Positions 1-64,000 of a stretch of DNA of 64,000 nucleotides are shown piece after piece. Position 1 is the first letter of the stretch. The number at the start of each line of letters is the position of its first letter. This stretch comes from Holophagae bacterium. GTDB taxonomy: Bacteria; Acidobacteriota; Holophagae; Acanthopleuribacterales; Acanthopleuribacteraceae. The position numbers and the translations under genes are program-made. A model generated the notes under the pieces. That model was not told the DNA's origin. It saw only the letters and a list, made by a program, of their open reading frames with translations, and made no database searches. Location of the stretch: NCBI GenBank assembly GCA_029263455.1, contig JAJCXM010000005.1:1-64000 (forward strand). The letters are read 5' to 3'.

Positions 1-508
1 CCGGTGGAGGGGCGATCTTCACCGTCTGCGCGTCTCCGTCTTCCACCCCTTCACAAGCCTTACAGGTGTATTTCGGTCGCACATCGACGATCACTTTGAA
101 CTGGCGGGGGATCACTTCCAAACGTTCGGCCGACTCGCGACCGAACTCGCTCATCTCGGCACCGCAGGCACAGACCTTATCCGCTTCCGGGATGTCGTGA
201 ACCCGCTCTTCACGGGGCAACTTGTCCGAGAAAGGACGTGTGGGCTTGGATCGCGGCTTCCTGGGCTTGTGTTCCTCTTCTGGCTTCTCTTCGCAAGGGC
301 ACTCCAACTCACCCTCGAACAAGCCCAGCTGTTCATCCGTCAGCTTGTCGGCTTTGGGACCGAACTTGCCGAATCGGAGAAAGCGATTTTCCTCGCGCAG
401 CAGGCGTAGTTCCGCTTCCTGTGCCATGTTCTGTTCCTCCAACTCGATAACCATCGTTTGAAGTAACGCGGGGTCGTCGGGGAGGGCTTTTCGCTTGCTT
501 GATTGCAT
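1..508 (-). CDS. tnpC: IS66 transposase TnpC, N-terminal part (cut by window edge)
   Basis: The ATG at 508 opens a frame that continues without a stop to base 1, about 169 codons. Visible in order are a short leucine-rich coiled segment (residues ~15-45), the RFGKFGPKAD motif typical of IS66 transposases, a charged linker, and a zinc-finger region with CxC and CxxC cysteines (CACGAE, then CKACEG) followed by a VKIAPPP motif. This is the DNA-binding N-terminus of the DDE transposase; the catalytic domain lies outside the window. It is the third gene of the element, 67 bases after tnpB. Nothing in the visible part suggests decay. Confidence 0.9.
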   Translation of the reverse strand, partial: MQSSKRKALPDDPALLQTMVIELEEQNMAQEAELRLLREENRFLRFGKFGPKADKLTDEQLGLFEGELECPCEEKPEEEHKPRKPRSKPTRPFSDKLPREERVHDIPEADKVCACGAEMSEFGRESAERLEVIPRQFKVIVDVRPKYTCKACEGVEDGDAQTVKIAPPP

Positions 509-575
509 GTGTATTTATACCATAAATAACTGGTAATAAACAAGATGAATGCATCTACCTGTTAACTTTTTTCGC

Positions 576-920
576 TTACCCAAGCATCTCGTAATGCAGG
601 CGTTTATGCGCATGCCGGATATCCAAGCCCGCTAGCAGCCACTCCAACTGCCTGGGCTTAATTTCCAGCACCTCCTCCGCGTTCTGCGGCCACTTGAAAC
701 GTTGCTCTTCCAGCCGTTTCTGCCACAAACAAAACCCTGTGCTGTCCCAGTACAACACTTTGATCAAGTTGCTGCGTCGGTTACAAAACACAAACAAGTC
801 GCCGCGAAAGACATCGAAACCCAAACGCTCATGCACTTGCAGGGATAGACTGTTGATGGCCTTGCGCATATCCGTCGCACCCAATGCCAAAAACACGCGC
901 CGCCATCGGCCCCACCTCAA
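576..920 (-). CDS. tnpB: IS66 accessory protein TnpB
   Basis: This 114-residue protein has the hallmark TnpB core: a GATDMRK motif near residue 15, FRGDLFVFCNRR around residues 38-49, then KVLYWDSTGFCLW and a RLEEQRFKWP stretch. It matches the usual IS66 Orf2 length of about 115 residues. The start is a TTG sharing bases with the tnpA stop (TTGA overlap), which implies translational coupling; an internal GTG is an alternative. TnpB is required for transposition in several IS66 elements, but its biochemical role is unsettled. The gene appears intact. Confidence 0.9.
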   Translation of the reverse strand: MRWGRWRRVFLALGATDMRKAINSLSLQVHERLGFDVFRGDLFVFCNRRSNLIKVLYWDSTGFCLWQKRLEEQRFKWPQNAEEVLEIKPRQLEWLLAGLDIRHAHKRLHYEMLG

Positions 921-1279
921 CGAACCGCTCCAATCGCTTGCAGCACGTGCCTCAAGAGAGGAACCTCATCACTTTGGGAGAGCTCAAAGGCGAAGTCACG
1001 CCACTCGACTCGAAGACCAGCCATAGCTCCTAAGGGCCCATTCGGCACTGAAACAAACTCAACGGCTTTGCTTGAACTCGATTCAATCATCTTCTTTTTC
1101 CAGTATTTAAACTGCCATTGGGCCAGTCCCCACTCTCGACAAAACACGGCTACACCCTGGCCGGACTTCTGCCAGGCGTCAATCACTTCTTGCCAAAACA
1201 CTCGCTTTTCAGCTCGGGACGCACCCTTTAATAACAGCTTTGGTCGACTAACCTCTCGCTCCACCATCTGATCCAACAT
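917..1279 (-). CDS. tnpA: IS66 accessory protein TnpA (helix-turn-helix type)
   Basis: First gene of the element, 120 residues, starting with ATG at 1279 after a good Shine-Dalgarno (GGAGGTG). The N-terminal half resembles the Tn3/IS66 OrfA helix-turn-helix (FWQEVIDAWQKSGQGVAVFCREWGL... QFKYWKKK). The C-terminal half carries the short WRDFAFELS segment common to IS66 TnpA proteins. It probably binds DNA during transposition. Its stop overlaps the tnpB start. The frame is intact, so all accessory genes of this copy look functional. Confidence 0.85.
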   Translation of the reverse strand: MLDQMVEREVSRPKLLLKGASRAEKRVFWQEVIDAWQKSGQGVAVFCREWGLAQWQFKYWKKKMIESSSSKAVEFVSVPNGPLGAMAGLRVEWRDFAFELSQSDEVPLLRHVLQAIGAVR

Positions 1280-1297
1280 GGGACACCTCCATGCCGA

Positions 1298-2551
1298 TCA
1301 GCTTGCCCCATCTCCAAACCAACCGCCAGATGCACTTCCTCTCCCGCTTACGACTCCAGCGCTGTATTCAGCGAAGATCTGCGTAAGTTCGCCTTCCTGG
1401 ATCATTTGATTAGAGTTGTAGAACGAATAATGTGGTCGTTTTTGATAGTCGACACTTGCGCCAATCGTCAGGCGTAGCTCATTTGATTTAGGGCGTAAAC
1501 TTGACTTGAACAAACTATGAGACAGCGAACTTCTTAAGTTCATGTCGACGCGGTCCAGATCCGTCGAATTACCGGACGCTAAGATATCAGTGCTTACAGG
1601 ACCACTTGAGTTGGAATGATAGGGCCAGTAGCTAACGCCGCCGCCAATTGAAAACGAGCGGTTATTTGCCAACAGCCAAGCTTCTTCAGCTTCAATTTCA
1701 AGCCAACCCTGTTGACTCGAATCTTCCCCTAACTCACTCTCAGAATTCGATTTAACGTTCCGGAAATTCGCACTGATCGCCAACGAACGACCGCTCGTCG
1801 GCTCCAAGGCATCGTCCATCGTGTTGTATTCCCACTTCAACCCAATGCGCGAGCTAATTTCGCTAGGGAACTCTAAGACAAACACACTGTCATCAATATT
1901 TAGTTCGGACATTCCCCCTTCGTTTTGATGCCACTGATAGCTGAATTTGAACCACTGATTCGTTTTCAAAGGCTTTGATAACAACAGACTTGCCGTTTGG
2001 TGGCTTGGTCTGAGGCCATCTTCAGGTGAATAGGCAAATATTAAACTAGCAAATAGCCGTTGTTGAAAAAGATCGTAGTGGTTTAGTCCGATACTATAAA
2101 ATTGACTGACATGATCTTCGAATGTCTGAACGCCAGCTGAAGCAAACGCCAACATATACTTTGTCGAAAATAATCGGTAATTAAGATGTAACGACGAATC
2201 CGTTTGTTCTCGATCGTTCGACAACGTATTCCTGCTGTTTCCAAACAACCCGAAACTCAATCGTTGGGTAGCTTCAATATCAATGTTCAGTACAAAAGCA
2301 TGGCGGCGGCTGCCTTTTGCCAGCGAAAACTGACAATCGTATACAAAAGGCAATCGCTTGATTCGATGGAGGGCATCACCCAGATCGTCTTCTTCATAGG
2401 CTGCACCCTGGACCAGAAGAGAAGTGGCAATGATGATTTCAGCACGATCAAAATTGAGGACATTGATTTGTTCCAAAAAGAACATCGGCTTAACCGGTTC
2501 CGAACCTTGACTCATACAAAAAGTTGTCAATAAGAAAATAGACCAATACAT
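1298..2551 (-). pseudogene. Omp85/BamA-like outer membrane protein, 3' end removed by IS66 insertion
   Basis: The frame starts with a signal peptide (residues 1-16), followed by one POTRA-like domain (residues ~27-95; a VLNFDRAE segment, then a LGDALHRIKRLPFVYDCQF pattern). About 300 residues of alternating beta strands typical of an Omp85 barrel follow. Native sequence ends at base 1352, after residue ~400; the last 17 or so codons before the TGA at 1298 are read from IS66 DNA. The barrel therefore lacks its last strand(s) and the C-terminal beta-signal aromatic residue, so folding by BAM is unlikely. A weak Shine-Dalgarno (AAGGAA) precedes the ATG. With a single POTRA it is not the essential BamA; a TamA-like or patatin-linked Omp85 role is possible. 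Confidence 0.8.
1332..1351 (-). repeat. Outer terminal inverted repeat of the IS66 element
   Basis: Reading the minus strand from 1351 the sequence begins GTAAGCGGGAGAGG, matching the GTAAGCG consensus seen at IS66 ends. The Omp85-like gene loses its own sequence exactly here. The exact length of the repeat cannot be set, because the partner repeat is outside the window. Confidence 0.7.
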
Positions 2552-2958
2552 AGGATGTTTCCTTTTTGAGGGTAGTTAGGCTGACATTAGTCAGCAGGCC
2601 ACCTTGTCGGGCTGCGCAACAACAAAGTTCGTCTGTTGAATAAGCTAATTCAATGCCCCAAAAAGCAATCGTTATGCCAGCAAAAACAACGCACACACAA
2701 AAACATTTAATGGATTGGTAATAAATAACTTAGGCGCATGTCTGATGTTGGCATCCAAGCAAAAAAAACAAGCACAAGCACTTTTGCAAGCGCATTTGTA
2801 TGATTAATCATACGAACTTGTCAGATAATTCCGACAAATCGACAGTCACTAAAATTCCTGTCAGTGCAACAAACGGCAAACTTTTTCACGTCGGCCTGAT
2901 ATTGGCCAAAATGCCCTCGACCCATTATCAACGTCGACCGTTGACCAGCAGCCAAGGC
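2552..2958. other. 407-base intergenic region upstream of the truncated Omp85-like gene
   Basis: No convincing gene is present. Just after the TRAP permease stop lies a 6-base-pair inverted repeat (TCAACG/CGTTGA, 2928-2944) without a T-run, at most a weak terminator. A 16-base perfect palindrome sits at 2798-2813, and a TTGTC/GACAA inverted repeat at 2818-2837. A run of eight A residues begins near 2761. I did not find a -35/-10 pair clear enough to call. Confidence 0.5.
2798..2813. promoter_or_regulatory. 16-base perfect palindrome, candidate repressor operator
   Basis: GTATGATTAATCATAC is a perfect palindrome; allowing one mismatch it extends to 22 bases. It lies about 250 bases upstream of the Omp85-like gene and downstream of the TRAP operon. 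Size and symmetry suit a dimeric helix-turn-helix regulator, and the TGATTAATCA core resembles operators of TetR-type fatty-acid repressors, but no regulator gene lies beside it. Confidence 0.4.
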
Positions 2959-4872
2959 TCATGAAGGGTGCGCCTTTCTTCTCATCCACCAGAAAACGAT
3001 AAAACCGACACCACCAATAACATCTAGGACATGCATTGAAAGGGCCGAGATCAATACCGGTCCTAAAGGTGCAAAAAAGCACCAAGCGATTCCCCCCAAA
3101 ACTAGTCGATCCGGCCATTTAAGATTTTGATTCCAATAGCCCGCCAATGACGAACTCAACGCCAAGGTGCCCATCGCTGTCCAGGCAAAAGCGCCAATAA
3201 TGGCAAGAGGTCGAGCGAGTGCGCCACTTTGGTCAATCATCAGAAGTTCAGGTTGGTAGATGAACAGATAGGGTAAGACAAAGCCCACTAACGCGAAGCG
3301 GAAGGCCAGCAGTCCCGTTCGCATGAGGCTACTGCCCGCAATAGAAGCGGCGGCATAGGCAGCCAATGCGACAGGCGGTGTCACCATGGACATTAGGCCG
3401 AAATAAAAGATAAATAGGTGACCTGCAAGAGGAGGCACACCTAGTGTCTTGATGACAGAACCAATAAAGGTTGCCAATAGCAAATAACATACAGCCGAAG
3501 GCAAGCCCATGCCCAATACCAGCGAAGTAATCATAATCAGAAATAACGCCAGAAAAAGGCTGTCTTGACCCAGCGGTATCAGCATTTGCGGAAGTTTGGT
3601 TCCAAGACCGGTTAAGGTCACAACCCCGATGATGATGCCCACGCACGCTGCGGCCGTGATAAGTGGAATCGAGTTAACCGCACACCGATGAAGACTCACC
3701 AAGAGCCGTGATGGCGTCAAACGGGTGGCAGCCTTGACCAAGGACAAGATAAACAAGGCCAACATCGCCAACGACACCGCTCGGAAAGGCGAAAAGCCTA
3801 AGAGTAGCAGCGTCACTAACACCAACAATGAACAAGCAAAGATAACCATATGAAGGTTTCGGTTCAAAGTTGGCGCGCTATCTTTGGCCTCATCCATAGC
3901 GGCATTCACTTTGCCCGACCAAAAGTGAACGGTCATTAAGATCGCAAAATAGTAAAGAATGGCCGGCAATATTGCGGCACGAATTATCTCGACGAATGTA
4001 ACTGGAGGGTCAATGATTTCAAGCATCATATAGGCACCAGCGCCCATGACTGGAGGAACCAATGCACCGCCTGAACTTGCCGCCGCCTCGATGGCCGCTG
4101 CCGTTTCAGCTTTGAACCCGGAGCTCTGCATAAGCGGGATCGTGAATGTGCCTGTCGTCGCGGTATTGGCTACAGCACTGCCAGACAAGGACCCCATTAA
4201 TCCGCTACTAACGACGGCCACTTTGGCTGCGCCACCACGGGAACCGGCAAACAAGCGACGTGTAAAGCGAATAATGGCTGACGTAGTCCCCGTTGCTTCA
4301 AGCAAGGCACCAAACAAGATGAAGAGAAAGACATACTTGAACATAACGGCCAAGGCTATCCCAAACACGCCTTGACTATGTAAGAACGTTTGACTAGTGA
4401 CCCGTGCCAAACCATAACCGCGATGGGCGAAGAGCCAGGATGGTAAGTATGGTCCCAAAAATGAATATGCCAGAAATAATGAAGCCAGAATGGGCAGCGC
4501 CAAACCGACACTACGACGTGCCGCTTCAAGCACCAACAGCATGCCTAAGACCGCCATAACGACATCCATTTGGCTCTCTGAGCCAGCGCGATTACCAAGG
4601 CTTTGGCTGCCCGTCCACAGACTTTCAAACATGGGCTCTGACTGCACAAAAATGTAACTGAACACGACTATCGTTAATAGCGCCAAAACGGCATCTAGAC
4701 CGTGGGTCCAGCGCGGTGCTTCGCGTTTAATTCGCACCTGGATGAAACACAAGAGCAGGCCGAGACCCGCAAATCCCGAAAGCTGACCGTGTGGGGTCAA
4801 GAACGGATAGTTAACCTCGACCAGGGTGAAAACGGTTAGGCATACCGCAATGATTGATATGAGGTTTTTCAT
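2959..4872 (-). CDS. TRAP transporter fused permease (TAXI type)
   Basis: This 637-residue, very hydrophobic protein has many membrane spans. It matches the TRAP family in which the small DctQ-like and large DctM-like subunits are fused into one chain. The glycine-rich stretches GLMGSLSGSAVANTATTG and AAASSGGALVPPVMGAGAYMM (residues ~225-280) and GMGLPSAVCYLLLA (~455) are signatures of the DctM half. It should import an organic anion across the inner membrane using a sodium gradient, fed by the binding protein encoded 24 bases upstream. Substrate is unknown; TAXI systems include glutamate, 2-oxoglutarate and other C4-C5 acid importers. Full length, no sign of decay. Confidence 0.92.
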   Translation of the reverse strand: MKNLISIIAVCLTVFTLVEVNYPFLTPHGQLSGFAGLGLLLCFIQVRIKREAPRWTHGLDAVLALLTIVVFSYIFVQSEPMFESLWTGSQSLGNRAGSESQMDVVMAVLGMLLVLEAARRSVGLALPILASLFLAYSFLGPYLPSWLFAHRGYGLARVTSQTFLHSQGVFGIALAVMFKYVFLFILFGALLEATGTTSAIIRFTRRLFAGSRGGAAKVAVVSSGLMGSLSGSAVANTATTGTFTIPLMQSSGFKAETAAAIEAAASSGGALVPPVMGAGAYMMLEIIDPPVTFVEIIRAAILPAILYYFAILMTVHFWSGKVNAAMDEAKDSAPTLNRNLHMVIFACSLLVLVTLLLLGFSPFRAVSLAMLALFILSLVKAATRLTPSRLLVSLHRCAVNSIPLITAAACVGIIIGVVTLTGLGTKLPQMLIPLGQDSLFLALFLIMITSLVLGMGLPSAVCYLLLATFIGSVIKTLGVPPLAGHLFIFYFGLMSMVTPPVALAAYAAASIAGSSLMRTGLLAFRFALVGFVLPYLFIYQPELLMIDQSGALARPLAIIGAFAWTAMGTLALSSSLAGYWNQNLKWPDRLVLGGIAWCFFAPLGPVLISALSMHVLDVIGGVGFIVFWWMRRKAHPS

Positions 4873-4896
4873 GGGTAATGAAATTTCAGATTGTGA

Positions 4897-5856
4897 TTAA
4901 TTCGTTTCAGGCCATATCCCGGCTTCTCGATAGTAGCGAATTGCCCCGGGATGGAAAGGCACGCCGACCGATCGCGCGGCATTCTTTGGGTTTATCGCCC
5001 TGCCAGCAGGATGACGCTCAACGACTGCGGCCCGATTCTCATAGAGACGCTTCGTGAATTGGTAAATAGTCTCTTCGTCCTGACTACTGGCAGTTATCAA
5101 CTGCATGCTGCCCACGTTCAGGCCTGCGTAATCTTGATCTTGACCGCGATAGGTATTGGCTGGAATGGTGGCCGCAGAAAAGAACGGGTAATCGGCAATC
5201 AACTTTTCTTTTGCCGCTTCATCAAACGGAATGAAGGTGATGTCGTGAGAAGTCGCCGCTTGTGTAATTGATGCTGTCGGTACGGCGCCACCCAGAAAGG
5301 CGGCATCGGCTGATCCGTCGCCTAAAAGTGCTACTGCTGCATCTTGCGTTGCATAAAGCGGAGTGAAATCTTCGTAGCTCAGACCGTGACCAGCTAAAAG
5401 TGGTTCGATGAAGAACTCGAACCCTGCGCCGGCCGGGCCAACCGTCACGCGTTTACCCTTCAAATCGGCGATGGTATTAATACCGCTCCCTTTTGAGGTA
5501 ATAAAAAGCGCGATATTGGGGGCCAATGTCATGATCGATTGGATCTGGTAGGCTTTGTCCCAGCCGCCCTCGCCACGGACAGCAAAATAACTAATGGACG
5601 CGTTAGCCATGGCGAACTCTAATTCACCAGTCGCTAATCTTCGAATATTCTCTTGCGTCCCTTTTGTAGCTTCAGCGGTGATACTCCATTCACCTGCAGA
5701 CGCCTCTGTGACGGTGGTTGTAATTGCCCCACCTACAACAAAAAATGCACCGCCCGACGGCGCTGTTCCAAGACTTAGATAACGTGTTTTTGGGCCCGAC
5801 GACGAGCCACATGCTAAAGTCAACACTAGCGCGGTCAGGAGTGAAGTTCGTATCAT
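4897..5856 (-). CDS. TAXI-family TRAP solute-binding lipoprotein
   Basis: The start at 5856 is chosen because AAGGTGG lies just upstream and the protein then opens with a lipoprotein signal ending LTLACG (lipidated Cys at residue 16); an in-frame ATG at 5886 would add ten residues that spoil it. The ~319-residue mature fold shows TAXI features: LGTAPSGGAFFVVGGA at the N-terminus, EATKGTQENIRRL, an LKGKRVTVGPAGAGFEFF segment near residue 140, and an AIRYYREAGIWPE end. It captures the substrate for the downstream fused permease, with which it forms a two-gene operon. Substrate cannot be read from sequence. Confidence 0.9.
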   Translation of the reverse strand: MIRTSLLTALVLTLACGSSSGPKTRYLSLGTAPSGGAFFVVGGAITTTVTEASAGEWSITAEATKGTQENIRRLATGELEFAMANASISYFAVRGEGGWDKAYQIQSIMTLAPNIALFITSKGSGINTIADLKGKRVTVGPAGAGFEFFIEPLLAGHGLSYEDFTPLYATQDAAVALLGDGSADAAFLGGAVPTASITQAATSHDITFIPFDEAAKEKLIADYPFFSAATIPANTYRGQDQDYAGLNVGSMQLITASSQDEETIYQFTKRLYENRAAVVERHPAGRAINPKNAARSVGVPFHPGAIRYYREAGIWPETN

Positions 5857-5949
5857 GGGTCCACCTTTTTGTGAAGATCCTAGCACGGGTAAAGTAAACA
5901 GATCGGCAATTCCTACGTTTAATGAGATGAGCTTGTTGCAGGAGATGAT

Positions 5950-7245
5950 GTGGCGAAACAGCGTGGATCGTGTTTAAGGAAATTAGTCATTGGTTGCGGG
6001 TCCATTGTGGCCCTCTTCATTCTTGGTGGGCTAGTACTGGCTTTGACGGTGATTTTCACCCAGCCAACCACCCCTCAATTTGAAGATGTCAGCCAAGAGT
6101 CCGCGTTTTCGGAGCAGGCCCTTGATCTGGGCTCGGAAGCATTAGGGTCCAAACCTATCCTGCTCGAGATTAATGCATCCAAATGTAGATTAATCGTCGT
6201 ACCCGATGGGAAAAATGGTCAAGTCCAAGTTGACGGCAGTTTCGACACGGCCAACTATCGCCTAAAAACGAACGTAGAGAACAAAAAAGATCACATCCAT
6301 TACAGCGTGGATTTTGACACGACCCGTACGGTGGCGTCACTACTCTTTGGCGGCATGCTAGAGAACACGGAAAATACCATAACCGTACATGTTCCGTCGG
6401 ACCGGGTTTTAGCTCTTGAAGTCAAGGCAAGTATGGGCGAATCGTCCCTAGACTTAACAGGTCTTCAAGTTGAAAGTATGGACTTACGCCAAAGCATGGG
6501 CGAATTCAAACTTGAGTGTCTTGAGCCCAACCCTATTGAAATGGATCACTTTTACGGTGACCTTGATATGGGTCAATACACCGTCGTTGATCTACAAAAC
6601 CTGCGCGTCAAAAAAGTAAAATTTGAAGGCGCTCGCGGTGAAGCACTTTTTGCTGCATCCGGGCCGCTACTTAATGATCTGGACGCCAAAGTAAGGTTCA
6701 CCATGGGCGAAGCCAGTTTTCAAGTAGACGAGGATACCGTGATAGACGATCAAGTCACCGCATTCATGGGTGCATATCAAGGCATTCGCAAAAAAACAGG
6801 GACAGGGAAGAGTCTGAAGTTACGCGGTTCGGTGACCATGGGCGAAATAAGTGTCCGACAGGGAACCTATAAACGATCTCTGCGTGATGCAATTTTGAGA
6901 GTAGCCCTGTATGAAGGCAGCCAATCCGCGCGTGATCTTTACTTCGAACTTAAGACCAATCAAGAGAAGGACTTTGATTTTCGCGAATCCGAACTAAATC
7001 GTTTGGGTTATGACCTACTTCGGCGTGAACGAACCGAAGATGCGATTGACATTTTTAAGCTCAATCTTGAAGAACACCCCGAATACGCAAACGGATATGA
7101 CAGCTTAGGCGAAGCCTATTACGAAGCAAAGCAATGGGCATTGTCGGAAGAGAGCTATCGCAAGGCTCTAGAGTTAGATCCAGATTTTCATAACGCTCAG
7201 GTAATGCTGCGTAAGCTCCAGGAAAAACAAAGACAGAGCGAATAA
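5950..7245 (+). CDS. Membrane-anchored protein with beta-rich adhesin-like domain and C-terminal TPRs
   Basis: GTG start preceded by GGAG. Residues ~11-35 form one membrane span, leaving the rest outside the cytoplasm. Residues ~55-300 are beta-rich and repeat a short motif (SMGE, SMGE, TMGE, TMGE) at intervals of 20-75 residues, resembling the right-handed beta stack of DUF4097/LiaF-like 'toastrack' proteins. Residues ~345-425 hold two TPR-like repeats (AIDIFKLNLEEHPEYANGYDSLGEAY, then SYRKALELDPDF). The function is unknown; a protein-binding role in the envelope is an inference. The combination with TPRs is unusual, as DUF4097-like proteins usually end after the beta domain. Divergent from the TRAP operon, 93 bases away. 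Confidence 0.7.
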   Translation: MAKQRGSCLRKLVIGCGSIVALFILGGLVLALTVIFTQPTTPQFEDVSQESAFSEQALDLGSEALGSKPILLEINASKCRLIVVPDGKNGQVQVDGSFDTANYRLKTNVENKKDHIHYSVDFDTTRTVASLLFGGMLENTENTITVHVPSDRVLALEVKASMGESSLDLTGLQVESMDLRQSMGEFKLECLEPNPIEMDHFYGDLDMGQYTVVDLQNLRVKKVKFEGARGEALFAASGPLLNDLDAKVRFTMGEASFQVDEDTVIDDQVTAFMGAYQGIRKKTGTGKSLKLRGSVTMGEISVRQGTYKRSLRDAILRVALYEGSQSARDLYFELKTNQEKDFDFRESELNRLGYDLLRRERTEDAIDIFKLNLEEHPEYANGYDSLGEAYYEAKQWALSEESYRKALELDPDFHNAQVMLRKLQEKQRQSE

Positions 7246-7250
7246 ACCCG

Positions 7251-7703
7251 CTATGCCTGAAAGAGCTCGTCCAGTTGTTGATATTCAGCTCGTCTTGGCC
7301 TGAAATATACAAATCCTGCCACCGCTAAGCCGAGAAACACATAAAACATGAAGCGACTGGCACCGCTGAAAACAATGACCACGGCTAGCAGCGCAATGGA
7401 CTCAAGAACAATCCACGTGAATATGCAAGCCGCTCGGTAAGTGCGTAAAACATTAAATTCCGAGTGGTCCATTGAAGCAGCCATTCGTTTCATGATGGTT
7501 CGGCGCAAAAACGCCACCGCGATCACGATAAAAGCTGCCACCAACCCTAATGGCATGACCAAACCATCGCCCAGCGAGCCCGGCCGTGAAGGACCCGCCA
7601 TCATCTGTACGATCAAGGTATAAGGAACGAGCGAAAAGAAAACAGCCAACCACACAACTTGCAACACGCGCCACTGAGTACTAAACGATGGCGTTGAGGT
7701 CAT
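7251..7703 (-). CDS. Small integral membrane protein, unknown function
   Basis: 150 residues with about four hydrophobic segments (near residues 12-33, 47-65, 92-112 and 115-133), a basic loop RRTIMKRM in the middle and a charged C-terminus. Its ATG overlaps the tatA stop (ATGA, 7700-7703), so it is translationally coupled to tatA. I do not recognise a family. It ends five bases from the convergent upstream gene. It might assist an envelope process with TatA, but only gene position suggests this. Confidence 0.65.
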   Translation of the reverse strand: MTSTPSFSTQWRVLQVVWLAVFFSLVPYTLIVQMMAGPSRPGSLGDGLVMPLGLVAAFIVIAVAFLRRTIMKRMAASMDHSEFNVLRTYRAACIFTWIVLESIALLAVVIVFSGASRFMFYVFLGLAVAGFVYFRPRRAEYQQLDELFQA

Positions 7704-7891
7704 GACGGATCTTTGCTTTGGCCCTCGTCTACCTTTTCATCTTTGCCAGTGATCGACTCTTTGAAGTTACGGATCCCTTTACCGAGACCAGCGCCTATGA
7801 GCGGCAACCGTTTGGCACCAAAAAGCACAACAACCAAAACGACCAGTAATAATATTTCCGGTAAACCAAGTGACGGGATAAGCAGCGGCAT
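7700..7891 (-). CDS. tatA: Twin-arginine translocase subunit TatA/TatE family
   Basis: 63 residues with the TatA layout: a short N-terminal hydrophobic helix (residues ~8-24, LPEILLLVVLVVVLFG), the conserved FGAKRLP hinge, an amphipathic helix containing GLGKGIRNFKES, and a polar, charged tail. It oligomerises in the inner membrane to form the pore for folded, cofactor-bearing proteins exported by the Tat pathway. tatC and tatB are not in the window. The gene is first of a two-gene unit with the membrane protein at 7251-7703 and is divergent from rlpA. Confidence 0.93.
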   Translation of the reverse strand: MPLLIPSLGLPEILLLVVLVVVLFGAKRLPLIGAGLGKGIRNFKESITGKDEKVDEGQSKDPS

Positions 7892-8012
7892 ACAACCTCC
7901 GCATCTAATGATTGTCGAAGTTTACCACGATTACGAGGTAACCTGTGCCACAACGCTCGACGCCAAGATAGACTTCTACGCCTATTGCCAAGCGATTTCG
8001 GTAGAATGGGTT

Positions 8013-8699
8013 ATGCGACAACGATTGATCAATATAATCCTGCTTTTATCAGCCTTTTCATTGCAATGTTCGCGCAAGGATGTAGACCGTGGTGGCAACA
8101 TAAAGTTGCGCGGTGAAAAGCCGGTTGTGATTTCTAGCTCAAAAAAGGGAGATCTTCTCCAATCAGGAACCGCTTCATGGTACGGCCCCCAATTTAACGG
8201 TCGCCAGACTGCTTCCGGGGAGCGATTCGACATGAATGCCATGACCGCAGCCCACAAAACATTGCCCTTTGGCACGGTGCTGCGCGTGGTAAATCGAGAC
8301 AACGGCAAGGAAGCCATCGTTCGTATCAACGACCGTGGACCCTTTATTAAAGGTCGCATTATTGATCTTTCGAAAGGAGCCGCCAAGACGCTTGGCGTAA
8401 TTGGACCGGGCACAGCACATGTATCTCTGTATTTGTACGAGGCCAACGAAACGCGCTCAATTCGTCCCTCCACAAAAGGTCATTGGACCATTCAAGTGGG
8501 TAGCTATCAAGAATTTGAACGCGCGCGGTCGGTCTATGTCCGGCTCGAAGGATATGGAATGAACGTTGAACTCATGCGTCATGACGGCTTCTATCGCATT
8601 CGTACGGGGAGGTTCCGCACAGAGAAAGAGGCCGAAAGATTCTGTCAGCAACTTAAGGATGACGACTTGGGTTGCTGGATCCTATTTGTGCCGACATGA
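8013..8699 (+). CDS. rlpA: RlpA-like septal ring lytic transglycosylase with SPOR domain (lipoprotein)
   Basis: The start at 8013 gives a lipoprotein signal with Cys at residue 19 (SLQC; glutamine at -1 is atypical); the frame is open 300 bases further upstream but that part lacks protein character. Residues ~50-145 are the double-psi beta-barrel: SGTASWYGPQFNGRQTASGE, then RINDRGPF, which carries the aspartate needed for lytic activity in characterised RlpA. Residues ~155-225 are a SPOR domain (WTIQVGSYQEFERA... RTGRF), which binds denuded septal glycan. It should cleave peptidoglycan during division or daughter-cell separation. Its stop overlaps the next gene (ATGA). Confidence 0.9.
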   Translation: MRQRLINIILLLSAFSLQCSRKDVDRGGNIKLRGEKPVVISSSKKGDLLQSGTASWYGPQFNGRQTASGERFDMNAMTAAHKTLPFGTVLRVVNRDNGKEAIVRINDRGPFIKGRIIDLSKGAAKTLGVIGPGTAHVSLYLYEANETRSIRPSTKGHWTIQVGSYQEFERARSVYVRLEGYGMNVELMRHDGFYRIRTGRFRTEKEAERFCQQLKDDDLGCWILFVPT

Positions 8700-9805
8700 G
8701 ATTAGTCTTTTTGTTCATCTTCTTGGCCCATTCGCTTTCGGCCCAGCAGCCCATCTCGCTTTGCGATTCGCGGCTTATGAGCCCAACTGGAGTCGGTGTC
8801 CTATCCATGGCGCTTAAGGGCAATCATCTTTATCTGGGCTTAGAGACTTCTATACATCAAGTTGATCTTGTTACTAGAACCCCACTACAATCTGGACTCG
8901 AAGAACATCGTATTACGGCGTTAGCCAGTGAAGGGCCCGATTTGTGGGCCGCCACGGTTTCGATATATAACCTAAATACACCCATTCTGTACAAGACCTC
9001 GCTGGATCATTTGGATCAGGTGCAAGTAGAGCACATATTCCCACCGGGCATCGGTCACGTTGAACGAATAAATCCACTAGACTCAACGCTCTCAATCGTC
9101 ACGGCGTTGGGTGTTTGGTACCGAGACGGATCAGACTGGCGCGATATTACGCCGCCAACAGGCCAATTCGTGGACTGTCAAATCGTGGGAAACCAGCTCA
9201 CTGCGCTTCTTATCGTCGACCAAAAAGCGCTTATCGTTTCGCGCGTCGACGGCCAATGGCAAGACTGGCCATGGGAAGTTGACATTCTGGAACCCACTTG
9301 TATGGCCACGCTAGGCAATGCCCTACTATGTGCCAACGCCTCCGGTTCGATTTACCAGGTCACAGAATCGAGCAGCTCAATCTGGGGTGCCAGTATGGAA
9401 CCCGACCCTTATGCCATGGTCTCTAATGGTCAACAAACTTGGATCGCCTACCGAGACAAATTGGTACTCGCCGAAAGGGATGGCAACCTTGTGAATCTGG
9501 TCCCAAGTTCAAACAACCTGGAGCCGGTGCATGTTTTCCTAGCTGAAAGCAACTTTTTCTATATTTGTCGAGCCAGTCGACCTTTCACGCCTGTGCCTTG
9601 CAATGGGCTTTACCACTGGAACTCACTAGGCAAACTCGACGTTGACGACAATGGCGTCATCGAAGCCCAGGATATTTCCGCTCTGATTGAGAGTTGGGGC
9701 GCCGCATTGAACGACCTCGACGACGATGGCGTTTTCTCAGCGGGCGATCTCGCTCTCGTTATGTCGGTCGTTGATTTTAATGATGTTAAGGACGCACCGG
9801 AATGA
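8696..9805 (+). CDS. Exported beta-propeller-like protein with C-terminal dockerin-type EF-hand pair
   Basis: The ATG at 8696 overlaps the rlpA stop and is followed by a signal peptide cut after LSAQQ (residues 1-17). Residues ~20-315 consist of repeated short beta segments (LYLGLE, LWAATV, QTWIAY) like a WD/two-component-regulator propeller, with few recognised motifs. Residues ~320-365 contain two calcium-binding loops, DVDDNGVIEAQDI and DLDDDGVFSAGDL, separated by about 19 residues, the spacing of a type I dockerin or related EF-hand module. The protein probably acts outside the cytoplasm. A dockerin would bind a cohesin: the secretin encoded at 43216 has a cohesin-like domain. That pairing is speculation. 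Confidence 0.7.
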   Translation: MRLVFLFIFLAHSLSAQQPISLCDSRLMSPTGVGVLSMALKGNHLYLGLETSIHQVDLVTRTPLQSGLEEHRITALASEGPDLWAATVSIYNLNTPILYKTSLDHLDQVQVEHIFPPGIGHVERINPLDSTLSIVTALGVWYRDGSDWRDITPPTGQFVDCQIVGNQLTALLIVDQKALIVSRVDGQWQDWPWEVDILEPTCMATLGNALLCANASGSIYQVTESSSSIWGASMEPDPYAMVSNGQQTWIAYRDKLVLAERDGNLVNLVPSSNNLEPVHVFLAESNFFYICRASRPFTPVPCNGLYHWNSLGKLDVDDNGVIEAQDISALIESWGAALNDLDDDGVFSAGDLALVMSVVDFNDVKDAPE

Positions 9806-9811
9806 GATAAG

Positions 9812-9828
9812 GATCACAAATAGTGATC
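9812..9828. repeat. Inverted repeat upstream of korA
   Basis: GATCAC and GTGATC form a perfect 6-base-pair inverted repeat around a 5-base centre. It lies directly after the dockerin-like gene stop and ~92 bases before korA. It has no T-run, so it is not an intrinsic terminator; it could be an operator for korAB. Confidence 0.3.
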
Positions 9829-9919
9829 GTTCGCCGTGATGGGTCTTTTCAAGCAACCCACGAATTGCGATGATAGGTTAGATACGGCAAATTGCGCCGT
9901 CGATAAGGAGAGGAAAAGC

Positions 9920-11752
9920 ATGACAAAAACCATTGATCGCACCGTTTTGGAGAATGCCATTATCCGGTTCTGCGGTGATTCAGGTGATGGGATGCAGCTG
10001 ACCGGTTCGCAATTTACAACCACATCAGCAAATCTGGGCAATGACATTGCAACCTTTCCCGATTTTCCAGCCGAGATTCGCGCACCGGCCGGGACCGTCC
10101 CGGGCGTTAGTGGCTTCCAAATCCATTTTTCGAGTCGTGACATACACACGCCTGGCGACCAACCGTCCGTCTTAGTTGCCATGAACCCTGCCGCACTCAA
10201 GGCTAACCTGAGTGATCTTGAACAGGGCGGACTATTAATCGTCAATACCGACGCATTCAGCAAAGTTAACCTCAAGAAGGCTGAATATGAGAGTAACCCA
10301 CTGGAGGACGGCTCCGTAGAACGGTTTCGCGTGATCAGAATTCCAATTACAGAGTTAACGCATCGAGCCGTTGCCGAAACTGGGCTCGCCAAAAAAGAAG
10401 CAGACCGTTGTAAGAACTTCTTTGCCTTAGGTATTGTTTATTACCTATTCGATCGCGACATGAACCTGACGCTTGAGTGGATCGAAAAGAAGTTCAAGAA
10501 GCGGGCCGACATCGCGGCGGCGAACCGCCTATCTCTGATAGCTGGCTATAACTATGCAGACACAACCGAAATTTTTACGACCTCGTACTCCGTTCCTGCA
10601 GCCGCCTTACCCAAAGGCAAATATCGCAGTATCACAGGTAACCAGGCCATTGCCATGGGCTTTGTGGCTGCCTCAAAACTATCTGATCGGACACTTTTTT
10701 ACGGATCCTATCCGATCACGCCTGCATCAGATGTTCTTCACGAGTTGGCGGCTCTTCGCCACTTCGGCGTCAAGACTTTTCAGGCAGAAGACGAAATAGC
10801 TGCGGTCTGCGCAGCAATTGGTGCCTCATTCGCAGGCTGCCTGGCTTTGACAGGCACCTCGGGGCCGGGAATTTGTTTGAAATCAGAGGCTATTAACTTG
10901 GCAATCATGACCGAACTGCCACTGGTGATCCTCAACGTGCAAAGAGCGGGCCCCTCAACCGGGATGCCCACCAAAACCGAGCAATCCGACCTACTCCAGG
11001 CGATGTATGGCCGTAACGGAGACTCGCCCCTTGTCGTGATGGCACCAGCCACACCATCCGAATGCTTTCACTATGGAATTGAGGCGTTTCGAATCGCAAC
11101 CAAATTCATGGTCCCGGTGATCTTGTTGAGTGACGGCTTCTTAGCCAACGGTGCGGAACCATGGGCGATTCCTAGCTCGGACAGTCTGCCCACCTTCAAT
11201 GTGCAAAATATTGCCGCTCACGCGCCGTATCAACCGTTCGAGCGTGACCCAGAAACCCTCGCTCGCGGCTGGGCCGTTCCAGGAACCGCAGGTTTGGAAC
11301 ACCGAATCGGAGGCTTAGAGAAAGCCGATATAACCGGCAACGTAAGCTACGATCCCATCAATCACGAAAAGATGACCTATTACCGAGCAGAGAAAGTTGC
11401 ACGCGTCGCCCATGACATCCCGCAACTGGAAGTCTACGGCGATCAAGACGCGGACACACTAGTTGTCGGTTGGGGTAGTACCTACGGCTCGTTACTAACC
11501 GCAATCAACGCACTCAACAGTAATGGCAAATCGGTTGCTGGCGCCCACTTCAGATACCTCAACCCTTTCCCTGTTAATACAGAAGCGGTGCTTCGCCAAT
11601 ATAAACGCGTCATCGTGGCAGAAATCAATACCGGTCAACTGGATTTCATGATCAAAGGAAAATACAACATCGCTACGACACCTTTCCAGTGTGTCCAGGG
11701 CAAACCGCTCTACGTCTCAGACCTAGACAAATTCATTCGCCTTCACCTTTAA
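9920..11752 (+). CDS. korA: 2-oxoacid:ferredoxin oxidoreductase, alpha subunit (fused gamma-alpha)
   Basis: The start at 9920 follows AAGGAGAGG; an in-frame ATG at 9836 has no ribosome site. The ~610-residue chain begins with the gamma-type domain ([15 protein letters not shown] near residue 18, then [19 protein letters not shown]). It continues with the alpha pyrimidine-binding domain ([51 protein letters not shown], and [17 protein letters not shown]). This is the two-subunit KorAB arrangement that oxidatively decarboxylates 2-oxoglutarate to succinyl-CoA, reducing ferredoxin, or runs reductively. Pairs with korB ten bases downstream. Pyruvate or other 2-oxoacid specificity cannot be excluded. 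Confidence 0.93.
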
Positions 11753-11762
11753 GGAGCAAGCC

Positions 11763-12776
11763 ATGACCGAATCGACGACACTCAAGAAGAAAGATTTTCA
11801 ATCGGATCAAATTGTCCGATGGTGTCCCGGCTGCGGTGATTACGCCATCTTGTCAGCTATCCAGAGTGTTATGCCCGATCTGGGCGTTGCCAAAGAGAAC
11901 ATTGTATTTGTGTCAGGAATTGGGTGTTCGAGCCGGTTCCCCTACTACATGGACACCTTTGGATTTCACACCATTCATGGGCGCGCTCCAGCGTTGGCAA
12001 CCGGTGTCAAGTTAGCTAACCCTGATTTAAGTGTTTGGATGATTACAGGTGACGGCGACGGCTTATCCATTGGCGGAAACCACCTCATCCACATCCTCAG
12101 ACGTAATGTCGACATAAACATACTGCTCTTTAATAACAAGGTTTATGGCTTAACCAAAGGACAGTACAGTCCGACCTCAGATCAAGGTATGAAAACAAAA
12201 TCTAGTCCAGATGGTTCGCTTGAGTACCCAATTAATCCCATTCGTATCGCGTTGGCATCAGAAGCGTCGTTTGTGGCGCGCACATATGACACCAACATCA
12301 AACATATGAACGAAACTTTTAAAGCGGCAGCAGAACACAAAGGTACCTCCTTTGTAGAGATCCTTCAGAACTGCGTTATTTTTAACAAGGACATCTTCAA
12401 CGAAGTCTACGACAAGGATGTACGCCAAGATCACATGATCCATTTAGAAGACGGTGAACCGTTGGTATTTGGGTCCGAGAAAAAACAGGGCGTTTTCTTT
12501 GACGGCGTCAGCATGGTCACCAGAGCATTAGAAGAAGAGAATTCTCCAGCAGGACTTATGGTTCATGATTCCCGAAAACATGCTCCTTTTTATCCCAACT
12601 TGTTGGCATCCATGGAGTTTCCACAATTCCCAGTCCCAGTTGGCGTGTTTAAACGTGTAGAGCGACCGACTTACGAATCGATGCTTTGCAAGCAAATCGA
12701 CGTTGCCAAGCAGAAAAAGGGCACGCCAACCTTGGACTCACTGTTCCAAGCTGGAGAGACTTGGAACATTGTCTGA
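11763..12776 (+). CDS. korB: 2-oxoacid:ferredoxin oxidoreductase, beta subunit (TPP-binding)
   Basis: 337 residues, ATG after AAGGAG. The thiamine-pyrophosphate domain is clear: WCPGCGDYAIL with cluster cysteines near residue 20, GIGCSSRFPYYMDTFGFHTIHGRAPALATG, the TPP/Mg motif GDGDGLSIGGNHL, and NNKVYGLTKGQYSPTS. In the family two cysteines of CPGC, one of GCSS and a later cysteine bind a [4Fe-4S] cluster; the first ones are present. With KorA it forms the heterodimeric CoA-acylating enzyme linking the TCA cycle to ferredoxin. Full length. Its last bases overlap the probable start of the DUF2238 gene. Confidence 0.94.
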   Translation: MTESTTLKKKDFQSDQIVRWCPGCGDYAILSAIQSVMPDLGVAKENIVFVSGIGCSSRFPYYMDTFGFHTIHGRAPALATGVKLANPDLSVWMITGDGDGLSIGGNHLIHILRRNVDINILLFNNKVYGLTKGQYSPTSDQGMKTKSSPDGSLEYPINPIRIALASEASFVARTYDTNIKHMNETFKAAAEHKGTSFVEILQNCVIFNKDIFNEVYDKDVRQDHMIHLEDGEPLVFGSEKKQGVFFDGVSMVTRALEEENSPAGLMVHDSRKHAPFYPNLLASMEFPQFPVPVGVFKRVERPTYESMLCKQIDVAKQKKGTPTLDSLFQAGETWNIV

Positions 12777-13386
12777 TCAAACGAGCTGGAAAGAACCGCT
12801 TACCTTAGCTGCTATTGCATTCATTGCTTTATGTATATCAGGGATCAACCCATTCGATCGTCTCACTTGGTGGTTGGAGGTAGCGCCGGTATTGATTGCA
12901 ATGCCTATCCTCTTCATGACAGCGAAACAATTTAGGCTGAGCCCACTGCTGTATAGACTCATTTTGATCCACGCATTGATTTTGATCGTAGGTGGACATT
13001 ACACCTACGCCAACGTGCCAATCGGTCACTGGTTCCAAGAGGCATTTGGTTTGGCAAGAAACCATTACGATCGCTTGGGGCATTTGGCTCAGGGTTTCAT
13101 ACCGGCAATCTTGGCTAGAGAATTGATCATCCGACATCTGGGTAGACTTCCGAAGAAATGGCTCACCCTTTTTGTCGTTAGTATTTGTCTCGCCTTCAGC
13201 GCATTCTATGAGATGTTGGAGTGGTGGACTGCTGTCGCTGGAGGCGGCTCGGCCGAAGCCTTTCTGGGCACACAAGGCGATGTCTGGGATACCCAGTGGG
13301 ATATGTTCCTAGCTGCAATTGGTGCCTGTTCTGCGCTATTACTATTGTCGCGCACACATGACCGGTCACTATCGCAGGTGCAATGA
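12769..13386 (+). CDS. DUF2238 (YjdF-like) inner membrane protein
   Basis: The most credible start is TTG at 12769, overlapping the korB stop and preceded by GGAGAG; an in-frame ATG at 12703 would lie wholly inside korB. About 205 residues with five to six hydrophobic segments. The family signature is visible: GGHYTYANVPIG, then NHYDRLGHLAQGF, and FYEMLEWW followed by GTQGDVWDTQWDM, as in YjdF/DUF2238. The conserved histidines, acids and tryptophans suggest a metal or cofactor site within the membrane, but no function is established for the family. Coupling to korB is positional only. Confidence 0.85.
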   Translation: MSDQTSWKEPLTLAAIAFIALCISGINPFDRLTWWLEVAPVLIAMPILFMTAKQFRLSPLLYRLILIHALILIVGGHYTYANVPIGHWFQEAFGLARNHYDRLGHLAQGFIPAILARELIIRHLGRLPKKWLTLFVVSICLAFSAFYEMLEWWTAVAGGGSAEAFLGTQGDVWDTQWDMFLAAIGACSALLLLSRTHDRSLSQVQ

Positions 13387-13425
13387 CGCCTGTTTCCAGC
13401 AACGCAATTTGGAGTCGATGAATCC

Positions 13426-13845
13426 ATGTCAAGAAGACGCAGTGGCCCTCCCAAAATAGTCGTTGTAATCGGTGTCCTAGTTGGACTCGCCATCGTTGCT
13501 GTAACCTTCAAGGACCAGATGCCTGTAATCGAGTCTCTATTCGGCGGCACCGATGAATTAGCTCTTGAGAAACATATCTACCAAATCTCACTGGACGCTT
13601 TGAAACAACGCATCAATAAGCCATCAAAAGCCAAGTTCCTATCCTTGAACCAAGGCGCAAAAGACGTACAGTACGACGCCAAAGACGGCATATACGTCGT
13701 TGATTCCTGGTTTCGTATGGCCAATCACTTTGATGCACTTGAAGAGACAAGGTTCATTAGTCACGTCGCGCTATCAGGAGACGAGCCTTATGTATTGACG
13801 ATCAACGTCCATCAAGGTGGCTACGGTCGAGATCGCGTTGACTGA
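13426..13845 (+). CDS. Small membrane-anchored protein, unknown function
   Basis: 139 residues: a basic N-terminus (SRRRSGPPK), one membrane span at residues ~11-27, then a soluble extracytoplasmic domain of about 110 residues with mixed helix and strand. A KAKFLSLNQGAKDV segment followed by KDGIYVVDSWFRMANHFDALEETRF resembles small proteins that monitor amino-acid changes between envelope subunits, but I do not recognise a family. The ATG follows a purine-poor leader. Its 3' end overlaps the convergent sigma-factor gene by 25 bases. Confidence 0.65.
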   Translation: MSRRRSGPPKIVVVIGVLVGLAIVAVTFKDQMPVIESLFGGTDELALEKHIYQISLDALKQRINKPSKAKFLSLNQGAKDVQYDAKDGIYVVDSWFRMANHFDALEETRFISHVALSGDEPYVLTINVHQGGYGRDRVD

Positions 13846-15062
13846 CAAGCCATTTGTCTTTGATCAATAAAAAGGGAAACAGACTCATTGCGACACAATA
13901 GTCTGGCTTGTTCAAAAGACGCCTGAACATCGGCGCTTGCGCCCTGGGTCCGGTACAACAACTCGGCTTTCACCAAGTAGAAATAGTCGTAATCGTGTAG
14001 GTTTGTTTCAAGGGCGTTAAGCTCCGCCAAGCCTTGGCCAAACGATCGTCCGAATGCGATCGCTACCGCACGATTCAATTGCGCGATTGGACTTGGGAAT
14101 CGCGTAATCAGCTGATCATACAGGTCGATGATGCGCCGCCAATCCGTCGCTTCAAAACAGTCAGCTAAGGTGTGAAGTGAGGCGATTTCGGCTTCGATAT
14201 GGTATCGGCTCCGATGAGAACCTCGTGCAGATCGGCCTAGGTAAACAACGCCGCGACCAATTCGCTGTTTGTCCCACTTAGATCGATCTTGCTGCAATAG
14301 GGTCAAATGCCCCAATCTCGCGGGAAAACGTGCTGCTGAAAAATGCATAAGCGCTGCGAGCGCATCCGTTGCGGGCGATGCCGTTCGCTTGTGCTCAGCA
14401 AGTGTCTCCAATAGGTACAGGCACTCAAGAGCCATGTCTTCGCGCATCAATTCATCGCCAGCTAGCGCATGATGCGCTTCATTGAACATCGCGTAAAAAA
14501 CCTCTAGTACAGATTCTAGACGCGCATCTAAGTCGCTCGGATCCGGCAACTTAATGCCTATGTCACCCGACCTAAATTTGCGCTTACAACGTACAATCCG
14601 CTGCGCAACCGTCGATTCGTTCATTCTCAAAGCACGACCTATTTCCGACGTACTGAATCCAAAAACTAGCTTCAGGGTCAATGCTATTCGGCTCTCCGCA
14701 GAGAAGCTAGGATGACAGGTAGCGAAAGCCATCGAAATGCGGTCATCGTCGATTTCGCCCTGGAAACAAGCTTCATCCGGCTGTTTTGCCTGGTTCTGAT
14801 CATCAAAATCAGCCTGTTTCTTGAGACGCCTCAGATTATCAATACATCGATTATTGGCGACATGAGAAAGCCACGCCACGGGTTCACGAGGAACGCCGTG
14901 GAATGGCCATAATTTCAGGGCTCGAACCAGCGCGTCGTGTACGGCGTCTTCGGCCAGATCAATATTCTGCTGGCCGTAGCGAGCAGTCAGGCGAGCAATC
15001 AGGCGGCCTGATTCACGGCGAAACACTTGATCTACCAGCTCATTTACCTGATGGCTCGACAT
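13821..15062 (-). CDS. ECF sigma factor, ECF42 type with C-terminal TPR-like extension
   Basis: 413 residues. Sigma region 2 (residues ~10-75: DLAEDAVHDALVRALKLWP, then AWLSHVANNRCIDNLRR) and region 4 (residues ~115-165: LTLKLVFGFSTSEIGRALRMNESTVAQRIVRCKRKF) are clear. The remaining ~240 residues form the helical extension characteristic of ECF42 (FNEAHHAL, then LAALMHFSAAR, and IIDLYDQLITRFPSPIAQLNRAVA), needed for activity in characterised members. No anti-sigma factor gene is adjacent; ECF42 sigmas pair with DGPF/YCII proteins, as here ten bases upstream. It probably directs transcription of its own operon from the promoter at 15480-15506. Confidence 0.92.
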   Translation of the reverse strand: MSSHQVNELVDQVFRRESGRLIARLTARYGQQNIDLAEDAVHDALVRALKLWPFHGVPREPVAWLSHVANNRCIDNLRRLKKQADFDDQNQAKQPDEACFQGEIDDDRISMAFATCHPSFSAESRIALTLKLVFGFSTSEIGRALRMNESTVAQRIVRCKRKFRSGDIGIKLPDPSDLDARLESVLEVFYAMFNEAHHALAGDELMREDMALECLYLLETLAEHKRTASPATDALAALMHFSAARFPARLGHLTLLQQDRSKWDKQRIGRGVVYLGRSARGSHRSRYHIEAEIASLHTLADCFEATDWRRIIDLYDQLITRFPSPIAQLNRAVAIAFGRSFGQGLAELNALETNLHDYDYFYLVKAELLYRTQGASADVQASFEQARLLCRNESVSLFIDQRQMACQSTRSRP

Positions 15063-15072
15063 GGTTACGGCT

Positions 15073-15429
15073 TTACTCTTTGCCCATCTGATCCACTAGT
15101 CGGACTTCAATACGCCCAAACTCAAGGTGTGGGCAGCTAGAACTTATCTTTACTGCCTCCTGATAATCCTTTGCCTGGACGATGAAATAGCCGCCAATCA
15201 ATTCCTTGGCTTCTGCATAGGGACCGTCCATCACGTGCAATCCTTGGTCGTCACGGTGCACGTGTCGACCGCCTTCGTCACTAAGCTTAATGCTAGAAAT
15301 AAGCTGTTCCTGTTTCTCGAGCTGCATGCTCCAGTCCTGGTATTTGCCGATGATCGCTTGCATCTCTTGTGGCGAAATTGTCGCAAATGCAGAAGGGTTC
15401 TCGTGTAGTAACAACATGTATTGGTTCAT
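15073..15429 (-). CDS. YCII/DGPF-family protein, partner of the ECF42 sigma factor
   Basis: 118 residues. The start at 15429 is placed after AGGAGAG and gives the usual MNQYMLLLHE opening; an in-frame ATG at 15444 overlaps that ribosome site. The YCII fold is indicated by the N-terminal strand, GGRHVHRDDQGLHVMDGPYAEAKELIGGYFIVQA (DGPYAE is the DGPF motif variant) and the terminal IEVRLV strand. Members are small, ferredoxin-like proteins; the biochemical role is unknown. Gene order DGPF then sigma factor is typical of ECF42 loci. Confidence 0.9.
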   Translation of the reverse strand: MNQYMLLLHENPSAFATISPQEMQAIIGKYQDWSMQLEKQEQLISSIKLSDEGGRHVHRDDQGLHVMDGPYAEAKELIGGYFIVQAKDYQEAVKISSSCPHLEFGRIEVRLVDQMGKE

Positions 15430-15479
15430 AGGGGCTCTCCTCATTGGTTATTGACGCCTGATGTGCGTTTGTAAGGAGT

Positions 15480-15506
15480 GACGAACGACGCGCGTCTTTT
15501 TCGACA
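15480..15506 (-). promoter_or_regulatory. Candidate ECF42 autoregulated promoter
   Basis: On the minus strand TGTCGA (15506-15501) is followed after exactly 17 bases by CGTC (15483-15480), about 50 bases upstream of the YCII start. As I recall, published ECF42 target promoters have TGTCGA at -35 and CGWC at -10. The match in sequence, orientation and position supports autoregulation of the YCII-sigma operon. Confidence 0.6.
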
Positions 15507-15546
15507 TCGAGTCGCGAATAATTGACATTAACAAGTTCGCCTAATC

Positions 15547-17763
15547 TTACGACTGGCGTTCGTAGCTCAGTACGCCCTTTGTTTTTCGCAATGCTACAAA
15601 CACTTTCTCTAGATGATCAAGCGTATGGATCTCTATCACTAGGTCAAAAATGCCCATGCTTCGCCCTGTATCTACAGACGCCTTGAATTGCTTGACATTG
15701 GTTTTCGACGAGGCAATTGCTTGGGATATATCAGCGATCATTCCCGGTCGATCCTCCGTGTAAACGCGGACCCGGACACTGAAGATCTGTTTTTCCGACG
15801 ATTTGTCCCAGTCCACATCAATGCGGCGCTCATGGCTAACACCCATCTGCGTCAGTGTCTTGCAGTCGGCTTTATGGACCGCAACACCGCGCCCCCTGGT
15901 GATGTAGCCCACCACCGGATCGCCAATGATCGGTTTACAACACTTAGCCAAATAAACCAACACATCACTTTGTCCACGGACCGTTACTTGCTGGTTCGAG
16001 CGTTTGGTAATTCTGTTAATTGCCCGTTTAATACGGCTCTCGCGAATATCTTTTGCACTGCGTTTGTCTTTTGATTCTTCAGGTAAAAAGGGCTCGATCG
16101 CCTTTGTAGGCGTAATCCGTCCAAATCCAATTGACGAATAAAAGTCCTCCAACTTCTTGACCTGAAATGCGCTCAGATGCTTTTGAATGGCTTCTTTCGT
16201 CACTGTTTTGATAGGTATCTTTTTGCGACGTAGCTCGCGATCAAATATTTTCTTGCCAAGGTCGATCGATTGCTTCTTCTCTTCCGTTCTCAACCACTGA
16301 CGAATCTTATTGCGGGCAGACGCCGTTTTTACAATCTTAAGCCACTCTTGTGAGGGCTTCTGCGAATTCGAGGTTAGGATCTCGACGATATTGCCACTCT
16401 GCAAGGGGCTTTTCAGGCTAATCATTTTGCCATCCACCTTAGCGCCCGTGGTGCGATGACCAAGTTCGGTATGGATCATATAGGCAAAATCAAGAGGCGT
16501 AGCCTCTTTGGGTAGGGTCTTTATTTCACCTGCCGGCGTAAAGACAAGGATTTCGTCTCTCTGCAGTTCGCCCTTAATGGTCTCGAGAAACTCGTGAGCA
16601 TCCTTGACCTCCATTTGTTCGTCGGCTAGTTTCTTGAGCCATTTCGTGTAGTCCACTTTGCCAAGTGACATCAAGCGACCGTTCTTATAGGTCCAATGAG
16701 CGGCGACCCCTTCTTCGGCAATGCGATGCATCATGACCGTTCGGATCTGGACTTCAAACGGCGTTCCGGTTTCACTAATTAAGGTGGTGTGAAGAGACTG
16801 ATAGAGATTGGGTTTTGGCGTCGCAATAAAATCCTTGAAGCGACCTGGGATAGGCCGCCATCGTTCGTGGAGGATACCCAGCATGGCGTAGCAGTCTTGG
16901 ACAGAATGAACGAGGATCCTGAATGCGTAGTAGTCGTAAATGCCTTCAATGGTCGTTTTTTTGTTTACCAATTTGTTGTAGATCGAATAGTGAGACTTGA
17001 TACGACTAGCCACGTTGCCTTCGATCTGATTGGAAGCCAACAAATCCTGCACCAGACCAGTCACATGGTCGACCATATGCCGGTTCTTCTTGTTTCGACT
17101 CAATAATTGGTCGTTCAGTTGCTTGAAGGCTTCCGGTTTCAGGTTCTGAAACGACAACTCTTCTAATTCCGCTTTAAAATGGCTCATACCTATGCGATGA
17201 GCCAATGGGGCATAGATCTCCAATGTCTCCTGGCTTATTCGTTGCCGCTTGTCTTCCCTGAGAAACGAGAGCGTGCGCATATTGTGCAAACGGTCAGCCA
17301 ATTTGACAATCAGCACCCGGATGTCTTTTGACATGGCCAAAATCATCTTGCGGTAGTTCTCGGCTTGCGCAACATGCTGGTCGCGAAACTTCATCTTACT
17401 GATTTTGCTTACGCCATCCACGATGATGGAAAGGGATCCGCCAAAATCACGCGCCAAATCTTCAACCGTGATCGCACTATCTTCCAGCACATCATGTAGG
17501 AAGCCAGCCGCAACGGTTTCCAGGTCCAATTTGCTCTTGGCAAGGATCAGTGCGACTTCTGTGGGGTGCGTAAAATAAGCTTCCCCCGACTGCCTTACTT
17601 GACCATCGTGCGCTTTAGAGCCAATCTCAAATGCTTTTTCTAGATAGGCTGTTGCCGCGTCGGGATGATGATTCAATACTTCGCTAGCGACGTCCTCGAG
17701 ACCAACCGCAGAACGGCTATTGATCAGGCTCGCCATAGACGACATTGCTTTTTTGAGAACCAT
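15547..17763 (-). CDS. rel: Bifunctional (p)ppGpp synthetase/hydrolase (Rel/SpoT)
   Basis: 738 residues with the full long RSH layout: HD hydrolase domain (QSGEAYFTHPTEVALIL, HDVLED near residue 90, KLADRLHNMRTL); synthetase domain (YDYYAFRILV, GRFKDFIATPKPNLYQSLHTT near residue 308, EVQIRT); TGS domain (VFTPAGEIKTLPKEATPLDFAY); CC segment (YLAKCCKPIIGDPVVGY); and C-terminal ACT (VRVYTEDRPGMIADI). The RFKD motif, rather than ExDD, marks a bifunctional enzyme. It makes and degrades the stringent alarmone in response to starvation. Last gene of the minus-strand run after secF; two hairpin-forming repeats lie directly upstream. Confidence 0.95.
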   Translation of the reverse strand: MVLKKAMSSMASLINSRSAVGLEDVASEVLNHHPDAATAYLEKAFEIGSKAHDGQVRQSGEAYFTHPTEVALILAKSKLDLETVAAGFLHDVLEDSAITVEDLARDFGGSLSIIVDGVSKISKMKFRDQHVAQAENYRKMILAMSKDIRVLIVKLADRLHNMRTLSFLREDKRQRISQETLEIYAPLAHRIGMSHFKAELEELSFQNLKPEAFKQLNDQLLSRNKKNRHMVDHVTGLVQDLLASNQIEGNVASRIKSHYSIYNKLVNKKTTIEGIYDYYAFRILVHSVQDCYAMLGILHERWRPIPGRFKDFIATPKPNLYQSLHTTLISETGTPFEVQIRTVMMHRIAEEGVAAHWTYKNGRLMSLGKVDYTKWLKKLADEQMEVKDAHEFLETIKGELQRDEILVFTPAGEIKTLPKEATPLDFAYMIHTELGHRTTGAKVDGKMISLKSPLQSGNIVEILTSNSQKPSQEWLKIVKTASARNKIRQWLRTEEKKQSIDLGKKIFDRELRRKKIPIKTVTKEAIQKHLSAFQVKKLEDFYSSIGFGRITPTKAIEPFLPEESKDKRSAKDIRESRIKRAINRITKRSNQQVTVRGQSDVLVYLAKCCKPIIGDPVVGYITRGRGVAVHKADCKTLTQMGVSHERRIDVDWDKSSEKQIFSVRVRVYTEDRPGMIADISQAIASSKTNVKQFKASVDTGRSMGIFDLVIEIHTLDHLEKVFVALRKTKGVLSYERQS

Positions 17764-17764
17764 T

Positions 17765-17776
17765 GGGGTTAACCCC
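17765..17776 (-). promoter_or_regulatory. GC-rich palindrome covering the rel ribosome-binding region
   Basis: GGGGTTAACCCC is a perfect 12-base palindrome one base upstream of the rel ATG. As RNA it could pair four G-C pairs around a UUAA loop and would hide the AGGGG that serves as the only purine-rich site before the start. It could modulate rel translation. Confidence 0.4.
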
Positions 17777-17793
17777 TACCGCAGATACACGAA

Positions 17794-17813
17794 CGGGACT
17801 CCGAAGAGTCCCG
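17794..17813 (-). promoter_or_regulatory. UUCG-capped hairpin between secF and rel
   Basis: On the minus strand CGGGACTC and GAGTCCCG enclose TTCG, giving an 8-base-pair stem capped by a C(UUCG)G tetraloop, an exceptionally stable hairpin. It lies 39 bases after the secF stop and 31 bases before the rel start. No T-run follows, so an intrinsic terminator is unlikely; mRNA stabilisation or processing is possible. Confidence 0.5.
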
Positions 17814-17851
17814 ATGCGATGTGTCTAATATGGCCGGTTCGGGCTATATTT

Positions 17852-19234
17852 TCAAGTCGAGATCGATCGAAAGCGGTCGTTCCACAACAAGAGACAAGGG
17901 CTTGCAACGAAAATCGACGAGTATGTTCCCACAATGATTCCGATCAACAGCGGAAACGCAAAGTCACTCAAAGTCACATTAGCACCCACGAAAATGACCA
18001 GTACCACAAATAAAGTAGTTAACGAAGTCACCAGCGTACGGCTTAACGTTTCGTTGATAGATCGATTCAGTAACGAAGCCATATCTGGCTTCTTAACACC
18101 GTTTAAGTTGTCTCGGATGCGATCAAACACCACAATTGTATCGTTGAGTGAATAACCAATGATGGTCAGGAATGCCGCAACAACGGGATTCGAAAGCTCT
18201 AATCCCACCAACGAAAACGCGCCCAAGGCAATGGTGACATCGTGGGCCAGTGCAATGATCGACGCCAACGCGTAGCCCAGCGTAAACCGAATCGTGATAT
18301 AGAACAGGATGCCTGCCATGGCAAGTAGGATCGCCTCCCAAGCATGGGTTAATAACTCCGATGCGATCGACGGCGAGAAGGTCTCGTTGGCGGTCACATT
18401 GAATTGACCCATGCGGAAATGATTGCCGATAAAACTTGCCAGGACGACTTTGTCTTCCCCGTCTTGAACATTTAATGACGCAATCATGGCGGACATATCT
18501 TGAACAAAATCATTATTCTGCTCACGGTATGCCATGATCTGAGTCGCAATATCTTGATAGTGAGCGTCCAGTGCCCGACCCAGCGGGTTCTGTTTGGTTA
18601 GCATCGCGTCAAGCAGTTCGCTGGTGGATCGGTTAATCGCCGGGAAAGCGAGCTCTAGGCCGGCGATCAGGTTGTCCTTATGAGTCGCATCGACCGACTC
18701 AACCAATGCTTCGAGATCGGCTGCGCCAGACACGCCCGCTGCCAACTTGTCGGCAACGCCCTGATAAGTTTCCGCAATTACTGCATCGGTATCGTTCAAT
18801 GCAAACGGGTTCTCAAGGATGAGCGCCCTCTTCAGCGACTCGGCATCCAACGTACCAATCAAGGTAAGTAGCTCGTTTTTCTCCGCACCGAGCTCGGCAA
18901 AGGCCGCTTCTAGCTTACGTCTTCTCGTTCGTGACGCTTCCGTCTCTTTGCCTTCCTCAACATCCGGATTCTTGATCTTAACCGTAAATGAGGAACCAGA
19001 ACTTACGCCATTACGTACGATCTGCGCCTTGCTGTCGATGTGATTGACAGATGCTCGCACTAAGCCCGTATCCAAGTCGGGGTTAGGGAATTGAACGGTT
19101 ACCTGCGAGCCACCTGCGAAGTCTACGCTCTTGTTCACGCCTTTGACCGCGATCAAGATGATCGAGGCAGTAACGAGGACGACAGAGAGCGCTCCAAATT
19201 GTCTACGTTTTCCAATAAAATTAATGTTGGCCAT
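17852..19234 (-). CDS. secF: Protein translocase subunit SecF with enlarged periplasmic loop
   Basis: 460 residues, whereas SecF is usually ~300. The N-terminal span (residues ~12-32) is followed by the conserved KSVDFAGGSQVTVQF. The C-terminal spans contain SIIALAHDVTIALGAFSL, FLTIIGYSLNDTIVVFDRIRDNL and NRSINETLSRTLVTSLTTL, all SecF signatures. Between them, residues ~90-260 form an extra, mostly helical and charged segment inserted in the P1 domain before the NETFSPSIASEL return. With SecD and YajC it uses the proton gradient to assist late stages of Sec export. Lies 15 bases after secD. Confidence 0.92.
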   Translation of the reverse strand: MANINFIGKRRQFGALSVVLVTASIILIAVKGVNKSVDFAGGSQVTVQFPNPDLDTGLVRASVNHIDSKAQIVRNGVSSGSSFTVKIKNPDVEEGKETEASRTRRRKLEAAFAELGAEKNELLTLIGTLDAESLKRALILENPFALNDTDAVIAETYQGVADKLAAGVSGAADLEALVESVDATHKDNLIAGLELAFPAINRSTSELLDAMLTKQNPLGRALDAHYQDIATQIMAYREQNNDFVQDMSAMIASLNVQDGEDKVVLASFIGNHFRMGQFNVTANETFSPSIASELLTHAWEAILLAMAGILFYITIRFTLGYALASIIALAHDVTIALGAFSLVGLELSNPVVAAFLTIIGYSLNDTIVVFDRIRDNLNGVKKPDMASLLNRSINETLSRTLVTSLTTLFVVLVIFVGANVTLSDFAFPLLIGIIVGTYSSIFVASPCLLLWNDRFRSIST

Positions 19235-19249
19235 AACTGATACGCTCCA

Positions 19250-20842
19250 TTAACCGTTTTGTCGACCGAACATCGGCCAAATACTGAGTTTGTCAGGATT
19301 ATCTTTCTCCAAATGATGAAGGAAAAAGGTGTGTGAACAGAACACCGCGGTGAAAATACTACAGACGATGCCGATCATTAACATAACGGCAAAACCTTTC
19401 ACCGGACCCTCGCCCATGAGCAGCAAACAAAAGGCTGCAATGAACGTGGTTACGTTGGCGTCCATAATGGTCACAAACGCTGTCTTGAAGCCTACTGCAA
19501 CGGCCTGTTTCGGGATTTGACCCTTGCATAGTTCCTCGCGGATACGCTCAAAAACAAGCACATTGGCGTCCACCGCCATACCGATGGTTAAGATGAAACC
19601 AGCAATACCGGGAAGCGTTAGCACGGCCTCTAAGGCCGCCAACATGCCCGAAATCAACGCCAAATTCATAACCAACGCCACAACTGAATAGACACCGGCC
19701 CGCGAATACCAGTACATCATGAAGAAAATGACCAGCACGAGTCCGATCGCCGCTGAAATGGCACCTTGATTACGCGCATCACGGCCCAAGGTGGGTCCAA
19801 TAACGCGTTCTTCAAGAATCCTGATTTCGGCCGGCAAACTGCCCGACTTGATCTTAATCACCATGTCGACCACTTCTTGCTGATCGAAGGCACCGCGAAT
19901 GATGAAGCGATCACGAAGGACCGACTCAATTTGCGGCGATGACAGTACTTTCTTATCCAAGACAATGGCAAGAAAACGGCCAACACTGTTTTGGGTGGTT
20001 TGCTCAAAAAGGTTACCGCCTTCGCGGTTCAGGGTGACGCCAACCGAAGGCAATCCGCGCTCGTCCCGGCTTGGGTAGACATCCAAAATGTGTCGTGAGG
20101 TCAGGCGTACTTCTTCAAGCAACAAGTAGCTTGATTGACCGCCACGTCCAATCGAGGGGAATATCTTACTGTTGGGTGGCAAGGTACCGCCATAAGGTGC
20201 CAGCAGTTCCTGTTCCGTCGTCGCGCCAAGAGGCGAGTCCTTCAATACCAAGCGCCACTCTAATTTGCCCGGCTCCTTCACAATATTGTGAACGCGCTCG
20301 ACGTCATCTGCGCCTGCCAGTTCCAGAATAATACGATTAGTGTTCAAGGCCCGTGAGATGACGGGTTCGGTCACACCTAATTCATCAATCCGGTTCTGAA
20401 TCTTATATACCGCTTGGGTGACGGCGTCGTCCATCACTTGGGTTTGCGCGCGATCACGCAATCTCAACACGTAGTTGTCACCCGTTTTTGTGATAGCCCA
20501 GTTATTGCCTAAGCGATTTTTCAGCTCATCTTCAATATCAGGGAACTTTGTCGAAGTGACACCCGTTAGCGTGACCTGGTGGATGGCTTCATCAAAGGAC
20601 GAAGACGCGATAGTAAAATCGTCGCTTTCCAGACTCGACTTGATCGTGCCTGACTGTTCTTCTATATGCTGATTCAATGCGTCGACGGTGTCGACCTCGA
20701 GCTGCATAAAAATGCCGCCCCTCAAATCGAGTCCTAACTTGATGTTCGGAGTCTTCCAACTATCGTCGTCACTCTCGGGTTTGAAGAGTACGAATAGACT
20801 CACGATGATCGTGAGCGCCATGATTGTCCAACGAAACCTCAT
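19250..20842 (-). CDS. secD: Protein translocase subunit SecD
   Basis: 530 residues, start after GGAGAG. Typical SecD order: N-terminal span (residues ~3-20), NIKLGLDLRGGIFMQLEVD (the LGLDLxGG motif), P1 periplasmic domain with ELGVTEPVISR, then PSVGVTLNREGGNLFE, GSLPAEIRILEERVIGPTLG, and the membrane half with GFILTIGMAVDANVLVFERIREEL and DANVTTFIAAFCL. It partners SecF downstream and YajC upstream. No unusual insertion. Full length. Confidence 0.95.
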   Translation of the reverse strand: MRFRWTIMALTIIVSLFVLFKPESDDDSWKTPNIKLGLDLRGGIFMQLEVDTVDALNQHIEEQSGTIKSSLESDDFTIASSSFDEAIHQVTLTGVTSTKFPDIEDELKNRLGNNWAITKTGDNYVLRLRDRAQTQVMDDAVTQAVYKIQNRIDELGVTEPVISRALNTNRIILELAGADDVERVHNIVKEPGKLEWRLVLKDSPLGATTEQELLAPYGGTLPPNSKIFPSIGRGGQSSYLLLEEVRLTSRHILDVYPSRDERGLPSVGVTLNREGGNLFEQTTQNSVGRFLAIVLDKKVLSSPQIESVLRDRFIIRGAFDQQEVVDMVIKIKSGSLPAEIRILEERVIGPTLGRDARNQGAISAAIGLVLVIFFMMYWYSRAGVYSVVALVMNLALISGMLAALEAVLTLPGIAGFILTIGMAVDANVLVFERIREELCKGQIPKQAVAVGFKTAFVTIMDANVTTFIAAFCLLLMGEGPVKGFAVMLMIGIVCSIFTAVFCSHTFFLHHLEKDNPDKLSIWPMFGRQNG

Positions 20843-20890
20843 GATTCTCTCCTAAACGAATCCTTGCCCTGACTGCCGGTCGTCCGGGCG

Positions 20891-21229
20891 CTATTTCTTT
20901 TCTCCCTCGTCCTTGGCGGTTTGAGCCGCCTGATGGCCGGCAATCGCCGAACGAGAAACAATAATCTTCACTTTGTCTGCGATCTTTATTTTGACGCGAT
21001 TCTGTTCCACGCTCTCTATTTCTCCCCAAACGCCGCCAGTTGTGATCACCTTGTCACCAGCTTTGAGAGCTTCGATCATGGATTTTTGTTCTTTCTGCTG
21101 CTTCATCTGTGGTCTTAGCAAGATGAAATACATGATGGCAAACAAGCCAATAATCATGATGAAGCTATAGCTGCCGGTGGGCTGCCGTTGTGTCTGCTGT
21201 AACAGCATTAAAACAGAGTCAAAAGTCAT
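20891..21229 (-). CDS. yajC: Preprotein translocase accessory subunit YajC
   Basis: 112 residues: a short N-terminal region, one membrane span (SFIMIIGLFAIMYFILLRPQ, residues ~22-41), then the conserved RPQMKQQKEQKSMIEALKAGDKVITTGGVWGEIESVE and a basic tail. It associates with SecDF. Its ATG overlaps the tgt stop (ATGA at 21226-21229), the common tgt-yajC-secD-secF gene order. Confidence 0.95.
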   Translation of the reverse strand: MTFDSVLMLLQQTQRQPTGSYSFIMIIGLFAIMYFILLRPQMKQQKEQKSMIEALKAGDKVITTGGVWGEIESVEQNRVKIKIADKVKIIVSRSAIAGHQAAQTAKDEGEKK

Positions 21230-22359
21230 GATGTCTCCAACGGGGAAGGTTGCTTTTGGCCATAGAGGCCAATAATGTGATCGGCGTAATCTTGAAAGGA
21301 TCCTGCTTCAATGGCTTTACGCGCCTGATCCATTACGGACTGATAGTAACTCAAATTGTGTAACGTCATCAAAATACCGGATATCATTTCATTGGCGCGA
21401 TAGACATGATGCAGATAGGCACGCGAAAAAGTCAAACAGGTATAACAGGGGCAGTCGGGATCGAGGGCGGCCGCATCATCGCGATACTGGGCTTGTTTGA
21501 TCACCACTTTCCCTTGCGACGTAAAGGCACATCCGTTGCGGGCGTTGCGGGTTGGCATAACACAATCGAACATGTCTACGCCCTGAGCAACACCTGCCAT
21601 GAGATCAGCTGGCGTTCCAACACCCATCACATAACGGGGCTTTTCTGCCGGTAATAAAGGCGTGATCTCGCTTAGGATGTTCAACATTTCGGCTTTCGGT
21701 TCGCCGACACTCAAACCACCCAGCGCAAAACCATCAAAAGGCATATCTGCTAATGCAGCGACACTCTCTCTTCTTAAGTCGGCAAAAAGGCCACCTTGCA
21801 CGATGCCAAATAGAGCTTGATGGTCGGGCCTTGAAACTTCTAAACAGCGTTGAGCCCATGCGTGGGTACGAGCCATCGCGTCTTCCACTTCTTGCCGTGA
21901 AGCTGGGTATGGCGCGCAATCATCAAAGGCCATGGCAATATCCGAACCCAACTCGGCTTGGATCTGCATGGAAGATTCGGGGGTCAACTCAATCATGGCC
22001 CCATCGATGTGTGATTTGAAGGTGACGCCTTCATCGGTGGTCTTTCTTAGCTCTGCCAGCGAAAAAACCTGGAACCCGCCGCTGTCCGTTAGAATCGGGC
22101 CGTCCCAAGCCATAAACTTGTGTAAACCGCCCAGTGCCGCAATACGGTCCGAACCGGGCCTTAATGTCAGGTGGTAGGTATTACCCAAAACCACTTGCGT
22201 TTTGGTATCAGAAATCTGCGCCGGGGTCAGACCTTTAACGGTTGCTTGCGTTCCTACGGCCATAAACGCAGGGGTCTCGAACTCGCCATGAGCTGTCGAG
22301 ACGCGGCCGCGCCGTGCGCGTCCATCTGTGACCTGAACATCGAATTGGATTTGATTCAT
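21226..22359 (-). CDS. tgt: tRNA-guanine transglycosylase (queuine tRNA-ribosyltransferase)
   Basis: 377 residues from the ATG at 22359, chosen because family members begin with F-x-V-x-x-TDGRARRGR; an upstream in-frame start at 22428 adds 23 residues absent from the family. Catalytic features: DSGGFQVFSL (active-site Asp and QVF substrate loop), GIVQGG, GGLSVGEPK, DCVMPTRNARNG (nucleophilic Asp), and the zinc site CPCYTC ... H near the end. It swaps guanine-34 for preQ1 in GUN-anticodon tRNAs on the way to queuosine. First gene of the tgt-yajC-secD-secF run. Confidence 0.96.
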   Translation of the reverse strand: MNQIQFDVQVTDGRARRGRVSTAHGEFETPAFMAVGTQATVKGLTPAQISDTKTQVVLGNTYHLTLRPGSDRIAALGGLHKFMAWDGPILTDSGGFQVFSLAELRKTTDEGVTFKSHIDGAMIELTPESSMQIQAELGSDIAMAFDDCAPYPASRQEVEDAMARTHAWAQRCLEVSRPDHQALFGIVQGGLFADLRRESVAALADMPFDGFALGGLSVGEPKAEMLNILSEITPLLPAEKPRYVMGVGTPADLMAGVAQGVDMFDCVMPTRNARNGCAFTSQGKVVIKQAQYRDDAAALDPDCPCYTCLTFSRAYLHHVYRANEMISGILMTLHNLSYYQSVMDQARKAIEAGSFQDYADHIIGLYGQKQPSPLETS

Positions 22360-22733
22360 TAAGTTACGTATCCGACCTGTGCGCGTAATGTGGGTAAAGC
22401 CCACTGACTTCACACACGAATGGGCCACCTTGCCTCACCTAAGCTCTGTTATCAAAACGCTAACGGCAACGCAAACCCCAGAGGGCTTATTAACCCAGTT
22501 TTGCAAGCTGAACAATATACCACAGCGACTCTGGAGCGTGAAGCAAAGATTGGCTGGAAGGTTAATGTGCTCCAAGCAAAGAAAAAGACGACCAACACAG
22601 GTGGCTCTTCGTCATATACACATGCGTATTGCAAGGTACACACAAAACCCCAATACACATGCGCATGTGCGCTTGCGCGGTCTGTGATACATTAATCGGT
22701 TTGGACGCTTTGTCGAGGAAGGACCCCAGATAA
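22360..22733. other. 374-base divergent intergenic region between tgt and gspE
   Basis: The region should hold the promoters of both operons, but I could not fix a convincing -35/-10 pair. It contains a 14-base perfect palindrome CACATGCGCATGTG at 22656-22669. CACATGCG/CGCATGTG and TATTG/CAATA arms at about 22619-22631 and 22651-22669 could form a larger imperfect hairpin. Frames open here have no ribosome site. Confidence 0.5.
22656..22669. repeat. 14-base perfect palindrome upstream of gspE
   Basis: CACATGCGCATGTG reads identically on both strands and lies ~65 bases before the gspE GTG. A related half site (CACATGCG) occurs about 25 bases further upstream. Operator-like, without an identified regulator. 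Confidence 0.35.
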
Positions 22734-24482
22734 GTGGAAGAAAGTAACGAAACAACCCAAGAAGCCGTCGTTGAACGACCGCTCATCCGATTAGCCAGAA
22801 AGCGGTTCGGTCAATACCTCATTGAACGAAACAGAATTTCAGCCAAAGACCTCGAGCGTGCTTTGAATCTGCAAAAAGAATCGGGCACCAAAATTGGAAA
22901 GATACTGGTAGACATGGGATTCCTAACGGAACGCGACGCCTGCCTAATCCTATGCGAGCAATTGGGTTATGAGTTTCTGGATCCAGAACAATACCCCGAT
23001 GCACCACCCGAGCTTGAGGGTGTTTCCGTTAAATTCTTAAAAGCTAATCACATTCTTCCGATTAACTTTGATACAGAAAAATTGCATCTTTCGCTGGCCG
23101 TTGAGGATCCGGGCAATCGGGCGGCGTTCCGGTCGCTGGAAACACAACTAGATTGCACCATCGAACTCAAGATGAGCACGCCCGCTGATATTCAAGATGC
23201 ACTAGAACGTGTCTATGGTGAAGGCGCAACGCAGTTTGAGAAAATTGTCGATGGCGTGGATAACTTTGACGAAGACTACGACGATGTAGAACACCTTAAG
23301 GATCTGGCATCCGAAGCGCCGGTCATTCGCTTGGTCAATCTCATCATTAACCGCGCAGTTGAGAACCGAGCTAGTGACATACACATCGAACCATTCGAAA
23401 AATCACTCAAAGTTCGCTACCGCATTGACGGTGTACTCAAAGAAGCCGAGTCACCGCCCAAGGCCTTGGCGCCTGCTGTCATCTCTCGTATCAAGATTAT
23501 TTCCAAATTGGATATCGCCGAGAAACGTGTGCCTCAAGACGGACGCCTGAAAATGAGGGTTTTGGGCCGCGAAATTGATTTTCGTGTTTCCACCGTGCCC
23601 ACGCTCTATGGCGAATCGGTGGTTATGCGTTTGTTAGACAAAGAGACCATTGCCTTAATTGACTTGAGCAAATTGGGTTTGGGCAAAGAAGTGGAACGCG
23701 ATTTCCGCGAATTGATCGAACATCCTCACGGCATCGTTCTGGTCTCCGGTCCCACTGGTAGTGGTAAGACAACCACGCTTTACGCCGCTTTGAACATCCT
23801 CAACGACGCCAGAAAAAAGATTATTACCATTGAGAATCCAGTTGAATATCAACTAGAGGGCGTCAACCAGATTCACGTCAACGAAAAGGTTGGACTCACG
23901 TTTTCAAACGGATTACGTACCATGATGCGCCAAGACCCTGACATCATCATGGTAGGTGAGATCCGCGATGCGCCGACAGCCGAAGTGGCTATCCAGGCCA
24001 GTCTTACGGGACACGTGGTCTTTTCTACCGTCCACACCAACGATGCGGCCGGCGCCATAAATCGGCTCTTGGATATGGGGATCGAAGATTATTTGCTGGT
24101 CTCCACTTTGCTAGGCGTACTCGGCCAAAGACTTGTACGCGTCATTTGTCCAGAATGCAAAGAAGCCTATCAACCCGACTTCGGTTTCCATAAACATATC
24201 TATAAATTGGTCGATGATCCAACCAAGGTGAATTTTTACCGCGGAAAGGGCTGCAAATCCTGTGGCGAAACCGGTTATACCGGCCGAATGGGTATCTATG
24301 AGTTGTTCAAAATGGATGACGAAATGCGCCATCTCATCATGCAGAAACCAGATATCAGTAAACTGCGGTCGTTGGCACGTAAAAAGGGCATGCGCTTCTT
24401 GCGAGAAGACGGCTGGACCAAAGTACTCAGTGGTGTCACTTCAGTCGAAGAACTCTTCCGCGTCACTCAGGAAGATTTCTAA
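22734..24482 (+). CDS. gspE: Type II secretion ATPase GspE
   Basis: GTG start after GAGGAAGG. 582 residues. Residues ~20-170 are the GspE/PilB N-terminal domain (RFGQYLIERNRIS... LGYEFLDPEQYP). The ATPase core follows: APVIRLVNLIINRAVENRASDIHIEP, Walker A GPTGSGKTTT at ~339, Asp box and Walker B DPDIIMVGEIRD, His box TGHVVFSTVHTNDA. The zinc-binding tetracysteine motif is CPEC ... CKSC near residues 465-505. It powers pseudopilus assembly from the cytoplasm. First gene of the gspE-D operon; stop overlaps gspF by one base. The GspL it would bind is encoded at 29740. Confidence 0.95.
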   Translation: MEESNETTQEAVVERPLIRLARKRFGQYLIERNRISAKDLERALNLQKESGTKIGKILVDMGFLTERDACLILCEQLGYEFLDPEQYPDAPPELEGVSVKFLKANHILPINFDTEKLHLSLAVEDPGNRAAFRSLETQLDCTIELKMSTPADIQDALERVYGEGATQFEKIVDGVDNFDEDYDDVEHLKDLASEAPVIRLVNLIINRAVENRASDIHIEPFEKSLKVRYRIDGVLKEAESPPKALAPAVISRIKIISKLDIAEKRVPQDGRLKMRVLGREIDFRVSTVPTLYGESVVMRLLDKETIALIDLSKLGLGKEVERDFRELIEHPHGIVLVSGPTGSGKTTTLYAALNILNDARKKIITIENPVEYQLEGVNQIHVNEKVGLTFSNGLRTMMRQDPDIIMVGEIRDAPTAEVAIQASLTGHVVFSTVHTNDAAGAINRLLDMGIEDYLLVSTLLGVLGQRLVRVICPECKEAYQPDFGFHKHIYKLVDDPTKVNFYRGKGCKSCGETGYTGRMGIYELFKMDDEMRHLIMQKPDISKLRSLARKKGMRFLREDGWTKVLSGVTSVEELFRVTQEDF

Positions 24483-25711
24483 TGGCGACCTACTACTTCA
24501 AGGCCACGAACAGCCAAGGCAAAGTCGAGGCTGGCCAATTAGATGTCGGCAGTAAACAGATCGCCCTAGAGAAACTTGAGAAGCTAGGTCTTTTCCCCAT
24601 CTCCGTATCCGAACGCCAACAAAGACGCGAATTTAGTTTACAGAACATTGAGCTCGAACGATTCCTGCCTGCCAACCGCATTTCGGGTCAACATTTACTG
24701 GACTTCACCGACAAACTATCCACGTTATTACGCTCTGGTTTGCCATTGGCGCGTGCCTTGAGTTTACTGATCGAAACGACCGCTCACACCGCCATGCAAG
24801 AAGTCATTAAGCAAATCCTAAAAGACGTGTCGGCAGGCAAATCGTTATCAGAAGCGCTTGGCAACCATCCACATGTTTTTGAACGCCTGTACGTGAATAT
24901 GGTGCGCGCCGGTGAAGCGGCTGGCGTGCTTGAGCAGATCCTCGAGAACTTACGTGATTTCTTGCAGAAACGCCAAGAACTCAAATCCTTCCTCATTTCG
25001 TCCATGATTTATCCGGCCATCCTCATGTTCACTGGCTTAGGCACGGTGTTGGTCTTGGTCCTATTCGTCTTACCTCGCTTTCAAGAGGTATTCGACAAAG
25101 TGGGGATCGAATTACCATTCATCACGCTCTTGTTGGTTGATATCACTAGTTTCATCGCGGACTTCAAATGGCCCTTAATTATCGCGGTTGCGACTAGTTG
25201 GTATGCTTTCAAAGTATGGACAGGCAAAGAAGAGGGACGCCTTAAATGGGATCAGCTCAAGATGCGCATGCCCATGGTGGGTAACCTCATCACCCAAGTC
25301 GAAGTGACGCGCTTCGCCAATGCACTTGGCATCTTGCTCCAAAGCTCCGTATCGTTACTGGAAGCGATGAATATCGTGAAGGATCTAACCGAGAATCGGG
25401 TTTATCAAAGGGCCATGGACCCGGTCATCAAAGGCATCAAAAAAGGCGATGGCATGGCCATGCCCATGGTGCAAACCGGTGTTTTCCCCAAGATAGCCGT
25501 ACATTTGGTCACCGTAGGAGAAGAGACAGGTAGATTAGGCGACATGTTTCAAAAAATAGCCATTATGTATCAGGCAAGCTTAGAGAAGACGATGAAACGA
25601 TTTATCGCGCTCTTTGAGCCAGTCATGATTTTGTGCATGTTTGTGGTCGTGGGCATGATTGTTGCCGCCATGTTATTGGCCGTGACCAGTTTGAGCCAGT
25701 CAGCCATGTAA
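24482..25711 (+). CDS. gspF: Type II secretion inner-membrane platform protein GspF
   Basis: 409 residues; ATG overlaps the gspE stop (TAATG). The first ~60 residues match the GspF N-terminus (YYFKATNSQGKVEAGQLDV). Two GspF cytoplasmic repeats follow: LLDFTDKLSTLLRSGLPLARALSLL with MVRAGEAAGVLEQILENL, and EVTRFANALGILLQSSVSLLEAMNIV with LVTVGEETGRLGDMF. Membrane spans lie near residues 175-195, 222-240 and 380-400. It anchors the pseudopilus assembly machinery. Confidence 0.95.
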   Translation: MATYYFKATNSQGKVEAGQLDVGSKQIALEKLEKLGLFPISVSERQQRREFSLQNIELERFLPANRISGQHLLDFTDKLSTLLRSGLPLARALSLLIETTAHTAMQEVIKQILKDVSAGKSLSEALGNHPHVFERLYVNMVRAGEAAGVLEQILENLRDFLQKRQELKSFLISSMIYPAILMFTGLGTVLVLVLFVLPRFQEVFDKVGIELPFITLLLVDITSFIADFKWPLIIAVATSWYAFKVWTGKEEGRLKWDQLKMRMPMVGNLITQVEVTRFANALGILLQSSVSLLEAMNIVKDLTENRVYQRAMDPVIKGIKKGDGMAMPMVQTGVFPKIAVHLVTVGEETGRLGDMFQKIAIMYQASLEKTMKRFIALFEPVMILCMFVVVGMIVAAMLLAVTSLSQSAM

Positions 25712-25782
25712 CAGGTCTGACGACCAGCTGGCTGGCCTTGTAAAGTATCTAAATGACGAGTAGTGACAGAGAGGTGAGTAAG

Positions 25783-26205
25783 ATGACAAACAAACGCGAT
25801 CGCGCATTTACCCTAATCGAAATGATGGCCGTTGTCGTCATAATCGGCATCCTAGCAGCGATCATTGCACCCAAATTCTTTAAGCAAGTCGGCGGTGCAG
25901 AAATTACCGCAGCCAGACAGGACATCCGTACCATAGAGCAAGCCATTAGCTTTTACCGTATGGATACGGGCGCTTTCCCCGACTCTTTGCGCGACCTAAC
26001 GCGTGAGCCAGACAACGCACGCCGCTGGAATGGTCCCTACCTTCCTAGTGAACCCAGAGATCCGTGGGGCAATCGCTACGAATACATTGTTCCTGGCAAT
26101 GACGGGCGTCCGTTCGATGTTTGGTCATTGGGAGGCGATGGACAGGAAGGTGGCGAAGACGACGCGGCCGACATCACGTCGTGGACAACTGACGAAGATT
26201 TTTAA
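25783..26205 (+). CDS. gspG: Major pseudopilin GspG
   Basis: The start at 25783 follows GAGAGGTGAG; an in-frame ATG at 25753 would place ten extra residues before a normal short leader. The leader MTNKRDRA is followed by FTLIEMMAVVVIIGILAAIIAP, so peptidase cleavage falls after Ala rather than the usual Gly. Mature residues include the conserved Glu-5. The C-terminal loop has DPWGNRYEYIVPGNDGRPFDVWS and GGDGQEGGEDDAADITSW, the calcium-binding region of GspG. ~140 residues. It should form the pseudopilus shaft. A paralogue follows 37 bases downstream. Confidence 0.93.
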   Translation: MTNKRDRAFTLIEMMAVVVIIGILAAIIAPKFFKQVGGAEITAARQDIRTIEQAISFYRMDTGAFPDSLRDLTREPDNARRWNGPYLPSEPRDPWGNRYEYIVPGNDGRPFDVWSLGGDGQEGGEDDAADITSWTTDEDF

Positions 26206-26242
26206 TAAAAGACATTCGTCTGGACCTGTAAGCGAGGTTTAA

Positions 26243-26671
26243 ATGCATCCGATACAGCGCAGAACCGAAGCATTCACACTGATCGAAATGATGGCTGTTG
26301 TCATTATCATCGGTATCCTGGCGGCGATCATAGCTCCGCCGATCATCAACCGTATTACCGTGGCCGAAGATGTTGCCGCAAGACAAGACATACGCACCAT
26401 TGAACAGGCCATTGCCTTTTATCGAATGGATACAGGTACCTATCCTGATTCAATACGTGACTTGACGAACGCTCCCGCTTCGGTCCCTTTCTGGCGGGGT
26501 CCTTACTTGCCACGCATACCCACAGATCCTTGGAATCAAACCTATCACTATCTGATGCCTGGAAATGATGGGCGACCATTCGATGTCTGGTCATGGGGAA
26601 GCGATCAAAAGGAAGGCGGCATCGAACAAGCAGCTGATTTAACTTCTTGGGAAGCCGACGAACAGCCATAA
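26243..26671 (+). CDS. Second GspG-like pseudopilin (tandem paralogue)
   Basis: 142 residues, leader MHPIQRRTEA and mature FTLIEMMAVVIIIGILAAIIAP, again Ala at -1. It closely parallels the preceding gene (shared ARQDIRTIEQAI-FYRMDTG and PGNDGRPFDVWS blocks) but differs in the calcium loop: GSDQKEGGIEQAADLTSW replaces GGDGQEGGEDDAADITSW. This looks like a duplication with divergence; it may be an alternative or minor shaft subunit. Intact frame, so not a pseudogene. Confidence 0.9.
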   Translation: MHPIQRRTEAFTLIEMMAVVIIIGILAAIIAPPIINRITVAEDVAARQDIRTIEQAIAFYRMDTGTYPDSIRDLTNAPASVPFWRGPYLPRIPTDPWNQTYHYLMPGNDGRPFDVWSWGSDQKEGGIEQAADLTSWEADEQP

Positions 26672-26678
26672 GACTCAT

Positions 26679-27308
26679 ATGATGTTTACTTACAGCAAAC
26701 AAACGGGCCCTGCCCATCGCGAGGGATTCACCCTCGTCGAAATGATGGTGGTTGTGGTCATTATTTTGGTGCTTACTGGCGCAACCGCACTCATGTTTGC
26801 CAACAGTAGTGACTCGGTCCGTTTACGTCGCGACAGCACCTCATGTGTCGCCTTCTTACGAAATATGTGGGATAGCTCAAAGGCCAGTGGTGAGCCCATT
26901 GTTTTGATTCCCGATTTTGAAAGCGGCCAGCTGTCTTACCTCGAGCCACGTTCAGGTATCACCGAAAAAGCGAACTTCGTTTCTAAAGCGCGTGTTCTAG
27001 CCATTGTCGTTAACGACCGCCTCATCCACGCCAACAGTGAGCAACCTGATATTCCCGCTGACCAAGATGACATTGAAGATCCCATCCTCAGCGGTGTCTA
27101 CCTGTCCGAAGGACGCGGTCTTTCGCGTGTGGGCGTTGTGTTGGGAATCCCAGTCAGTAAGGAGTTAGAGGACGGCTATAAGTGGATCACCTTAGCGCGC
27201 ATTAACTTGATCACCGGGCGAAGCGAGTTGCTCGACCTTGAACCCGAAGAGTTTGACGACATGATGAACGCTGCGGATGAATTAGCCGAAGAGAGACTCT
27301 TACCGTGA
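26679..27308 (+). CDS. gspH: Minor pseudopilin GspH-like
   Basis: 209 residues with a 16-residue leader (ending HREG) and mature FTLVEMMVVVVIILVLTGATALMF; cleavage after Gly as usual. The globular part is beta-rich with DSVRLRRDSTSCVAFLRNM, then LIPDFESGQLSYLEP. Position between the GspG genes and GspI, and length, fit GspH. Last codons overlap the GTG start of gspI. A minor pseudopilin would sit in the tip complex with GspI, J, K. Confidence 0.8.
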   Translation: MMFTYSKQTGPAHREGFTLVEMMVVVVIILVLTGATALMFANSSDSVRLRRDSTSCVAFLRNMWDSSKASGEPIVLIPDFESGQLSYLEPRSGITEKANFVSKARVLAIVVNDRLIHANSEQPDIPADQDDIEDPILSGVYLSEGRGLSRVGVVLGIPVSKELEDGYKWITLARINLITGRSELLDLEPEEFDDMMNAADELAEERLLP

Positions 27309-27697
27309 GGGCCAAGGCATTCACCCTATTGGAAGTGATGGCGGCCGTCATGATCTTAGGGATCGCCATGGTTGTACTCATTCGTGCCCAAACAGATTCC
27401 CTCAACGCCGTTATCCGCGTGCAGAACTATGAACGCGCCGTTTTCATCACTGAAAACCAACTTCACTGGACATACGTCGATCTAAATGAAGCTGAGGACT
27501 GGACAGAATACTCTGAAATATCTGGCGAAGATGGCGACTACCTTTGGTCCGTCTTTATCGAACCGGAAGAGATGGAGATATCCGCGGACACCAAGACTGT
27601 CATGTTACGAATCTCGGCGGTCACGCAGTGGCCCGAAGGCCGAGGCCAGGGCCTAGTGGAAATGCAGACCCATTATTTGTGGGGAGAGGAGAATTGA
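27305..27697 (+). CDS. gspI: Minor pseudopilin GspI
   Basis: 130 residues; GTG start overlapping the gspH stop. Leader MRAKA then FTLLEVMAAVMILGIAMVVLIRAQTDSLNAV, Ala at -1. A middle segment AVFITENQLHWTYVDLNEAEDW and the later RISAVTQW match GspI. Stop overlaps the TTG start of gspJ. It nucleates the pseudopilus tip together with GspJ and GspK. Confidence 0.87.
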   Translation: MRAKAFTLLEVMAAVMILGIAMVVLIRAQTDSLNAVIRVQNYERAVFITENQLHWTYVDLNEAEDWTEYSEISGEDGDYLWSVFIEPEEMEISADTKTVMLRISAVTQWPEGRGQGLVEMQTHYLWGEEN

Positions 27698-28770
27698 AAA
27701 GAGCTTTCACCCTACTAGAACTCATGGTCGCCGTCCTGTTAGGCGCGCTAGTCGTGCTTATGATTGCAGGATCAATGCAAAATAGTATCCGCGCTTGGGA
27801 GGCCGCCCAAACTCGGATTGCAGAGAATTACGAACATCGAACAGTTCTCGACCTCATCAAACGCCAATCTTCAAGTATTTTTTATCGACGCGATGCGGAC
27901 TCCATCATTCGACAAGATACGGACAATGCCATTCCAAATCGTCAACAGCCCAATCGCCAGCAGCCCGGTCAAGCAAATCAACCGACGCCCCGTAGAAACG
28001 ACATGAGTACAGGGCGAGTCGCCCGCGGTGACCCCAACGAAGCAATCAACAAACCCAACAACCGCAGTAACGTCAAACCTAACAATACAAGCCAGCAATT
28101 CGAATTGCCCGGTGGCGCCCATTTCTTCAAGGGTTCTATCCAGGCTTTGAGTTTTATGTCGACGGTTTCATTTTTGTCCGACTTTCCGGGCCAATGCGCC
28201 GTCAAATATTATGTGTTCCAGACGGAAGAAGATTCGGAGAACGACGGTGCAACACCTGGTGTTTCTACACCGCCGGAAGGTTACTTAGATGAAGAGTATG
28301 AAGCCCTGGAGAGTGGACTTTGGCTAGTCTTGGAAGAACGCAACTTGTTTGTCAGCGAAACACAGCAAGATGAGGCAAATGACCCTTTGTTGAACGACGA
28401 CCCCGAAGATCCCAACCAGATCAAAGAAGAACAAGAAGAAACAATAGAAGATGAATCATTTGAAGACCTGGGCGACATCGAATCAACGCAGAGCATGGTG
28501 TTATTGGGACCCTTACGCAAGTTCTCTATCCGCTATAGGACACCCAAAAAGCCGGACAACGAAGACGATGAAGAAGACGACAAATGGGCAGAGTATTGGG
28601 ATTACAATGCAAACAACGGGTATCCAAGCGCCATTGAATTCATACTCGTCTACGAAAAGCCCGGCATAGACGATGAAACCGAAACAGACGACTTGCCCGG
28701 TGTGCGTATGGTGATTCCTGTTTATGATTTGCAGAATCTTAGAAGGGATCGCTCCAATGTACCCTTCTAA
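27694..28770 (+). CDS. gspJ: Minor pseudopilin GspJ
   Basis: TTG start at 27694 sharing bases with the gspI stop and preceded by GGGGAGAGGA; the frame opens earlier at 27544, inside gspI. About 358 residues: leader LKRA, mature FTLLELMVAVLLGALVVLMIAGSM, Ala at -1. Longer than typical GspJ (~200) because of low-complexity N/P/Q-rich residues (~75-125) and an acidic E/D-rich stretch (~215-265). The GLWLVLEERNLF and LLGPLRKFSIRYR segments are the usual GspJ strands. Confidence 0.85.
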   Translation: MKRAFTLLELMVAVLLGALVVLMIAGSMQNSIRAWEAAQTRIAENYEHRTVLDLIKRQSSSIFYRRDADSIIRQDTDNAIPNRQQPNRQQPGQANQPTPRRNDMSTGRVARGDPNEAINKPNNRSNVKPNNTSQQFELPGGAHFFKGSIQALSFMSTVSFLSDFPGQCAVKYYVFQTEEDSENDGATPGVSTPPEGYLDEEYEALESGLWLVLEERNLFVSETQQDEANDPLLNDDPEDPNQIKEEQEETIEDESFEDLGDIESTQSMVLLGPLRKFSIRYRTPKKPDNEDDEEDDKWAEYWDYNANNGYPSAIEFILVYEKPGIDDETETDDLPGVRMVIPVYDLQNLRRDRSNVPF

Positions 28771-29743
28771 ACATAGAGCCAGTATTCTGGTAACCGTTCT
28801 CTGGACCATCATTGTCATGTCAATCATTGCCCTGGGGATGGCTTATGAATCTCGCAGCGACGTGGATCGCACGATTCTTATGCGTGACCGCGCAGATGCC
28901 TACTGGATCGCTCGATCAGGCGTTGAATACAGCAAACACGCTTACGCCATATCTCGCCAACGTTTAGACGAGGAATACGAGCAGAAAGGTAAGATGACCT
29001 TTGAATTCGAGCGAGGCTATGCCGTTTGTGTCATGGAGAGTGAGACATCTAGGATGCCCATCAACTCTCAAAACGTCGACCTTTGGAGGCAAGCCTTTAA
29101 GATATTCGCGCAAGACGATCAGAAGATTGACGAGTTAGTGGACGCCGTTTTTGATTGGCGTGACAAGGACGAAGAAACACGCACCAACGGTGCAGAGGCA
29201 GAATATTACCAAAGTCTCACACCTCCATACCAACCGCGCAATGGCACCTTTATGAGTGTGGAGGAGATTTTGTTGGTTAAAGGAATAACGGAAGACATGT
29301 ATTATGGAGGCTTCCGCGACGGCCAGAAAAGGCCCGGCCTCAAAGAATTACTGTCAATCGACAATCCTAATATGGGTAGATTTGATATCAACACATGCCC
29401 AAAAGAGATACTGATAGCTTTCTTAGAGATCACGCCGGAAGATGCCGAATCACTGATAGCGGCGCGGGAAGAGAAGGTATTCGAGAATGTTAACGAAGCT
29501 GGTGAACACATATCGATTGAGGCTGCGGAAAACTTAAACAAGTTTTTCATCGCATATCGAGGCAACCAGTTTCGGGTCCGATCAACCGGCCATCTGTACA
29601 ATTCGCCAATCAAGTACACCGTTGAGGACGACGTTCGATATGTTGGCGGTAGCCAGCTATTTATGACCATTGCCCACAAAGATTTCACCTTGGAACACGT
29701 CGATGGAACGTTTTCCGCAGATGACGAAAACGAAGAGGAATGA
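28757..29743 (+). CDS. gspK: Minor pseudopilin GspK
   Basis: ATG at 28757 after AAGGGATC; an in-frame start at 28724 lies deeper inside gspJ. ~328 residues: N-terminal hydrophobic segment HRASILVTVLWTIIVMSIIALGMAYESRSDV, which carries no charged Glu-5, as expected for GspK. The GspK fold follows: YWIARSGVEYSKHAY, VDAVFDWRDKDEETRTNGAEAEYY, SVEEILLVKGITEDMYYGG, and FDINTCPKEIL. It caps the pseudopilus and is essential for assembly in model systems. Overlaps gspJ by 14 bases and gspL by 4. Confidence 0.9.
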   Translation: MYPSKHRASILVTVLWTIIVMSIIALGMAYESRSDVDRTILMRDRADAYWIARSGVEYSKHAYAISRQRLDEEYEQKGKMTFEFERGYAVCVMESETSRMPINSQNVDLWRQAFKIFAQDDQKIDELVDAVFDWRDKDEETRTNGAEAEYYQSLTPPYQPRNGTFMSVEEILLVKGITEDMYYGGFRDGQKRPGLKELLSIDNPNMGRFDINTCPKEILIAFLEITPEDAESLIAAREEKVFENVNEAGEHISIEAAENLNKFFIAYRGNQFRVRSTGHLYNSPIKYTVEDDVRYVGGSQLFMTIAHKDFTLEHVDGTFSADDENEEE

Positions 29744-31152
29744 TGCAGAAGCCAGATCTACAAATGGAAATCAACTTGCGCACCAAGGGCTGGGGTATCT
29801 CCGTTCACAGTGACCGCTTGGTGTTAACTGCCATTCGCAACCGCTTTAAGCAAATTCGTTTGGCGGCAACCGCAGAACTTGAAAATCTATCTCAAAAAAG
29901 CGATGACGAAGTGCGCGAATTCATCGATGACTTCATTGATGAACATCGACTCAAACGTGGCGAAGCATTCTTAGGCTTGCCGCGACGCCAGGTACAATTA
30001 CAGCTAGTCGAATTCCCGCTTGAAGCCGCCGAATCATTAGACGAAGTGCTCAGTTACCAAATCGAGAATCTGTTCCCGGGAAACTACGATCAATTCGACT
30101 TTTTTCATCAAATATTAGGGCGCTACGATCAATTGATTGTCTTAGTCATTGCCATTCGCAAAGAGGATATGGGCCGTATATTCGCCGAAATCCGCCGTTG
30201 GAATTTAGGTCTAGCTGGCGTCGCATTAGAGGCGTGTGCATGGTTGAACGCCATGGCGCGACTCAAAGGCGATCAATTCCTCAATCAGAAATACGCTCTC
30301 TTTCACTTTGATCAGGATTCGCTTGAATTGGTCATCATTCGCGATGGACGCCTCGTATTGGACGAATGGATAGAATACCGTGATGATCACTTGGAAGATG
30401 ACATAACCGCTGGACTCGAACGGGCATTTAGCTCGGGGCGCGTGGATCCCAATGAATTGGACCTATTCCTGCTAAGTGGCGCTGCGCCAGATCGCGCGCT
30501 TGATTTCTTACGTGATCAGGTGGGTATACAGTTCAATACACTTGAAGACTCGATGGGAAAATCAATCCCACCTTCATCCATCTATGGGACAGGTCTAGCC
30601 ATTACGGCTGTGTATGACAAAGTGCCGCTACAACTCAATCTGTTACCCCAGAACCTGCGTAAGCGACACCGGCACTTACCACTGTTGATTGCTTCGTTTG
30701 TGGTCTTTGTATTTATGGCTTACTTTTTTTACGGCGAGTTTCGCGACTTCAAAAAGATCAAGCGTGAATTGGCTTTTGCCAAGACACAAAGTCAAAGGCT
30801 GCAAGAACGCGTCGAAGAATTGAGCGCTGTGCAACTGGACTTCTTCACCAAGGAAGAGCAAGTCAAGACGTTCTACAAGTTCAGGCATTCCGACGGCGTC
30901 GCCTTGAAATTACTTTATGAAATAACCCAAGCGCTTCCTGACCACACCTACCTAACTAGTTTCTCCGTTCGCAGCGGTGATCAATTAACCATTCAGGGCG
31001 AATCCGAAGAGCCTTTCGCCGTACGTTCGAAACTGCAGTCACTGCCCTTCCTCAGCGATGTCGACACCAAGAACGCCATTACGCCAGGACGAGATCCGAG
31101 TAAAAAGAAGTTCACCTTTGGCGCGCGTATTGTCTTGGAGGCCCTGAAATGA
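29740..31152 (+). CDS. gspL: GspL: fused PilM-like actin fold and PilN-like periplasmic domain
   Basis: 470 residues; ATG overlaps the gspK stop (ATGA). Residues ~5-300 resemble the cytoplasmic actin-like domain (WGISVHSDRLVLTAI... LDEVLSYQIENLFPG, then GAAPDRALDFL). One span at ~311-330 (LPLLIASFVVFVFMAYFF) is followed by a coiled coil (~335-375) and a PilN/GspL ferredoxin-like domain (VALKLLYEITQALPDHTYLTSFSV... GESEEPFAVRSKLQSL). It recruits GspE to the membrane and contacts GspM. Length and layout suit GspL, not a split PilM/PilN. Confidence 0.85.
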   Translation: MMQKPDLQMEINLRTKGWGISVHSDRLVLTAIRNRFKQIRLAATAELENLSQKSDDEVREFIDDFIDEHRLKRGEAFLGLPRRQVQLQLVEFPLEAAESLDEVLSYQIENLFPGNYDQFDFFHQILGRYDQLIVLVIAIRKEDMGRIFAEIRRWNLGLAGVALEACAWLNAMARLKGDQFLNQKYALFHFDQDSLELVIIRDGRLVLDEWIEYRDDHLEDDITAGLERAFSSGRVDPNELDLFLLSGAAPDRALDFLRDQVGIQFNTLEDSMGKSIPPSSIYGTGLAITAVYDKVPLQLNLLPQNLRKRHRHLPLLIASFVVFVFMAYFFYGEFRDFKKIKRELAFAKTQSQRLQERVEELSAVQLDFFTKEEQVKTFYKFRHSDGVALKLLYEITQALPDHTYLTSFSVRSGDQLTIQGESEEPFAVRSKLQSLPFLSDVDTKNAITPGRDPSKKKFTFGARIVLEALK

Positions 31153-32093
31153 AGAAATACAGTTCGCGCGAAAAGAGATTGTTAAACATGATGATCTTCG
31201 TGGTCGTCGTGGGCGTCATAGCCGAAGTCTATGACCGTTTCTCGGTTCGAAAGCAAGAAATGCTGGTTCTGATTGACACCGAGAAATCAGCTCAAGATGT
31301 CTATTGGCAAAAGCTCGACGTCGATGAAGATAAGATGCATAGCCAAATCGAGCAGTTTGATAAGGTGTTAAATGAAGCCGAAGAACGCTTATTACAGATT
31401 CCGGTTGAGTCCGACGCCATATTTAAAGTTCAGGAACTCTTATCCGATCTAGGCGAAAAGGCGAAGATCGGCATGAACAGCCAAAACAAACGCAAATCCA
31501 ATGTGCTTTCAGAAGAAAAGAATATTTTGGAGTTACGAACCTATTTTGGATACGACTGTTCCCTAGAGGATATGCTGGTGTTCTTTGACATGTTAAAAGA
31601 ACAACCCTACTATTTTGCAGTCGACACGTTAAATATCAACTCATATAGTCGTCGTCGCAGTCGACGTCCGAGTAAAAAAGAAGATCCAAATATCGACCGC
31701 ATCCGAGGCTCGATGGTCATCTCAACATTATTTACGCCGGGTGAAGGTGAGTTTATTGCAAACGTGGTTGAGCCGAGACCAAGGATATCCGATGAGGAAC
31801 CGCTGGATTCTGAAGATACAATAGATGAACCCGATTCAGATAAATCGATCGCTAAGGTTGAAGACGATTTGGAAGATGAAGAAACCCATGAAGACAACAC
31901 AAGCTCGAACCAAGATTCGGAAACCAACGTCGAGCCCGAGCAACTCGCTAACGAAGGTCCACCGCCAATCTCCGACGTTGGCAAATTACCGCCCCCCAAA
32001 ACCCGACCACTCACATCACACGCGCAAAGGCTAAACAAAATTAAGGCTTTGGACCAGCCCTCGCCGTCCAAATCAGAGCAAAAGGAGGATTGA
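31149..32093 (+). CDS. gspM: GspM/PilO-like protein with long acidic tail
   Basis: 314 residues; start overlaps gspL. Short cytoplasmic part, one span (MMIFVVVVGVIAEVY, residues ~14-28), a coiled coil (~35-85), then a PilO/GspM-like domain (LELRTYFGYDCSLEDMLVFFDML... YYFAVDTLNINSY). Residues ~205-314 are low-complexity, rich in Glu, Asp, Ser and Pro, unlike ordinary GspM, which ends after ~170 residues. It should stabilise GspL in the alignment complex. Assignment rests mainly on position and fold pattern. Confidence 0.75.
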   Translation: MKKYSSREKRLLNMMIFVVVVGVIAEVYDRFSVRKQEMLVLIDTEKSAQDVYWQKLDVDEDKMHSQIEQFDKVLNEAEERLLQIPVESDAIFKVQELLSDLGEKAKIGMNSQNKRKSNVLSEEKNILELRTYFGYDCSLEDMLVFFDMLKEQPYYFAVDTLNINSYSRRRSRRPSKKEDPNIDRIRGSMVISTLFTPGEGEFIANVVEPRPRISDEEPLDSEDTIDEPDSDKSIAKVEDDLEDEETHEDNTSSNQDSETNVEPEQLANEGPPPISDVGKLPPPKTRPLTSHAQRLNKIKALDQPSPSKSEQKED

Positions 32094-32094
32094 C

Positions 32095-32676
32095 GTGCGC
32101 TTTATACTTATTCTATTAGGCATGACGAGCATACTGTCTGCCCAAGACTATGTGGATACGATCGTCAAGCGGAACCCTTTTGATCCTGCCCGAGGACAAA
32201 TGGAATTGGTCGAAGAAGTTGTCGAACCCATTGTGCAGAACATTGGAATGCCGGTTTTAGACGGCACCATAATCATTGGGGAAATGAAAGTGGCTCTGTT
32301 CACGTACACTGCAGAAGGCAGACCTAAATCAACGCGCGTAAAAGTGAATGAATCCGTTCAAGGCTATGTGGTAACGGAAGTCACCCGTAATGCGGTTCAA
32401 TTAAGTGGCGGCGGTGACCGTCCCATTCTTGTCACCATGTACGCCGATAAGAATAAGAGTAGAGGTGGTACAAAAGCACCTGCTGGCGGTAATGCAACTG
32501 CGCGCGAACGCAGCGCCAAGATGAACACCGAACCGGAAATCATTACGACTCGCGATACAAACGAAAAGAATGCCGAAGAGAGCAAAAAGCAGCGATTCAA
32601 ACGACGCGACCCTCCTCCGACTCGCAAAACAGATCCAGAAACCGCCAAAAAGTCGTCAATGGACAACAAAATCTAG
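32095..32676 (+). CDS. gspC: GspC/PilP-like protein, signal-peptide form
   Basis: 193 residues, GTG after an excellent AAAGGAGG. It begins with a cleavable-looking signal (residues 1-16, LSAQD) rather than the membrane anchor of classical GspC. It then carries a homology-region-like core: RNPFDPARG, VLDGTIIIGEMKVALFTY, and RVKVNESVQGYVVTEVTRNAVQLS (residues ~25-120). The rest is a Lys/Arg-rich disordered tail with no PDZ domain. This core binds the secretin N0 domain in PilP and GspC. Assignment as GspC is from position, just before gspD. Confidence 0.72.
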   Translation: MRFILILLGMTSILSAQDYVDTIVKRNPFDPARGQMELVEEVVEPIVQNIGMPVLDGTIIIGEMKVALFTYTAEGRPKSTRVKVNESVQGYVVTEVTRNAVQLSGGGDRPILVTMYADKNKSRGGTKAPAGGNATARERSAKMNTEPEIITTRDTNEKNAEESKKQRFKRRDPPPTRKTDPETAKKSSMDNKI

Positions 32677-32698
32677 TTCAATTTAAAGGTCAAGATAC

Positions 32699-34873
32699 AT
32701 GATGAACAAGCGTATATGGATGTGTGCCGCATTGCTTTATGTGCTCGGCATTTCAGCCTGCCAAAAAAAAACCAACCTGGTGGACAAAGCGTTCGAGGGT
32801 AAGAAATTCGATCACCGCATCGGCGACCAAGACCAAGCGCCCGATTTACCCGACGAAGTCAAAGAGCCTGAAGGCGAAAAGTCAGAAGTATTGGTCGATA
32901 ATCTGCCCGAACCTAGTGGCAAATCCGAGTTCTTAACTACCGACAAGGAAGACCGAACTGCATTTCCTGGTGAGCGACCGGTAACTGTCAACCCGCCATC
33001 GCCTATCCTAAATTTTGAAGATGCAAAACTCTACGACATCATTCACACCCTTTGCGAAGTAATGGAAGTCAATTTCATCATTGATCCTAGTGTAAAGGAC
33101 CAAACGATCACGATCGGCATGATCGAGGGCGATCACAAAATGACGACCCTTGAGTTGTTTGATCTCATCCTTAAACTTCACAACCTCACCTATGTCGCGA
33201 ATCAGAGTTTCTTGCGTATCGTCCCCATCGAATCTCCCGATGTCATGCCTGGCATTCGTCTACTTCACGGAGCGATTCCGAACCCGAATTTGATGATTGA
33301 AGAGTTGGCCATCCAGATCGTGCCACTGAGGTACACCACGCCTTCCGATATTAGTGCCGTCGTCAAAGAGTTCCTGAGTCCGACGGCTCGCATCATGGAA
33401 GAACCCATCAACAATCTCTTGATTATCATGGACAAATACAATTTCATTGCCAAAGCGATGGAAGTAATCCCCATATTTGATATCAACGTACTGCAAAACA
33501 AAAAGATGGTCCTATACAACTTAAGCCATGTGGACGCAGTAGATACGGCAACGGAACTTCAGGAAATTTTGGCCGCCTATGGGCTGGAAGGCGATGAACG
33601 CGTCAAGTTTTTTCCCATCCTGTCGCTCAACGCGGTAATGGTAGTATCCAGCGTCGCTGAAGTCTTTGACGAAATTAAGTTTTGGATCGAGAAGTTGGAC
33701 AAAGAGGCCCAATTTGAAGAGCCTCAAGTCTTCGTTTATCAAATACAAAATACAACCGCCGATGTACTTTCCAGCATGTTAAGTCAAATCTACGGATTCG
33801 CAGCAGGCGGAGCCGGTCAGGGTCGCACAAATACTGCCGCATCGCAACGACGAACAACAAGCCCAACCGGCAACCCCAACGATCAGAATAATCGCACCCA
33901 AGATCAGCGCCAAACCGCTGCAGGAGCTGAGAATCCAGAGTTACAGTCGCTACCCGGAGCTGACGCCGCACGGAACATGATCATCGATACCGACAACAAC
34001 GCGTTGCTCTTCAATACCACACCCAGGGAGTACTACAAAATCCTGAAGACACTGGTCAAGTTGGATATCCTACCGCGCCAAGTTTTTATGGAAGTAACGG
34101 TGCTCAACGTGTCGCTGAAGGATGGCTATAACCTAGGCGTCAACTGGAACGCGAGCAGCGGCAACCAAGATACAGATCCATCCAGATCACGATCATTTTC
34201 TTTTACACCTGATGGAACTGCCTTCTCGTATAGCTACACTGCTCTAACCAAGAGTATCGTCGCTGCCGTAAGCGCCGCGAAGAACAAAGGCTACGCAAAC
34301 GTGTTACAACAGCCTCATATCATGGCGTTAGATAACAAACAGGCTTCCATTTCGATCGGCGACGATATCCCCATTGTCACCTCCAACATCAATATACCTG
34401 GTGTCGGAAGCGGTACGGATCAGGTAGTGACCTCCAACAATGTCCAGTATCGTAAGACCGGTGTTGACCTCCAGTTCACACCTCATATCAACGCCAACGG
34501 CGTGATTCGCCTTGAAATTAACCTTTCGATTTCTTCGGTAGGTGCTGAAGTCTCCAGCGGAAATGGTCAACCCTCAATTAGCAATAACGAACTATCTACG
34601 GAGATCATCGTACGCGACAATCAAACCATCGTTATGGGCGGCATGATTTCAGACAGTGAGCAATGGGGTAAGGACACCATTCCTTTCCTAGGCAGAATCC
34701 CCCTGATCAAACATTTATTTACACGCCGGGACTCGTCGTCTAGTAAAGCGGAGCTCATTGTTCTAATCACGCCTCGTCTAATCGACAACGAAGAAAAGTC
34801 TATTGAGATCTCAACCGAATTTAAAGAGAAGATTCTAAAAGAATTTGAGAACTTTAAGGAAGAGCGCGAGTAA
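32699..34873 (+). CDS. gspD: Type II secretion secretin GspD (lipoprotein)
   Basis: 724 residues. The signal ends GISAC, so the N-terminus is probably lipidated, which can replace a pilotin. Domains: disordered acidic linker (~25-100), N0 (ILNFEDAKLYDIIHTLCEV, ~100-185), N1 (IQIVPLRYTTPSDISAVVKEFL), N2 (MVLYNLSHVDAVDTATELQEIL), and N3 with a ~65-residue N/Q/T-rich insert (VFVYQIQNTTADVLSSMLSQI). The secretin domain (~455-710) has PRQVFMEVTVLNVSL, NVLQQPHIMALDNKQASISIGDDIP, YRKTGVDLQFTPHI and TIVMGGMISD. It forms the outer-membrane channel. Stop overlaps the next gene. Confidence 0.95.
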   Translation: MMNKRIWMCAALLYVLGISACQKKTNLVDKAFEGKKFDHRIGDQDQAPDLPDEVKEPEGEKSEVLVDNLPEPSGKSEFLTTDKEDRTAFPGERPVTVNPPSPILNFEDAKLYDIIHTLCEVMEVNFIIDPSVKDQTITIGMIEGDHKMTTLELFDLILKLHNLTYVANQSFLRIVPIESPDVMPGIRLLHGAIPNPNLMIEELAIQIVPLRYTTPSDISAVVKEFLSPTARIMEEPINNLLIIMDKYNFIAKAMEVIPIFDINVLQNKKMVLYNLSHVDAVDTATELQEILAAYGLEGDERVKFFPILSLNAVMVVSSVAEVFDEIKFWIEKLDKEAQFEEPQVFVYQIQNTTADVLSSMLSQIYGFAAGGAGQGRTNTAASQRRTTSPTGNPNDQNNRTQDQRQTAAGAENPELQSLPGADAARNMIIDTDNNALLFNTTPREYYKILKTLVKLDILPRQVFMEVTVLNVSLKDGYNLGVNWNASSGNQDTDPSRSRSFSFTPDGTAFSYSYTALTKSIVAAVSAAKNKGYANVLQQPHIMALDNKQASISIGDDIPIVTSNINIPGVGSGTDQVVTSNNVQYRKTGVDLQFTPHINANGVIRLEINLSISSVGAEVSSGNGQPSISNNELSTEIIVRDNQTIVMGGMISDSEQWGKDTIPFLGRIPLIKHLFTRRDSSSSKAELIVLITPRLIDNEEKSIEISTEFKEKILKEFENFKEERE

Positions 34874-35373
34874 TGTATTTGCTCAACCAACAGCGTTATG
34901 GCAAGCCCGTCATTGCACGGGCTGTCAACGCTTGGATCGACATTGAAGCACCTGCCCCATTGATTTTCAGGTACCTCACAGAAGACGAGTTCTTAATCAC
35001 ATGGTGGTCCAAGAAATGTCAATCTGAGCCGCGAGTTGGCGGCAAAGTCGTATTTGAATGGGATGGCGAGCAGGCCGTGACGGGTGAAGCCATCTTCCGT
35101 GAAATGCTACACCCACAACGGTTGGTTCTGCAGTGGACCCAGGCTAACGGCGAAGAAATAGCCAGTGACGGCAGCGACCAGCGAGGCATGCGTTGGCTTC
35201 CCTTGAATATTTATGAGCTTTGGCAGATGGATAACTCGTTTACCCGCATCCACTTACACGACTACGGTGTAGGTCTGCAGGATAAGTACACGCCCATGTT
35301 CGATGCGACTTGTGAAGGATGGGCGCAGGCGCTCACGCGTTTGAAGAAGTCGATTGAACGAGGGCGAAAATAG
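34873..35373 (+). CDS. SRPBCC/AHSA1-type START-like protein
   Basis: 166 residues; ATG overlaps the gspD stop (TAATG). The pattern IEAPAPLIFRYLTEDEFLITWWSKKCQSEPRVGGKVVFEWDG ... GEAIFREMLHPQRLVLQW ... FTRIHLHDYG ... EGWAQALTRLK is typical of the AHSA1 (activator of Hsp90 ATPase homology) group of SRPBCC proteins. This is a hydrophobic-ligand-binding helix-grip fold. The ligand is unknown. Placement after gspD suggests co-transcription, but no functional link to secretion is evident. Confidence 0.85.
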   Translation: MYLLNQQRYGKPVIARAVNAWIDIEAPAPLIFRYLTEDEFLITWWSKKCQSEPRVGGKVVFEWDGEQAVTGEAIFREMLHPQRLVLQWTQANGEEIASDGSDQRGMRWLPLNIYELWQMDNSFTRIHLHDYGVGLQDKYTPMFDATCEGWAQALTRLKKSIERGRK

Positions 35374-35387
35374 CGTAAAGGCTATCA

Positions 35388-36077
35388 TTGGGATCCCGAA
35401 TTCTAAAGTTGATCAAACGTTCGCGAATCCACCTCGTCGGCTGGGACGGTTGGTTTACGCTGATCCTATCGATCCTATTGTTAACCCTAACCGCGGGACT
35501 AAGCTTGGCCTGGGCATTTCGTTATGTTTGGCGAGTGGCACGACAAACCGGTTATCAGCCGGGTCCCGCAGATTTTATTTGGGTCTTGGGCCGCCAGCTA
35601 AAAGACAACCACATTTCATCGCGTTTTCAACAACGCCTAGACCGGGCAGCAACGCTAAAACGCCCGGGCCAAGTCATCATGATCCTTGGGGGTCGCACGG
35701 GGACAAACACGCTTTCGGAAGCGGCCGCCGGCAAAGCCTATTTGGTGGCACAAGGTATTCCCGAAAATGAAATCGGGGTAGAGGACAAGTCGCGCCACAC
35801 GCTAGAGAACCTTAGAAATGCGCGTTCAAGGATGGCGGAAACAGACACCGGTCGTATCTTGGTCATCACGAACCGTTACCACCTTGCCCGTAGCTACATT
35901 ATGGGTAGGGGTTTAGGGCTGAACTTGGATACATGTGCCGCCGAATCCATGTTTAAACCCTCCCGCAGCGACCGCCTATTAATTCTTCGCGAAGCTTTTT
36001 TCTTGCATTGGTACCATGTCGGTCGAATTTGGTCAGAATGGACTGGTAACCAAAAGAGTCTTGCCCATATACGTTAA
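35388..36077 (+). CDS. YdcF-like DUF218 membrane protein
   Basis: TTG start at 35388 after AAAGG, or a TTG slightly downstream. ~229 residues: one membrane span (residues ~21-45, LILSILLLTLTAGLSLAWAF), then the DUF218 core with DFIWVLGRQLKDN... FQQRLDRAATL, MILGGRT...LSEAAAGKAYLV, GIPENEIGVEDKSRHTLENLRNAR, and ITNRYHLARS. These are the family's acidic and His-containing signature positions. DUF218 proteins (YdcF, SanA, ElyC) bind a nucleotide-like ligand and affect the envelope. Exact reaction unknown. Confidence 0.87.
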   Translation: MGSRILKLIKRSRIHLVGWDGWFTLILSILLLTLTAGLSLAWAFRYVWRVARQTGYQPGPADFIWVLGRQLKDNHISSRFQQRLDRAATLKRPGQVIMILGGRTGTNTLSEAAAGKAYLVAQGIPENEIGVEDKSRHTLENLRNARSRMAETDTGRILVITNRYHLARSYIMGRGLGLNLDTCAAESMFKPSRSDRLLILREAFFLHWYHVGRIWSEWTGNQKSLAHIR

Positions 36078-36088
36078 AAGGATGGTTT

Positions 36089-36460
36089 ATGTCGTTATCT
36101 ATGTTGTGTGTTTTGTTAACCGGCCTTTTGCCCATCCTGCTCACCGGGGCTGCAAAATTTGCCGCAAATGGGTTTGACAATCGTGAACCACGCCCGTTCC
36201 TGGATTCACAGACCGGCTGGCGAAAACGCGCGCATTGGGCTCATTTAAATGCCTTTGAAGCCTTCCCCCTATTTGCGTTTGCGGTCATTATGGCCCATTT
36301 GAATCAGGCCAACAGCGCAGCAGTCGACAGCATATGTTTGCTGTTCTTACTTTTTAGAGTCCTGCATGCGTTTTTCTACATCGCTAATTGGGCGACGTTA
36401 AGAACCATGGCTTGGGTGGGTGGACTGGCATGTGTGTTTGCACTGTTCACTGTCACATAA
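36089..36460 (+). CDS. MAPEG-family membrane protein
   Basis: 123 residues, ATG after AAAGGATG. Four hydrophobic segments; the family signature NGFDNREPRPFLDSQTGWRKRAHWAHLNAFEAFPLFAFAV (Asn, Arg-rich first loop and HxNxxEA) is evident, followed by RVLHAFFYIANWATLR. The fold is that of microsomal glutathione transferase and related enzymes. Bacterial members are mostly uncharacterised. Downstream of the YdcF-like gene by 11 bases. Confidence 0.9.
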   Translation: MSLSMLCVLLTGLLPILLTGAAKFAANGFDNREPRPFLDSQTGWRKRAHWAHLNAFEAFPLFAFAVIMAHLNQANSAAVDSICLLFLLFRVLHAFFYIANWATLRTMAWVGGLACVFALFTVT

Positions 36461-36532
36461 ACAAGGCCCCACCTTTTCGCTCGACAGCAAGACTGACACA
36501 AGAGAAGATAGGTCATATTCGAGGAGGGTGAT

Positions 36533-37054
36533 GTGAGAACGATCGGTTTGTTTCTTTTATTCGTGGGGGCTAGTTGTGCGGTTAAACAGCAAACTGAGAC
36601 GCCCAAGCAAGTAGATGCCTCCTTTGAGATTCGCTACACAAATTACTCCAAAGGTTTTAAGTGGCGCGGAATATGGGTCGACAAGATGGGTCAAGTTTAT
36701 CAATACGACGCAACCGAGTTGGGGCTGGAAGGACAAAAGAAAGCTAAATCTGCGGCCTCAACGTTTGAGGTATTACAGCCTTATTTGAATCGTGTTTCTC
36801 AAGCGGACATGCATGTCGTTGCCCAATGTGCGGAGGGCCTATCCGTTGCGGCTACGGCCAAATTCAGTGAACGCCGCCTTGTCTGCTTTGATTACGGTCA
36901 AGTTCTTTTTCTGGGTTACCAAGGCGACCAAGAAGCCGTCACGCTCTTAGAGTCAGGTGATCACATTCACGAGAACCTGACCAAAGAAGCCCAAGATACA
37001 GTCAAATGGATGAAGACCTTGGATGCAGCTTACGCTGATATTCCTTGTAAGTAG
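36533..37054 (+). CDS. Putative lipoprotein, unknown function
   Basis: GTG start preceded by GAGGAGGGTGAT. 173 residues; the signal peptide ends VGASC, a fair lipobox, so the mature protein is probably lipidated. The body has strands such as FEIRYTNYSKGFKWRGIWVDKMGQVYQYD and a region with two cysteines (VVAQCAEG... RRLVCFDYGQVLFLGYQGDQEAVTLLESGDHIHENL). I recognise no family. Isolated by 70-base gaps on both sides. Confidence 0.7.
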   Translation: MRTIGLFLLFVGASCAVKQQTETPKQVDASFEIRYTNYSKGFKWRGIWVDKMGQVYQYDATELGLEGQKKAKSAASTFEVLQPYLNRVSQADMHVVAQCAEGLSVAATAKFSERRLVCFDYGQVLFLGYQGDQEAVTLLESGDHIHENLTKEAQDTVKWMKTLDAAYADIPCK

Positions 37055-37098
37055 CCTTCTCTTCCAGTTCTGAATCGGTAATTCTTTCGCCTTTTCTT

Positions 37099-37380
37099 GT
37101 GGTCATTAGACACAAACGCTTTCGCTCCCGTATCGGTAAGTGGAGGACGAAATTGCGCGATTGGTCCCAACTATCCGAGACGGTACTTGCTGAAATCGAT
37201 GCTCGTCAAAAGCGAGTCAGAGTTCGGAAATTCGTTATTTCGTGCGTGCTCTTGATCTGGATTCTGGCCATGGTCTGGCCCGTTAACCAACCCCTTATTT
37301 ACGACACGCCGGCCTTTACTGCTCAGTTAAGCGATGGTTCCACATTCATTATGTTCGAGGTTGAACCACGTCATGAATGA
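37099..37380 (+). CDS. Small membrane protein at head of second secretin locus
   Basis: 93 residues, GTG start; no strong ribosome site. A very basic N-terminus (VIRHKRFRSRIGKWRTK), a helical stretch LSETVLAEIDARQKRVRVRK, one membrane span at residues ~50-65 (ISCVLLIWILAMVWP), and a short extracytoplasmic tail. It overlaps the next gene by eight bases, so the two are coupled and belong to the locus. I do not recognise the family. A cytoplasm-facing assembly or anchoring role is only a guess. Confidence 0.6.
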   Translation: MVIRHKRFRSRIGKWRTKLRDWSQLSETVLAEIDARQKRVRVRKFVISCVLLIWILAMVWPVNQPLIYDTPAFTAQLSDGSTFIMFEVEPRHE

Positions 37381-37921
37381 TGGTTTTCCGATCAACCTAG
37401 TCGTTGATCGTCATCCTCCCCAAGACGCCTGTTTTGAGAATTGGAGTGTAACCACGGTTGGCTACAAAAGCGAAGGAATAGGTGAAATCGATTGCCTTCT
37501 TGACGTCACCAATCGCATGTCAACTGCCACAATCGAATGGCGCTTGATCCGTGCAAGTATGGAGGAACGACAAGATAACCTGTATCCAAAAACCCAATTA
37601 ACGGCGCAAATGCAGAACATGTTGCGCTTTGAACACTATTACGTGCAAGCCTTGACACTGGTGGTATTAGGTGGATTCGTCCCTAAAACAGTGCCCCTGG
37701 GGCCACTTGAATTGCAAGGCTTACCCATGAGTCCCAAGCAAAGTGACGAGCTGCTCATCTTTGACCCATTCATCATTCGCGACCGCGAACAGTCATTAGT
37801 GCTTGTAAGAACAAGGGTTCAATTACGTGCAAATCGCGATTTCTTTCTGGGATTAGGTCGACAGGGCGAACGTGAATTGAGTATGCTCTCGGCGAGGTTC
37901 AATCGGGTGGGCAATGGCTAA
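37373..37921 (+). CDS. Unknown protein of the second secretin locus
   Basis: The ATG at 37373 overlaps the preceding stop; its own stop overlaps the GspF-like gene. 182 residues without a signal peptide or clear membrane span. A motif-free mixed fold: WSVTTVGYKSEGIGEIDCLLDV, MLRFEHYYVQALTLVVLGGFVP, QSLVLVRTRVQLRANRDFFLGL. The strict overlap on both sides with the locus genes indicates a shared function, probably a cytoplasmic component. No family recognised. Confidence 0.6.
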   Translation: MNDGFPINLVVDRHPPQDACFENWSVTTVGYKSEGIGEIDCLLDVTNRMSTATIEWRLIRASMEERQDNLYPKTQLTAQMQNMLRFEHYYVQALTLVVLGGFVPKTVPLGPLELQGLPMSPKQSDELLIFDPFIIRDREQSLVLVRTRVQLRANRDFFLGLGRQGERELSMLSARFNRVGNG

Positions 37922-39122
37922 CTTTCGCGTAAAGGTAGGTTCGGGCAACGGTGAAGTTGTGATCAAAGAGGCTGTCGGCCCAACCGCGGCTGTGGTGCGG
38001 GAGAAATTCTTGGACGACGGCTATTTCGTTTTCAACATAAGCAGAAACTGGTCGATTAACGACATTAGCCAACTAGGACGCAAGCTTTCGACACGTCAGT
38101 TCATCCTTTTCAATCGCGAGTTCAGAGGGTTGGTCAAAGCAGGGGTACCCGTCGTCGAGGGTCTAAAAATGGTCGTCGAGCGCCAGAAACCGGGCGCTTT
38201 ACGCGCCATGTTAGGTCAGGTACACGACCGTCTAATTCAAGGCGATCCCCTGTCACAAGCCTTTGCTGGCTTCGAAGGACTTATCCCTGCGTATTATCCA
38301 GCGTTGCTTGTCGCTGGAGAACAGTCTGGTCGCCTACCGGAAGTACTTGAACGATTCATTAGCCAAGAAACGCGCATGCAAAAGATGCGGAGCAAATTCC
38401 GTAACGCGTTAACTTATCCGCTCTTTTTATTAGTGGTGGGCATGGCCGCGCTATATGTGATCCTTGGTCGCGCAATGCCCCAATTCGCAGGACTCTATCG
38501 AGATTCAGCTCAGGATCTGCCATTAGCCACAGAAATCGTGATGGCGCTAGGCGATATTGTGTCGCAACACGCGGGCACCATTGGCCTAGCCATGTTAGGC
38601 CTGTTTGCCTTGTTGATTTATGTGTTTAAGAGCGGTTGGGGCCAGCAACTGATAGAGAGGGTTATTTGGCGTATTCCCATCATTGGCAGTCTTTGGCGCC
38701 TGCAAAACCAAAATGCATTTGCCTGGACCATGAATATGTTGCTGGCTGGAGGCGTACCTGTCCCTGAAGCGATGTTGGTAGCCGCTCGTTCGGCCGCATC
38801 GCCCAAAGTCCGTGCCCAAATTCTGGCAGCACAAGCAGCCGTGGTAACAGGCTCAAGTCTAGTCCAAGCGATCGATGATCACGTCGAGTTTGAAGACGTT
38901 CTGGGCGACATGGTCAAGATCGGTGAATCTACAGGGACCCTGGACGAGATGCTGGCATACGTCGCCGAAAACGGTGAAGAACACGCGGGTGATCAACTGG
39001 AACTCATCAGCAATGTCTTCGCCCCTTTCTTATTGCTGCTAGTCGGTGTCACGATTGCGGCTTTGGTGATGGCAATGTACCTGCCGATGTTTGGTGTCGC
39101 GGATCTGATTTCAGGACCTTGA
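37914..39122 (+). CDS. GspF/PilC-like platform protein of the second locus
   Basis: 402 residues. An N-terminal ~55-residue domain (FRVKVGSGNGEVVIKEAVGPTAAVVREKFLDDGYFVF) precedes two GspF repeats: FILFNREFRGLVKAGVPVVEGLKMV with LLVAGEQSGRLPEVLERF, and NAFAWTMNMLLAGGVPVPEAMLVA with MVKIGESTGTLDEMLAYV. Membrane spans lie near residues 170-190, 222-240 and 372-395. It would anchor the assembly ATPase encoded eight bases downstream. Distinct from gspF at 24482, with little block identity beyond family motifs. Confidence 0.93.
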   Translation: MANFRVKVGSGNGEVVIKEAVGPTAAVVREKFLDDGYFVFNISRNWSINDISQLGRKLSTRQFILFNREFRGLVKAGVPVVEGLKMVVERQKPGALRAMLGQVHDRLIQGDPLSQAFAGFEGLIPAYYPALLVAGEQSGRLPEVLERFISQETRMQKMRSKFRNALTYPLFLLVVGMAALYVILGRAMPQFAGLYRDSAQDLPLATEIVMALGDIVSQHAGTIGLAMLGLFALLIYVFKSGWGQQLIERVIWRIPIIGSLWRLQNQNAFAWTMNMLLAGGVPVPEAMLVAARSAASPKVRAQILAAQAAVVTGSSLVQAIDDHVEFEDVLGDMVKIGESTGTLDEMLAYVAENGEEHAGDQLELISNVFAPFLLLLVGVTIAALVMAMYLPMFGVADLISGP

Positions 39123-39129
39123 GGAGACG

Positions 39130-40710
39130 ATGGTGAATACACAGCAGGATGCCAAAAGCTTAGCCACCCAACATGGGTTGCCTTTTCGTGATCTCGCCCA
39201 TTTTGTCTTAAGCGGCGATTTGCTGGCGTTAATGCCTGTCGATTACATGATTAGGTACACATGCCTGCCCTTGGGTGTCGAAGGCAACCAGCTGCTTGTG
39301 GCTCTGGCCGATCCAACCCTGCTGGATCATCTAGACGAACTCGAAGTCTTGGTGGGCCGCCGTGTCACACCCGTCATGGCACCTAAGGAACATATCCAAA
39401 AAGTACTGAAAGAGTCGCAAAGCTCAAGGCGGGTACTGCAAGAAGCCACCTCCGATTTCCGCATGAAATTCAGTGATGTTAGCGAAGAAAACGACGAGGT
39501 GCTTGACGCTTCGCGTTTAGTAAACGACGGATCACCGTTGGTTCGTCTAGTAGACACCACTATTTACAATGCCTTGGAACGACGCGCCTCCGACATACAC
39601 ATCGAGACCGCCGCAGAACAGGTATGCATCAAATTCCGCATCGACGGTGTTCTGTATCAAGCGATGGAACCCATCGACAAGCGTCATCATGTCACCATCA
39701 TCTCGCGCATTAAAGTCATGTCCCAGTTAGACATTGCCGAAAAACGTGTTCCGCAGGATGGACGTTTCAAACTACGGATCAAGGGTCGCGTGATTGATTT
39801 CCGCGTATCCATAATGCCTACCATTCACGGTGAAGACGCCGTCATCAGAATCCTGGACAAGGAATCAACCACCGATCATTTCACCGCACTCGATTTGGCC
39901 GTACTCGGTTTTGACGGCAATCTGCTACGTGATCTTCGTCGTGTCATACGCGAGCCCTATGGCATGGTACTGGTTACGGGCCCAACCGGAAGCGGAAAAA
40001 CAACCACCTTATATGCTTGTCTCACCGAGATCCAAAACAGTGAAGACAAGATTATCACCATCGAGGATCCTGTCGAGTACCAACTAGGTGGCGTCACTCA
40101 GATCCCAATCAACGAAAAGAAAGGGCTCACCTTTGCGCGCGGGTTACGGTCGATTCTGAGACACGATCCTGACAAGATCATGGTAGGTGAAATACGCGAT
40201 ACCGATACCGCCCAAATCGCCATTCAATCAGCCCTAACCGGGCATCTAGTGTTCACCACCGTCCATGCCAACAATGTGATCGATGTGATAGGGCGTTTTG
40301 TGAATATGGGCGTGGATCTGTATAACTTCGTTTCTGCACTCAACGGCGTAGTCGCCCAACGTTTGGTGCGCTTGATTTGCAGTAAGTGCAAAGAGCCAAC
40401 CACCTTAACCACCGAACAATTAGAATCATCTGGGTTACCCGCTGATCTGGGTCGAGAAGTCATTTTTTATCAGGGCCGTGGTTGTTTGGCATGTCACGGT
40501 ACAGGCTACCGCGGTCGTACGGTCATCGCAGAAATGTTACAGGTCAATGACGATGTGCGTCAGGCGATTGTTGAGCGACGTCGTATCTCGGAGTTGAAGT
40601 CTTTGGCAGTTAAGTCCGGAATGCGATTCCTGCGCCAAGCGGCTGTAGCCAAATTACGGGAAGGTGTCACCACGTTGCATGAAATCAATAAAGTTACATT
40701 CATTGAATAA
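39130..40710 (+). CDS. GspE/PilB-like assembly ATPase of the second locus
   Basis: 526 residues, start after GAGGAGA. N-terminal GspE domain (~10-100; DAKSLATQHGLPFRDLAHF), then SPLVRLVDTTIYNALERRASDIHIET, Walker A GPTGSGKTTT near residue 284, DPDKIMVGEIRD, TGHLVFTTVHANNV, the tetracysteine zinc motif CSKC ... CLAC, and the C-terminal RRRISELKSLAVKSGMRFL. It should drive assembly of the pilin-like proteins encoded at 45498-46898. It retains all catalytic motifs, so the second locus is not a relic. Confidence 0.95.
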   Translation: MVNTQQDAKSLATQHGLPFRDLAHFVLSGDLLALMPVDYMIRYTCLPLGVEGNQLLVALADPTLLDHLDELEVLVGRRVTPVMAPKEHIQKVLKESQSSRRVLQEATSDFRMKFSDVSEENDEVLDASRLVNDGSPLVRLVDTTIYNALERRASDIHIETAAEQVCIKFRIDGVLYQAMEPIDKRHHVTIISRIKVMSQLDIAEKRVPQDGRFKLRIKGRVIDFRVSIMPTIHGEDAVIRILDKESTTDHFTALDLAVLGFDGNLLRDLRRVIREPYGMVLVTGPTGSGKTTTLYACLTEIQNSEDKIITIEDPVEYQLGGVTQIPINEKKGLTFARGLRSILRHDPDKIMVGEIRDTDTAQIAIQSALTGHLVFTTVHANNVIDVIGRFVNMGVDLYNFVSALNGVVAQRLVRLICSKCKEPTTLTTEQLESSGLPADLGREVIFYQGRGCLACHGTGYRGRTVIAEMLQVNDDVRQAIVERRRISELKSLAVKSGMRFLRQAAVAKLREGVTTLHEINKVTFIE

Positions 40711-40719
40711 GGTGAAGTT

Positions 40720-41499
40720 ATGGCTGTAAAGACGTCACAGTGGATCTACGTAAGTCGCAATAGCATTCAGTCAAATGTGCCTACCCCTTGGCGAAAAGAT
40801 TGGACGCAACCCGAATTACCTGAGCCGCAAAAAATCGTCGACTGTTTGGACGAACACCAAATGGACAGCGGCAAAGCTGCCCTGTTATTAGATGAATCCT
40901 GGCAACGCCCGCTCCGCCTTGAACGCGAATCGAACATCGCCAAGAAGGACTTGGATGCATTCGTGCGTTGGCGCCTAAAACGCTACTTACCTTATGCCAT
41001 CGAACAAGCGTTGGTTCGTTATGTGGCTTTAGGAGTTAGCGAACAAATCTTAGTTACTAGCCTGCCAAAACCTTGGGTCGACGGCGTCTACGAGGCATGT
41101 GCCAAACGTGGCACCCAGCTCGGCTTCATAGGGGGACTTTCAAGTCTCTTCCTAGGACTAAAATCCTATGCCAATACCTGCGTTGTCGCTATCTATGCGG
41201 ATAGTTACGTGGTGATTGAATTTGATCGCAAAGCCAGGTTCTTAGATTACACCCATCGGCATTTGCCTGAAACAGATCAGGCCAGCATTGATATTGATAC
41301 TTTGGTTGACCGTGACTTGTCTGGCCTCAACGCGCCACGTCTCCAGCTCTTGAATTTCGAAGCCAAACACACGCATGACTGCCAACTCATTGCCCAGCGG
41401 CTAACGGACCTGAATAAACAAACATCGATCGTGTCCGCCCGCGCTAGCTTGATTGAGATGGTCACAGAGCATCTGGCCGCCGAGGTGTCTTTCGCATGA
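40720..41499 (+). CDS. Divergent PilM/GspL-type cytoplasmic protein
   Basis: 259 residues, soluble. Position directly before PilN- and PilO-like genes and the segments SGKAALLLDESWQRPLRLE, KKDLDAFVRWRLKRYLPYAIEQALVRYVALG, EQILVTSLPKPWVDGVYEACAKRG and CVVAIYADSYVVIEF fit an actin-like PilM fold. ATP-binding glycine motifs are not obvious. It would link the ATPase to the inner-membrane PilN-like protein. Ends overlapping the next gene (ATGA). Confidence 0.7.
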   Translation: MAVKTSQWIYVSRNSIQSNVPTPWRKDWTQPELPEPQKIVDCLDEHQMDSGKAALLLDESWQRPLRLERESNIAKKDLDAFVRWRLKRYLPYAIEQALVRYVALGVSEQILVTSLPKPWVDGVYEACAKRGTQLGFIGGLSSLFLGLKSYANTCVVAIYADSYVVIEFDRKARFLDYTHRHLPETDQASIDIDTLVDRDLSGLNAPRLQLLNFEAKHTHDCQLIAQRLTDLNKQTSIVSARASLIEMVTEHLAAEVSFA

Positions 41500-42059
41500 A
41501 CCATCCACTTAATTTTTCGCCACATCCTTTCCGAGGACACAACCCCAAGCTCTATGGCATTTGGGCACTCAACTTGGGTCTCTTAGTTGCCGGCATTTGG
41601 GCAGCATCAGTTTGGTTGCAATTGCGCGGCGACAATAGTCAATCCCACGCTCAGCTTTCGCTCCTGCAAACAGAGGAACAGCAAATCGCTCAAGACATGA
41701 GCCATGCGCTGACTAAGCTAGGTACGATTAACCTGAAAAGTTACAACAAAGAGATGGAACAGTATGGCTCAATCCAACAATCGTTAGACAGCAACTGGGT
41801 ACAGCTTCTGGATGACCTTGCCAGTCTCGTCAACGAAGATGTGCGGATTATGCGTATCCAGTCCGGCGAGGCCAGCGGCCAACAGGACATGCCACTCACC
41901 CTTCGAGGCGAATCCAGAAATAAAGACGCTCAACTGCAATTCATTCGCGCCATTCAAGCCCATCCGTCATTTCGCGATGTACGTTTTGACTTAGAGTCCT
42001 ACGACCAATCCAGAATACGTTTTGAACTGCGTTTTGCCTACCGAGGAGGTGCCGTTTGA
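41496..42059 (+). CDS. PilN-like inner-membrane alignment protein
   Basis: 187 residues: short cytoplasmic N-terminus (NHPLNFSPHPFRGHN, resembling the PilN INLLP motif), one span (~22-42, LYGIWALNLGLLVAGIWAASVWL), a coiled coil (~50-95), and a ferredoxin-like PilN domain (SLDSNWVQLLDDLASLVNEDVRIMRIQSGEA... LQFIRAIQAHPSFRDVRFDL). Overlaps both neighbours by four bases. Expected to pair with the PilO-like protein. Confidence 0.8.
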   Translation: MNHPLNFSPHPFRGHNPKLYGIWALNLGLLVAGIWAASVWLQLRGDNSQSHAQLSLLQTEEQQIAQDMSHALTKLGTINLKSYNKEMEQYGSIQQSLDSNWVQLLDDLASLVNEDVRIMRIQSGEASGQQDMPLTLRGESRNKDAQLQFIRAIQAHPSFRDVRFDLESYDQSRIRFELRFAYRGGAV

Positions 42060-42613
42060 GCCGTTTCCTATGGTCGTGGCCCATACAGTTGACGATCACG
42101 ATTTTGCTCTTTGTCACGTTGGCACTGATCTGGTTTTTAGCTGTGGGTTCTGAGCAAAACCTTAAGTCAGATTCAGCCGGCCACTTGGACCTAGCGCGTC
42201 TAGAAATGAGGCAAGCTCGTCGGGATGCGGCGCGCCTCAAGCAAGCGTTAGATCGTTATGACAATAACCGAGACCAGATACGTTACCTCAAGGACCAGTT
42301 CCTGACTCGAAAAGATGAACGGGTCGTAGAGATTTCCAAGGCATTGAACGACCTTGCAAAAACCTATCAAATTGGCATCGACGAGGTTCGTTACACCTCA
42401 GCAAATAGCCAAAACAAGGATTTGGAGCTCTACCGAGTCGAATTCCCTATGCAGGGTCGTTACCGAGACTTACGCAATTTTGTACATGACATTGAGGGCT
42501 CAGATTTGCAACTGATGGTCAAGCAAATTGAAGTCGAAGAATCGACGGAATATCAAGGCGCCGTGCGCGCCCGCTTGAGCTTAGCCACCTATTTCGAACG
42601 GAGCCAGCCATGA
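42056..42613 (+). CDS. PilO-like inner-membrane alignment protein
   Basis: 185 residues; TTG start overlapping the previous stop. One span (residues ~9-30, LTITILLFVTLALIWFLAVG), a long coiled coil (~40-90), and a ferredoxin-like PilO domain (QIGIDEVRYTSANSQNKDLELYRVEFPMQGRYRDLRNFVHDIEGSDLQLMVKQIEVEES). Gene order after the PilN-like gene supports the call. Overlaps the PilP-like gene by four bases. Confidence 0.8.
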   Translation: MSRFLWSWPIQLTITILLFVTLALIWFLAVGSEQNLKSDSAGHLDLARLEMRQARRDAARLKQALDRYDNNRDQIRYLKDQFLTRKDERVVEISKALNDLAKTYQIGIDEVRYTSANSQNKDLELYRVEFPMQGRYRDLRNFVHDIEGSDLQLMVKQIEVEESTEYQGAVRARLSLATYFERSQP

Positions 42614-43206
42614 ATTCGAAACGCATACGATGGCTCGCAATGCTCGCAGCTCTCTTGCTCATCGCCAACATTGCCACTCGCTTTGGCGGCGACGAACAAC
42701 GCGAGTTCGGCTGGTCAGCTGATAACCGGCCCTCGCTCAAGGAGCCAAAAGTCGCACGCACTTTGGACCAACTTACGAATCACACCTTGCTGCAATTTAA
42801 AGACGCACAAGTTGAGCAGACCCACGAACAGCAAGGAAGAAACCCATTCGAATTTGGCGTTGACCGCAAACTAGCTCAACAAAGAGCACAACAACAGGAA
42901 TCCATGCGTCAGTTAGCGGCCATGGAAGCGATTATCCAGGACGCTTCTCAGGCGGATGAATCGGTTGAAGAGAGAGCCGTATTTGACGGTATCGTTCTAG
43001 GCGTTTTTCAAGACACTGAAGACGGCTCTCGTCGTGTCGCTTTGAAACATGACGACATCGTTTGGGTTTTGGGAAGTGGCGAACGAATCAAGAATCTATA
43101 TGAGGTGCGCGCGATTAGCGATCGCCAGGTGATTATGATCCACCTTGCACAAGACGAAGAAATAACCATTTCTTACGCTGAAGAATCACCAGCAGGGCGC
43201 TGGTAA
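42610..43206 (+). CDS. PilP/GspC-like periplasmic linker protein
   Basis: 198 residues. N-terminal span or signal (residues ~6-20, IRWLAMLAALLLIANIA), a Gln-rich helical linker (QQRAQQQESMRQLAAMEA, ~85-110), and a C-terminal beta domain (VFDGIVLGVFQDTEDGSRRVALKHDDIVWVLGSGERIKNLYEVRAISDRQVIMIHL) matching the PilP/GspC homology region. It should tether the inner-membrane complex to the secretin encoded ten bases downstream. No PDZ domain. Confidence 0.75.
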   Translation: MNSKRIRWLAMLAALLLIANIATRFGGDEQREFGWSADNRPSLKEPKVARTLDQLTNHTLLQFKDAQVEQTHEQQGRNPFEFGVDRKLAQQRAQQQESMRQLAAMEAIIQDASQADESVEERAVFDGIVLGVFQDTEDGSRRVALKHDDIVWVLGSGERIKNLYEVRAISDRQVIMIHLAQDEEITISYAEESPAGRW

Positions 43207-43215
43207 GGAGCAAAC

Positions 43216-45501
43216 ATGCGATGCATCATGATTGGAATAGTGGCGATTTTTTTCTGGCAATGTAGCGGCAGGAAAATCACCCGAGACGCGCAACAGGCTA
43301 TGGACACAGCCCACTGGGACCGCGCGTACCAGCTTTGGGATCAAGTCCTCAAAGAAGATCCCAAGAATACCAGCGCCAAAATGCAGCGAGATCGATCACG
43401 GATTAATGCATCACTAGAGCACCTACAACGTGGCCTGCACTACGCAAAAGGGCAACAGCTAGACGAGGCGTTGTTCGAGTTGAGTCTGTCCTTGAGCTAC
43501 GACCCCTACAATCAGACAGCCATCGATATGCATGAAAGTGTAGTTAGCCAGCAAAAACAACAACTGGCTATGAAGTCCGATGAGTATGTGGAACCCGAAT
43601 CACCTTATTCCTCTTTCCCTGCCCTAGAACCAACAACTTGGAACCCCATCAATCTTCATTTCCCACAGCCCAAAGATATACGTGACATCTACGTTGCCAT
43701 GGGGCGCGCTTACGGTATTAATATCCTCGTAGACAGCAAAATTCGTTCGGACAAAATGGCTATAGATCTTCGCAATTTAGACTTTTTGAAGGCGCTCGAC
43801 ACCTTAATGGTCTTGAACCGCCATTTCTTCAAAGTGGTGGACCGCAACACCCTCATCATCCTTGAAGACAACAAACAAAACAAAGAACAATACACCAACC
43901 AAGTCATACGCACATTCTACCTATCCAACATCACGCCCAACGACCTCAAAAGCCATCTACGCACACTTGGCGACATGAAAGAATACGCGACTAACGATGA
44001 ACTCAACGCGATCACGATTAAGGGCACGCCCGAACAGATAGCGCTCGCAGAACGCATCATTACCACCAACGACAAACCTCAACCGGAAGTCATCATTGAA
44101 GTAGAACTTCTTGAAGTCAATAAAACAGCCATGCGACAAGTGGGTCTACTGCCCATCTCGACAATTGACGGTCAGAACGGCTACTCGGTTGGTATCCTTG
44201 CCGACCCCCTAGACCAAAGTGATAACGATAATGGTCTCCGTGGCTTTTTCCCCAATCTCAATTCCGAAGATTTTCTGACAGTGGTTCCTGCTCTGGCGCT
44301 TAACTTCCTCAAAGAGACCGGCGACTCTAAACAAGTCGCTAACCCCCATTTACGCGTGACCGCTGGCAAGGAAGCATCGATATTGATCGGTCAGAAAATA
44401 CCCATCGCGTCGACTTCATTCACACCGATTGGTCTGACAGGCAGTGGCAGCAATTCCAATAGCAATCAGTTCGGCGGACAGCCTCTCACCACCTTCAACT
44501 ACAACGATGTCGGCATCAAACTGTCCATCACGCCACGCGTTCACCACAACGATGAAGTCACCCTGACTCTGGACCTTGAGGTCTCTTCAGTGATCTCCCA
44601 ATCGCTACAACCCATACTGGGTCAACGCAAAGTCAATACCACCATTCGCTTGAAGAACAGCGAAACCAATGTATTGTTTGGGCTCTTACAAAACGATGAG
44701 CGGAAGTCCTTGACCGGCATTGCTGGCTTATCTGATATTCCCGTACTGGGTCGACTCTTCTCAAACAAAGACAGTGTCATCACACAGACCGATATCATTT
44801 TGACGCTTAAGCCAATCATTGTACGCGGCCACAATATCCGAGACAGTGATCGCGATACCTATGAATTGTCTGCCCTGTCTTTAACATCTCTTTACGGCGA
44901 TAGACGCCTGAAACAAGGGAAAGACTTGTCACCCATGGATCTCCAGATTCCCGATTCAGATGATGAATCCGCAAGCGACGCGTTCGTCCCCGAACACTCA
45001 AGGCCTGCACGCGCAAACGACACATCGCCCACAACAGACGAAACAGAAGAGGAGTTGCCCTTTGATGAAGCCGAAGAAGGTCCCGCTCCGGCCGTTTTGT
45101 CTTTCACGCCACTTCAGGTCTCGGCTCGCCAAGATGATTTTTTTGACCTGCAACTCTTCATCACCAATGTTCAACAACTCAAACGTGGGGAGATCGTCAT
45201 CGAATACGATCCCAACATCATTCAAGTCGAATCCGTTGACGTCGGTAACTTCATGGCCGGCCAGAAGAAGCCACTTCTCACACCAGCCTGGAATCACAAT
45301 GAGGGTCGAGTCAGTTTAGTCATTTTTCAACGTGACCAAGAAGAGGGCTTCAGCGGCTCCGGTATCCTAGCTAACCTCAAATTCAAGTCTATAGCCCCTG
45401 GCGATGGCAACCTTACGTTCACCCGCACGCTATTAGAAAATTTGGCCGGGCAAACGATTCCTGTGGAATCTTTACAAGCCATTTATGAGGTCGCTCCTTG
45501 A
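43216..45501 (+). CDS. TPR-secretin-cohesin fusion protein (outer-membrane channel of second locus)
   Basis: 761 residues. Exported, with a lipoprotein-like signal (Cys at residue 16, WQC; lipobox atypical). Residues ~25-115 hold TPR-like repeats (AYQLWDQVLKEDPKNTSAK, then EALFELSLSLSYDPYNQTA). N-domains follow (INLHFPQPKDIRDIYVAMGRAYGINILVD; VIRTFYLSNITPNDLKSHLRTL). The secretin domain spans ~290-545 (PEVIIEVELLEVNKTAMRQVGLLP, VANPHLRVTAGKEASILIGQKIP, YNDVGIKLSITPRV). After an acidic linker, residues ~625-755 show a cohesin-like fold: LSFTPLQVSARQDDFFDLQL, IEYDPNIIQVESVDVG, GRVSLVIFQ and GILANLKFKS. That end could bind dockerins or glycans at the surface. Confidence 0.88.
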   Translation: MRCIMIGIVAIFFWQCSGRKITRDAQQAMDTAHWDRAYQLWDQVLKEDPKNTSAKMQRDRSRINASLEHLQRGLHYAKGQQLDEALFELSLSLSYDPYNQTAIDMHESVVSQQKQQLAMKSDEYVEPESPYSSFPALEPTTWNPINLHFPQPKDIRDIYVAMGRAYGINILVDSKIRSDKMAIDLRNLDFLKALDTLMVLNRHFFKVVDRNTLIILEDNKQNKEQYTNQVIRTFYLSNITPNDLKSHLRTLGDMKEYATNDELNAITIKGTPEQIALAERIITTNDKPQPEVIIEVELLEVNKTAMRQVGLLPISTIDGQNGYSVGILADPLDQSDNDNGLRGFFPNLNSEDFLTVVPALALNFLKETGDSKQVANPHLRVTAGKEASILIGQKIPIASTSFTPIGLTGSGSNSNSNQFGGQPLTTFNYNDVGIKLSITPRVHHNDEVTLTLDLEVSSVISQSLQPILGQRKVNTTIRLKNSETNVLFGLLQNDERKSLTGIAGLSDIPVLGRLFSNKDSVITQTDIILTLKPIIVRGHNIRDSDRDTYELSALSLTSLYGDRRLKQGKDLSPMDLQIPDSDDESASDAFVPEHSRPARANDTSPTTDETEEELPFDEAEEGPAPAVLSFTPLQVSARQDDFFDLQLFITNVQQLKRGEIVIEYDPNIIQVESVDVGNFMAGQKKPLLTPAWNHNEGRVSLVIFQRDQEEGFSGSGILANLKFKSIAPGDGNLTFTRTLLENLAGQTIPVESLQAIYEVAP

Positions 45502-45950
45502 AACGAGGTTTCACGTATCTGGAACTGATTGTCGCGTTGGCACTATTGTCACTGCTGGCGGCCGCAGCCTTACCCAGTAGCCGCAAGATTGTGAAACGGC
45601 AAAAAGAAAACCAACTCAGGCACCAATTGACGCAAATACGGTCGGCCATCGACCGCTTCAAACGCATGGCTGACGCCTCCGAGATTCAAGTGGACGATCT
45701 TGATCAACTTGGTTACCCGGCTGATTTTGACGAGCTCGAACAAGGCGTTCCATTGACAGGTAAACCGGGTCAACATATGCGTTTCTTACGTCGCATACCC
45801 GTCGATCCAATGACGGGTGAAGCCAAGTGGGGTATGCGTTCTGTTCAGGATGATTTTGACGCCAGTAATTGGGGTGGAGAAAATTTATTCGATGTTTATT
45901 CACTGAGTGACGGCAGGGGCCTAGACGGGACGGAGTACGCCACATGGTAA
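45498..45950 (+). CDS. GspG-like pilin of the second locus (FTYLE type)
   Basis: TTG start overlapping the secretin stop. 150 residues: leader LKRG, mature FTYLELIVALALLSLLAAAALP with Gly at -1 and Glu-5, then a helical spine (ENQLRHQLTQIRSAIDRFKRM) and a C-terminal loop with FLRRIPVDPMTGEAKWGMRS ending FDVYSLSDGRGLDGTEYATW. The last block replaces the calcium loop of GspG with a shorter S-D-G...L-D-G-T signature shared with the next gene. Probable pilin subunit. Confidence 0.88.
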   Translation: MKRGFTYLELIVALALLSLLAAAALPSSRKIVKRQKENQLRHQLTQIRSAIDRFKRMADASEIQVDDLDQLGYPADFDELEQGVPLTGKPGQHMRFLRRIPVDPMTGEAKWGMRSVQDDFDASNWGGENLFDVYSLSDGRGLDGTEYATW

Positions 45951-46336
45951 TAAAACGTGCATTCACACTGCTCGAGATGATGGTTGTACTGGCCCTCATC
46001 GCATTGATCGCAGGTTTGGCAGCATCAACCCATCGCCATCGCGTACGCAAAGCAAAGGAAAACGTGTTAAGACATAACCTCGCTCAAATTCGTCTCACAT
46101 TGGATTCATATAATGCCGACAAGAGCCGTTACCCTGATAGCCTGCAAGACCTTGTTGATGAAGGATATTTTAGGGGCTTGCCCGACGACCCGGTTTCAGG
46201 ACGCAACGACACCTGGATCGAAGTCTATTTAGACGATTACGATGATGAAGACTCCGACTATGAACCCGGCGTCTTTGACGTCCATAGCGGAAGCGACGGA
46301 GTGGCACTAGATGGGACTCAATACAGTGAATGGTGA
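45944..46336 (+). CDS. GspG-like pilin of the second locus
   Basis: 130 residues: leader MVIKRA, mature FTLLEMMVVLALIALIAGLAAS (Ala at -1), spine ENVLRHNLAQIRLTLDSYNADKSRYPDSLQDLVDEGYF, and a Pro-Asp-Asp-Pro-Val-Ser turn. C-terminus FDVHSGSDGVALDGTQYSEW parallels the previous gene's end, so the two form a related pair with the same non-GspG loop. Overlaps the previous gene by seven bases and the following one by 26. Candidate major subunit. Confidence 0.88.
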   Translation: MVIKRAFTLLEMMVVLALIALIAGLAASTHRHRVRKAKENVLRHNLAQIRLTLDSYNADKSRYPDSLQDLVDEGYFRGLPDDPVSGRNDTWIEVYLDDYDDEDSDYEPGVFDVHSGSDGVALDGTQYSEW

Positions 46337-46898
46337 AAAGGGGCATATACTCATTGTCGCTATCATTTTAATCACGACGATGAGCCTTATCTTAGCCATG
46401 GTCATTGCGCCTATACGTACGCAGAAGCAAAGGCTCAAAGAACAAGATCTTATCTATCGAGGCGAACACTTAGCAGAAGGCATTCGCCGCTTCTATTTCA
46501 AATATAGAAGGTTTCCATTTGAGCTAGAAGAGCTAATCGAATCAGATCCCCGTTTAGTTAGACAACTCTATGCTGATCCCATGGCCGAAGACGGCGAATG
46601 GGAACTCATCTATCTAGTACCGCAGGACCAAGGAGTCTTACGCGTCATGCGTCGACTAATCGAACCACAGACACCGGACGACCAGGATCAAGACAATCCG
46701 TCGGACGGTAGCGGCCAAGACGAAGATTCGGTGTTTAATATCAAGACGCAACAGATCACTGGCATTCGTTCCAAATCGTCAGAAACAGGTTTGACCAAGT
46801 ACCAGGAAAGCCAAATCTATTCAGATTGGGAATTCACCGCATTGCCCAAAGAAGCAGCTATTTCGAAAGCCCTAGGATCAGCAACCGTTACCCCATAA
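46311..46898 (+). CDS. Third pilin-like protein of the second locus, atypical leader
   Basis: The ATG at 46311 lies inside the previous gene; a GTG at 46326 would shorten the leader to NGEKG. Cleavage after Gly would leave HILIVAIILITTMSLILAMVI, hydrophobic but lacking the aromatic first residue and Glu-5, as in GspK-type tip subunits. ~195 residues with spine EQDLIYRGEHLAEGIRRFYFKYRRFPFELEELIES, then YADPMAEDGEWELIYL and a Gln/Asp-rich linker. Probably a minor tip pilin. The stop lies inside a 40-base hairpin. Confidence 0.75.
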   Translation: MGLNTVNGEKGHILIVAIILITTMSLILAMVIAPIRTQKQRLKEQDLIYRGEHLAEGIRRFYFKYRRFPFELEELIESDPRLVRQLYADPMAEDGEWELIYLVPQDQGVLRVMRRLIEPQTPDDQDQDNPSDGSGQDEDSVFNIKTQQITGIRSKSSETGLTKYQESQIYSDWEFTALPKEAAISKALGSATVTP

Positions 46899-46930
46899 TC
46901 GATTCGGATCAAGTAGAATAGATTATGGGG
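46891..46930 (+). promoter_or_regulatory. Strong hairpin spanning the pilin stop codon and the next ribosome site
   Basis: CCCCATAATC (46891-46900) and GATTATGGGG (46921-46930) are perfectly complementary over 10 bases; after one mismatch ATTC/GAAT adds four more pairs, leaving a 10-base loop. The left arm contains the TAA stop of the last pilin gene; the right arm contains the only GGGG-type ribosome site before the TrpD-like ATG at 46939. No T-run follows, so it is not a classical terminator. It may insulate the operon end or regulate the next gene. Confidence 0.6.
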
Positions 46931-46938
46931 ACAATCAC

Positions 46939-47940
46939 ATGGCTTTGAGTCAAGCATTACGCATTCTACAAACAGGCGAACCCTTAGAACCGGAGCATCT
47001 TAAGCGCGTAATTGATGCGTTCCTACAAGGGCAAGTCAACGATGTAGAGGCGGGCGCGATTCTAGCGCTGCTGACACGAAACGGCCTGTCTGCCGCAGAC
47101 ATCCTCCTATTTGCCCGTGTTTTCGGAGGATCGCTAAACTCTTTTGATCCCGGAAAACGAGTCTTAGCTATAACCGATCTGGGCTGGTCGGAACGACACT
47201 CGTTCCACGTTTACACTGCCACCTGTTTTGTCGTGGCGGCCTGCGGAATACCTGTGGTGAATCAAGTCCTGCGGGTTGATGAGCATAACTGCTCAAAGTT
47301 CAATTTGCTGCAGGCTTTGCAAATACCCATTTCATCTACCGTAGAATCCTTGCAAGACCAACTTGGCAAGTATGGTTTAGCCTACTTCGACCCTGAACTC
47401 GCTGCGCCACAACTGGCATCCATGATCAAATGGTCACGTAGCCTCGGTCAATCAAACGTCATAAGCATGGTGCTACCCCTACTTCACCCCGTCAAAGACG
47501 TTGCCCATTTGATTGCCGTCGCTCGCGAGGAGGACACAGATCTGTACGCCGAAGCCTTTTCTTTTCTTGGCCTGAACGGTTCCTTCGTTTTTGGTGAGGA
47601 CGGCACGGCAGAAGTTAGCTTAACCACACGTACGAAAATCACACAAATACACGGCCAACAAGTGGACTCTTACATTTTCGATCCTAGGAGGCACGGCTTC
47701 AATTGGACTTCTGTCGATGCCCTAAAAGCGGGCAGTGTTCCAGAAAACATCAAAATCATTGATGATGTGCTCAAACACAAAAAACCAAGTGTTTATTATG
47801 ACTTAGTCCTGCTCAATGCAGCCTTTGCGCTGAAGACTTATCAAGAAACTGCTCAACTGGATCAATGCATAGATCAGGCGCGTCAGGCGATGGAAACCGG
47901 CGCCGCATGGCAGCTCTTGCAGCGTCTACAGGTGTCATGA
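46939..47940 (+). CDS. TrpD-fold protein lacking catalytic motifs
   Basis: 333 residues with the nucleoside phosphorylase/phosphoribosyltransferase family III layout: helical N-domain (LSQALRILQTGEPLEPEHLKRVIDAFLQGQVNDVEAGAILALLTRNGLSAADILLFA, as in TrpD) and an alpha/beta C-domain (FSFLGLNGSFVFGEDGTAEVSLTTRTKITQI; FDPRRHGF; NAAFALKTYQ). The PRPP loop GTGGDG is replaced by ITDLGWSERHS and KHGNR by NQVLR; NLLGPL-NP becomes MVLPLLHPV. It is therefore probably not an anthranilate phosphoribosyltransferase and may be a non-enzymatic relative. No trp genes are near. Convergent with glycerate kinase, overlapping six bases. Confidence 0.75.
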   Translation: MALSQALRILQTGEPLEPEHLKRVIDAFLQGQVNDVEAGAILALLTRNGLSAADILLFARVFGGSLNSFDPGKRVLAITDLGWSERHSFHVYTATCFVVAACGIPVVNQVLRVDEHNCSKFNLLQALQIPISSTVESLQDQLGKYGLAYFDPELAAPQLASMIKWSRSLGQSNVISMVLPLLHPVKDVAHLIAVAREEDTDLYAEAFSFLGLNGSFVFGEDGTAEVSLTTRTKITQIHGQQVDSYIFDPRRHGFNWTSVDALKAGSVPENIKIIDDVLKHKKPSVYYDLVLLNAAFALKTYQETAQLDQCIDQARQAMETGAAWQLLQRLQVS

Positions 47941-49017
47941 CATAAACGACTTGATGATTTGGCGGACTTGCTTGGCCGACCGGGTAAGACACGCACTTGG
48001 CGTCTCGCCCGGCCATACACTACAGGCAAAAACCGAGACCTTCGGCGGTGGTTTAAAGCCATGCCATTGGCCGCACAGAACCACCACTGGCACACCCGCG
48101 CTTATCGCGCGATCAATGGCCACCATAACCGGTTTCCCAAATGAGGTCTGAACATCCAGGCTACCTTCGCCAGTTATGAGGAGATCCGCATCCTCCAATA
48201 GCTCATCCAGTTGCGCGACATCGGCAAAGAAGGGACCACCCTGAATGATCTGAGCCCCCAAGAAATCGAAGGCCATACCCAATCCTCCCGCTGCACCCGC
48301 ACCTTGCTGATCTCGTAATCGTCGACCAGTCTGTCTTTCAAATACGCGAGCAACACCCCGCAGCCATTGATCAAGTTCCGTTGTCTGCGATTTAGACGCG
48401 CCTTTTTGGGCCATATACATTTGGGCGCCCTGCTCGCCTAACAGCAGGTTCTTGACGTCAACAAGCGCAAGCATCTTGACATTCTTTAGCGGTCGAATTG
48501 GCACGTCTATATTTACTGGGACCCCGTGTTCTGCGGTTAGGACCGCTTGATTTGCTTGATTAGAAAACGAGAAACCTAGTTCACTCATCATGCCTAGACC
48601 GGCATCAACCACACCGCTACCGCCAAGACCGACCCAAATCTCTCGCGCGCCACGTTGCATGGCATCTTTAATGAGCAAGCCGAGCCCACGAGAATGCGCA
48701 CGCATGACATCAGGGGAACCAGTAATTTGAGTCAACCCAATGGTGCGGGCGCTTTCAATCACGGCGATGCCATCGGCGGACAGCCCATAACAGGCCTTTA
48801 TGGGCACGCCCAACGCATTCACGGTGTCTGTTTCTTGCAGCTGACAATTGAATCTCTGCATTAGAGGATGCAAACTGCCCTCGCCTCCATCTGCAAGCGG
48901 CAACAAATGCGTTTGCTGATCAGCAAATGCCGCGGCAATCGCTGTAGCCGCTTGATCGGGTTCTAGTGTGCCCTTAAAGGACGCTGGTGCAATGATCACG
49001 TTAAGCTTTTTAGTCAA
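47935..49017 (-). CDS. Glycerate 2-kinase (GarK/GlxK family)
   Basis: TTG start at 49017 preceded by AGGAG five to six bases away, and the protein then opens directly with the family sequence NVIIAPASFKGTLEPDQAA; an ATG at 49086 would add 23 unrelated residues. ~360 residues with PLADGGEGSLHPLM, GLGLLIKDAMQRGAREIWVGLGGSGVVDAGLGM, DVKNLLLGEQGAQMY, GAGAAGGLGMAFDFLGA and ADLLITGEGSLDVQTSFGKP. It phosphorylates D-glycerate to 2-phosphoglycerate, feeding glycolysis from glyoxylate or serine breakdown. Full length. Confidence 0.92.
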   Translation of the reverse strand: MTKKLNVIIAPASFKGTLEPDQAATAIAAAFADQQTHLLPLADGGEGSLHPLMQRFNCQLQETDTVNALGVPIKACYGLSADGIAVIESARTIGLTQITGSPDVMRAHSRGLGLLIKDAMQRGAREIWVGLGGSGVVDAGLGMMSELGFSFSNQANQAVLTAEHGVPVNIDVPIRPLKNVKMLALVDVKNLLLGEQGAQMYMAQKGASKSQTTELDQWLRGVARVFERQTGRRLRDQQGAGAAGGLGMAFDFLGAQIIQGGPFFADVAQLDELLEDADLLITGEGSLDVQTSFGKPVMVAIDRAISAGVPVVVLCGQWHGFKPPPKVSVFACSVWPGETPSACLTRSAKQVRQIIKSFMS

Positions 49018-49124
49018 GGAAACTCCTATCAAAACGAATGGTCGTTTGTCGCCAATGCTTCTTTGTTGGAAGTTAGTCATTAACAATGTAATGATAGGTG
49101 TTTACATGGCAATAGACATCTTTT

Positions 49125-50207
49125 TTGAGCTATGAATTTAGCAATTACGCTCTCGGGGTATATATGGAGAAACGAGCGATCGAATTACCCTCGTTAACTG
49201 ACGAGGACTTGGCAGGCTTAATGCCAGCCAATATGGCATACCCGGGTCTTTCCAGACTCTTTGGCCATCTTGCCCCTAACTACGTGAAATACATAGCCAC
49301 CGCCATGGATAGCTACACATGGTTCCGGTATGTGGAGTCTGAATCTAAGAGCTTCATTTTAAAGAGCTTAGCAACCAGAGCTCTATACACTATGTTAAAA
49401 CGTGGCGAGCGAGCTCATATTTGCGCCGGAAACGAGAATGGTTCGATACATGGTCCCAGGGCCGTAGGTCTCACATCACGAGGCGTTAACTACAAAGCGA
49501 TCAACGAAGACGGCATCGGTATATTCGAGCAGGGCGACAGCCTAACCTTGGTGGGTTGCGACGGCGTCGGAGACTGCCTTGTCGGTGAAGTCGCGTCCTT
49601 TGTGATTCTTGATCTATTCGACCGTTTTCCCGAGAAATCGTTACATGCCTGCATGACAGACAGCTGCCGTGTATTGACTGAACTAGCGAAGGACTTGGCT
49701 AAAGAGATTCCCGAGTTCATCACTTTTCCTAATGAGATAAGCCAAGCGGCAGTCACAGCCCTGCGCATACAAGGTAATGAATGCCAAGTTGCCCAAGTTG
49801 GGGATGTCATCCTTTACACTTACCGTGACGGCCACTTAAATATGTTGGACCCACACGGAGATTGGCTAAACTTACGACAACTTAGCGACCTTTTTGCGAA
49901 CGAGAAGTACCTGTCTCAACGACACATTATTAATAACGCCATTGGCCGCAACTACGATTCCGACTGGGAGCCATGGAAGTTTGATTTGATGCCGGGCGAC
50001 ATCTTAGTTCTGGCCTCTGATGGCCTAGAAACACTACACCCCAAGACAGTTTTGGAGTTGGTGTCCTCCAGTAGCGGCATGGAACAGAAACTCACAGAGA
50101 TGTATCAGGAAGTCTTGCGTGCGAATCTGAGTTGGCAAACACCTGGCTCGCCTATCTACACGAAACCAGACAATATCTCGATGATTATTTACCAGCATCC
50201 TTCATGA
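49125..50207 (+). CDS. PP2C-like serine/threonine phosphatase with N-terminal extension
   Basis: The start is unclear: TTG at 49125 or ATG at 49164; neither has a strong ribosome site. 348-360 residues. The first ~105 residues are an extension of no recognised family. The phosphatase signatures follow: YKAINEDGIGIF (NED metal site), VGCDGVGDCLVGEVAS (DGxG), AALRIQGNECQVAQVGD (residues ~215-230), LVLASDGLE and KPDNISMIIY (final Asp-Asn). Metal-binding acids are present, so activity is plausible. No partner kinase is adjacent; the AarF/UbiB kinase is 3 kb away and unrelated in type. Confidence 0.85.
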   Translation: MSYEFSNYALGVYMEKRAIELPSLTDEDLAGLMPANMAYPGLSRLFGHLAPNYVKYIATAMDSYTWFRYVESESKSFILKSLATRALYTMLKRGERAHICAGNENGSIHGPRAVGLTSRGVNYKAINEDGIGIFEQGDSLTLVGCDGVGDCLVGEVASFVILDLFDRFPEKSLHACMTDSCRVLTELAKDLAKEIPEFITFPNEISQAAVTALRIQGNECQVAQVGDVILYTYRDGHLNMLDPHGDWLNLRQLSDLFANEKYLSQRHIINNAIGRNYDSDWEPWKFDLMPGDILVLASDGLETLHPKTVLELVSSSSGMEQKLTEMYQEVLRANLSWQTPGSPIYTKPDNISMIIYQHPS

Positions 50208-50429
50208 GGGTTTCTTCTCACTCGGCGGCGTATTAAAGCGCATTAGAGTCGTATTCAGTTGGTGACGGTTAGATTTGTTATCAAACATAAGCACCATCAG
50301 AATAGAAATAACAGCACCTATCACGGCTGAAGACACCAGATTCAAACCGGTCAATTGTGATGTCACCGTGGTGACGACAGCTAGCAAGGTTACCAGTCCA
50401 ACGGTCAATTTTAACCATCTCATTAACAT
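50202..50429 (-). CDS. Small two-span membrane protein
   Basis: Start at 50429 after GAGGAC; an in-frame ATG at 50456 overlaps that site. 75 residues: two hydrophobic helices (residues ~6-22, [17 protein letters not shown], and ~30-50, [17 protein letters not shown]) and a polar tail. I recognise no family. Its stop overlaps the convergent phosphatase gene by six bases. Confidence 0.55.
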
Positions 50430-50539
50430 AAAAGTCCTCGCTGCAATAAACGCCAAGTCAGCAAAAAAGTTTGATCATTGATTCTGCAGCAATTTCTAGG
50501 CCATGAGAAACGCGTTCGTTCGGCTAAAGAGGTTCTTGT

Positions 50540-50568
50540 TTGACAAATGGAATCGAAACGTCTAATAT
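50540..50568 (+). promoter_or_regulatory. Sigma-70-type promoter of tRNA-Pro
   Basis: TTGACA (50540-50545), 17-base spacer, TAATAT (50563-50568); the tRNA begins 12 bases after the -10 box. This is near-consensus spacing and sequence, directly in front of a stable RNA gene. Confidence 0.8.
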
Positions 50569-50579
50569 CGCGATTCTGT

Positions 50580-50656
50580 CGGGGAGTAGCGCAGCCTGGT
50601 AGCGCACCTGCTTTGGGAGCAGGGAGTCGCAGGTTCAAATCCTGTCTCCCCGACCA
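50580..50656 (+). tRNA. tRNA-Pro (anticodon TGG)
   Basis: 77 bases including encoded CCA. Acceptor arms CGGGGAG/CTCCCCG pair fully. D-arm GCGC/GCGC, anticodon stem CCTGC/GCAGG around TTTGGGA (anticodon TGG), T-arm GCAGG/CCTGT with TTCAAAT. The C at position 1, as in bacterial tRNA-Pro, supports the call. Confidence 0.96.
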
Positions 50657-50784
50657 AGACATCGCCACAAGATCTCAATGATGAAGCGTCGCCTTTTTTC
50701 AGCAGAAGACGCGGGTACAAATTTGGATCGTTGGCTTTTAGGATAAGGTAGACTGGTTCAGCATGACTGAATTCAGGGGGAACC

Positions 50785-52470
50785 TTGTTCAAAGCGATCT
50801 CAAACATAGGCCGCACCTACCAGCACGTTCAACGATACTCGCAAATCCTGACTATCCTCTTTAAGTACGGATTTGATGATCTTGTTCATCGGATGAGCCT
50901 AGAGCATGTTGTGCATTTGGGATTGAGCTTAGTTTCAAAAAAACGGGCGCGTGAAATGGACGCCCTATCTCGAGGGCAACGTTTACGTGCCATGATTCAA
51001 GAACTTGGGCCAACATTTATTAAACTTGGCCAAATCCTGTCCACCCGGCCTGATCTCGTACCCCCAGACATTCTTGAGGAGTTGGAATCACTGCAGGATC
51101 AAATTGATCCCATTCCCTTTGATCAAATTGATTCGATTCTTCGTCATGAGTTGGGCGATACCGATCTCCTTTTTAAAAAGATAAACCGTAAACCCCTTGC
51201 TGCTGCATCGATTGGTCAGGTCCATCGCGCACAACTCATGAACGGGACCGAGGTGGTGATTAAAGTTCAACGCCCCAACCTAAACAAACGTATTCATGTT
51301 GATCTGCAAATATTGCAGGATGTGGCTGTTTTTGTTGAAAAGCGGGTCGAGGAGTTCCAGTCGTTAAAGCCCAGTGAATTCGTGGCTGAGTTTGCCATCG
51401 CCATCGAAAAGGAAGTTCACTACGGTCTTGAAGCAGCAAATATTGAGCGCTTCAAACGTCTATTTGCAGATGATGAACGCATTCATGTCCATCAGGTGTT
51501 TAAGGAACTAAGTAGCCAACGAGTTATTACGATTGAATACGTCGACGGTGTGAAACCCCGTGACGCAGAATGTCTCATTGCCGCGGGACTCGATCCAGTT
51601 GTCGTTGCTGATCGTGGATCAACACTTATCCTAGAACAGGTATTTGTCCATCGCTTCTTTCACGCTGATCCTCATCCTGGTAATTTGATGATCTTGCCAG
51701 GAAACGTCATATCTTATCTCGATTTCGGCATGATGGGCAGGCTGAACCGCAATAGCCGAGAACAGGTAGCTGATTTACTTATCGCTATTGTCGAGCAGGA
51801 CGAAGTACGTGCGACGGACGTCTTGCTGCGCCTGGTTAACGCACCAGACGATCTACCAATGACACGGGTTCAGAACGATGTGGCTGACATTATGGACCGC
51901 TACTTGATTTCTACTTCACTTGAAGAGATGCAGTTAGGTGATCTCATAAGTCAGCTACTTAAATTGGCGGCGCGCTATCGTCTTTCCATGCCTGCTGACC
52001 TTTTCCTCCTGCTTAAGACCCTGGCAATGGTCGAAGGCGTTGGCTTGAACCTCAACCCAAAACTACAAATGGTCGAGAAAGTTGCACCTTTTATACGCGA
52101 GATAAAATTCAACCGCTGGCACCCATCCCGGGTAGCGCGTGAGTTTATGGATACAGGCGGCGAACTCATTCATCTGCTGCGCGAAATACCAGGCGAGTTC
52201 AGGCAATTATTGCGGCAGGCTCGACGCGGCAAAGCAAAAATCGAATTTGAGCACATAGGCTTAGGACCATTCATTCATTCCAATGAAAGAATCGCAAATC
52301 GAATTGCGTCAGCAATTGTCTTGGGATCTCTCATTGTGGGCTCATCCTTGATCATTCTTTCAGGGATTCCGCCTACTTGGCATGAGATCCCGATTATTGG
52401 CTTAGCAGGCTATCTGGTCTCGGGAATCATGGCGTTCTCGATGCTTTTATCCATTCGTAAAGACAGTTAG
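50785..52470 (+). CDS. AarF/UbiB-family (ABC1) atypical kinase
   Basis: TTG start after CAGGGGG, 561 residues. Family motifs in order: TFIKLGQILSTRPDLVPPDILEELESLQDQ (KxGQ region, residues ~74-105), AAASIGQVHRAQLMNGTEVVIKVQRP (A-rich nucleotide loop and catalytic Lys), KEVHYGLEAANIERF, VITIEYVDGVK, FFHADPHPGNLMIL (catalytic loop), and SYLDFGMMGRL (metal-binding DFG). Two C-terminal membrane spans near residues 505-555. UbiB-like proteins support ubiquinone synthesis or lipid transport; with no ubi genes nearby, the substrate process is unknown. Next gene is convergent with a two-base gap. Confidence 0.93.
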   Translation: MFKAISNIGRTYQHVQRYSQILTILFKYGFDDLVHRMSLEHVVHLGLSLVSKKRAREMDALSRGQRLRAMIQELGPTFIKLGQILSTRPDLVPPDILEELESLQDQIDPIPFDQIDSILRHELGDTDLLFKKINRKPLAAASIGQVHRAQLMNGTEVVIKVQRPNLNKRIHVDLQILQDVAVFVEKRVEEFQSLKPSEFVAEFAIAIEKEVHYGLEAANIERFKRLFADDERIHVHQVFKELSSQRVITIEYVDGVKPRDAECLIAAGLDPVVVADRGSTLILEQVFVHRFFHADPHPGNLMILPGNVISYLDFGMMGRLNRNSREQVADLLIAIVEQDEVRATDVLLRLVNAPDDLPMTRVQNDVADIMDRYLISTSLEEMQLGDLISQLLKLAARYRLSMPADLFLLLKTLAMVEGVGLNLNPKLQMVEKVAPFIREIKFNRWHPSRVAREFMDTGGELIHLLREIPGEFRQLLRQARRGKAKIEFEHIGLGPFIHSNERIANRIASAIVLGSLIVGSSLIILSGIPPTWHEIPIIGLAGYLVSGIMAFSMLLSIRKDS

Positions 52471-52472
52471 AG

Positions 52473-54008
52473 CTAAATCACCGGCGAAGCGATCTCATCC
52501 ATGATGTAGTTCAAATCTTCCTGCAGGTCGCGCCCAATTTGTCCCCAACCTGCTTCGTATTTGAAAAGCTCACGAGGGTCACGACCGCCGTACAATCCGT
52601 CCATGATTTCGAATTTGTCCAACGACACCAATGCCGGGTGCGCCACGCCAGTTGCCCAACTCAGACGCATGACTTCTTTGCGTAAGGTACCAATGTAATT
52701 AGCCACGCGATGCGCCTTATCGGTGGGATCCAATCCTCTGGTCAGCCATTTGTTTTGCGTAGCAACTCCGGTTGGGCAGTGATTGGTGTGGCATCGTTGG
52801 GCCTGTATACAACCCACAGCTAACATCGCCTCACGGGCAACCATCACCATATCTACACCCAACCCAAAAGCAAAAAGCGCGGTCTCTGGGAAACCGAGTT
52901 TACCGGCACCCAGAAAGACCACCTTGTCACACATCTCTCGACGCGCGAAGATGGAATATACCCTGGAGAAACCTAGTTTAAAAGGCAATGCGACGTGATC
53001 GCTGAAAGTAAGTGGGGCGGCACCTGTTCCGCCTTCTCCGCCATCCAAATGAATGAAGTCGACACCGCGATCGCCGCGCTCCATCAATTTGGCCAGATCT
53101 TCAAAGAACTCCAATTGACCCACCGCCGATTTGACACCGACCGGTAAGCCACTGGTATCCGCCAATAGCTCTACAAAATCGAGCAGTTCATCGGCATCGC
53201 GAAACGAGGTGTGATAAGCAGGGCTAATACAGGTTTGTCCCAACTTAACGCCACGAGCCGCGGCAATTTCCACCGTAACCTTACTTCCGGGGAGCACGCC
53301 ACCTAGTCCTGGCTTTGCTCCCTGACTTATCTTGACTTCAACGGCGCGTACCGGGCCTTTTTCGACGGTTTCCTTAAACCGATCAAGGCTGAAATGACCA
53401 TTCTCTCGGCGGCAACCAAAGTAGCCGGTCCCTATTTGATAAATGAGGTCACCACCTTTAAGGTGATGGCTGGATACGCCGCCTTCTCCAGTGTTCTGTA
53501 AACAGTTGGCAATTTTACAACCGCGGTTCATTGCCTCAACCGCTGGCCCGCTCAAGGATCCAAAACTCATGGCTGAAATGTTGACCACGGAACTAGGTCT
53601 GAACGCCTTCTTACGACCGCGATGGCCGCCAAGCACCTTAGCGCATGGAACCGGGTAGTGTCGTTTGGTAAGCGCGTGGATCTCGGGTGCTCGAAACGGT
53701 TCGTTTGACTGTTTGATGATCAGGTAATTACTGGCCATTTCTGGATCATTGTCCGTACCAAAGCCAAAATATTCGTTTTGTTTTTTTGACGAGGCATAAA
53801 CCCAGCGACGTTGGTCACGCGAAAACGGTCGTTCTTCATCATTGCCTGTCACTATGTATTGGCGCAACTCAGGCCCAATGGTCTCAAGTAGATAGCGGAA
53901 ATGACCGATAATCGGAAAGTTCCGCAAAATGGCATGCTTTTTTTGCGTCAAGTCATAGACGATTATGCCGAGCAACAGGAGTCCAACCAGCGCCAGAACC
54001 CACCACAT
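52473..54008 (-). CDS. FMN-binding glutamate synthase-like protein (GltB central/FMN domain)
   Basis: 511 residues, ATG after GAGGTG. One N-terminal span (residues ~2-20), then the conserved RPFSRDQRRWVYASSKKQNEYFGFGTDND of this group and the glutamate synthase FMN barrel: VVNISAMSFGSLSGPAVEAMNRG, NTGEGGVSSHH, EVKISQGAKPGLGGVLPG, GVDFIHLDGGEGGTGAAPL, VFLGAGKLGFPETALFAFGLGVDMVMVAREAMLAVGCIQAQRCHTNHCPTGVATQ. The CxxxxCHTNxCPTGVATQ cysteines for an iron-sulphur cluster are there. It lacks the amidotransferase domain of GltB, so it is a stand-alone member with unproven reaction. Confidence 0.93.
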   Translation of the reverse strand: MWWVLALVGLLLLGIIVYDLTQKKHAILRNFPIIGHFRYLLETIGPELRQYIVTGNDEERPFSRDQRRWVYASSKKQNEYFGFGTDNDPEMASNYLIIKQSNEPFRAPEIHALTKRHYPVPCAKVLGGHRGRKKAFRPSSVVNISAMSFGSLSGPAVEAMNRGCKIANCLQNTGEGGVSSHHLKGGDLIYQIGTGYFGCRRENGHFSLDRFKETVEKGPVRAVEVKISQGAKPGLGGVLPGSKVTVEIAAARGVKLGQTCISPAYHTSFRDADELLDFVELLADTSGLPVGVKSAVGQLEFFEDLAKLMERGDRGVDFIHLDGGEGGTGAAPLTFSDHVALPFKLGFSRVYSIFARREMCDKVVFLGAGKLGFPETALFAFGLGVDMVMVAREAMLAVGCIQAQRCHTNHCPTGVATQNKWLTRGLDPTDKAHRVANYIGTLRKEVMRLSWATGVAHPALVSLDKFEIMDGLYGGRDPRELFKYEAGWGQIGRDLQEDLNYIMDEIASPVI

Positions 54009-54328
54009 ACACCACCTCGATGGTTCGTAAATTTTGAGATCAAGCCTAGCACGGTTGCCGGTGTCCGCACATATAGCCAGAGCGAACCTTTTGAGTAGAG
54101 CCTAACTAGTCCACGCAAAAAGTGACTCAGCCCCACAGGCACTGTTCCGGGCCCCAAGAAATCACCGATGGCTGCCCGTCCAACACTAGAAAATACCTGA
54201 GCAGTCATTATCACTTACAGCACTACCTTTAGGTCAGTCACCAAGGAAATGCGAGCTACGTTGCGGATTCACAATTGCTAGGTTACAATGTCGACCGCGT
54301 TTGACAGGTTCTGAGTCAACGTATTTAT
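54009..54328. other. 320-base intergenic region upstream of tRNA-Arg
   Basis: Contains no convincing gene; a minus-strand frame here is not supported by a start site or composition. A promoter candidate for tRNA-Arg is at 54261-54289. The remaining sequence, including CCAAGAAATCACC and neighbouring stretches, shows nothing I can name. Confidence 0.5.
54261..54289 (+). promoter_or_regulatory. Probable promoter of tRNA-Arg
   Basis: TTGCGG (54261-54266), 17-base spacer, TACAAT (54284-54289), about 40 bases before the tRNA. A TTGACA at 54301 lacks a suitable -10 before the tRNA and is less likely. Confidence 0.55.
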
Positions 54329-54405
<77 letters not shown>

Positions 54406-54492
54406 TAATCACGTTTCACTTATCTAGCAAAGATATCACCACCGAAGGGGAGCGGAGTAAAACCCCAACTCCCACATCTCGGAGCGTTCTGC

Positions 54493-55506
54493 TTAGAAAG
54501 CGTATTGCCAGCCTGCTGTAACCACAAGGTCGGTTTCCAGCTGTGGCCCATCTAAGTCCTGTGAAATGGGTGATTCAATCTCAAGTGCCCAGCGATTGCC
54601 GGACCGTGTCTTGAAATTGACGCTAAGCGACCCACTCCACAATGTGCCTGATCTTAAGCTGGGGTCAGCTGTTGGCACCATGTTCACATTTAGTCGAGCA
54701 TCTGCTCCTCGGATTGAGTCTGTATCGTTAAACTTGAGCCGACCAGCCACGCTCCAGCGCGGTGAGACCAAGCGGCTAAGCCAACTACTAAACTGCGTTT
54801 GATTGCCCAATTTATACTGCGCATCATTCTCATCGAGACGTCTCGTGAACATAGCCTGTGAGCCCCATGACCAATGATCTGACTGGCCTAGATAGGTTCC
54901 ACCAAACAAGGCTGACCAACTACCTGACCCCACTTGCATGGGATAAGGTAACGGCGCATCTGCCCGGACCGGTATGTCGCCTCTTTCATTAATCGATCCA
55001 GTTGGGGCCTGTAACCCTAGGTTCAGATGCACATGATGCCTCTTTTGATCCCAGGTATTGACCAAAGCTGAGACCGATACGTCGCCGATGCCACTTGTAG
55101 CGGTGTTGAATTCGATCCCAGTACGGGTTTCGTGGTCCATATCTTGATCGATAAACGGCACCATAGCCATAAAGGTGACACGATCGGTGGGCGCGTACAT
55201 TGCCCCCAACATGTGCATCTGCATGGTCATTGATTTAGGGGCGACTGGGTATGTCACCAGGACGTCTTCCTGAGTGATCCGCTGTTTTTGATCACGGTTA
55301 CCGTCCATGGACATGGTCATGAACCGATACGACAGCATCCATTCACCGGTACGATGACTATGATCGCCCATGACACCAATCGGGGCGTGACTGTCGGGGC
55401 GCGACAAATCCCAGCTACCTTCTGAGTCATGAGCCACGAGTTCGATTGAGGCCAATAAACAAATAAATGCGAGCGCACACTGGCGCACGCGTCTTTCTAT
55501 ACGCAT
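54493..55506 (-). CDS. Outer-membrane beta-barrel protein of the 'transporter' type, possibly metal-related
   Basis: The start at 55506 follows GGAGG. ~337 residues: signal peptide (residues 1-22), then a conserved HAPIGVMGDHSHRTGEWMLSYRFMTMSMDGNRD block rich in His and Met, a Met-rich segment (MTMQMHMLGAMYAPTDRVTFMAMVPFID), alternating beta strands, and a terminal aromatic residue (GWQYAF), the BAM beta-signal. Proteins of this type are often found next to copper-handling genes. Here the neighbour is a cysteine-rich exported protein and a divergent ArsR-like regulator. A role in copper or other soft-metal traffic is inference. Confidence 0.75.
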   Translation of the reverse strand: MRIERRVRQCALAFICLLASIELVAHDSEGSWDLSRPDSHAPIGVMGDHSHRTGEWMLSYRFMTMSMDGNRDQKQRITQEDVLVTYPVAPKSMTMQMHMLGAMYAPTDRVTFMAMVPFIDQDMDHETRTGIEFNTATSGIGDVSVSALVNTWDQKRHHVHLNLGLQAPTGSINERGDIPVRADAPLPYPMQVGSGSWSALFGGTYLGQSDHWSWGSQAMFTRRLDENDAQYKLGNQTQFSSWLSRLVSPRWSVAGRLKFNDTDSIRGADARLNVNMVPTADPSLRSGTLWSGSLSVNFKTRSGNRWALEIESPISQDLDGPQLETDLVVTAGWQYAF

Positions 55507-55529
55507 AACTACCTCCAAAAAATTTGTAT

Positions 55530-55901
55530 TTACGAATGAATTGAAGGGTTTTTTCGTGGCACTTTGTCCCGCGTAATAGGAAAACCTAACAAGGGTCGAT
55601 AAACATCATCCAAATAATCGGATCCCGTTTCCACCGCTGCTTCAACATGGTTGTGCATCATCAGATGTGGATCCAGTTGGCATTGCGAAGCGCCATTCGT
55701 AGTCGGCTTTGGTGGCGCGCACGAGAACATCAACTTTGATGTTTTCTTATTCTCACCCTCGTGCGAGCAACAGGCGTCTCCACAGTGGCAAACATCGATG
55801 CAACAGCAGGCCAGAGGCGGTACAGGTGAGGGCTGAAATCCCATCAAACCAGCTGCCATCACCGCATAGGGTAAACAAACAAGCAATGTGCGCCAATTCA
55901 T
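55530..55901 (-). CDS. Cysteine- and histidine-rich exported protein
   Basis: 123 residues: hydrophobic signal (residues ~5-22), then LACCCIDVCHCGDACCSHEGEN (~residues 30-51), which packs eight cysteines and two histidines into about 22 residues. A further Cys-Pro-rich and His-rich part (CAPPKP, QCQLDPHLMMHNHVE) and a polar tail follow. The density of thiol and imidazole groups is typical of metal-binding proteins. Encoded 23 bases before the outer-membrane protein, so co-transcribed. No family recognised; possibly a periplasmic metal scavenger. Confidence 0.65.
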   Translation of the reverse strand: MNWRTLLVCLPYAVMAAGLMGFQPSPVPPLACCCIDVCHCGDACCSHEGENKKTSKLMFSCAPPKPTTNGASQCQLDPHLMMHNHVEAAVETGSDYLDDVYRPLLGFPITRDKVPRKNPSIHS

Positions 55902-55934
55902 TTTCAGATAACGATCCTACTGTCCATCGCGGTC

Positions 55935-55962
55935 ATTCTATCAGGCATCCTGAATGGCTCAA
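55935..55962 (-). promoter_or_regulatory. Promoter with central inverted repeat upstream of the cysteine-rich gene
   Basis: On the minus strand TTGAGC (55962-55957), 16-base spacer, TAGAAT (55940-55935). The spacer contains TCAGG-CAT-CCTGA (55941-55953), a perfect 5-base inverted repeat where a repressor could block polymerase. The divergent ArsR-like gene at 56079 is a candidate for that repressor. Confidence 0.45.
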
Positions 55963-56078
55963 ATACGTAAACACAACCCAATCTATCCCCATCCGTAGAA
56001 ATGTTACTCCGCTCTAAGTTCTCGATTCCGGTTCATTGACACCATGCCAACCAAGACACAGCTGTAAAAAATTGAAAG

Positions 56079-56705
56079 ATGTGCTCCTTTTTTCAACAAG
56101 TTCCGTATACAGAAAAGATGGAGATTGCATTGGATCAAACGAAAACAACGCATTGGGTTTTTAATCCCAAGCAGATTTCAGCTCTTACCTCGGCCACTCG
56201 GCAACGCATTATGGACCGCATTGAGGCCAACGGAACCATGTCCGTACGCCAATTGGCCGCGTCGCTTGGTTTCGCTGCCGACGCCCTCTACTACCATATT
56301 CGCGTTCTTTTGAAGGCGGAACTCGTGCGTTGTGTCGGGACGCAACATCGGCCTCGTCGCGACGAAGCAATCTACGAAGTCATTAATCCCAATTGGCAAA
56401 TTGGTTACGCACTTCATGATCCAAAAAATGTCAAAGCCATTCGCGACGTCGCGCGCTCGATGATGAAACAAGCTTATCGAGATTTTGAGCAAGGATGCGA
56501 ACATCCCAGTGCCAATCCATCTGGACCGACTCGCAATCTATGGACGTTACGTCTGGAAGCCCATTTAACCGATGCCAATCTCGCCGAGATCCAACAGCAT
56601 TTGCAAAGCATATTCAAAATTTTGAGGCAAGGTGCCAACCAGTTACAGGCACCCTTGCACGCCGTGAGCTGGGCCATGGCCCCGATTCACGATGACCAAG
56701 CATAA
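56079..56705 (+). CDS. ArsR-like winged-helix transcriptional regulator
   Basis: Start is ATG at 56079 or 56118; both leaders are weak. ~195-208 residues. Residues ~30-105 form a winged helix: QISALTSATRQRIMDRIEANGTMSVRQLAASLGFAADALYYHIRVLLKAELVRCVG. The ArsR-like HTH recognition helix is AADALYYHIRVL. The C-terminal ~100 residues are helical (NVKAIRDVARSMMKQAYRDFEQG; AEIQQHLQSIFKILRQGANQL) without the metal-binding cysteine pair of classical ArsR. It probably controls the divergent outer-membrane/cysteine-rich pair and perhaps the peptidase genes downstream (gap 19 bases to M13). Confidence 0.8.
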   Translation: MCSFFQQVPYTEKMEIALDQTKTTHWVFNPKQISALTSATRQRIMDRIEANGTMSVRQLAASLGFAADALYYHIRVLLKAELVRCVGTQHRPRRDEAIYEVINPNWQIGYALHDPKNVKAIRDVARSMMKQAYRDFEQGCEHPSANPSGPTRNLWTLRLEAHLTDANLAEIQQHLQSIFKILRQGANQLQAPLHAVSWAMAPIHDDQA

Positions 56706-56724
56706 AACACCAGGAGTTTGTATC

Positions 56725-58749
56725 ATGAACCTTCGAAAACACGCGCTTGCTTTGATTTGCGCCACTAGCTTTTTGGCTTTCGCCTCAAATCCAGACCCAG
56801 CAACAGCTGGCATCTATTTCGATAACATGGACCACGATGTCCGACCCCAAGACGACTTCTTTCAGTTCGTGAACGGTAACTGGATTAATCACGCCGAAAT
56901 ACCTGGTGACAGACCTGCCACAGGAGCGTTTTTTCAACTACTCGACGATAGTGAAGCCAATCAGCTCAACATCTTGAAATCGCTGGAAAAAGAGTCTCGT
57001 GCCCAAAACAGCCCAGAACAACGCCTGCACGATCTCTTCACCAGCTTCATGAATGTCGAAACCATCGAGAAAGTAGGAGCTAGCGCCGTTAAAGACACCC
57101 TCAAACGCATCGATCAAATTAAGACAAAAAAGGACCTAATTGATACATTCTCTTGGTTTTCTCGCATAGGCATTGGCCACCCATCAGCCGTCTTCGTGAT
57201 GGCTGACGTCAATGATACGGAAAAGAACATCATGTACCTAACCCAATCAGGCCTGACTCTGCCCGACAGGGACTACTACATTAAGGATGATGGAAAGTTA
57301 GTTGAGACACGCAATAAGATGCCCGCCTACGCGGACAGCTTGTTTTCGTTAGCTGAAGTAGCAGAAAAACCGGGGCGTGGCGCACGCATTCTCGATTTCG
57401 AGACAAAGTTGGCGCACATACAATGGCCCGCTTCCGATGTACAGAACATAGATAAAACCAACAATCCAACCAAAGTATCTGAACTCAAGTCTTATGGTGA
57501 TCACCTTAGGCTAGGTCAATACGTCAAGGGACTAAAGGCCCCTACCATCAGCAGTATCAATATTGGGCAACCAAGTTATTTCCGCGCGCTCGATCAATTG
57601 ATCAGTGAGACGCCCATCGATACGATTAAGGAGTACCTGTATTTCCGAGTACTAGACGATGCGGCCCCCCACCTTTCCAAAGCTTTTGTCGACGTCGAAT
57701 TCGACTTCAATAGTCGTGTACTTTCAGGTCTCTCTCAACAGGCCGACCGCTGGAAACGGGCCGTTCGTGTTGTAAACGGTTCCGTTGGTGAATCCATGGG
57801 GCAATTGTACGTCGCACAATATTTCCCGCCAGAATCGAAACGGCGCATGGAGGAACTCGTCGATAACCTCTTGTTGGCGATGAAAGGCAGTATCAACGAA
57901 TTGGATTGGATGAGTGCAGACACGAAAGAACGGGCTCAAGAAAAACTAGCCAAAGTGACTACGCACATCGGTTATCCCGACAAGTGGAAATCCTACGATG
58001 GTCTTGTTATCAAAGCCGGCGATCATTATGGAAACGTCATGCGCAGCCGGGCTTGGCACATCAATGACGGCTTTCAGAAACTAAACAAGCCAGTCGACCG
58101 CACCGAATGGGGCATGACGCCTCAAACCGTTAATGCCTATTACAGTCCTGTCCACAATAAAGTCGTGTTCCCGGCCGCGATTCTGCAACCGCCCTTTTTT
58201 GATCCCAACGCAGGTGATGAAGTCAATTACGGAGCCATTGGAGCTGTCATCGGTCACGAGATCAGCCACGGATTCGACGACCAGGGTCGCAAATTCGACG
58301 GTCAAGGCAATGTCAACGACTGGTGGACCAAAGACGACAACGAAGCCTTTGAGAAAAGAGCCAATGTGTTGATCGAGCATTTCAACGGCTTTGAGGCCTT
58401 AACAGGCCTGCACTTGAATGGCGAATTAACGCTGGGAGAGAACATAGGCGACTTAAGCGGCTTGACCATCGCTTATCGAGCCTACCGTGCCTCGATTAAT
58501 GATAAAGAATTGCCCGTCCTCAACGATTACAGCGGCGATCAACGTTTCTTTATTGGTTTTGGTCAAATATGGCGAGTGAAATTGCGGGAACAGTTCCTGC
58601 GCATGCTTGTCATTTCAGATGAACACGCACCGCCCATGTTTCGCGTCAACGGCACCCTAGCAAACATGCCGGAATTCCACCAAGCATTCAAAGTAGGTCC
58701 TGGCGATAAGTTGTATCGCGCGCCTAAAGACGTCGTAAAGATCTGGTGA
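56725..58749 (+). CDS. Exported M13-family metallopeptidase (neprilysin/PepO-like)
   Basis: Start at 56725 after CCAGGAG; an in-frame start at 56692 lies inside the regulator gene. ~674 residues: signal peptide (residues ~1-24, FLAFASN), the M13 N-domain (VRPQDDFFQFVNGNWINHAEIPGDR), NAYYSPVHNKVVFPAAILQPPFF, the zinc motif GHEISHGFDDQG (HExxH, ~residue 511), GENIGDLSGL (third ligand Glu), and terminal FHQAFKVGPGDKL. It degrades peptides outside the cytoplasm. Directly followed by an M28 peptidase, a plausible peptide-scavenging pair. Confidence 0.94.
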   Translation: MNLRKHALALICATSFLAFASNPDPATAGIYFDNMDHDVRPQDDFFQFVNGNWINHAEIPGDRPATGAFFQLLDDSEANQLNILKSLEKESRAQNSPEQRLHDLFTSFMNVETIEKVGASAVKDTLKRIDQIKTKKDLIDTFSWFSRIGIGHPSAVFVMADVNDTEKNIMYLTQSGLTLPDRDYYIKDDGKLVETRNKMPAYADSLFSLAEVAEKPGRGARILDFETKLAHIQWPASDVQNIDKTNNPTKVSELKSYGDHLRLGQYVKGLKAPTISSINIGQPSYFRALDQLISETPIDTIKEYLYFRVLDDAAPHLSKAFVDVEFDFNSRVLSGLSQQADRWKRAVRVVNGSVGESMGQLYVAQYFPPESKRRMEELVDNLLLAMKGSINELDWMSADTKERAQEKLAKVTTHIGYPDKWKSYDGLVIKAGDHYGNVMRSRAWHINDGFQKLNKPVDRTEWGMTPQTVNAYYSPVHNKVVFPAAILQPPFFDPNAGDEVNYGAIGAVIGHEISHGFDDQGRKFDGQGNVNDWWTKDDNEAFEKRANVLIEHFNGFEALTGLHLNGELTLGENIGDLSGLTIAYRAYRASINDKELPVLNDYSGDQRFFIGFGQIWRVKLREQFLRMLVISDEHAPPMFRVNGTLANMPEFHQAFKVGPGDKLYRAPKDVVKIW

Positions 58750-58754
58750 TCACT

Positions 58755-60374
58755 ATGAAAAAAACTAAGCTCGTACTTATCATCCTGCTATCCAGTACCT
58801 TTTTGGCTGCATCCAGCCTAGAGGCTCTACTTGATCAGGTTAGCGGAGACCGGATTGCCAAACATGTGGCAACACTCGCATCTGACGCTTTTGAAGGACG
58901 CTTTCCTGGCACAAAAGGTGAGTTACGAACCACTAACTATTTGGCTGGCCAAATGAAATCTATGGGTCTGGAGGCGCCGTATTCAGGCAGCTACTTACAG
59001 AAAGTACCTCTACAAGGCGCGTACACAAGAACGCTCGCTGACTTAGAAGTAAAGGGTTCTCAATCTAGCTTGGCACTGAAAGCCAAAACCGACTACATCG
59101 CGTCAGCCCCACACCAAGCGGGCCAAAACCAATGGGTTGACGTCGGTTTTGTTTATGTAGGTTATGGCATTGTCGCCCCAGAATATGGTTGGGACGACTA
59201 CGGCGGGCTAAATGTTAGAGGGAAAGTGGTGATCATGCGTCGCCAAGAACCACTGGTGGAAGGATTGTTTTTGGACCGCGCACTCTCGCCCTACGCCCTA
59301 AACGACGCGAAATGGGAGGAAGCGGCTAGGCGAGGTGCTATAGGCGTCTTAATGATCCACGAAAACGAATCAGCTGGCTACGACTGGCTTGTTTTGGCCG
59401 AAGGGGCCGGCAAGATTAAATACAGCCTTCCGAGCCAATCCGATAAACCCGTCCTTGATCTGTTAATGACCATCGACGAACCTGCTGTTGCCCGTATCTT
59501 CGAGTCGGCAGGTAAGGATTGGGAGCAACACAAAGCGGCGTCGTCGGTCAAAGGATTCAAGGCAGCAGTTTTGGAAGCAAGCATGTCAACGAAACTAGAC
59601 ATGGAGATCACGCGCATTGAGTCGAATAACGTGATTGGCGTTATCCGCGGAAGCAGCCGCGCTCACGAAGCCGTTGTTTACACCGCCCATTGGGATCATG
59701 TAGGCATGTCAGAATCGGGCGACGATCGCATATTCAATGGTGCCATTGACAACGCCACAGGCACATCAGCGCTCTTGGAGTTGGCCTGGGCATTTTCGAA
59801 CTTAGAACCGGCGCCCGAGCGCTCCATCGTCTTTATTGCCACCACAGCCGAAGAACAGGGATTGTTAGGCGCTCACTACTACGCAGACCATCCTTTGTTC
59901 CCACTCAGGGAAACGGCCGGTGTATTCAATTTGGATGCTCTCTTCCCGTTCGGTTCGTTCAACGGTATGACCATCGTCGCCATGGGCAGTTCAGAATTGG
60001 AAATCTATCTGACAAATGCGGCACCTTTAGTCAATCGAACGGTACACAGCGATTCAAGCCCTGAGTTCGGCGTCTTTTACCGCTCGGACCACTACCCCTT
60101 CGCCAAGCGTGGTGTTCCAGCCATATTTGCGGTTGGAGGTCCTAGTCCTGACAGCGAAATAGACGAGGAAATGATCGCAAGGTTTACCGACTACGGCACA
60201 AACGGTTACCACAAACCGGCTGACGAGTATGATGTGAAGACATGGGACATGGCCGGCATCGTTCAGGATGTGAAGATGTTCTTGCACGCCGGTGCCCATC
60301 TGGCCAACGACACACGCTTCCCCAACTGGTATTGGGGCAACCCCTTCCGAGCCATCCGCGACGCCATGCGTTAA
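58755..60374 (+). CDS. Exported M28-family aminopeptidase with PA domain
   Basis: ATG at 58755 with GGTGAT upstream; a GTG at 58746 overlaps the M13 stop. ~539 residues: signal peptide (residues 1-19), a protease-associated insert (YVGYGIVAPEYGWDDYGGLNVRGKVVIMRR), and the M28 catalytic part: VVYTAHWDHVG (His and Asp ligands), GAIDNATGTSALLELA (bridging Asp), TTAEEQGLLGAHYYADH (catalytic Glu-Glu), NLDA (Asp), SDHYPFAKRGVPAIF (His). All five metal ligands are present. It releases N-terminal amino acids from peptides, complementing the upstream M13 enzyme. Confidence 0.94.
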   Translation: MKKTKLVLIILLSSTFLAASSLEALLDQVSGDRIAKHVATLASDAFEGRFPGTKGELRTTNYLAGQMKSMGLEAPYSGSYLQKVPLQGAYTRTLADLEVKGSQSSLALKAKTDYIASAPHQAGQNQWVDVGFVYVGYGIVAPEYGWDDYGGLNVRGKVVIMRRQEPLVEGLFLDRALSPYALNDAKWEEAARRGAIGVLMIHENESAGYDWLVLAEGAGKIKYSLPSQSDKPVLDLLMTIDEPAVARIFESAGKDWEQHKAASSVKGFKAAVLEASMSTKLDMEITRIESNNVIGVIRGSSRAHEAVVYTAHWDHVGMSESGDDRIFNGAIDNATGTSALLELAWAFSNLEPAPERSIVFIATTAEEQGLLGAHYYADHPLFPLRETAGVFNLDALFPFGSFNGMTIVAMGSSELEIYLTNAAPLVNRTVHSDSSPEFGVFYRSDHYPFAKRGVPAIFAVGGPSPDSEIDEEMIARFTDYGTNGYHKPADEYDVKTWDMAGIVQDVKMFLHAGAHLANDTRFPNWYWGNPFRAIRDAMR

Positions 60375-60528
60375 AAACGTTTTTTGGCTTTGGAACCCTG
60401 TAACGAATTCGACGGCATTTCGCGCTGCATATTAAAGATTAACAAACCTAGTGAATAAAGAGGCAAAGCGACAACATAGAAACAATGCATACTTATTCTC
60501 AAATTTCTGAGCTCAAATGATTTTTCGT

Positions 60529-63500
60529 CTAACTTCGGGTAAGTACGATATCTTTAAAATTATCGCCAAGAAAACGAAATTTGTGTCGAAATAACCCAGC
60601 TAATTTTGTGTCGGCGGTAGCGAAGAAAATCTGCCGTGAACCGCTAATTGCTATACGACGGAGGTGATCTAAGAACGAAAGCACGTTTATATCGTCGACA
60701 TGAGCAACAGGATCGTCGAAAAGGATCACACAAGGTCCCGACTGAAGGCGGTCGTTCATAGCCAAGAATAAGGAGAGGGCAAACGCTGCACGCTGCCCAC
60801 TACTCATTTCATCAAGCTGAACCTCTGTTCCTGTTCTGCGCCTAAGGATAGATAGAGCGTCTTCATCAATCTTGATTTCAAACTCATTTGGCATATGAAT
60901 ACTGCCAAAAATACGTGAAATCTCCTCTGCATTCTCGGCAAGCATCGCATCGATTATCTTTTTTCCAGAGCTCCGGATGGAGACGCTTGAAAATACTGAC
61001 TCTGCGGCAATCAGGTTCGCAATTTCCTTGTCACGCTTTTGGATCTTTTCTGAAAGAATTTGGGTTGCTTTGATTTCCTTTTCAAGTATGCCAGAATTCG
61101 AGTCTTCCTGCGCTATTGCCGTTGTCACTTGCGCAACTTGTTGCTGAGCTGACGAGAGATTAAACGAAATATCCGATGCGGTTTGATCTTTAGATATTCG
61201 TAGAAACGACATAAGAGTGTGGCGAGCATCTAGCGCAGCGTCCACCTCGGTAATCTTTAACCTAATTGTTCTTAACAATTCGCCACCGCTAACATCTGTA
61301 TGGATCGAATGCCCTTCGGCCAAGATTCGGTACGCGGCTTTCACATCCAAAATCTTCATTTTTGCCGCTTCGATGGTATCTTTGGCACATTTTAGATCTT
61401 CCTGGTGTACCTTTTTCGAAATTATTAACTGCTCTATGGGTGGTAAAGTCGTCAAGCCAAATTTTAACAGTTGAGAAAAAAGCTCTTCTGAAGATAGGCC
61501 GCCAGCTTGTAATTGCCGAATTTGTCTTTTTGCGACCTCGAGTTCTGAGGACAAGCGGTCGAAACGACTTTGTTCTTGACGTAGCAATAGAATCGCTTCG
61601 CCAACCGATACCGTGTTGGCGTCAGTTGGCAAGAAATTCTTCAATGAACACATCGTTTTCAGCGCGAGACGCGCACTGTCTAATGCTTTATTTGCTGTTG
61701 AAATTTCTGATCGGAGCCTACCTGCTTTCTCAGATGTGGTGTCTTGAAAATCAACCACAATACGCGTAAGCAATTGACCACTGTCAAACTCTGTGCGACA
61801 GAGCGGGCAGTTATCGGGATTGGGACTGTTCTTAAGGATATCTTCAGCTGTGGAAATGAGTCGCTGTCTTAGAACGATCAGGTTATTTTGGGTTTTCTCG
61901 ATCATCCGAAGCGATGATTGCGCATTTAAGGAATTGCCCTCATGCACCAAGATCTGTTGTTCGACGATTGAGATGGCTGTATCCACTAAATCGTCGTGAT
62001 ATGGTTCGATTGAGGCCTCATCAAAAGTGCTAACGATCAGCGCGAGACTTTTGCCCAGTACAAGAACACTCTCTTTAATTGTTCGCGCATCTAAAACGAG
62101 CCTTTCAAAGTCATTCTGTGCATATGGAATTAAAGCTTCTGAGGCGGAGAACAAATCCTCTGAATTGTGTGCATTCTGTCGTGCCTCGGATTCTTTACGT
62201 CTTGCCTCTTGGTACCGCACTTCCAGAGTAGATACTTTCGTTTCTTCTTCTTTCATCGTCGTCAGGAACTGTTTTGCACTATTAACTTGACCACTTTGCA
62301 ACACATCCACGTTCGAGAGTCGCACGTATTCAATGGCAGACATTGCCTTCTGGAGATCTCTTCTCAAAGTGTCCATTTGGAATTTGTCTTTAGGCATCTT
62401 TATCCAATGCTGGTGTTCTAGTGCTGTTACCAATTGCAAGAAAAGGCTGTCAGAGAGTTTCGAAGCCGCCTTAATCGCATCAATGTGGTCTTGAGATTCC
62501 TGTCTCTGCGTTTTGTGAGTCTCGTAATCGCGACGCAAGTGTTTTATCTCATCTTGGGTTTTGTCTAAAACACGTCGCAATCTATCTACAAATCCCTCCG
62601 CAGCTGGGCCAAGCATAAGTCTGGCTACCTCTTGTCCAATTTGCTCCGTGCCTGTCGATACGCTGAGGCGTACGGCAGCGTCCGTATCCAAGAAGTTAAA
62701 TTTGCTAAAGCTATTTTGAATATTAACTCTTTTGGGCTCCGTTACAGCGTACCAATTTGCATGCCTAGCTCGAAGCCTTCTCGTATCTGTAGTTGACAAT
62801 AGTTTTTGGTCGGCTCCAAGAAGATCAAATGTAATCAATGTAGGATCGATCACCGAGGTCTGTCTGCGGGTTTTTCCGCAGTATCCGTATTCAATAGCTT
62901 CTAATAGTGAGGTCTTGCCGACTCCATTGCTTCCGGCAATAAGATTGACCCGGCCCAGAGTGTATTCTTTTTGCTCAGGATAGAGACGAAAGCCCTTAAT
63001 TTTAAGACGATGGATGAAGTGTTGAGTCGCGGCCAACTCAGCAGCATTCAAAGTTTTCGGAGTGACGTGGGTCGCATTGTCCTTGAAGCCTTGAGAAACA
63101 CGTTTTACTACCTTAGGTACTGAATTGGTATCATCCAGTATGAAACCCAAAGAGTGCATTTCTAGTTCCCTTTTCCAGGTCGAAACCAAATCCACGGGAA
63201 TACTGGAATGGATATTATGTCCATCATCATCAAATAATCTTGCAACGTCTTCTTCAGAAATAACATGTTTTCGGGCATATTCTCGGTCCGACTCTATTCT
63301 TGCCTTGAGGTGGTAAAAGTCGTTGCCGCTTTCCACTTCTTTGCTTGTAATAAAGTACAAATAATGATTCCAGCGAAGATCAGTCGAGCCTTCCTTTGAG
63401 AAGTACGTCTGCGATAGAATATTTTCCTGGTAGTTTCTAAGCTTTAGTGCTGTTTCTGCCAGATCGTCATTAAGATCGAAGTAACGAATAGCATAATCAC

Positions 63501-63603
63501 GTCCGCCCAATCGGTCTATTCCACGAAAGATGCCGTTTTCTACTTTCTCCAGGTCATCATAACGCTGAATCAGCGACGCCTTAACCCGAGCCACGTCAAT
63601 CAT
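60529..63603 (-). CDS. Rad50/SMC-like AAA ATPase with zinc hook and N-terminal extension
   Basis: The start at 63603 lies after TGAGG and overlaps the upstream stop; an ATG at 63618 is a poorer choice. ~1024 residues. Residues 1-~205 are an extension of no recognised family. Then: LGRVNLIAGSNGVGKTSLLEAIEYG (Walker A, ~225), coiled coils (~350-590), the zinc hook CPLC (~598), a second coiled coil, MSSGQRAAFALSLF (ABC signature, ~935), and CVILFDDPVAHVDD (Walker B and D-loop, ~955). This is the two-headed SMC/Rad50 layout. It resembles ATPases of Lamassu/ABC-3C-type or other defence systems, but no effector is visible within the window. Confidence 0.8.
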   Translation of the reverse strand: MIDVARVKASLIQRYDDLEKVENGIFRGIDRLGGRDYAIRYFDLNDDLAETALKLRNYQENILSQTYFSKEGSTDLRWNHYLYFITSKEVESGNDFYHLKARIESDREYARKHVISEEDVARLFDDDGHNIHSSIPVDLVSTWKRELEMHSLGFILDDTNSVPKVVKRVSQGFKDNATHVTPKTLNAAELAATQHFIHRLKIKGFRLYPEQKEYTLGRVNLIAGSNGVGKTSLLEAIEYGYCGKTRRQTSVIDPTLITFDLLGADQKLLSTTDTRRLRARHANWYAVTEPKRVNIQNSFSKFNFLDTDAAVRLSVSTGTEQIGQEVARLMLGPAAEGFVDRLRRVLDKTQDEIKHLRRDYETHKTQRQESQDHIDAIKAASKLSDSLFLQLVTALEHQHWIKMPKDKFQMDTLRRDLQKAMSAIEYVRLSNVDVLQSGQVNSAKQFLTTMKEEETKVSTLEVRYQEARRKESEARQNAHNSEDLFSASEALIPYAQNDFERLVLDARTIKESVLVLGKSLALIVSTFDEASIEPYHDDLVDTAISIVEQQILVHEGNSLNAQSSLRMIEKTQNNLIVLRQRLISTAEDILKNSPNPDNCPLCRTEFDSGQLLTRIVVDFQDTTSEKAGRLRSEISTANKALDSARLALKTMCSLKNFLPTDANTVSVGEAILLLRQEQSRFDRLSSELEVAKRQIRQLQAGGLSSEELFSQLLKFGLTTLPPIEQLIISKKVHQEDLKCAKDTIEAAKMKILDVKAAYRILAEGHSIHTDVSGGELLRTIRLKITEVDAALDARHTLMSFLRISKDQTASDISFNLSSAQQQVAQVTTAIAQEDSNSGILEKEIKATQILSEKIQKRDKEIANLIAAESVFSSVSIRSSGKKIIDAMLAENAEEISRIFGSIHMPNEFEIKIDEDALSILRRRTGTEVQLDEMSSGQRAAFALSLFLAMNDRLQSGPCVILFDDPVAHVDDINVLSFLDHLRRIAISGSRQIFFATADTKLAGLFRHKFRFLGDNFKDIVLTRS

Positions 63604-64000
63604 GACATGCCTCAGCAATGTCTACCGGCGACGGGCCTGAGGGTATGTCTATATTATTTGTACCTTTTGGCTCGTGAACGCAATATTCATCGTCTCTACG
63701 GAATACAATACAGACTCGATCTGACGCTCTAATCTGTTCATTCATCGTTTCTTGCAGATTCTTACTGTTCTTTTCTGCATTTTCACCTACGTGACTACGT
63801 ATTGCTGCCATTATTTTTGTACTCACGGCTAAAATCTCTTTATCATCCGCTTGGTCTGCAAGATAAACCAAGGTCGCCGCATCGATGTTGCTTTTGACGT
63901 TATGGTGTGGCGACTGGAGGCGCCACGAGAATTCGAAACCGTTACCCAAATCCATTACTCGAGCAGGCCAGCTTACAGCGCAACTGGAAAGCCGTTTTGC
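63596..64000 (-). CDS. Small protein gene upstream of the ATPase, open to window edge
   Basis: An ATG at 63955 would give 119 residues, but the same frame stays open to 64000 (residues such as SWPARV just before MDLG), so the true start may lie outside. The visible part is FEFSWRLQSPHHNVKSNIDAATLVYLADQADDKEILAVSTKIMAAIRSHVGENAEKNSKNLQETMNEQIRASDRVCIVF, helix-rich, without a recognised family. The stop overlaps the ATPase start by eight bases, so the two are co-translated; position matches the 'middle component' of ABC-three-component systems. Confidence 0.6.
   Translation of the reverse strand, partial: AKRLSSCAVSWPARVMDLGNGFEFSWRLQSPHHNVKSNIDAATLVYLADQADDKEILAVSTKIMAAIRSHVGENAEKNSKNLQETMNEQIRASDRVCIVFRRDDEYCVHEPKGTNNIDIPSGPSPVDIAEACHD

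Follow-up and report, generated by a model that had tools for sequence, protein, structure and literature searches.

A secretin with a C-terminal cohesin domain in Acidobacteriota: layout, distribution and possible role

A secretin gene in a compact second operon

The window (64,000 nucleotides of a Holophagae bacterium contig) contains a compact secretion/pilus-like operon at 37914-46898, in which a single open reading frame on the forward strand encodes a 761-residue secretin ending in a cohesin domain. This is the second such operon of the window, since a complete canonical type II secretion system (T2SS) operon lies a few kilobases upstream. The genes are as follows:

22734..34873, +, separate canonical T2SS operon (GspE, GspG and GspD above NCBIfam cut-offs)
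37914..39122, +, GspF/PilC-like platform protein (PF00482, E 1.6e-40)
39130..40710, +, GspE/PilB-like ATPase with an MshEN domain (PF00437, PF05157; TIGR02533 and TIGR02538 below their cut-offs)
40720..42613, +, three genes for PilM-, PilN- and PilO/GspM-like inner-membrane ring proteins (PF05137 for PilN; weak PilM, PilO and GspM matches; conserved order)
42610..43206, +, GspC/PilP-like gene directly 5' of the secretin (position and conserved order)
43216..45501, +, cohesin secretin, 761 residues (open reading frame call, Pfam, NCBIfam, full-length AlphaFold2 model)
45498..46898, +, two GspG-like pseudopilins and a third, minor-pilin-like gene (N_methyl, TIGR01710; conserved order)

The GspC/PilP-like gene gave no family match in Pfam or NCBIfam, and its label comes from its position and from the gene order, which is retained in most of the 24 related loci inspected. 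Three Acanthopleuribacter-type loci (L045, L046 and L048) have an open reading frame of about 770-790 residues 3' of the pilin genes, probably an outer-membrane protein, which in L048 has a DUF5916 match; in the window's operon a glycosyl-transferase-family-3 gene stands at that spot instead.

The canonical GspD, encoded at 32699-34873, serves as an internal control. It has three Secretin_N stretches, against the single one matched in the cohesin secretin, and scores 358.8 with the GspD equivalog profile TIGR02517 (cut-off 351), while neither a cohesin nor a TPR was found in it with Pfam. The two proteins share 27% identity over 198 residues, and the cohesin secretin reaches only 135 with TIGR02517, far below the cut-off, so that we do not call it a GspD. 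The absence of the cohesin from the canonical GspD indicates that this domain is a mark of the second machine and not a general trait of the organism's T2SS secretins. The locus is best read as a compact second machine of the T2SS/type IV-filament-like kind, with the cohesin secretin as its outer-membrane pore. The N-terminus of the canonical GspD is also lipobox-like (LGISAC).

The features of the cohesin secretin, all on the forward strand, are:

43216..43263, +, signal peptide up to the lipobox Cys16, FFWQ-C-S (Cys16 conservation and lipobox pattern in relatives)
43315..43575, +, two TPR-like helical hairpins, residues 34-120 (AlphaFold2 pLDDT about 95; profile matches to TPR structures; weak PilW match)
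43648..44085, +, N-domains, N0-like at residues 145-217 and Secretin_N at 232-290 (Pfam, AlphaFold2; N0-like by position and fold)
44308..44826, +, pore-forming secretin domain PF00263, residues 365-537 (Pfam E 9e-32; matches solved GspD structures)
44869..45075, +, disordered linker, residues 552-620, acidic in this protein (pLDDT 31-43)
45088..45498, +, cohesin domain, residues 625-761, about 137 residues (Pfam, AlphaFold2, Foldseek, profile against PDB sequences)
45118-45387, +, core match to Pfam PF00963 within the cohesin domain, residues 635-724

Both PF00263 and an N-domain are matched in Pfam (Secretin_N with 33.6 bits, cut-off 28.2), which places the protein in the secretin superfamily, and a weak TPR_2 match covers residues 69-99. 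The full-length AlphaFold2 model has four N-terminal helices (two TPR units), the N-domains, the secretin domain, a short helix after the barrel, the disordered residues 552-620 and the cohesin; its pTM is 0.43, and the relative arrangement of the domains is therefore not reliable. No S-domain was recognised in the C-terminal region on inspection of the sequence and the model.

The first-pass annotation had described an acidic linker after the secretin domain, which is correct for this protein (net charge −12) and does not extend to its relatives, where the linker is 42-161 residues long and its net charge runs from −23 to +6 (median −3). Since the charge varies in this way, only length and disorder are common to the family, and acidity was dropped as a functional feature.

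The cohesin domain and its distribution

The C-terminal domain has a cohesin fold. In a scan of the whole protein PF00963 scores 29.1 bits (cut-off 24.1, E 1.3e-6), rising to 32.6 bits when the C-terminal 150 residues are scanned alone. The AlphaFold2 model of residues 612-761, built on an alignment of 37 relatives, is an all-beta fold with a pLDDT of 93.8 and a pTM of 0.85. The best 50 Foldseek matches listed against the PDB are all cohesins, headed by 2xdh, a cohesin from Archaeoglobus fulgidus that is not part of a cellulosome (E 1.6e-10, TM 0.75/0.82), and at the sequence level family profiles match PDB cohesin sequences with E down to 9e-11, the profile of the closest relatives matching cohesins only. 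The cohesin pattern that had been noticed in the sequence at the C-terminus of a TPR-bearing secretin is thus borne out by profile, fold and structure search alike. The alternative considered then, a plain Ig domain, is ruled out by the fold search, with nothing but cohesins among the matches listed. The domain had been placed at 45060-45501; a cohesin does lie there, and the domain proper is narrower, at about 45088-45498.

The A. fulgidus domain has the same fold and likewise stands outside a cellulosome, but here the cohesin forms the C-terminal end of an outer-membrane secretin. It also resembles the cohesins of cellulosomal scaffoldins in profile and fold, from which it differs in being present as a single copy and in being unlinked to dockerin genes across genomes (see below).

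The first-pass annotation had also proposed a survey for secretins with the same domain order, and these proved to be widespread. A scan of a species-level genome collection found 86 relatives, of which 80 were kept. They include Acanthopleuribacter, Sulfidibacter, Geothrix and acidobacterial MAGs of Aminicenantes, Vicinamibacteria and Thermoanaerobaculia, together with one MAG labelled Fischerbacteria, whose locus coordinates are those of a genome that the survey counts under the phylum of the window, and one labelled Chrysiogenales. PF00963 is matched individually (E 0.01 or better) by the C-termini of 30 of 53 relatives. Geothrix-type C-termini miss the Pfam model, yet profile comparison shows them to be homologous (95.8%, E 7e-9), and those of the Thermoanaerobaculia-type group are probably homologous as well (87%, E 4e-6). 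The members in f1 and f3 retain conserved motifs, TN and PxW among them.

A cohesin match is present in 166 of 297 acidobacterial genomes, exactly one in 120 of the 166, and where a genome has one cohesin it is usually in a secretin-sized open reading frame. Automatic retrieval gave 30 cohesin loci, 19 of them with a secretin domain in the same frame; among 39 further loci there were 37, a figure biased by the choice of these loci by frame length; the pooled count is 56 of 69 cohesin frames inspected. The order lipobox, two TPRs, N-domains, secretin domain, disordered linker and cohesin is shared throughout Acidobacteriota, and most of the proteins end directly after the last strand. The fusion belongs to one acidobacterial secretin family, as a design shared at the level of the phylum, and the survey rules out a unique or recent event in the window's genome. 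Literature searches on cohesin with GspD and secretin domains, and on Acidobacteriota, found no description of this architecture, the key review on non-cellulosomal cohesins (Peer 2009) lying outside their coverage; the architecture may already be listed in domain databases.

Cohesin and dockerin across 297 genomes

Four dockerin_1 matches in the window's genome exceed the cut-off, and the genome's only cohesin above its cut-off is that on the secretin. Dockerin-like duplicated calcium-loop modules lie at other loci of this genome (among them L004, L006, L007 and L011) on large, secreted-looking open reading frames, often as the very last C-terminal element and with cysteines on either side; possibly they are sorting or stability tags. 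Their place at the ends of secreted-looking proteins meant that a dockerin partner deserved a test. In such a case the secretin cohesin would bind dockerin-tagged secreted proteins, and so select, retain or display the cargo of the system, which would agree with the classical function of the fold, with the modules just described, and with family f46, in which nearly all genomes carry one cohesin and one dockerin.

Across the 297 genomes, however, dockerin partners do not accompany the cohesin. The presence of the one is independent of the presence of the other (odds ratio 1.00, p = 1), in a test that treats related genomes as independent, ignoring phylogeny, and whose presence calls depend on profile cut-offs, so that a low-scoring dockerin would be missed. 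Dockerins were found in 28% of genomes with a single cohesin, 37% of those without a cohesin match and 61% of those with at least two cohesins (p = 1e-4 for 61% against 28%). Extra cohesins thus go with dockerins, and the secretin cohesin does not.

By family, a dockerin occurs in 1 of the 33 cohesin-positive genomes of f10 and in none of the 11 and 8 of f41 and f23, while four f17 genomes (G094, G107, G118 and G138) have 13-21 dockerin matches each and no cohesin match. The f3 genomes (Thermotomaculaceae-type) have no dockerin match at all and retain the cohesin, which on an f3-type secretin scores 32.8 bits with PF00963. A periplasmic cohesin, as argued below, would moreover permit capture only before export. 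Dockerin-tagged cargo is rejected as the general partner by the co-occurrence test, and we keep it as a quite unlikely alternative. Given the four dockerin-like modules, a species-specific cohesin-dockerin pairing is possible in the window's genome. At the locus L132 (genome G133) a cohesin domain and a terminal dockerin-like repeat stand in the same frame, which may hold both halves of the pair in one protein.

The lipobox, the position of the cohesin and the possible function

At the N-terminus, Cys16 is invariant to at least 90% in a set of 32 diverse relatives, and 68 of 75 sequences match the strict lipobox pattern, none of the 68 with Asp at position +2. By its predicted lipobox the family would consist of liposecretins, although the box of the window's own protein, FWQC (W at −2, Q at −1), fails the strict pattern. 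Behind it, a profile of the N-terminal helices finds TPR proteins with solved structures, and NCBIfam gives a weak PilW match to the region. No specific PilF or TadD match was present among the 60 matches listed for the TPR profile, and the similarity is to TPRs in general. These repeats had been taken as a second binding module, but their placement directly behind a conserved lipobox suggests a pilotin-like role instead of substrate binding, and we regard the lipid-TPR part as a candidate pilotin-like module acting in cis.

Two kinds of precedent bear on this proposal. PilF (PilW) and TadD are TPR lipoproteins that serve as secretin pilotins in trans (PMC10499894), and they resemble the N-terminus described here in having a lipid anchor followed by TPRs that acts on a secretin. 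They are separate proteins with six (PilF) and five (TadD) TPRs, whereas here two TPRs are fused to the pore. HxcQ, of the Pseudomonas aeruginosa T2SS, also bears an N-terminal lipid anchor on the secretin itself and is reported to pilot itself by this lipid (Viarre 2009, cited in PMC4604470); in the literature consulted, neither the TPR module nor the cohesin of the acidobacterial family is described for it.

The position of the cohesin can be judged from solved T2SS and Tad secretins, in which periplasmic lipoprotein pilotins attach, outside the pore, to the C-terminal region that follows the barrel (PMC6532946, PMC10499894). Since this region meets its pilotins on the periplasmic side, the cohesin would most likely be periplasmic and outside the channel. 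Like GspD/PulD with their S-domain, the acidobacterial protein combines a secretin domain, a pseudopilin operon and a C-terminal module after the barrel, but it has a tether and a cohesin where the S-domain would be.

This position bears on the first proposal made for the domain, namely that it captures glycans or cargo from a place in the channel or on the outer face of the pore. Cohesins are related in fold to carbohydrate-binding modules and the long tether would extend the reach of the domain, but the sequence and fold matches are to cohesins and not to such modules, the C-terminus of solved secretins follows the barrel on the periplasmic outside, at the pilotin site, and dockerins do not track the cohesin. 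We consider such capture very improbable, both for the outer face and for the vestibule.

The explanation that we favour, with moderate confidence, is a self-piloting lipo-secretin with a tethered cohesin-fold docking domain at the position of the S-domain, the partner of which is probably not a dockerin. The lipid and the TPRs would form a built-in pilotin that brings the secretin to the outer membrane, by analogy with HxcQ, PilF and TadD. The cohesin, tethered in the periplasm where T2SS secretins carry the S-domain, would be present once per subunit, and the tethered copies could form a protein-docking ring that aids pore assembly, anchoring or spacing in the envelope. Its partner would then probably be a conserved component of the envelope or of the machine, and not dockerin-tagged cargo. 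The docking role is inferred from the fold family and the position of the domain. Several points count against this explanation: the lipobox, conserved in the family, is imperfect in the window's own protein, there are only two TPR units, against five in TadD and six in PilF, with no specific homology to either found, and the genome itself carries the four dockerin-like modules.

The domain might instead be a cohesin-derived structural module that binds no separate partner and contacts only neighbouring subunits or the barrel wall, as an oligomer clamp replacing the S-domain. Its place at the S-domain position and its absence from the genome's canonical GspD would suit a clamp, as would the strong divergence of the sequence in places (Geothrix-type), though homology persists, and the end of most of the proteins right after the last strand. 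A tether of 42-161 residues, disordered in the model, would be unusual for a packed clamp, however, and the TN and PxW motifs of f1 and f3 could form a binding face, and we judge the clamp rather unlikely.

Returning to the self-piloting secretin with a docking cohesin, secretins are classified by their route to the outer membrane and by the part behind the barrel (S-domain, pilotin), and the acidobacterial family appears to unite both solutions in one chain, together with a domain best known from cellulosomes. More tentatively, and with considerable doubt, it may constitute a secretin class of Acidobacteriota's own, self-piloting, with its TPR pilotin in cis and a tethered cohesin ring that binds a dedicated, non-dockerin partner in the periplasm. 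If this is true, structural work within a secretion machine would be a new function for the cohesin fold. Should the domain serve as a structural part for docking, the annotation 'cohesin domain', with its suggestion of something cellulosome-like, misleads for many acidobacterial genomes. The secretin cohesin also sets a concrete problem, the finding of its partner, which can be put to the test in a major soil phylum.

At three loci (L103, L107 and L110, two from Aminicenantes-type MAGs and one from an acidobacterial MAG) no pilus-like operon surrounds the cohesin secretin, which adjoins giant open reading frames of 1393-1973 residues, cut by the end of the locus and rich in CarboxypepD_reg domains; at L110 a PKD protein lies nearby as well. 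These giant proteins were considered as dockerin carriers and discarded, with CarboxypepD_reg, a neighbouring PKD and no dockerin found. They are possibly dedicated cargo of the cohesin secretin.
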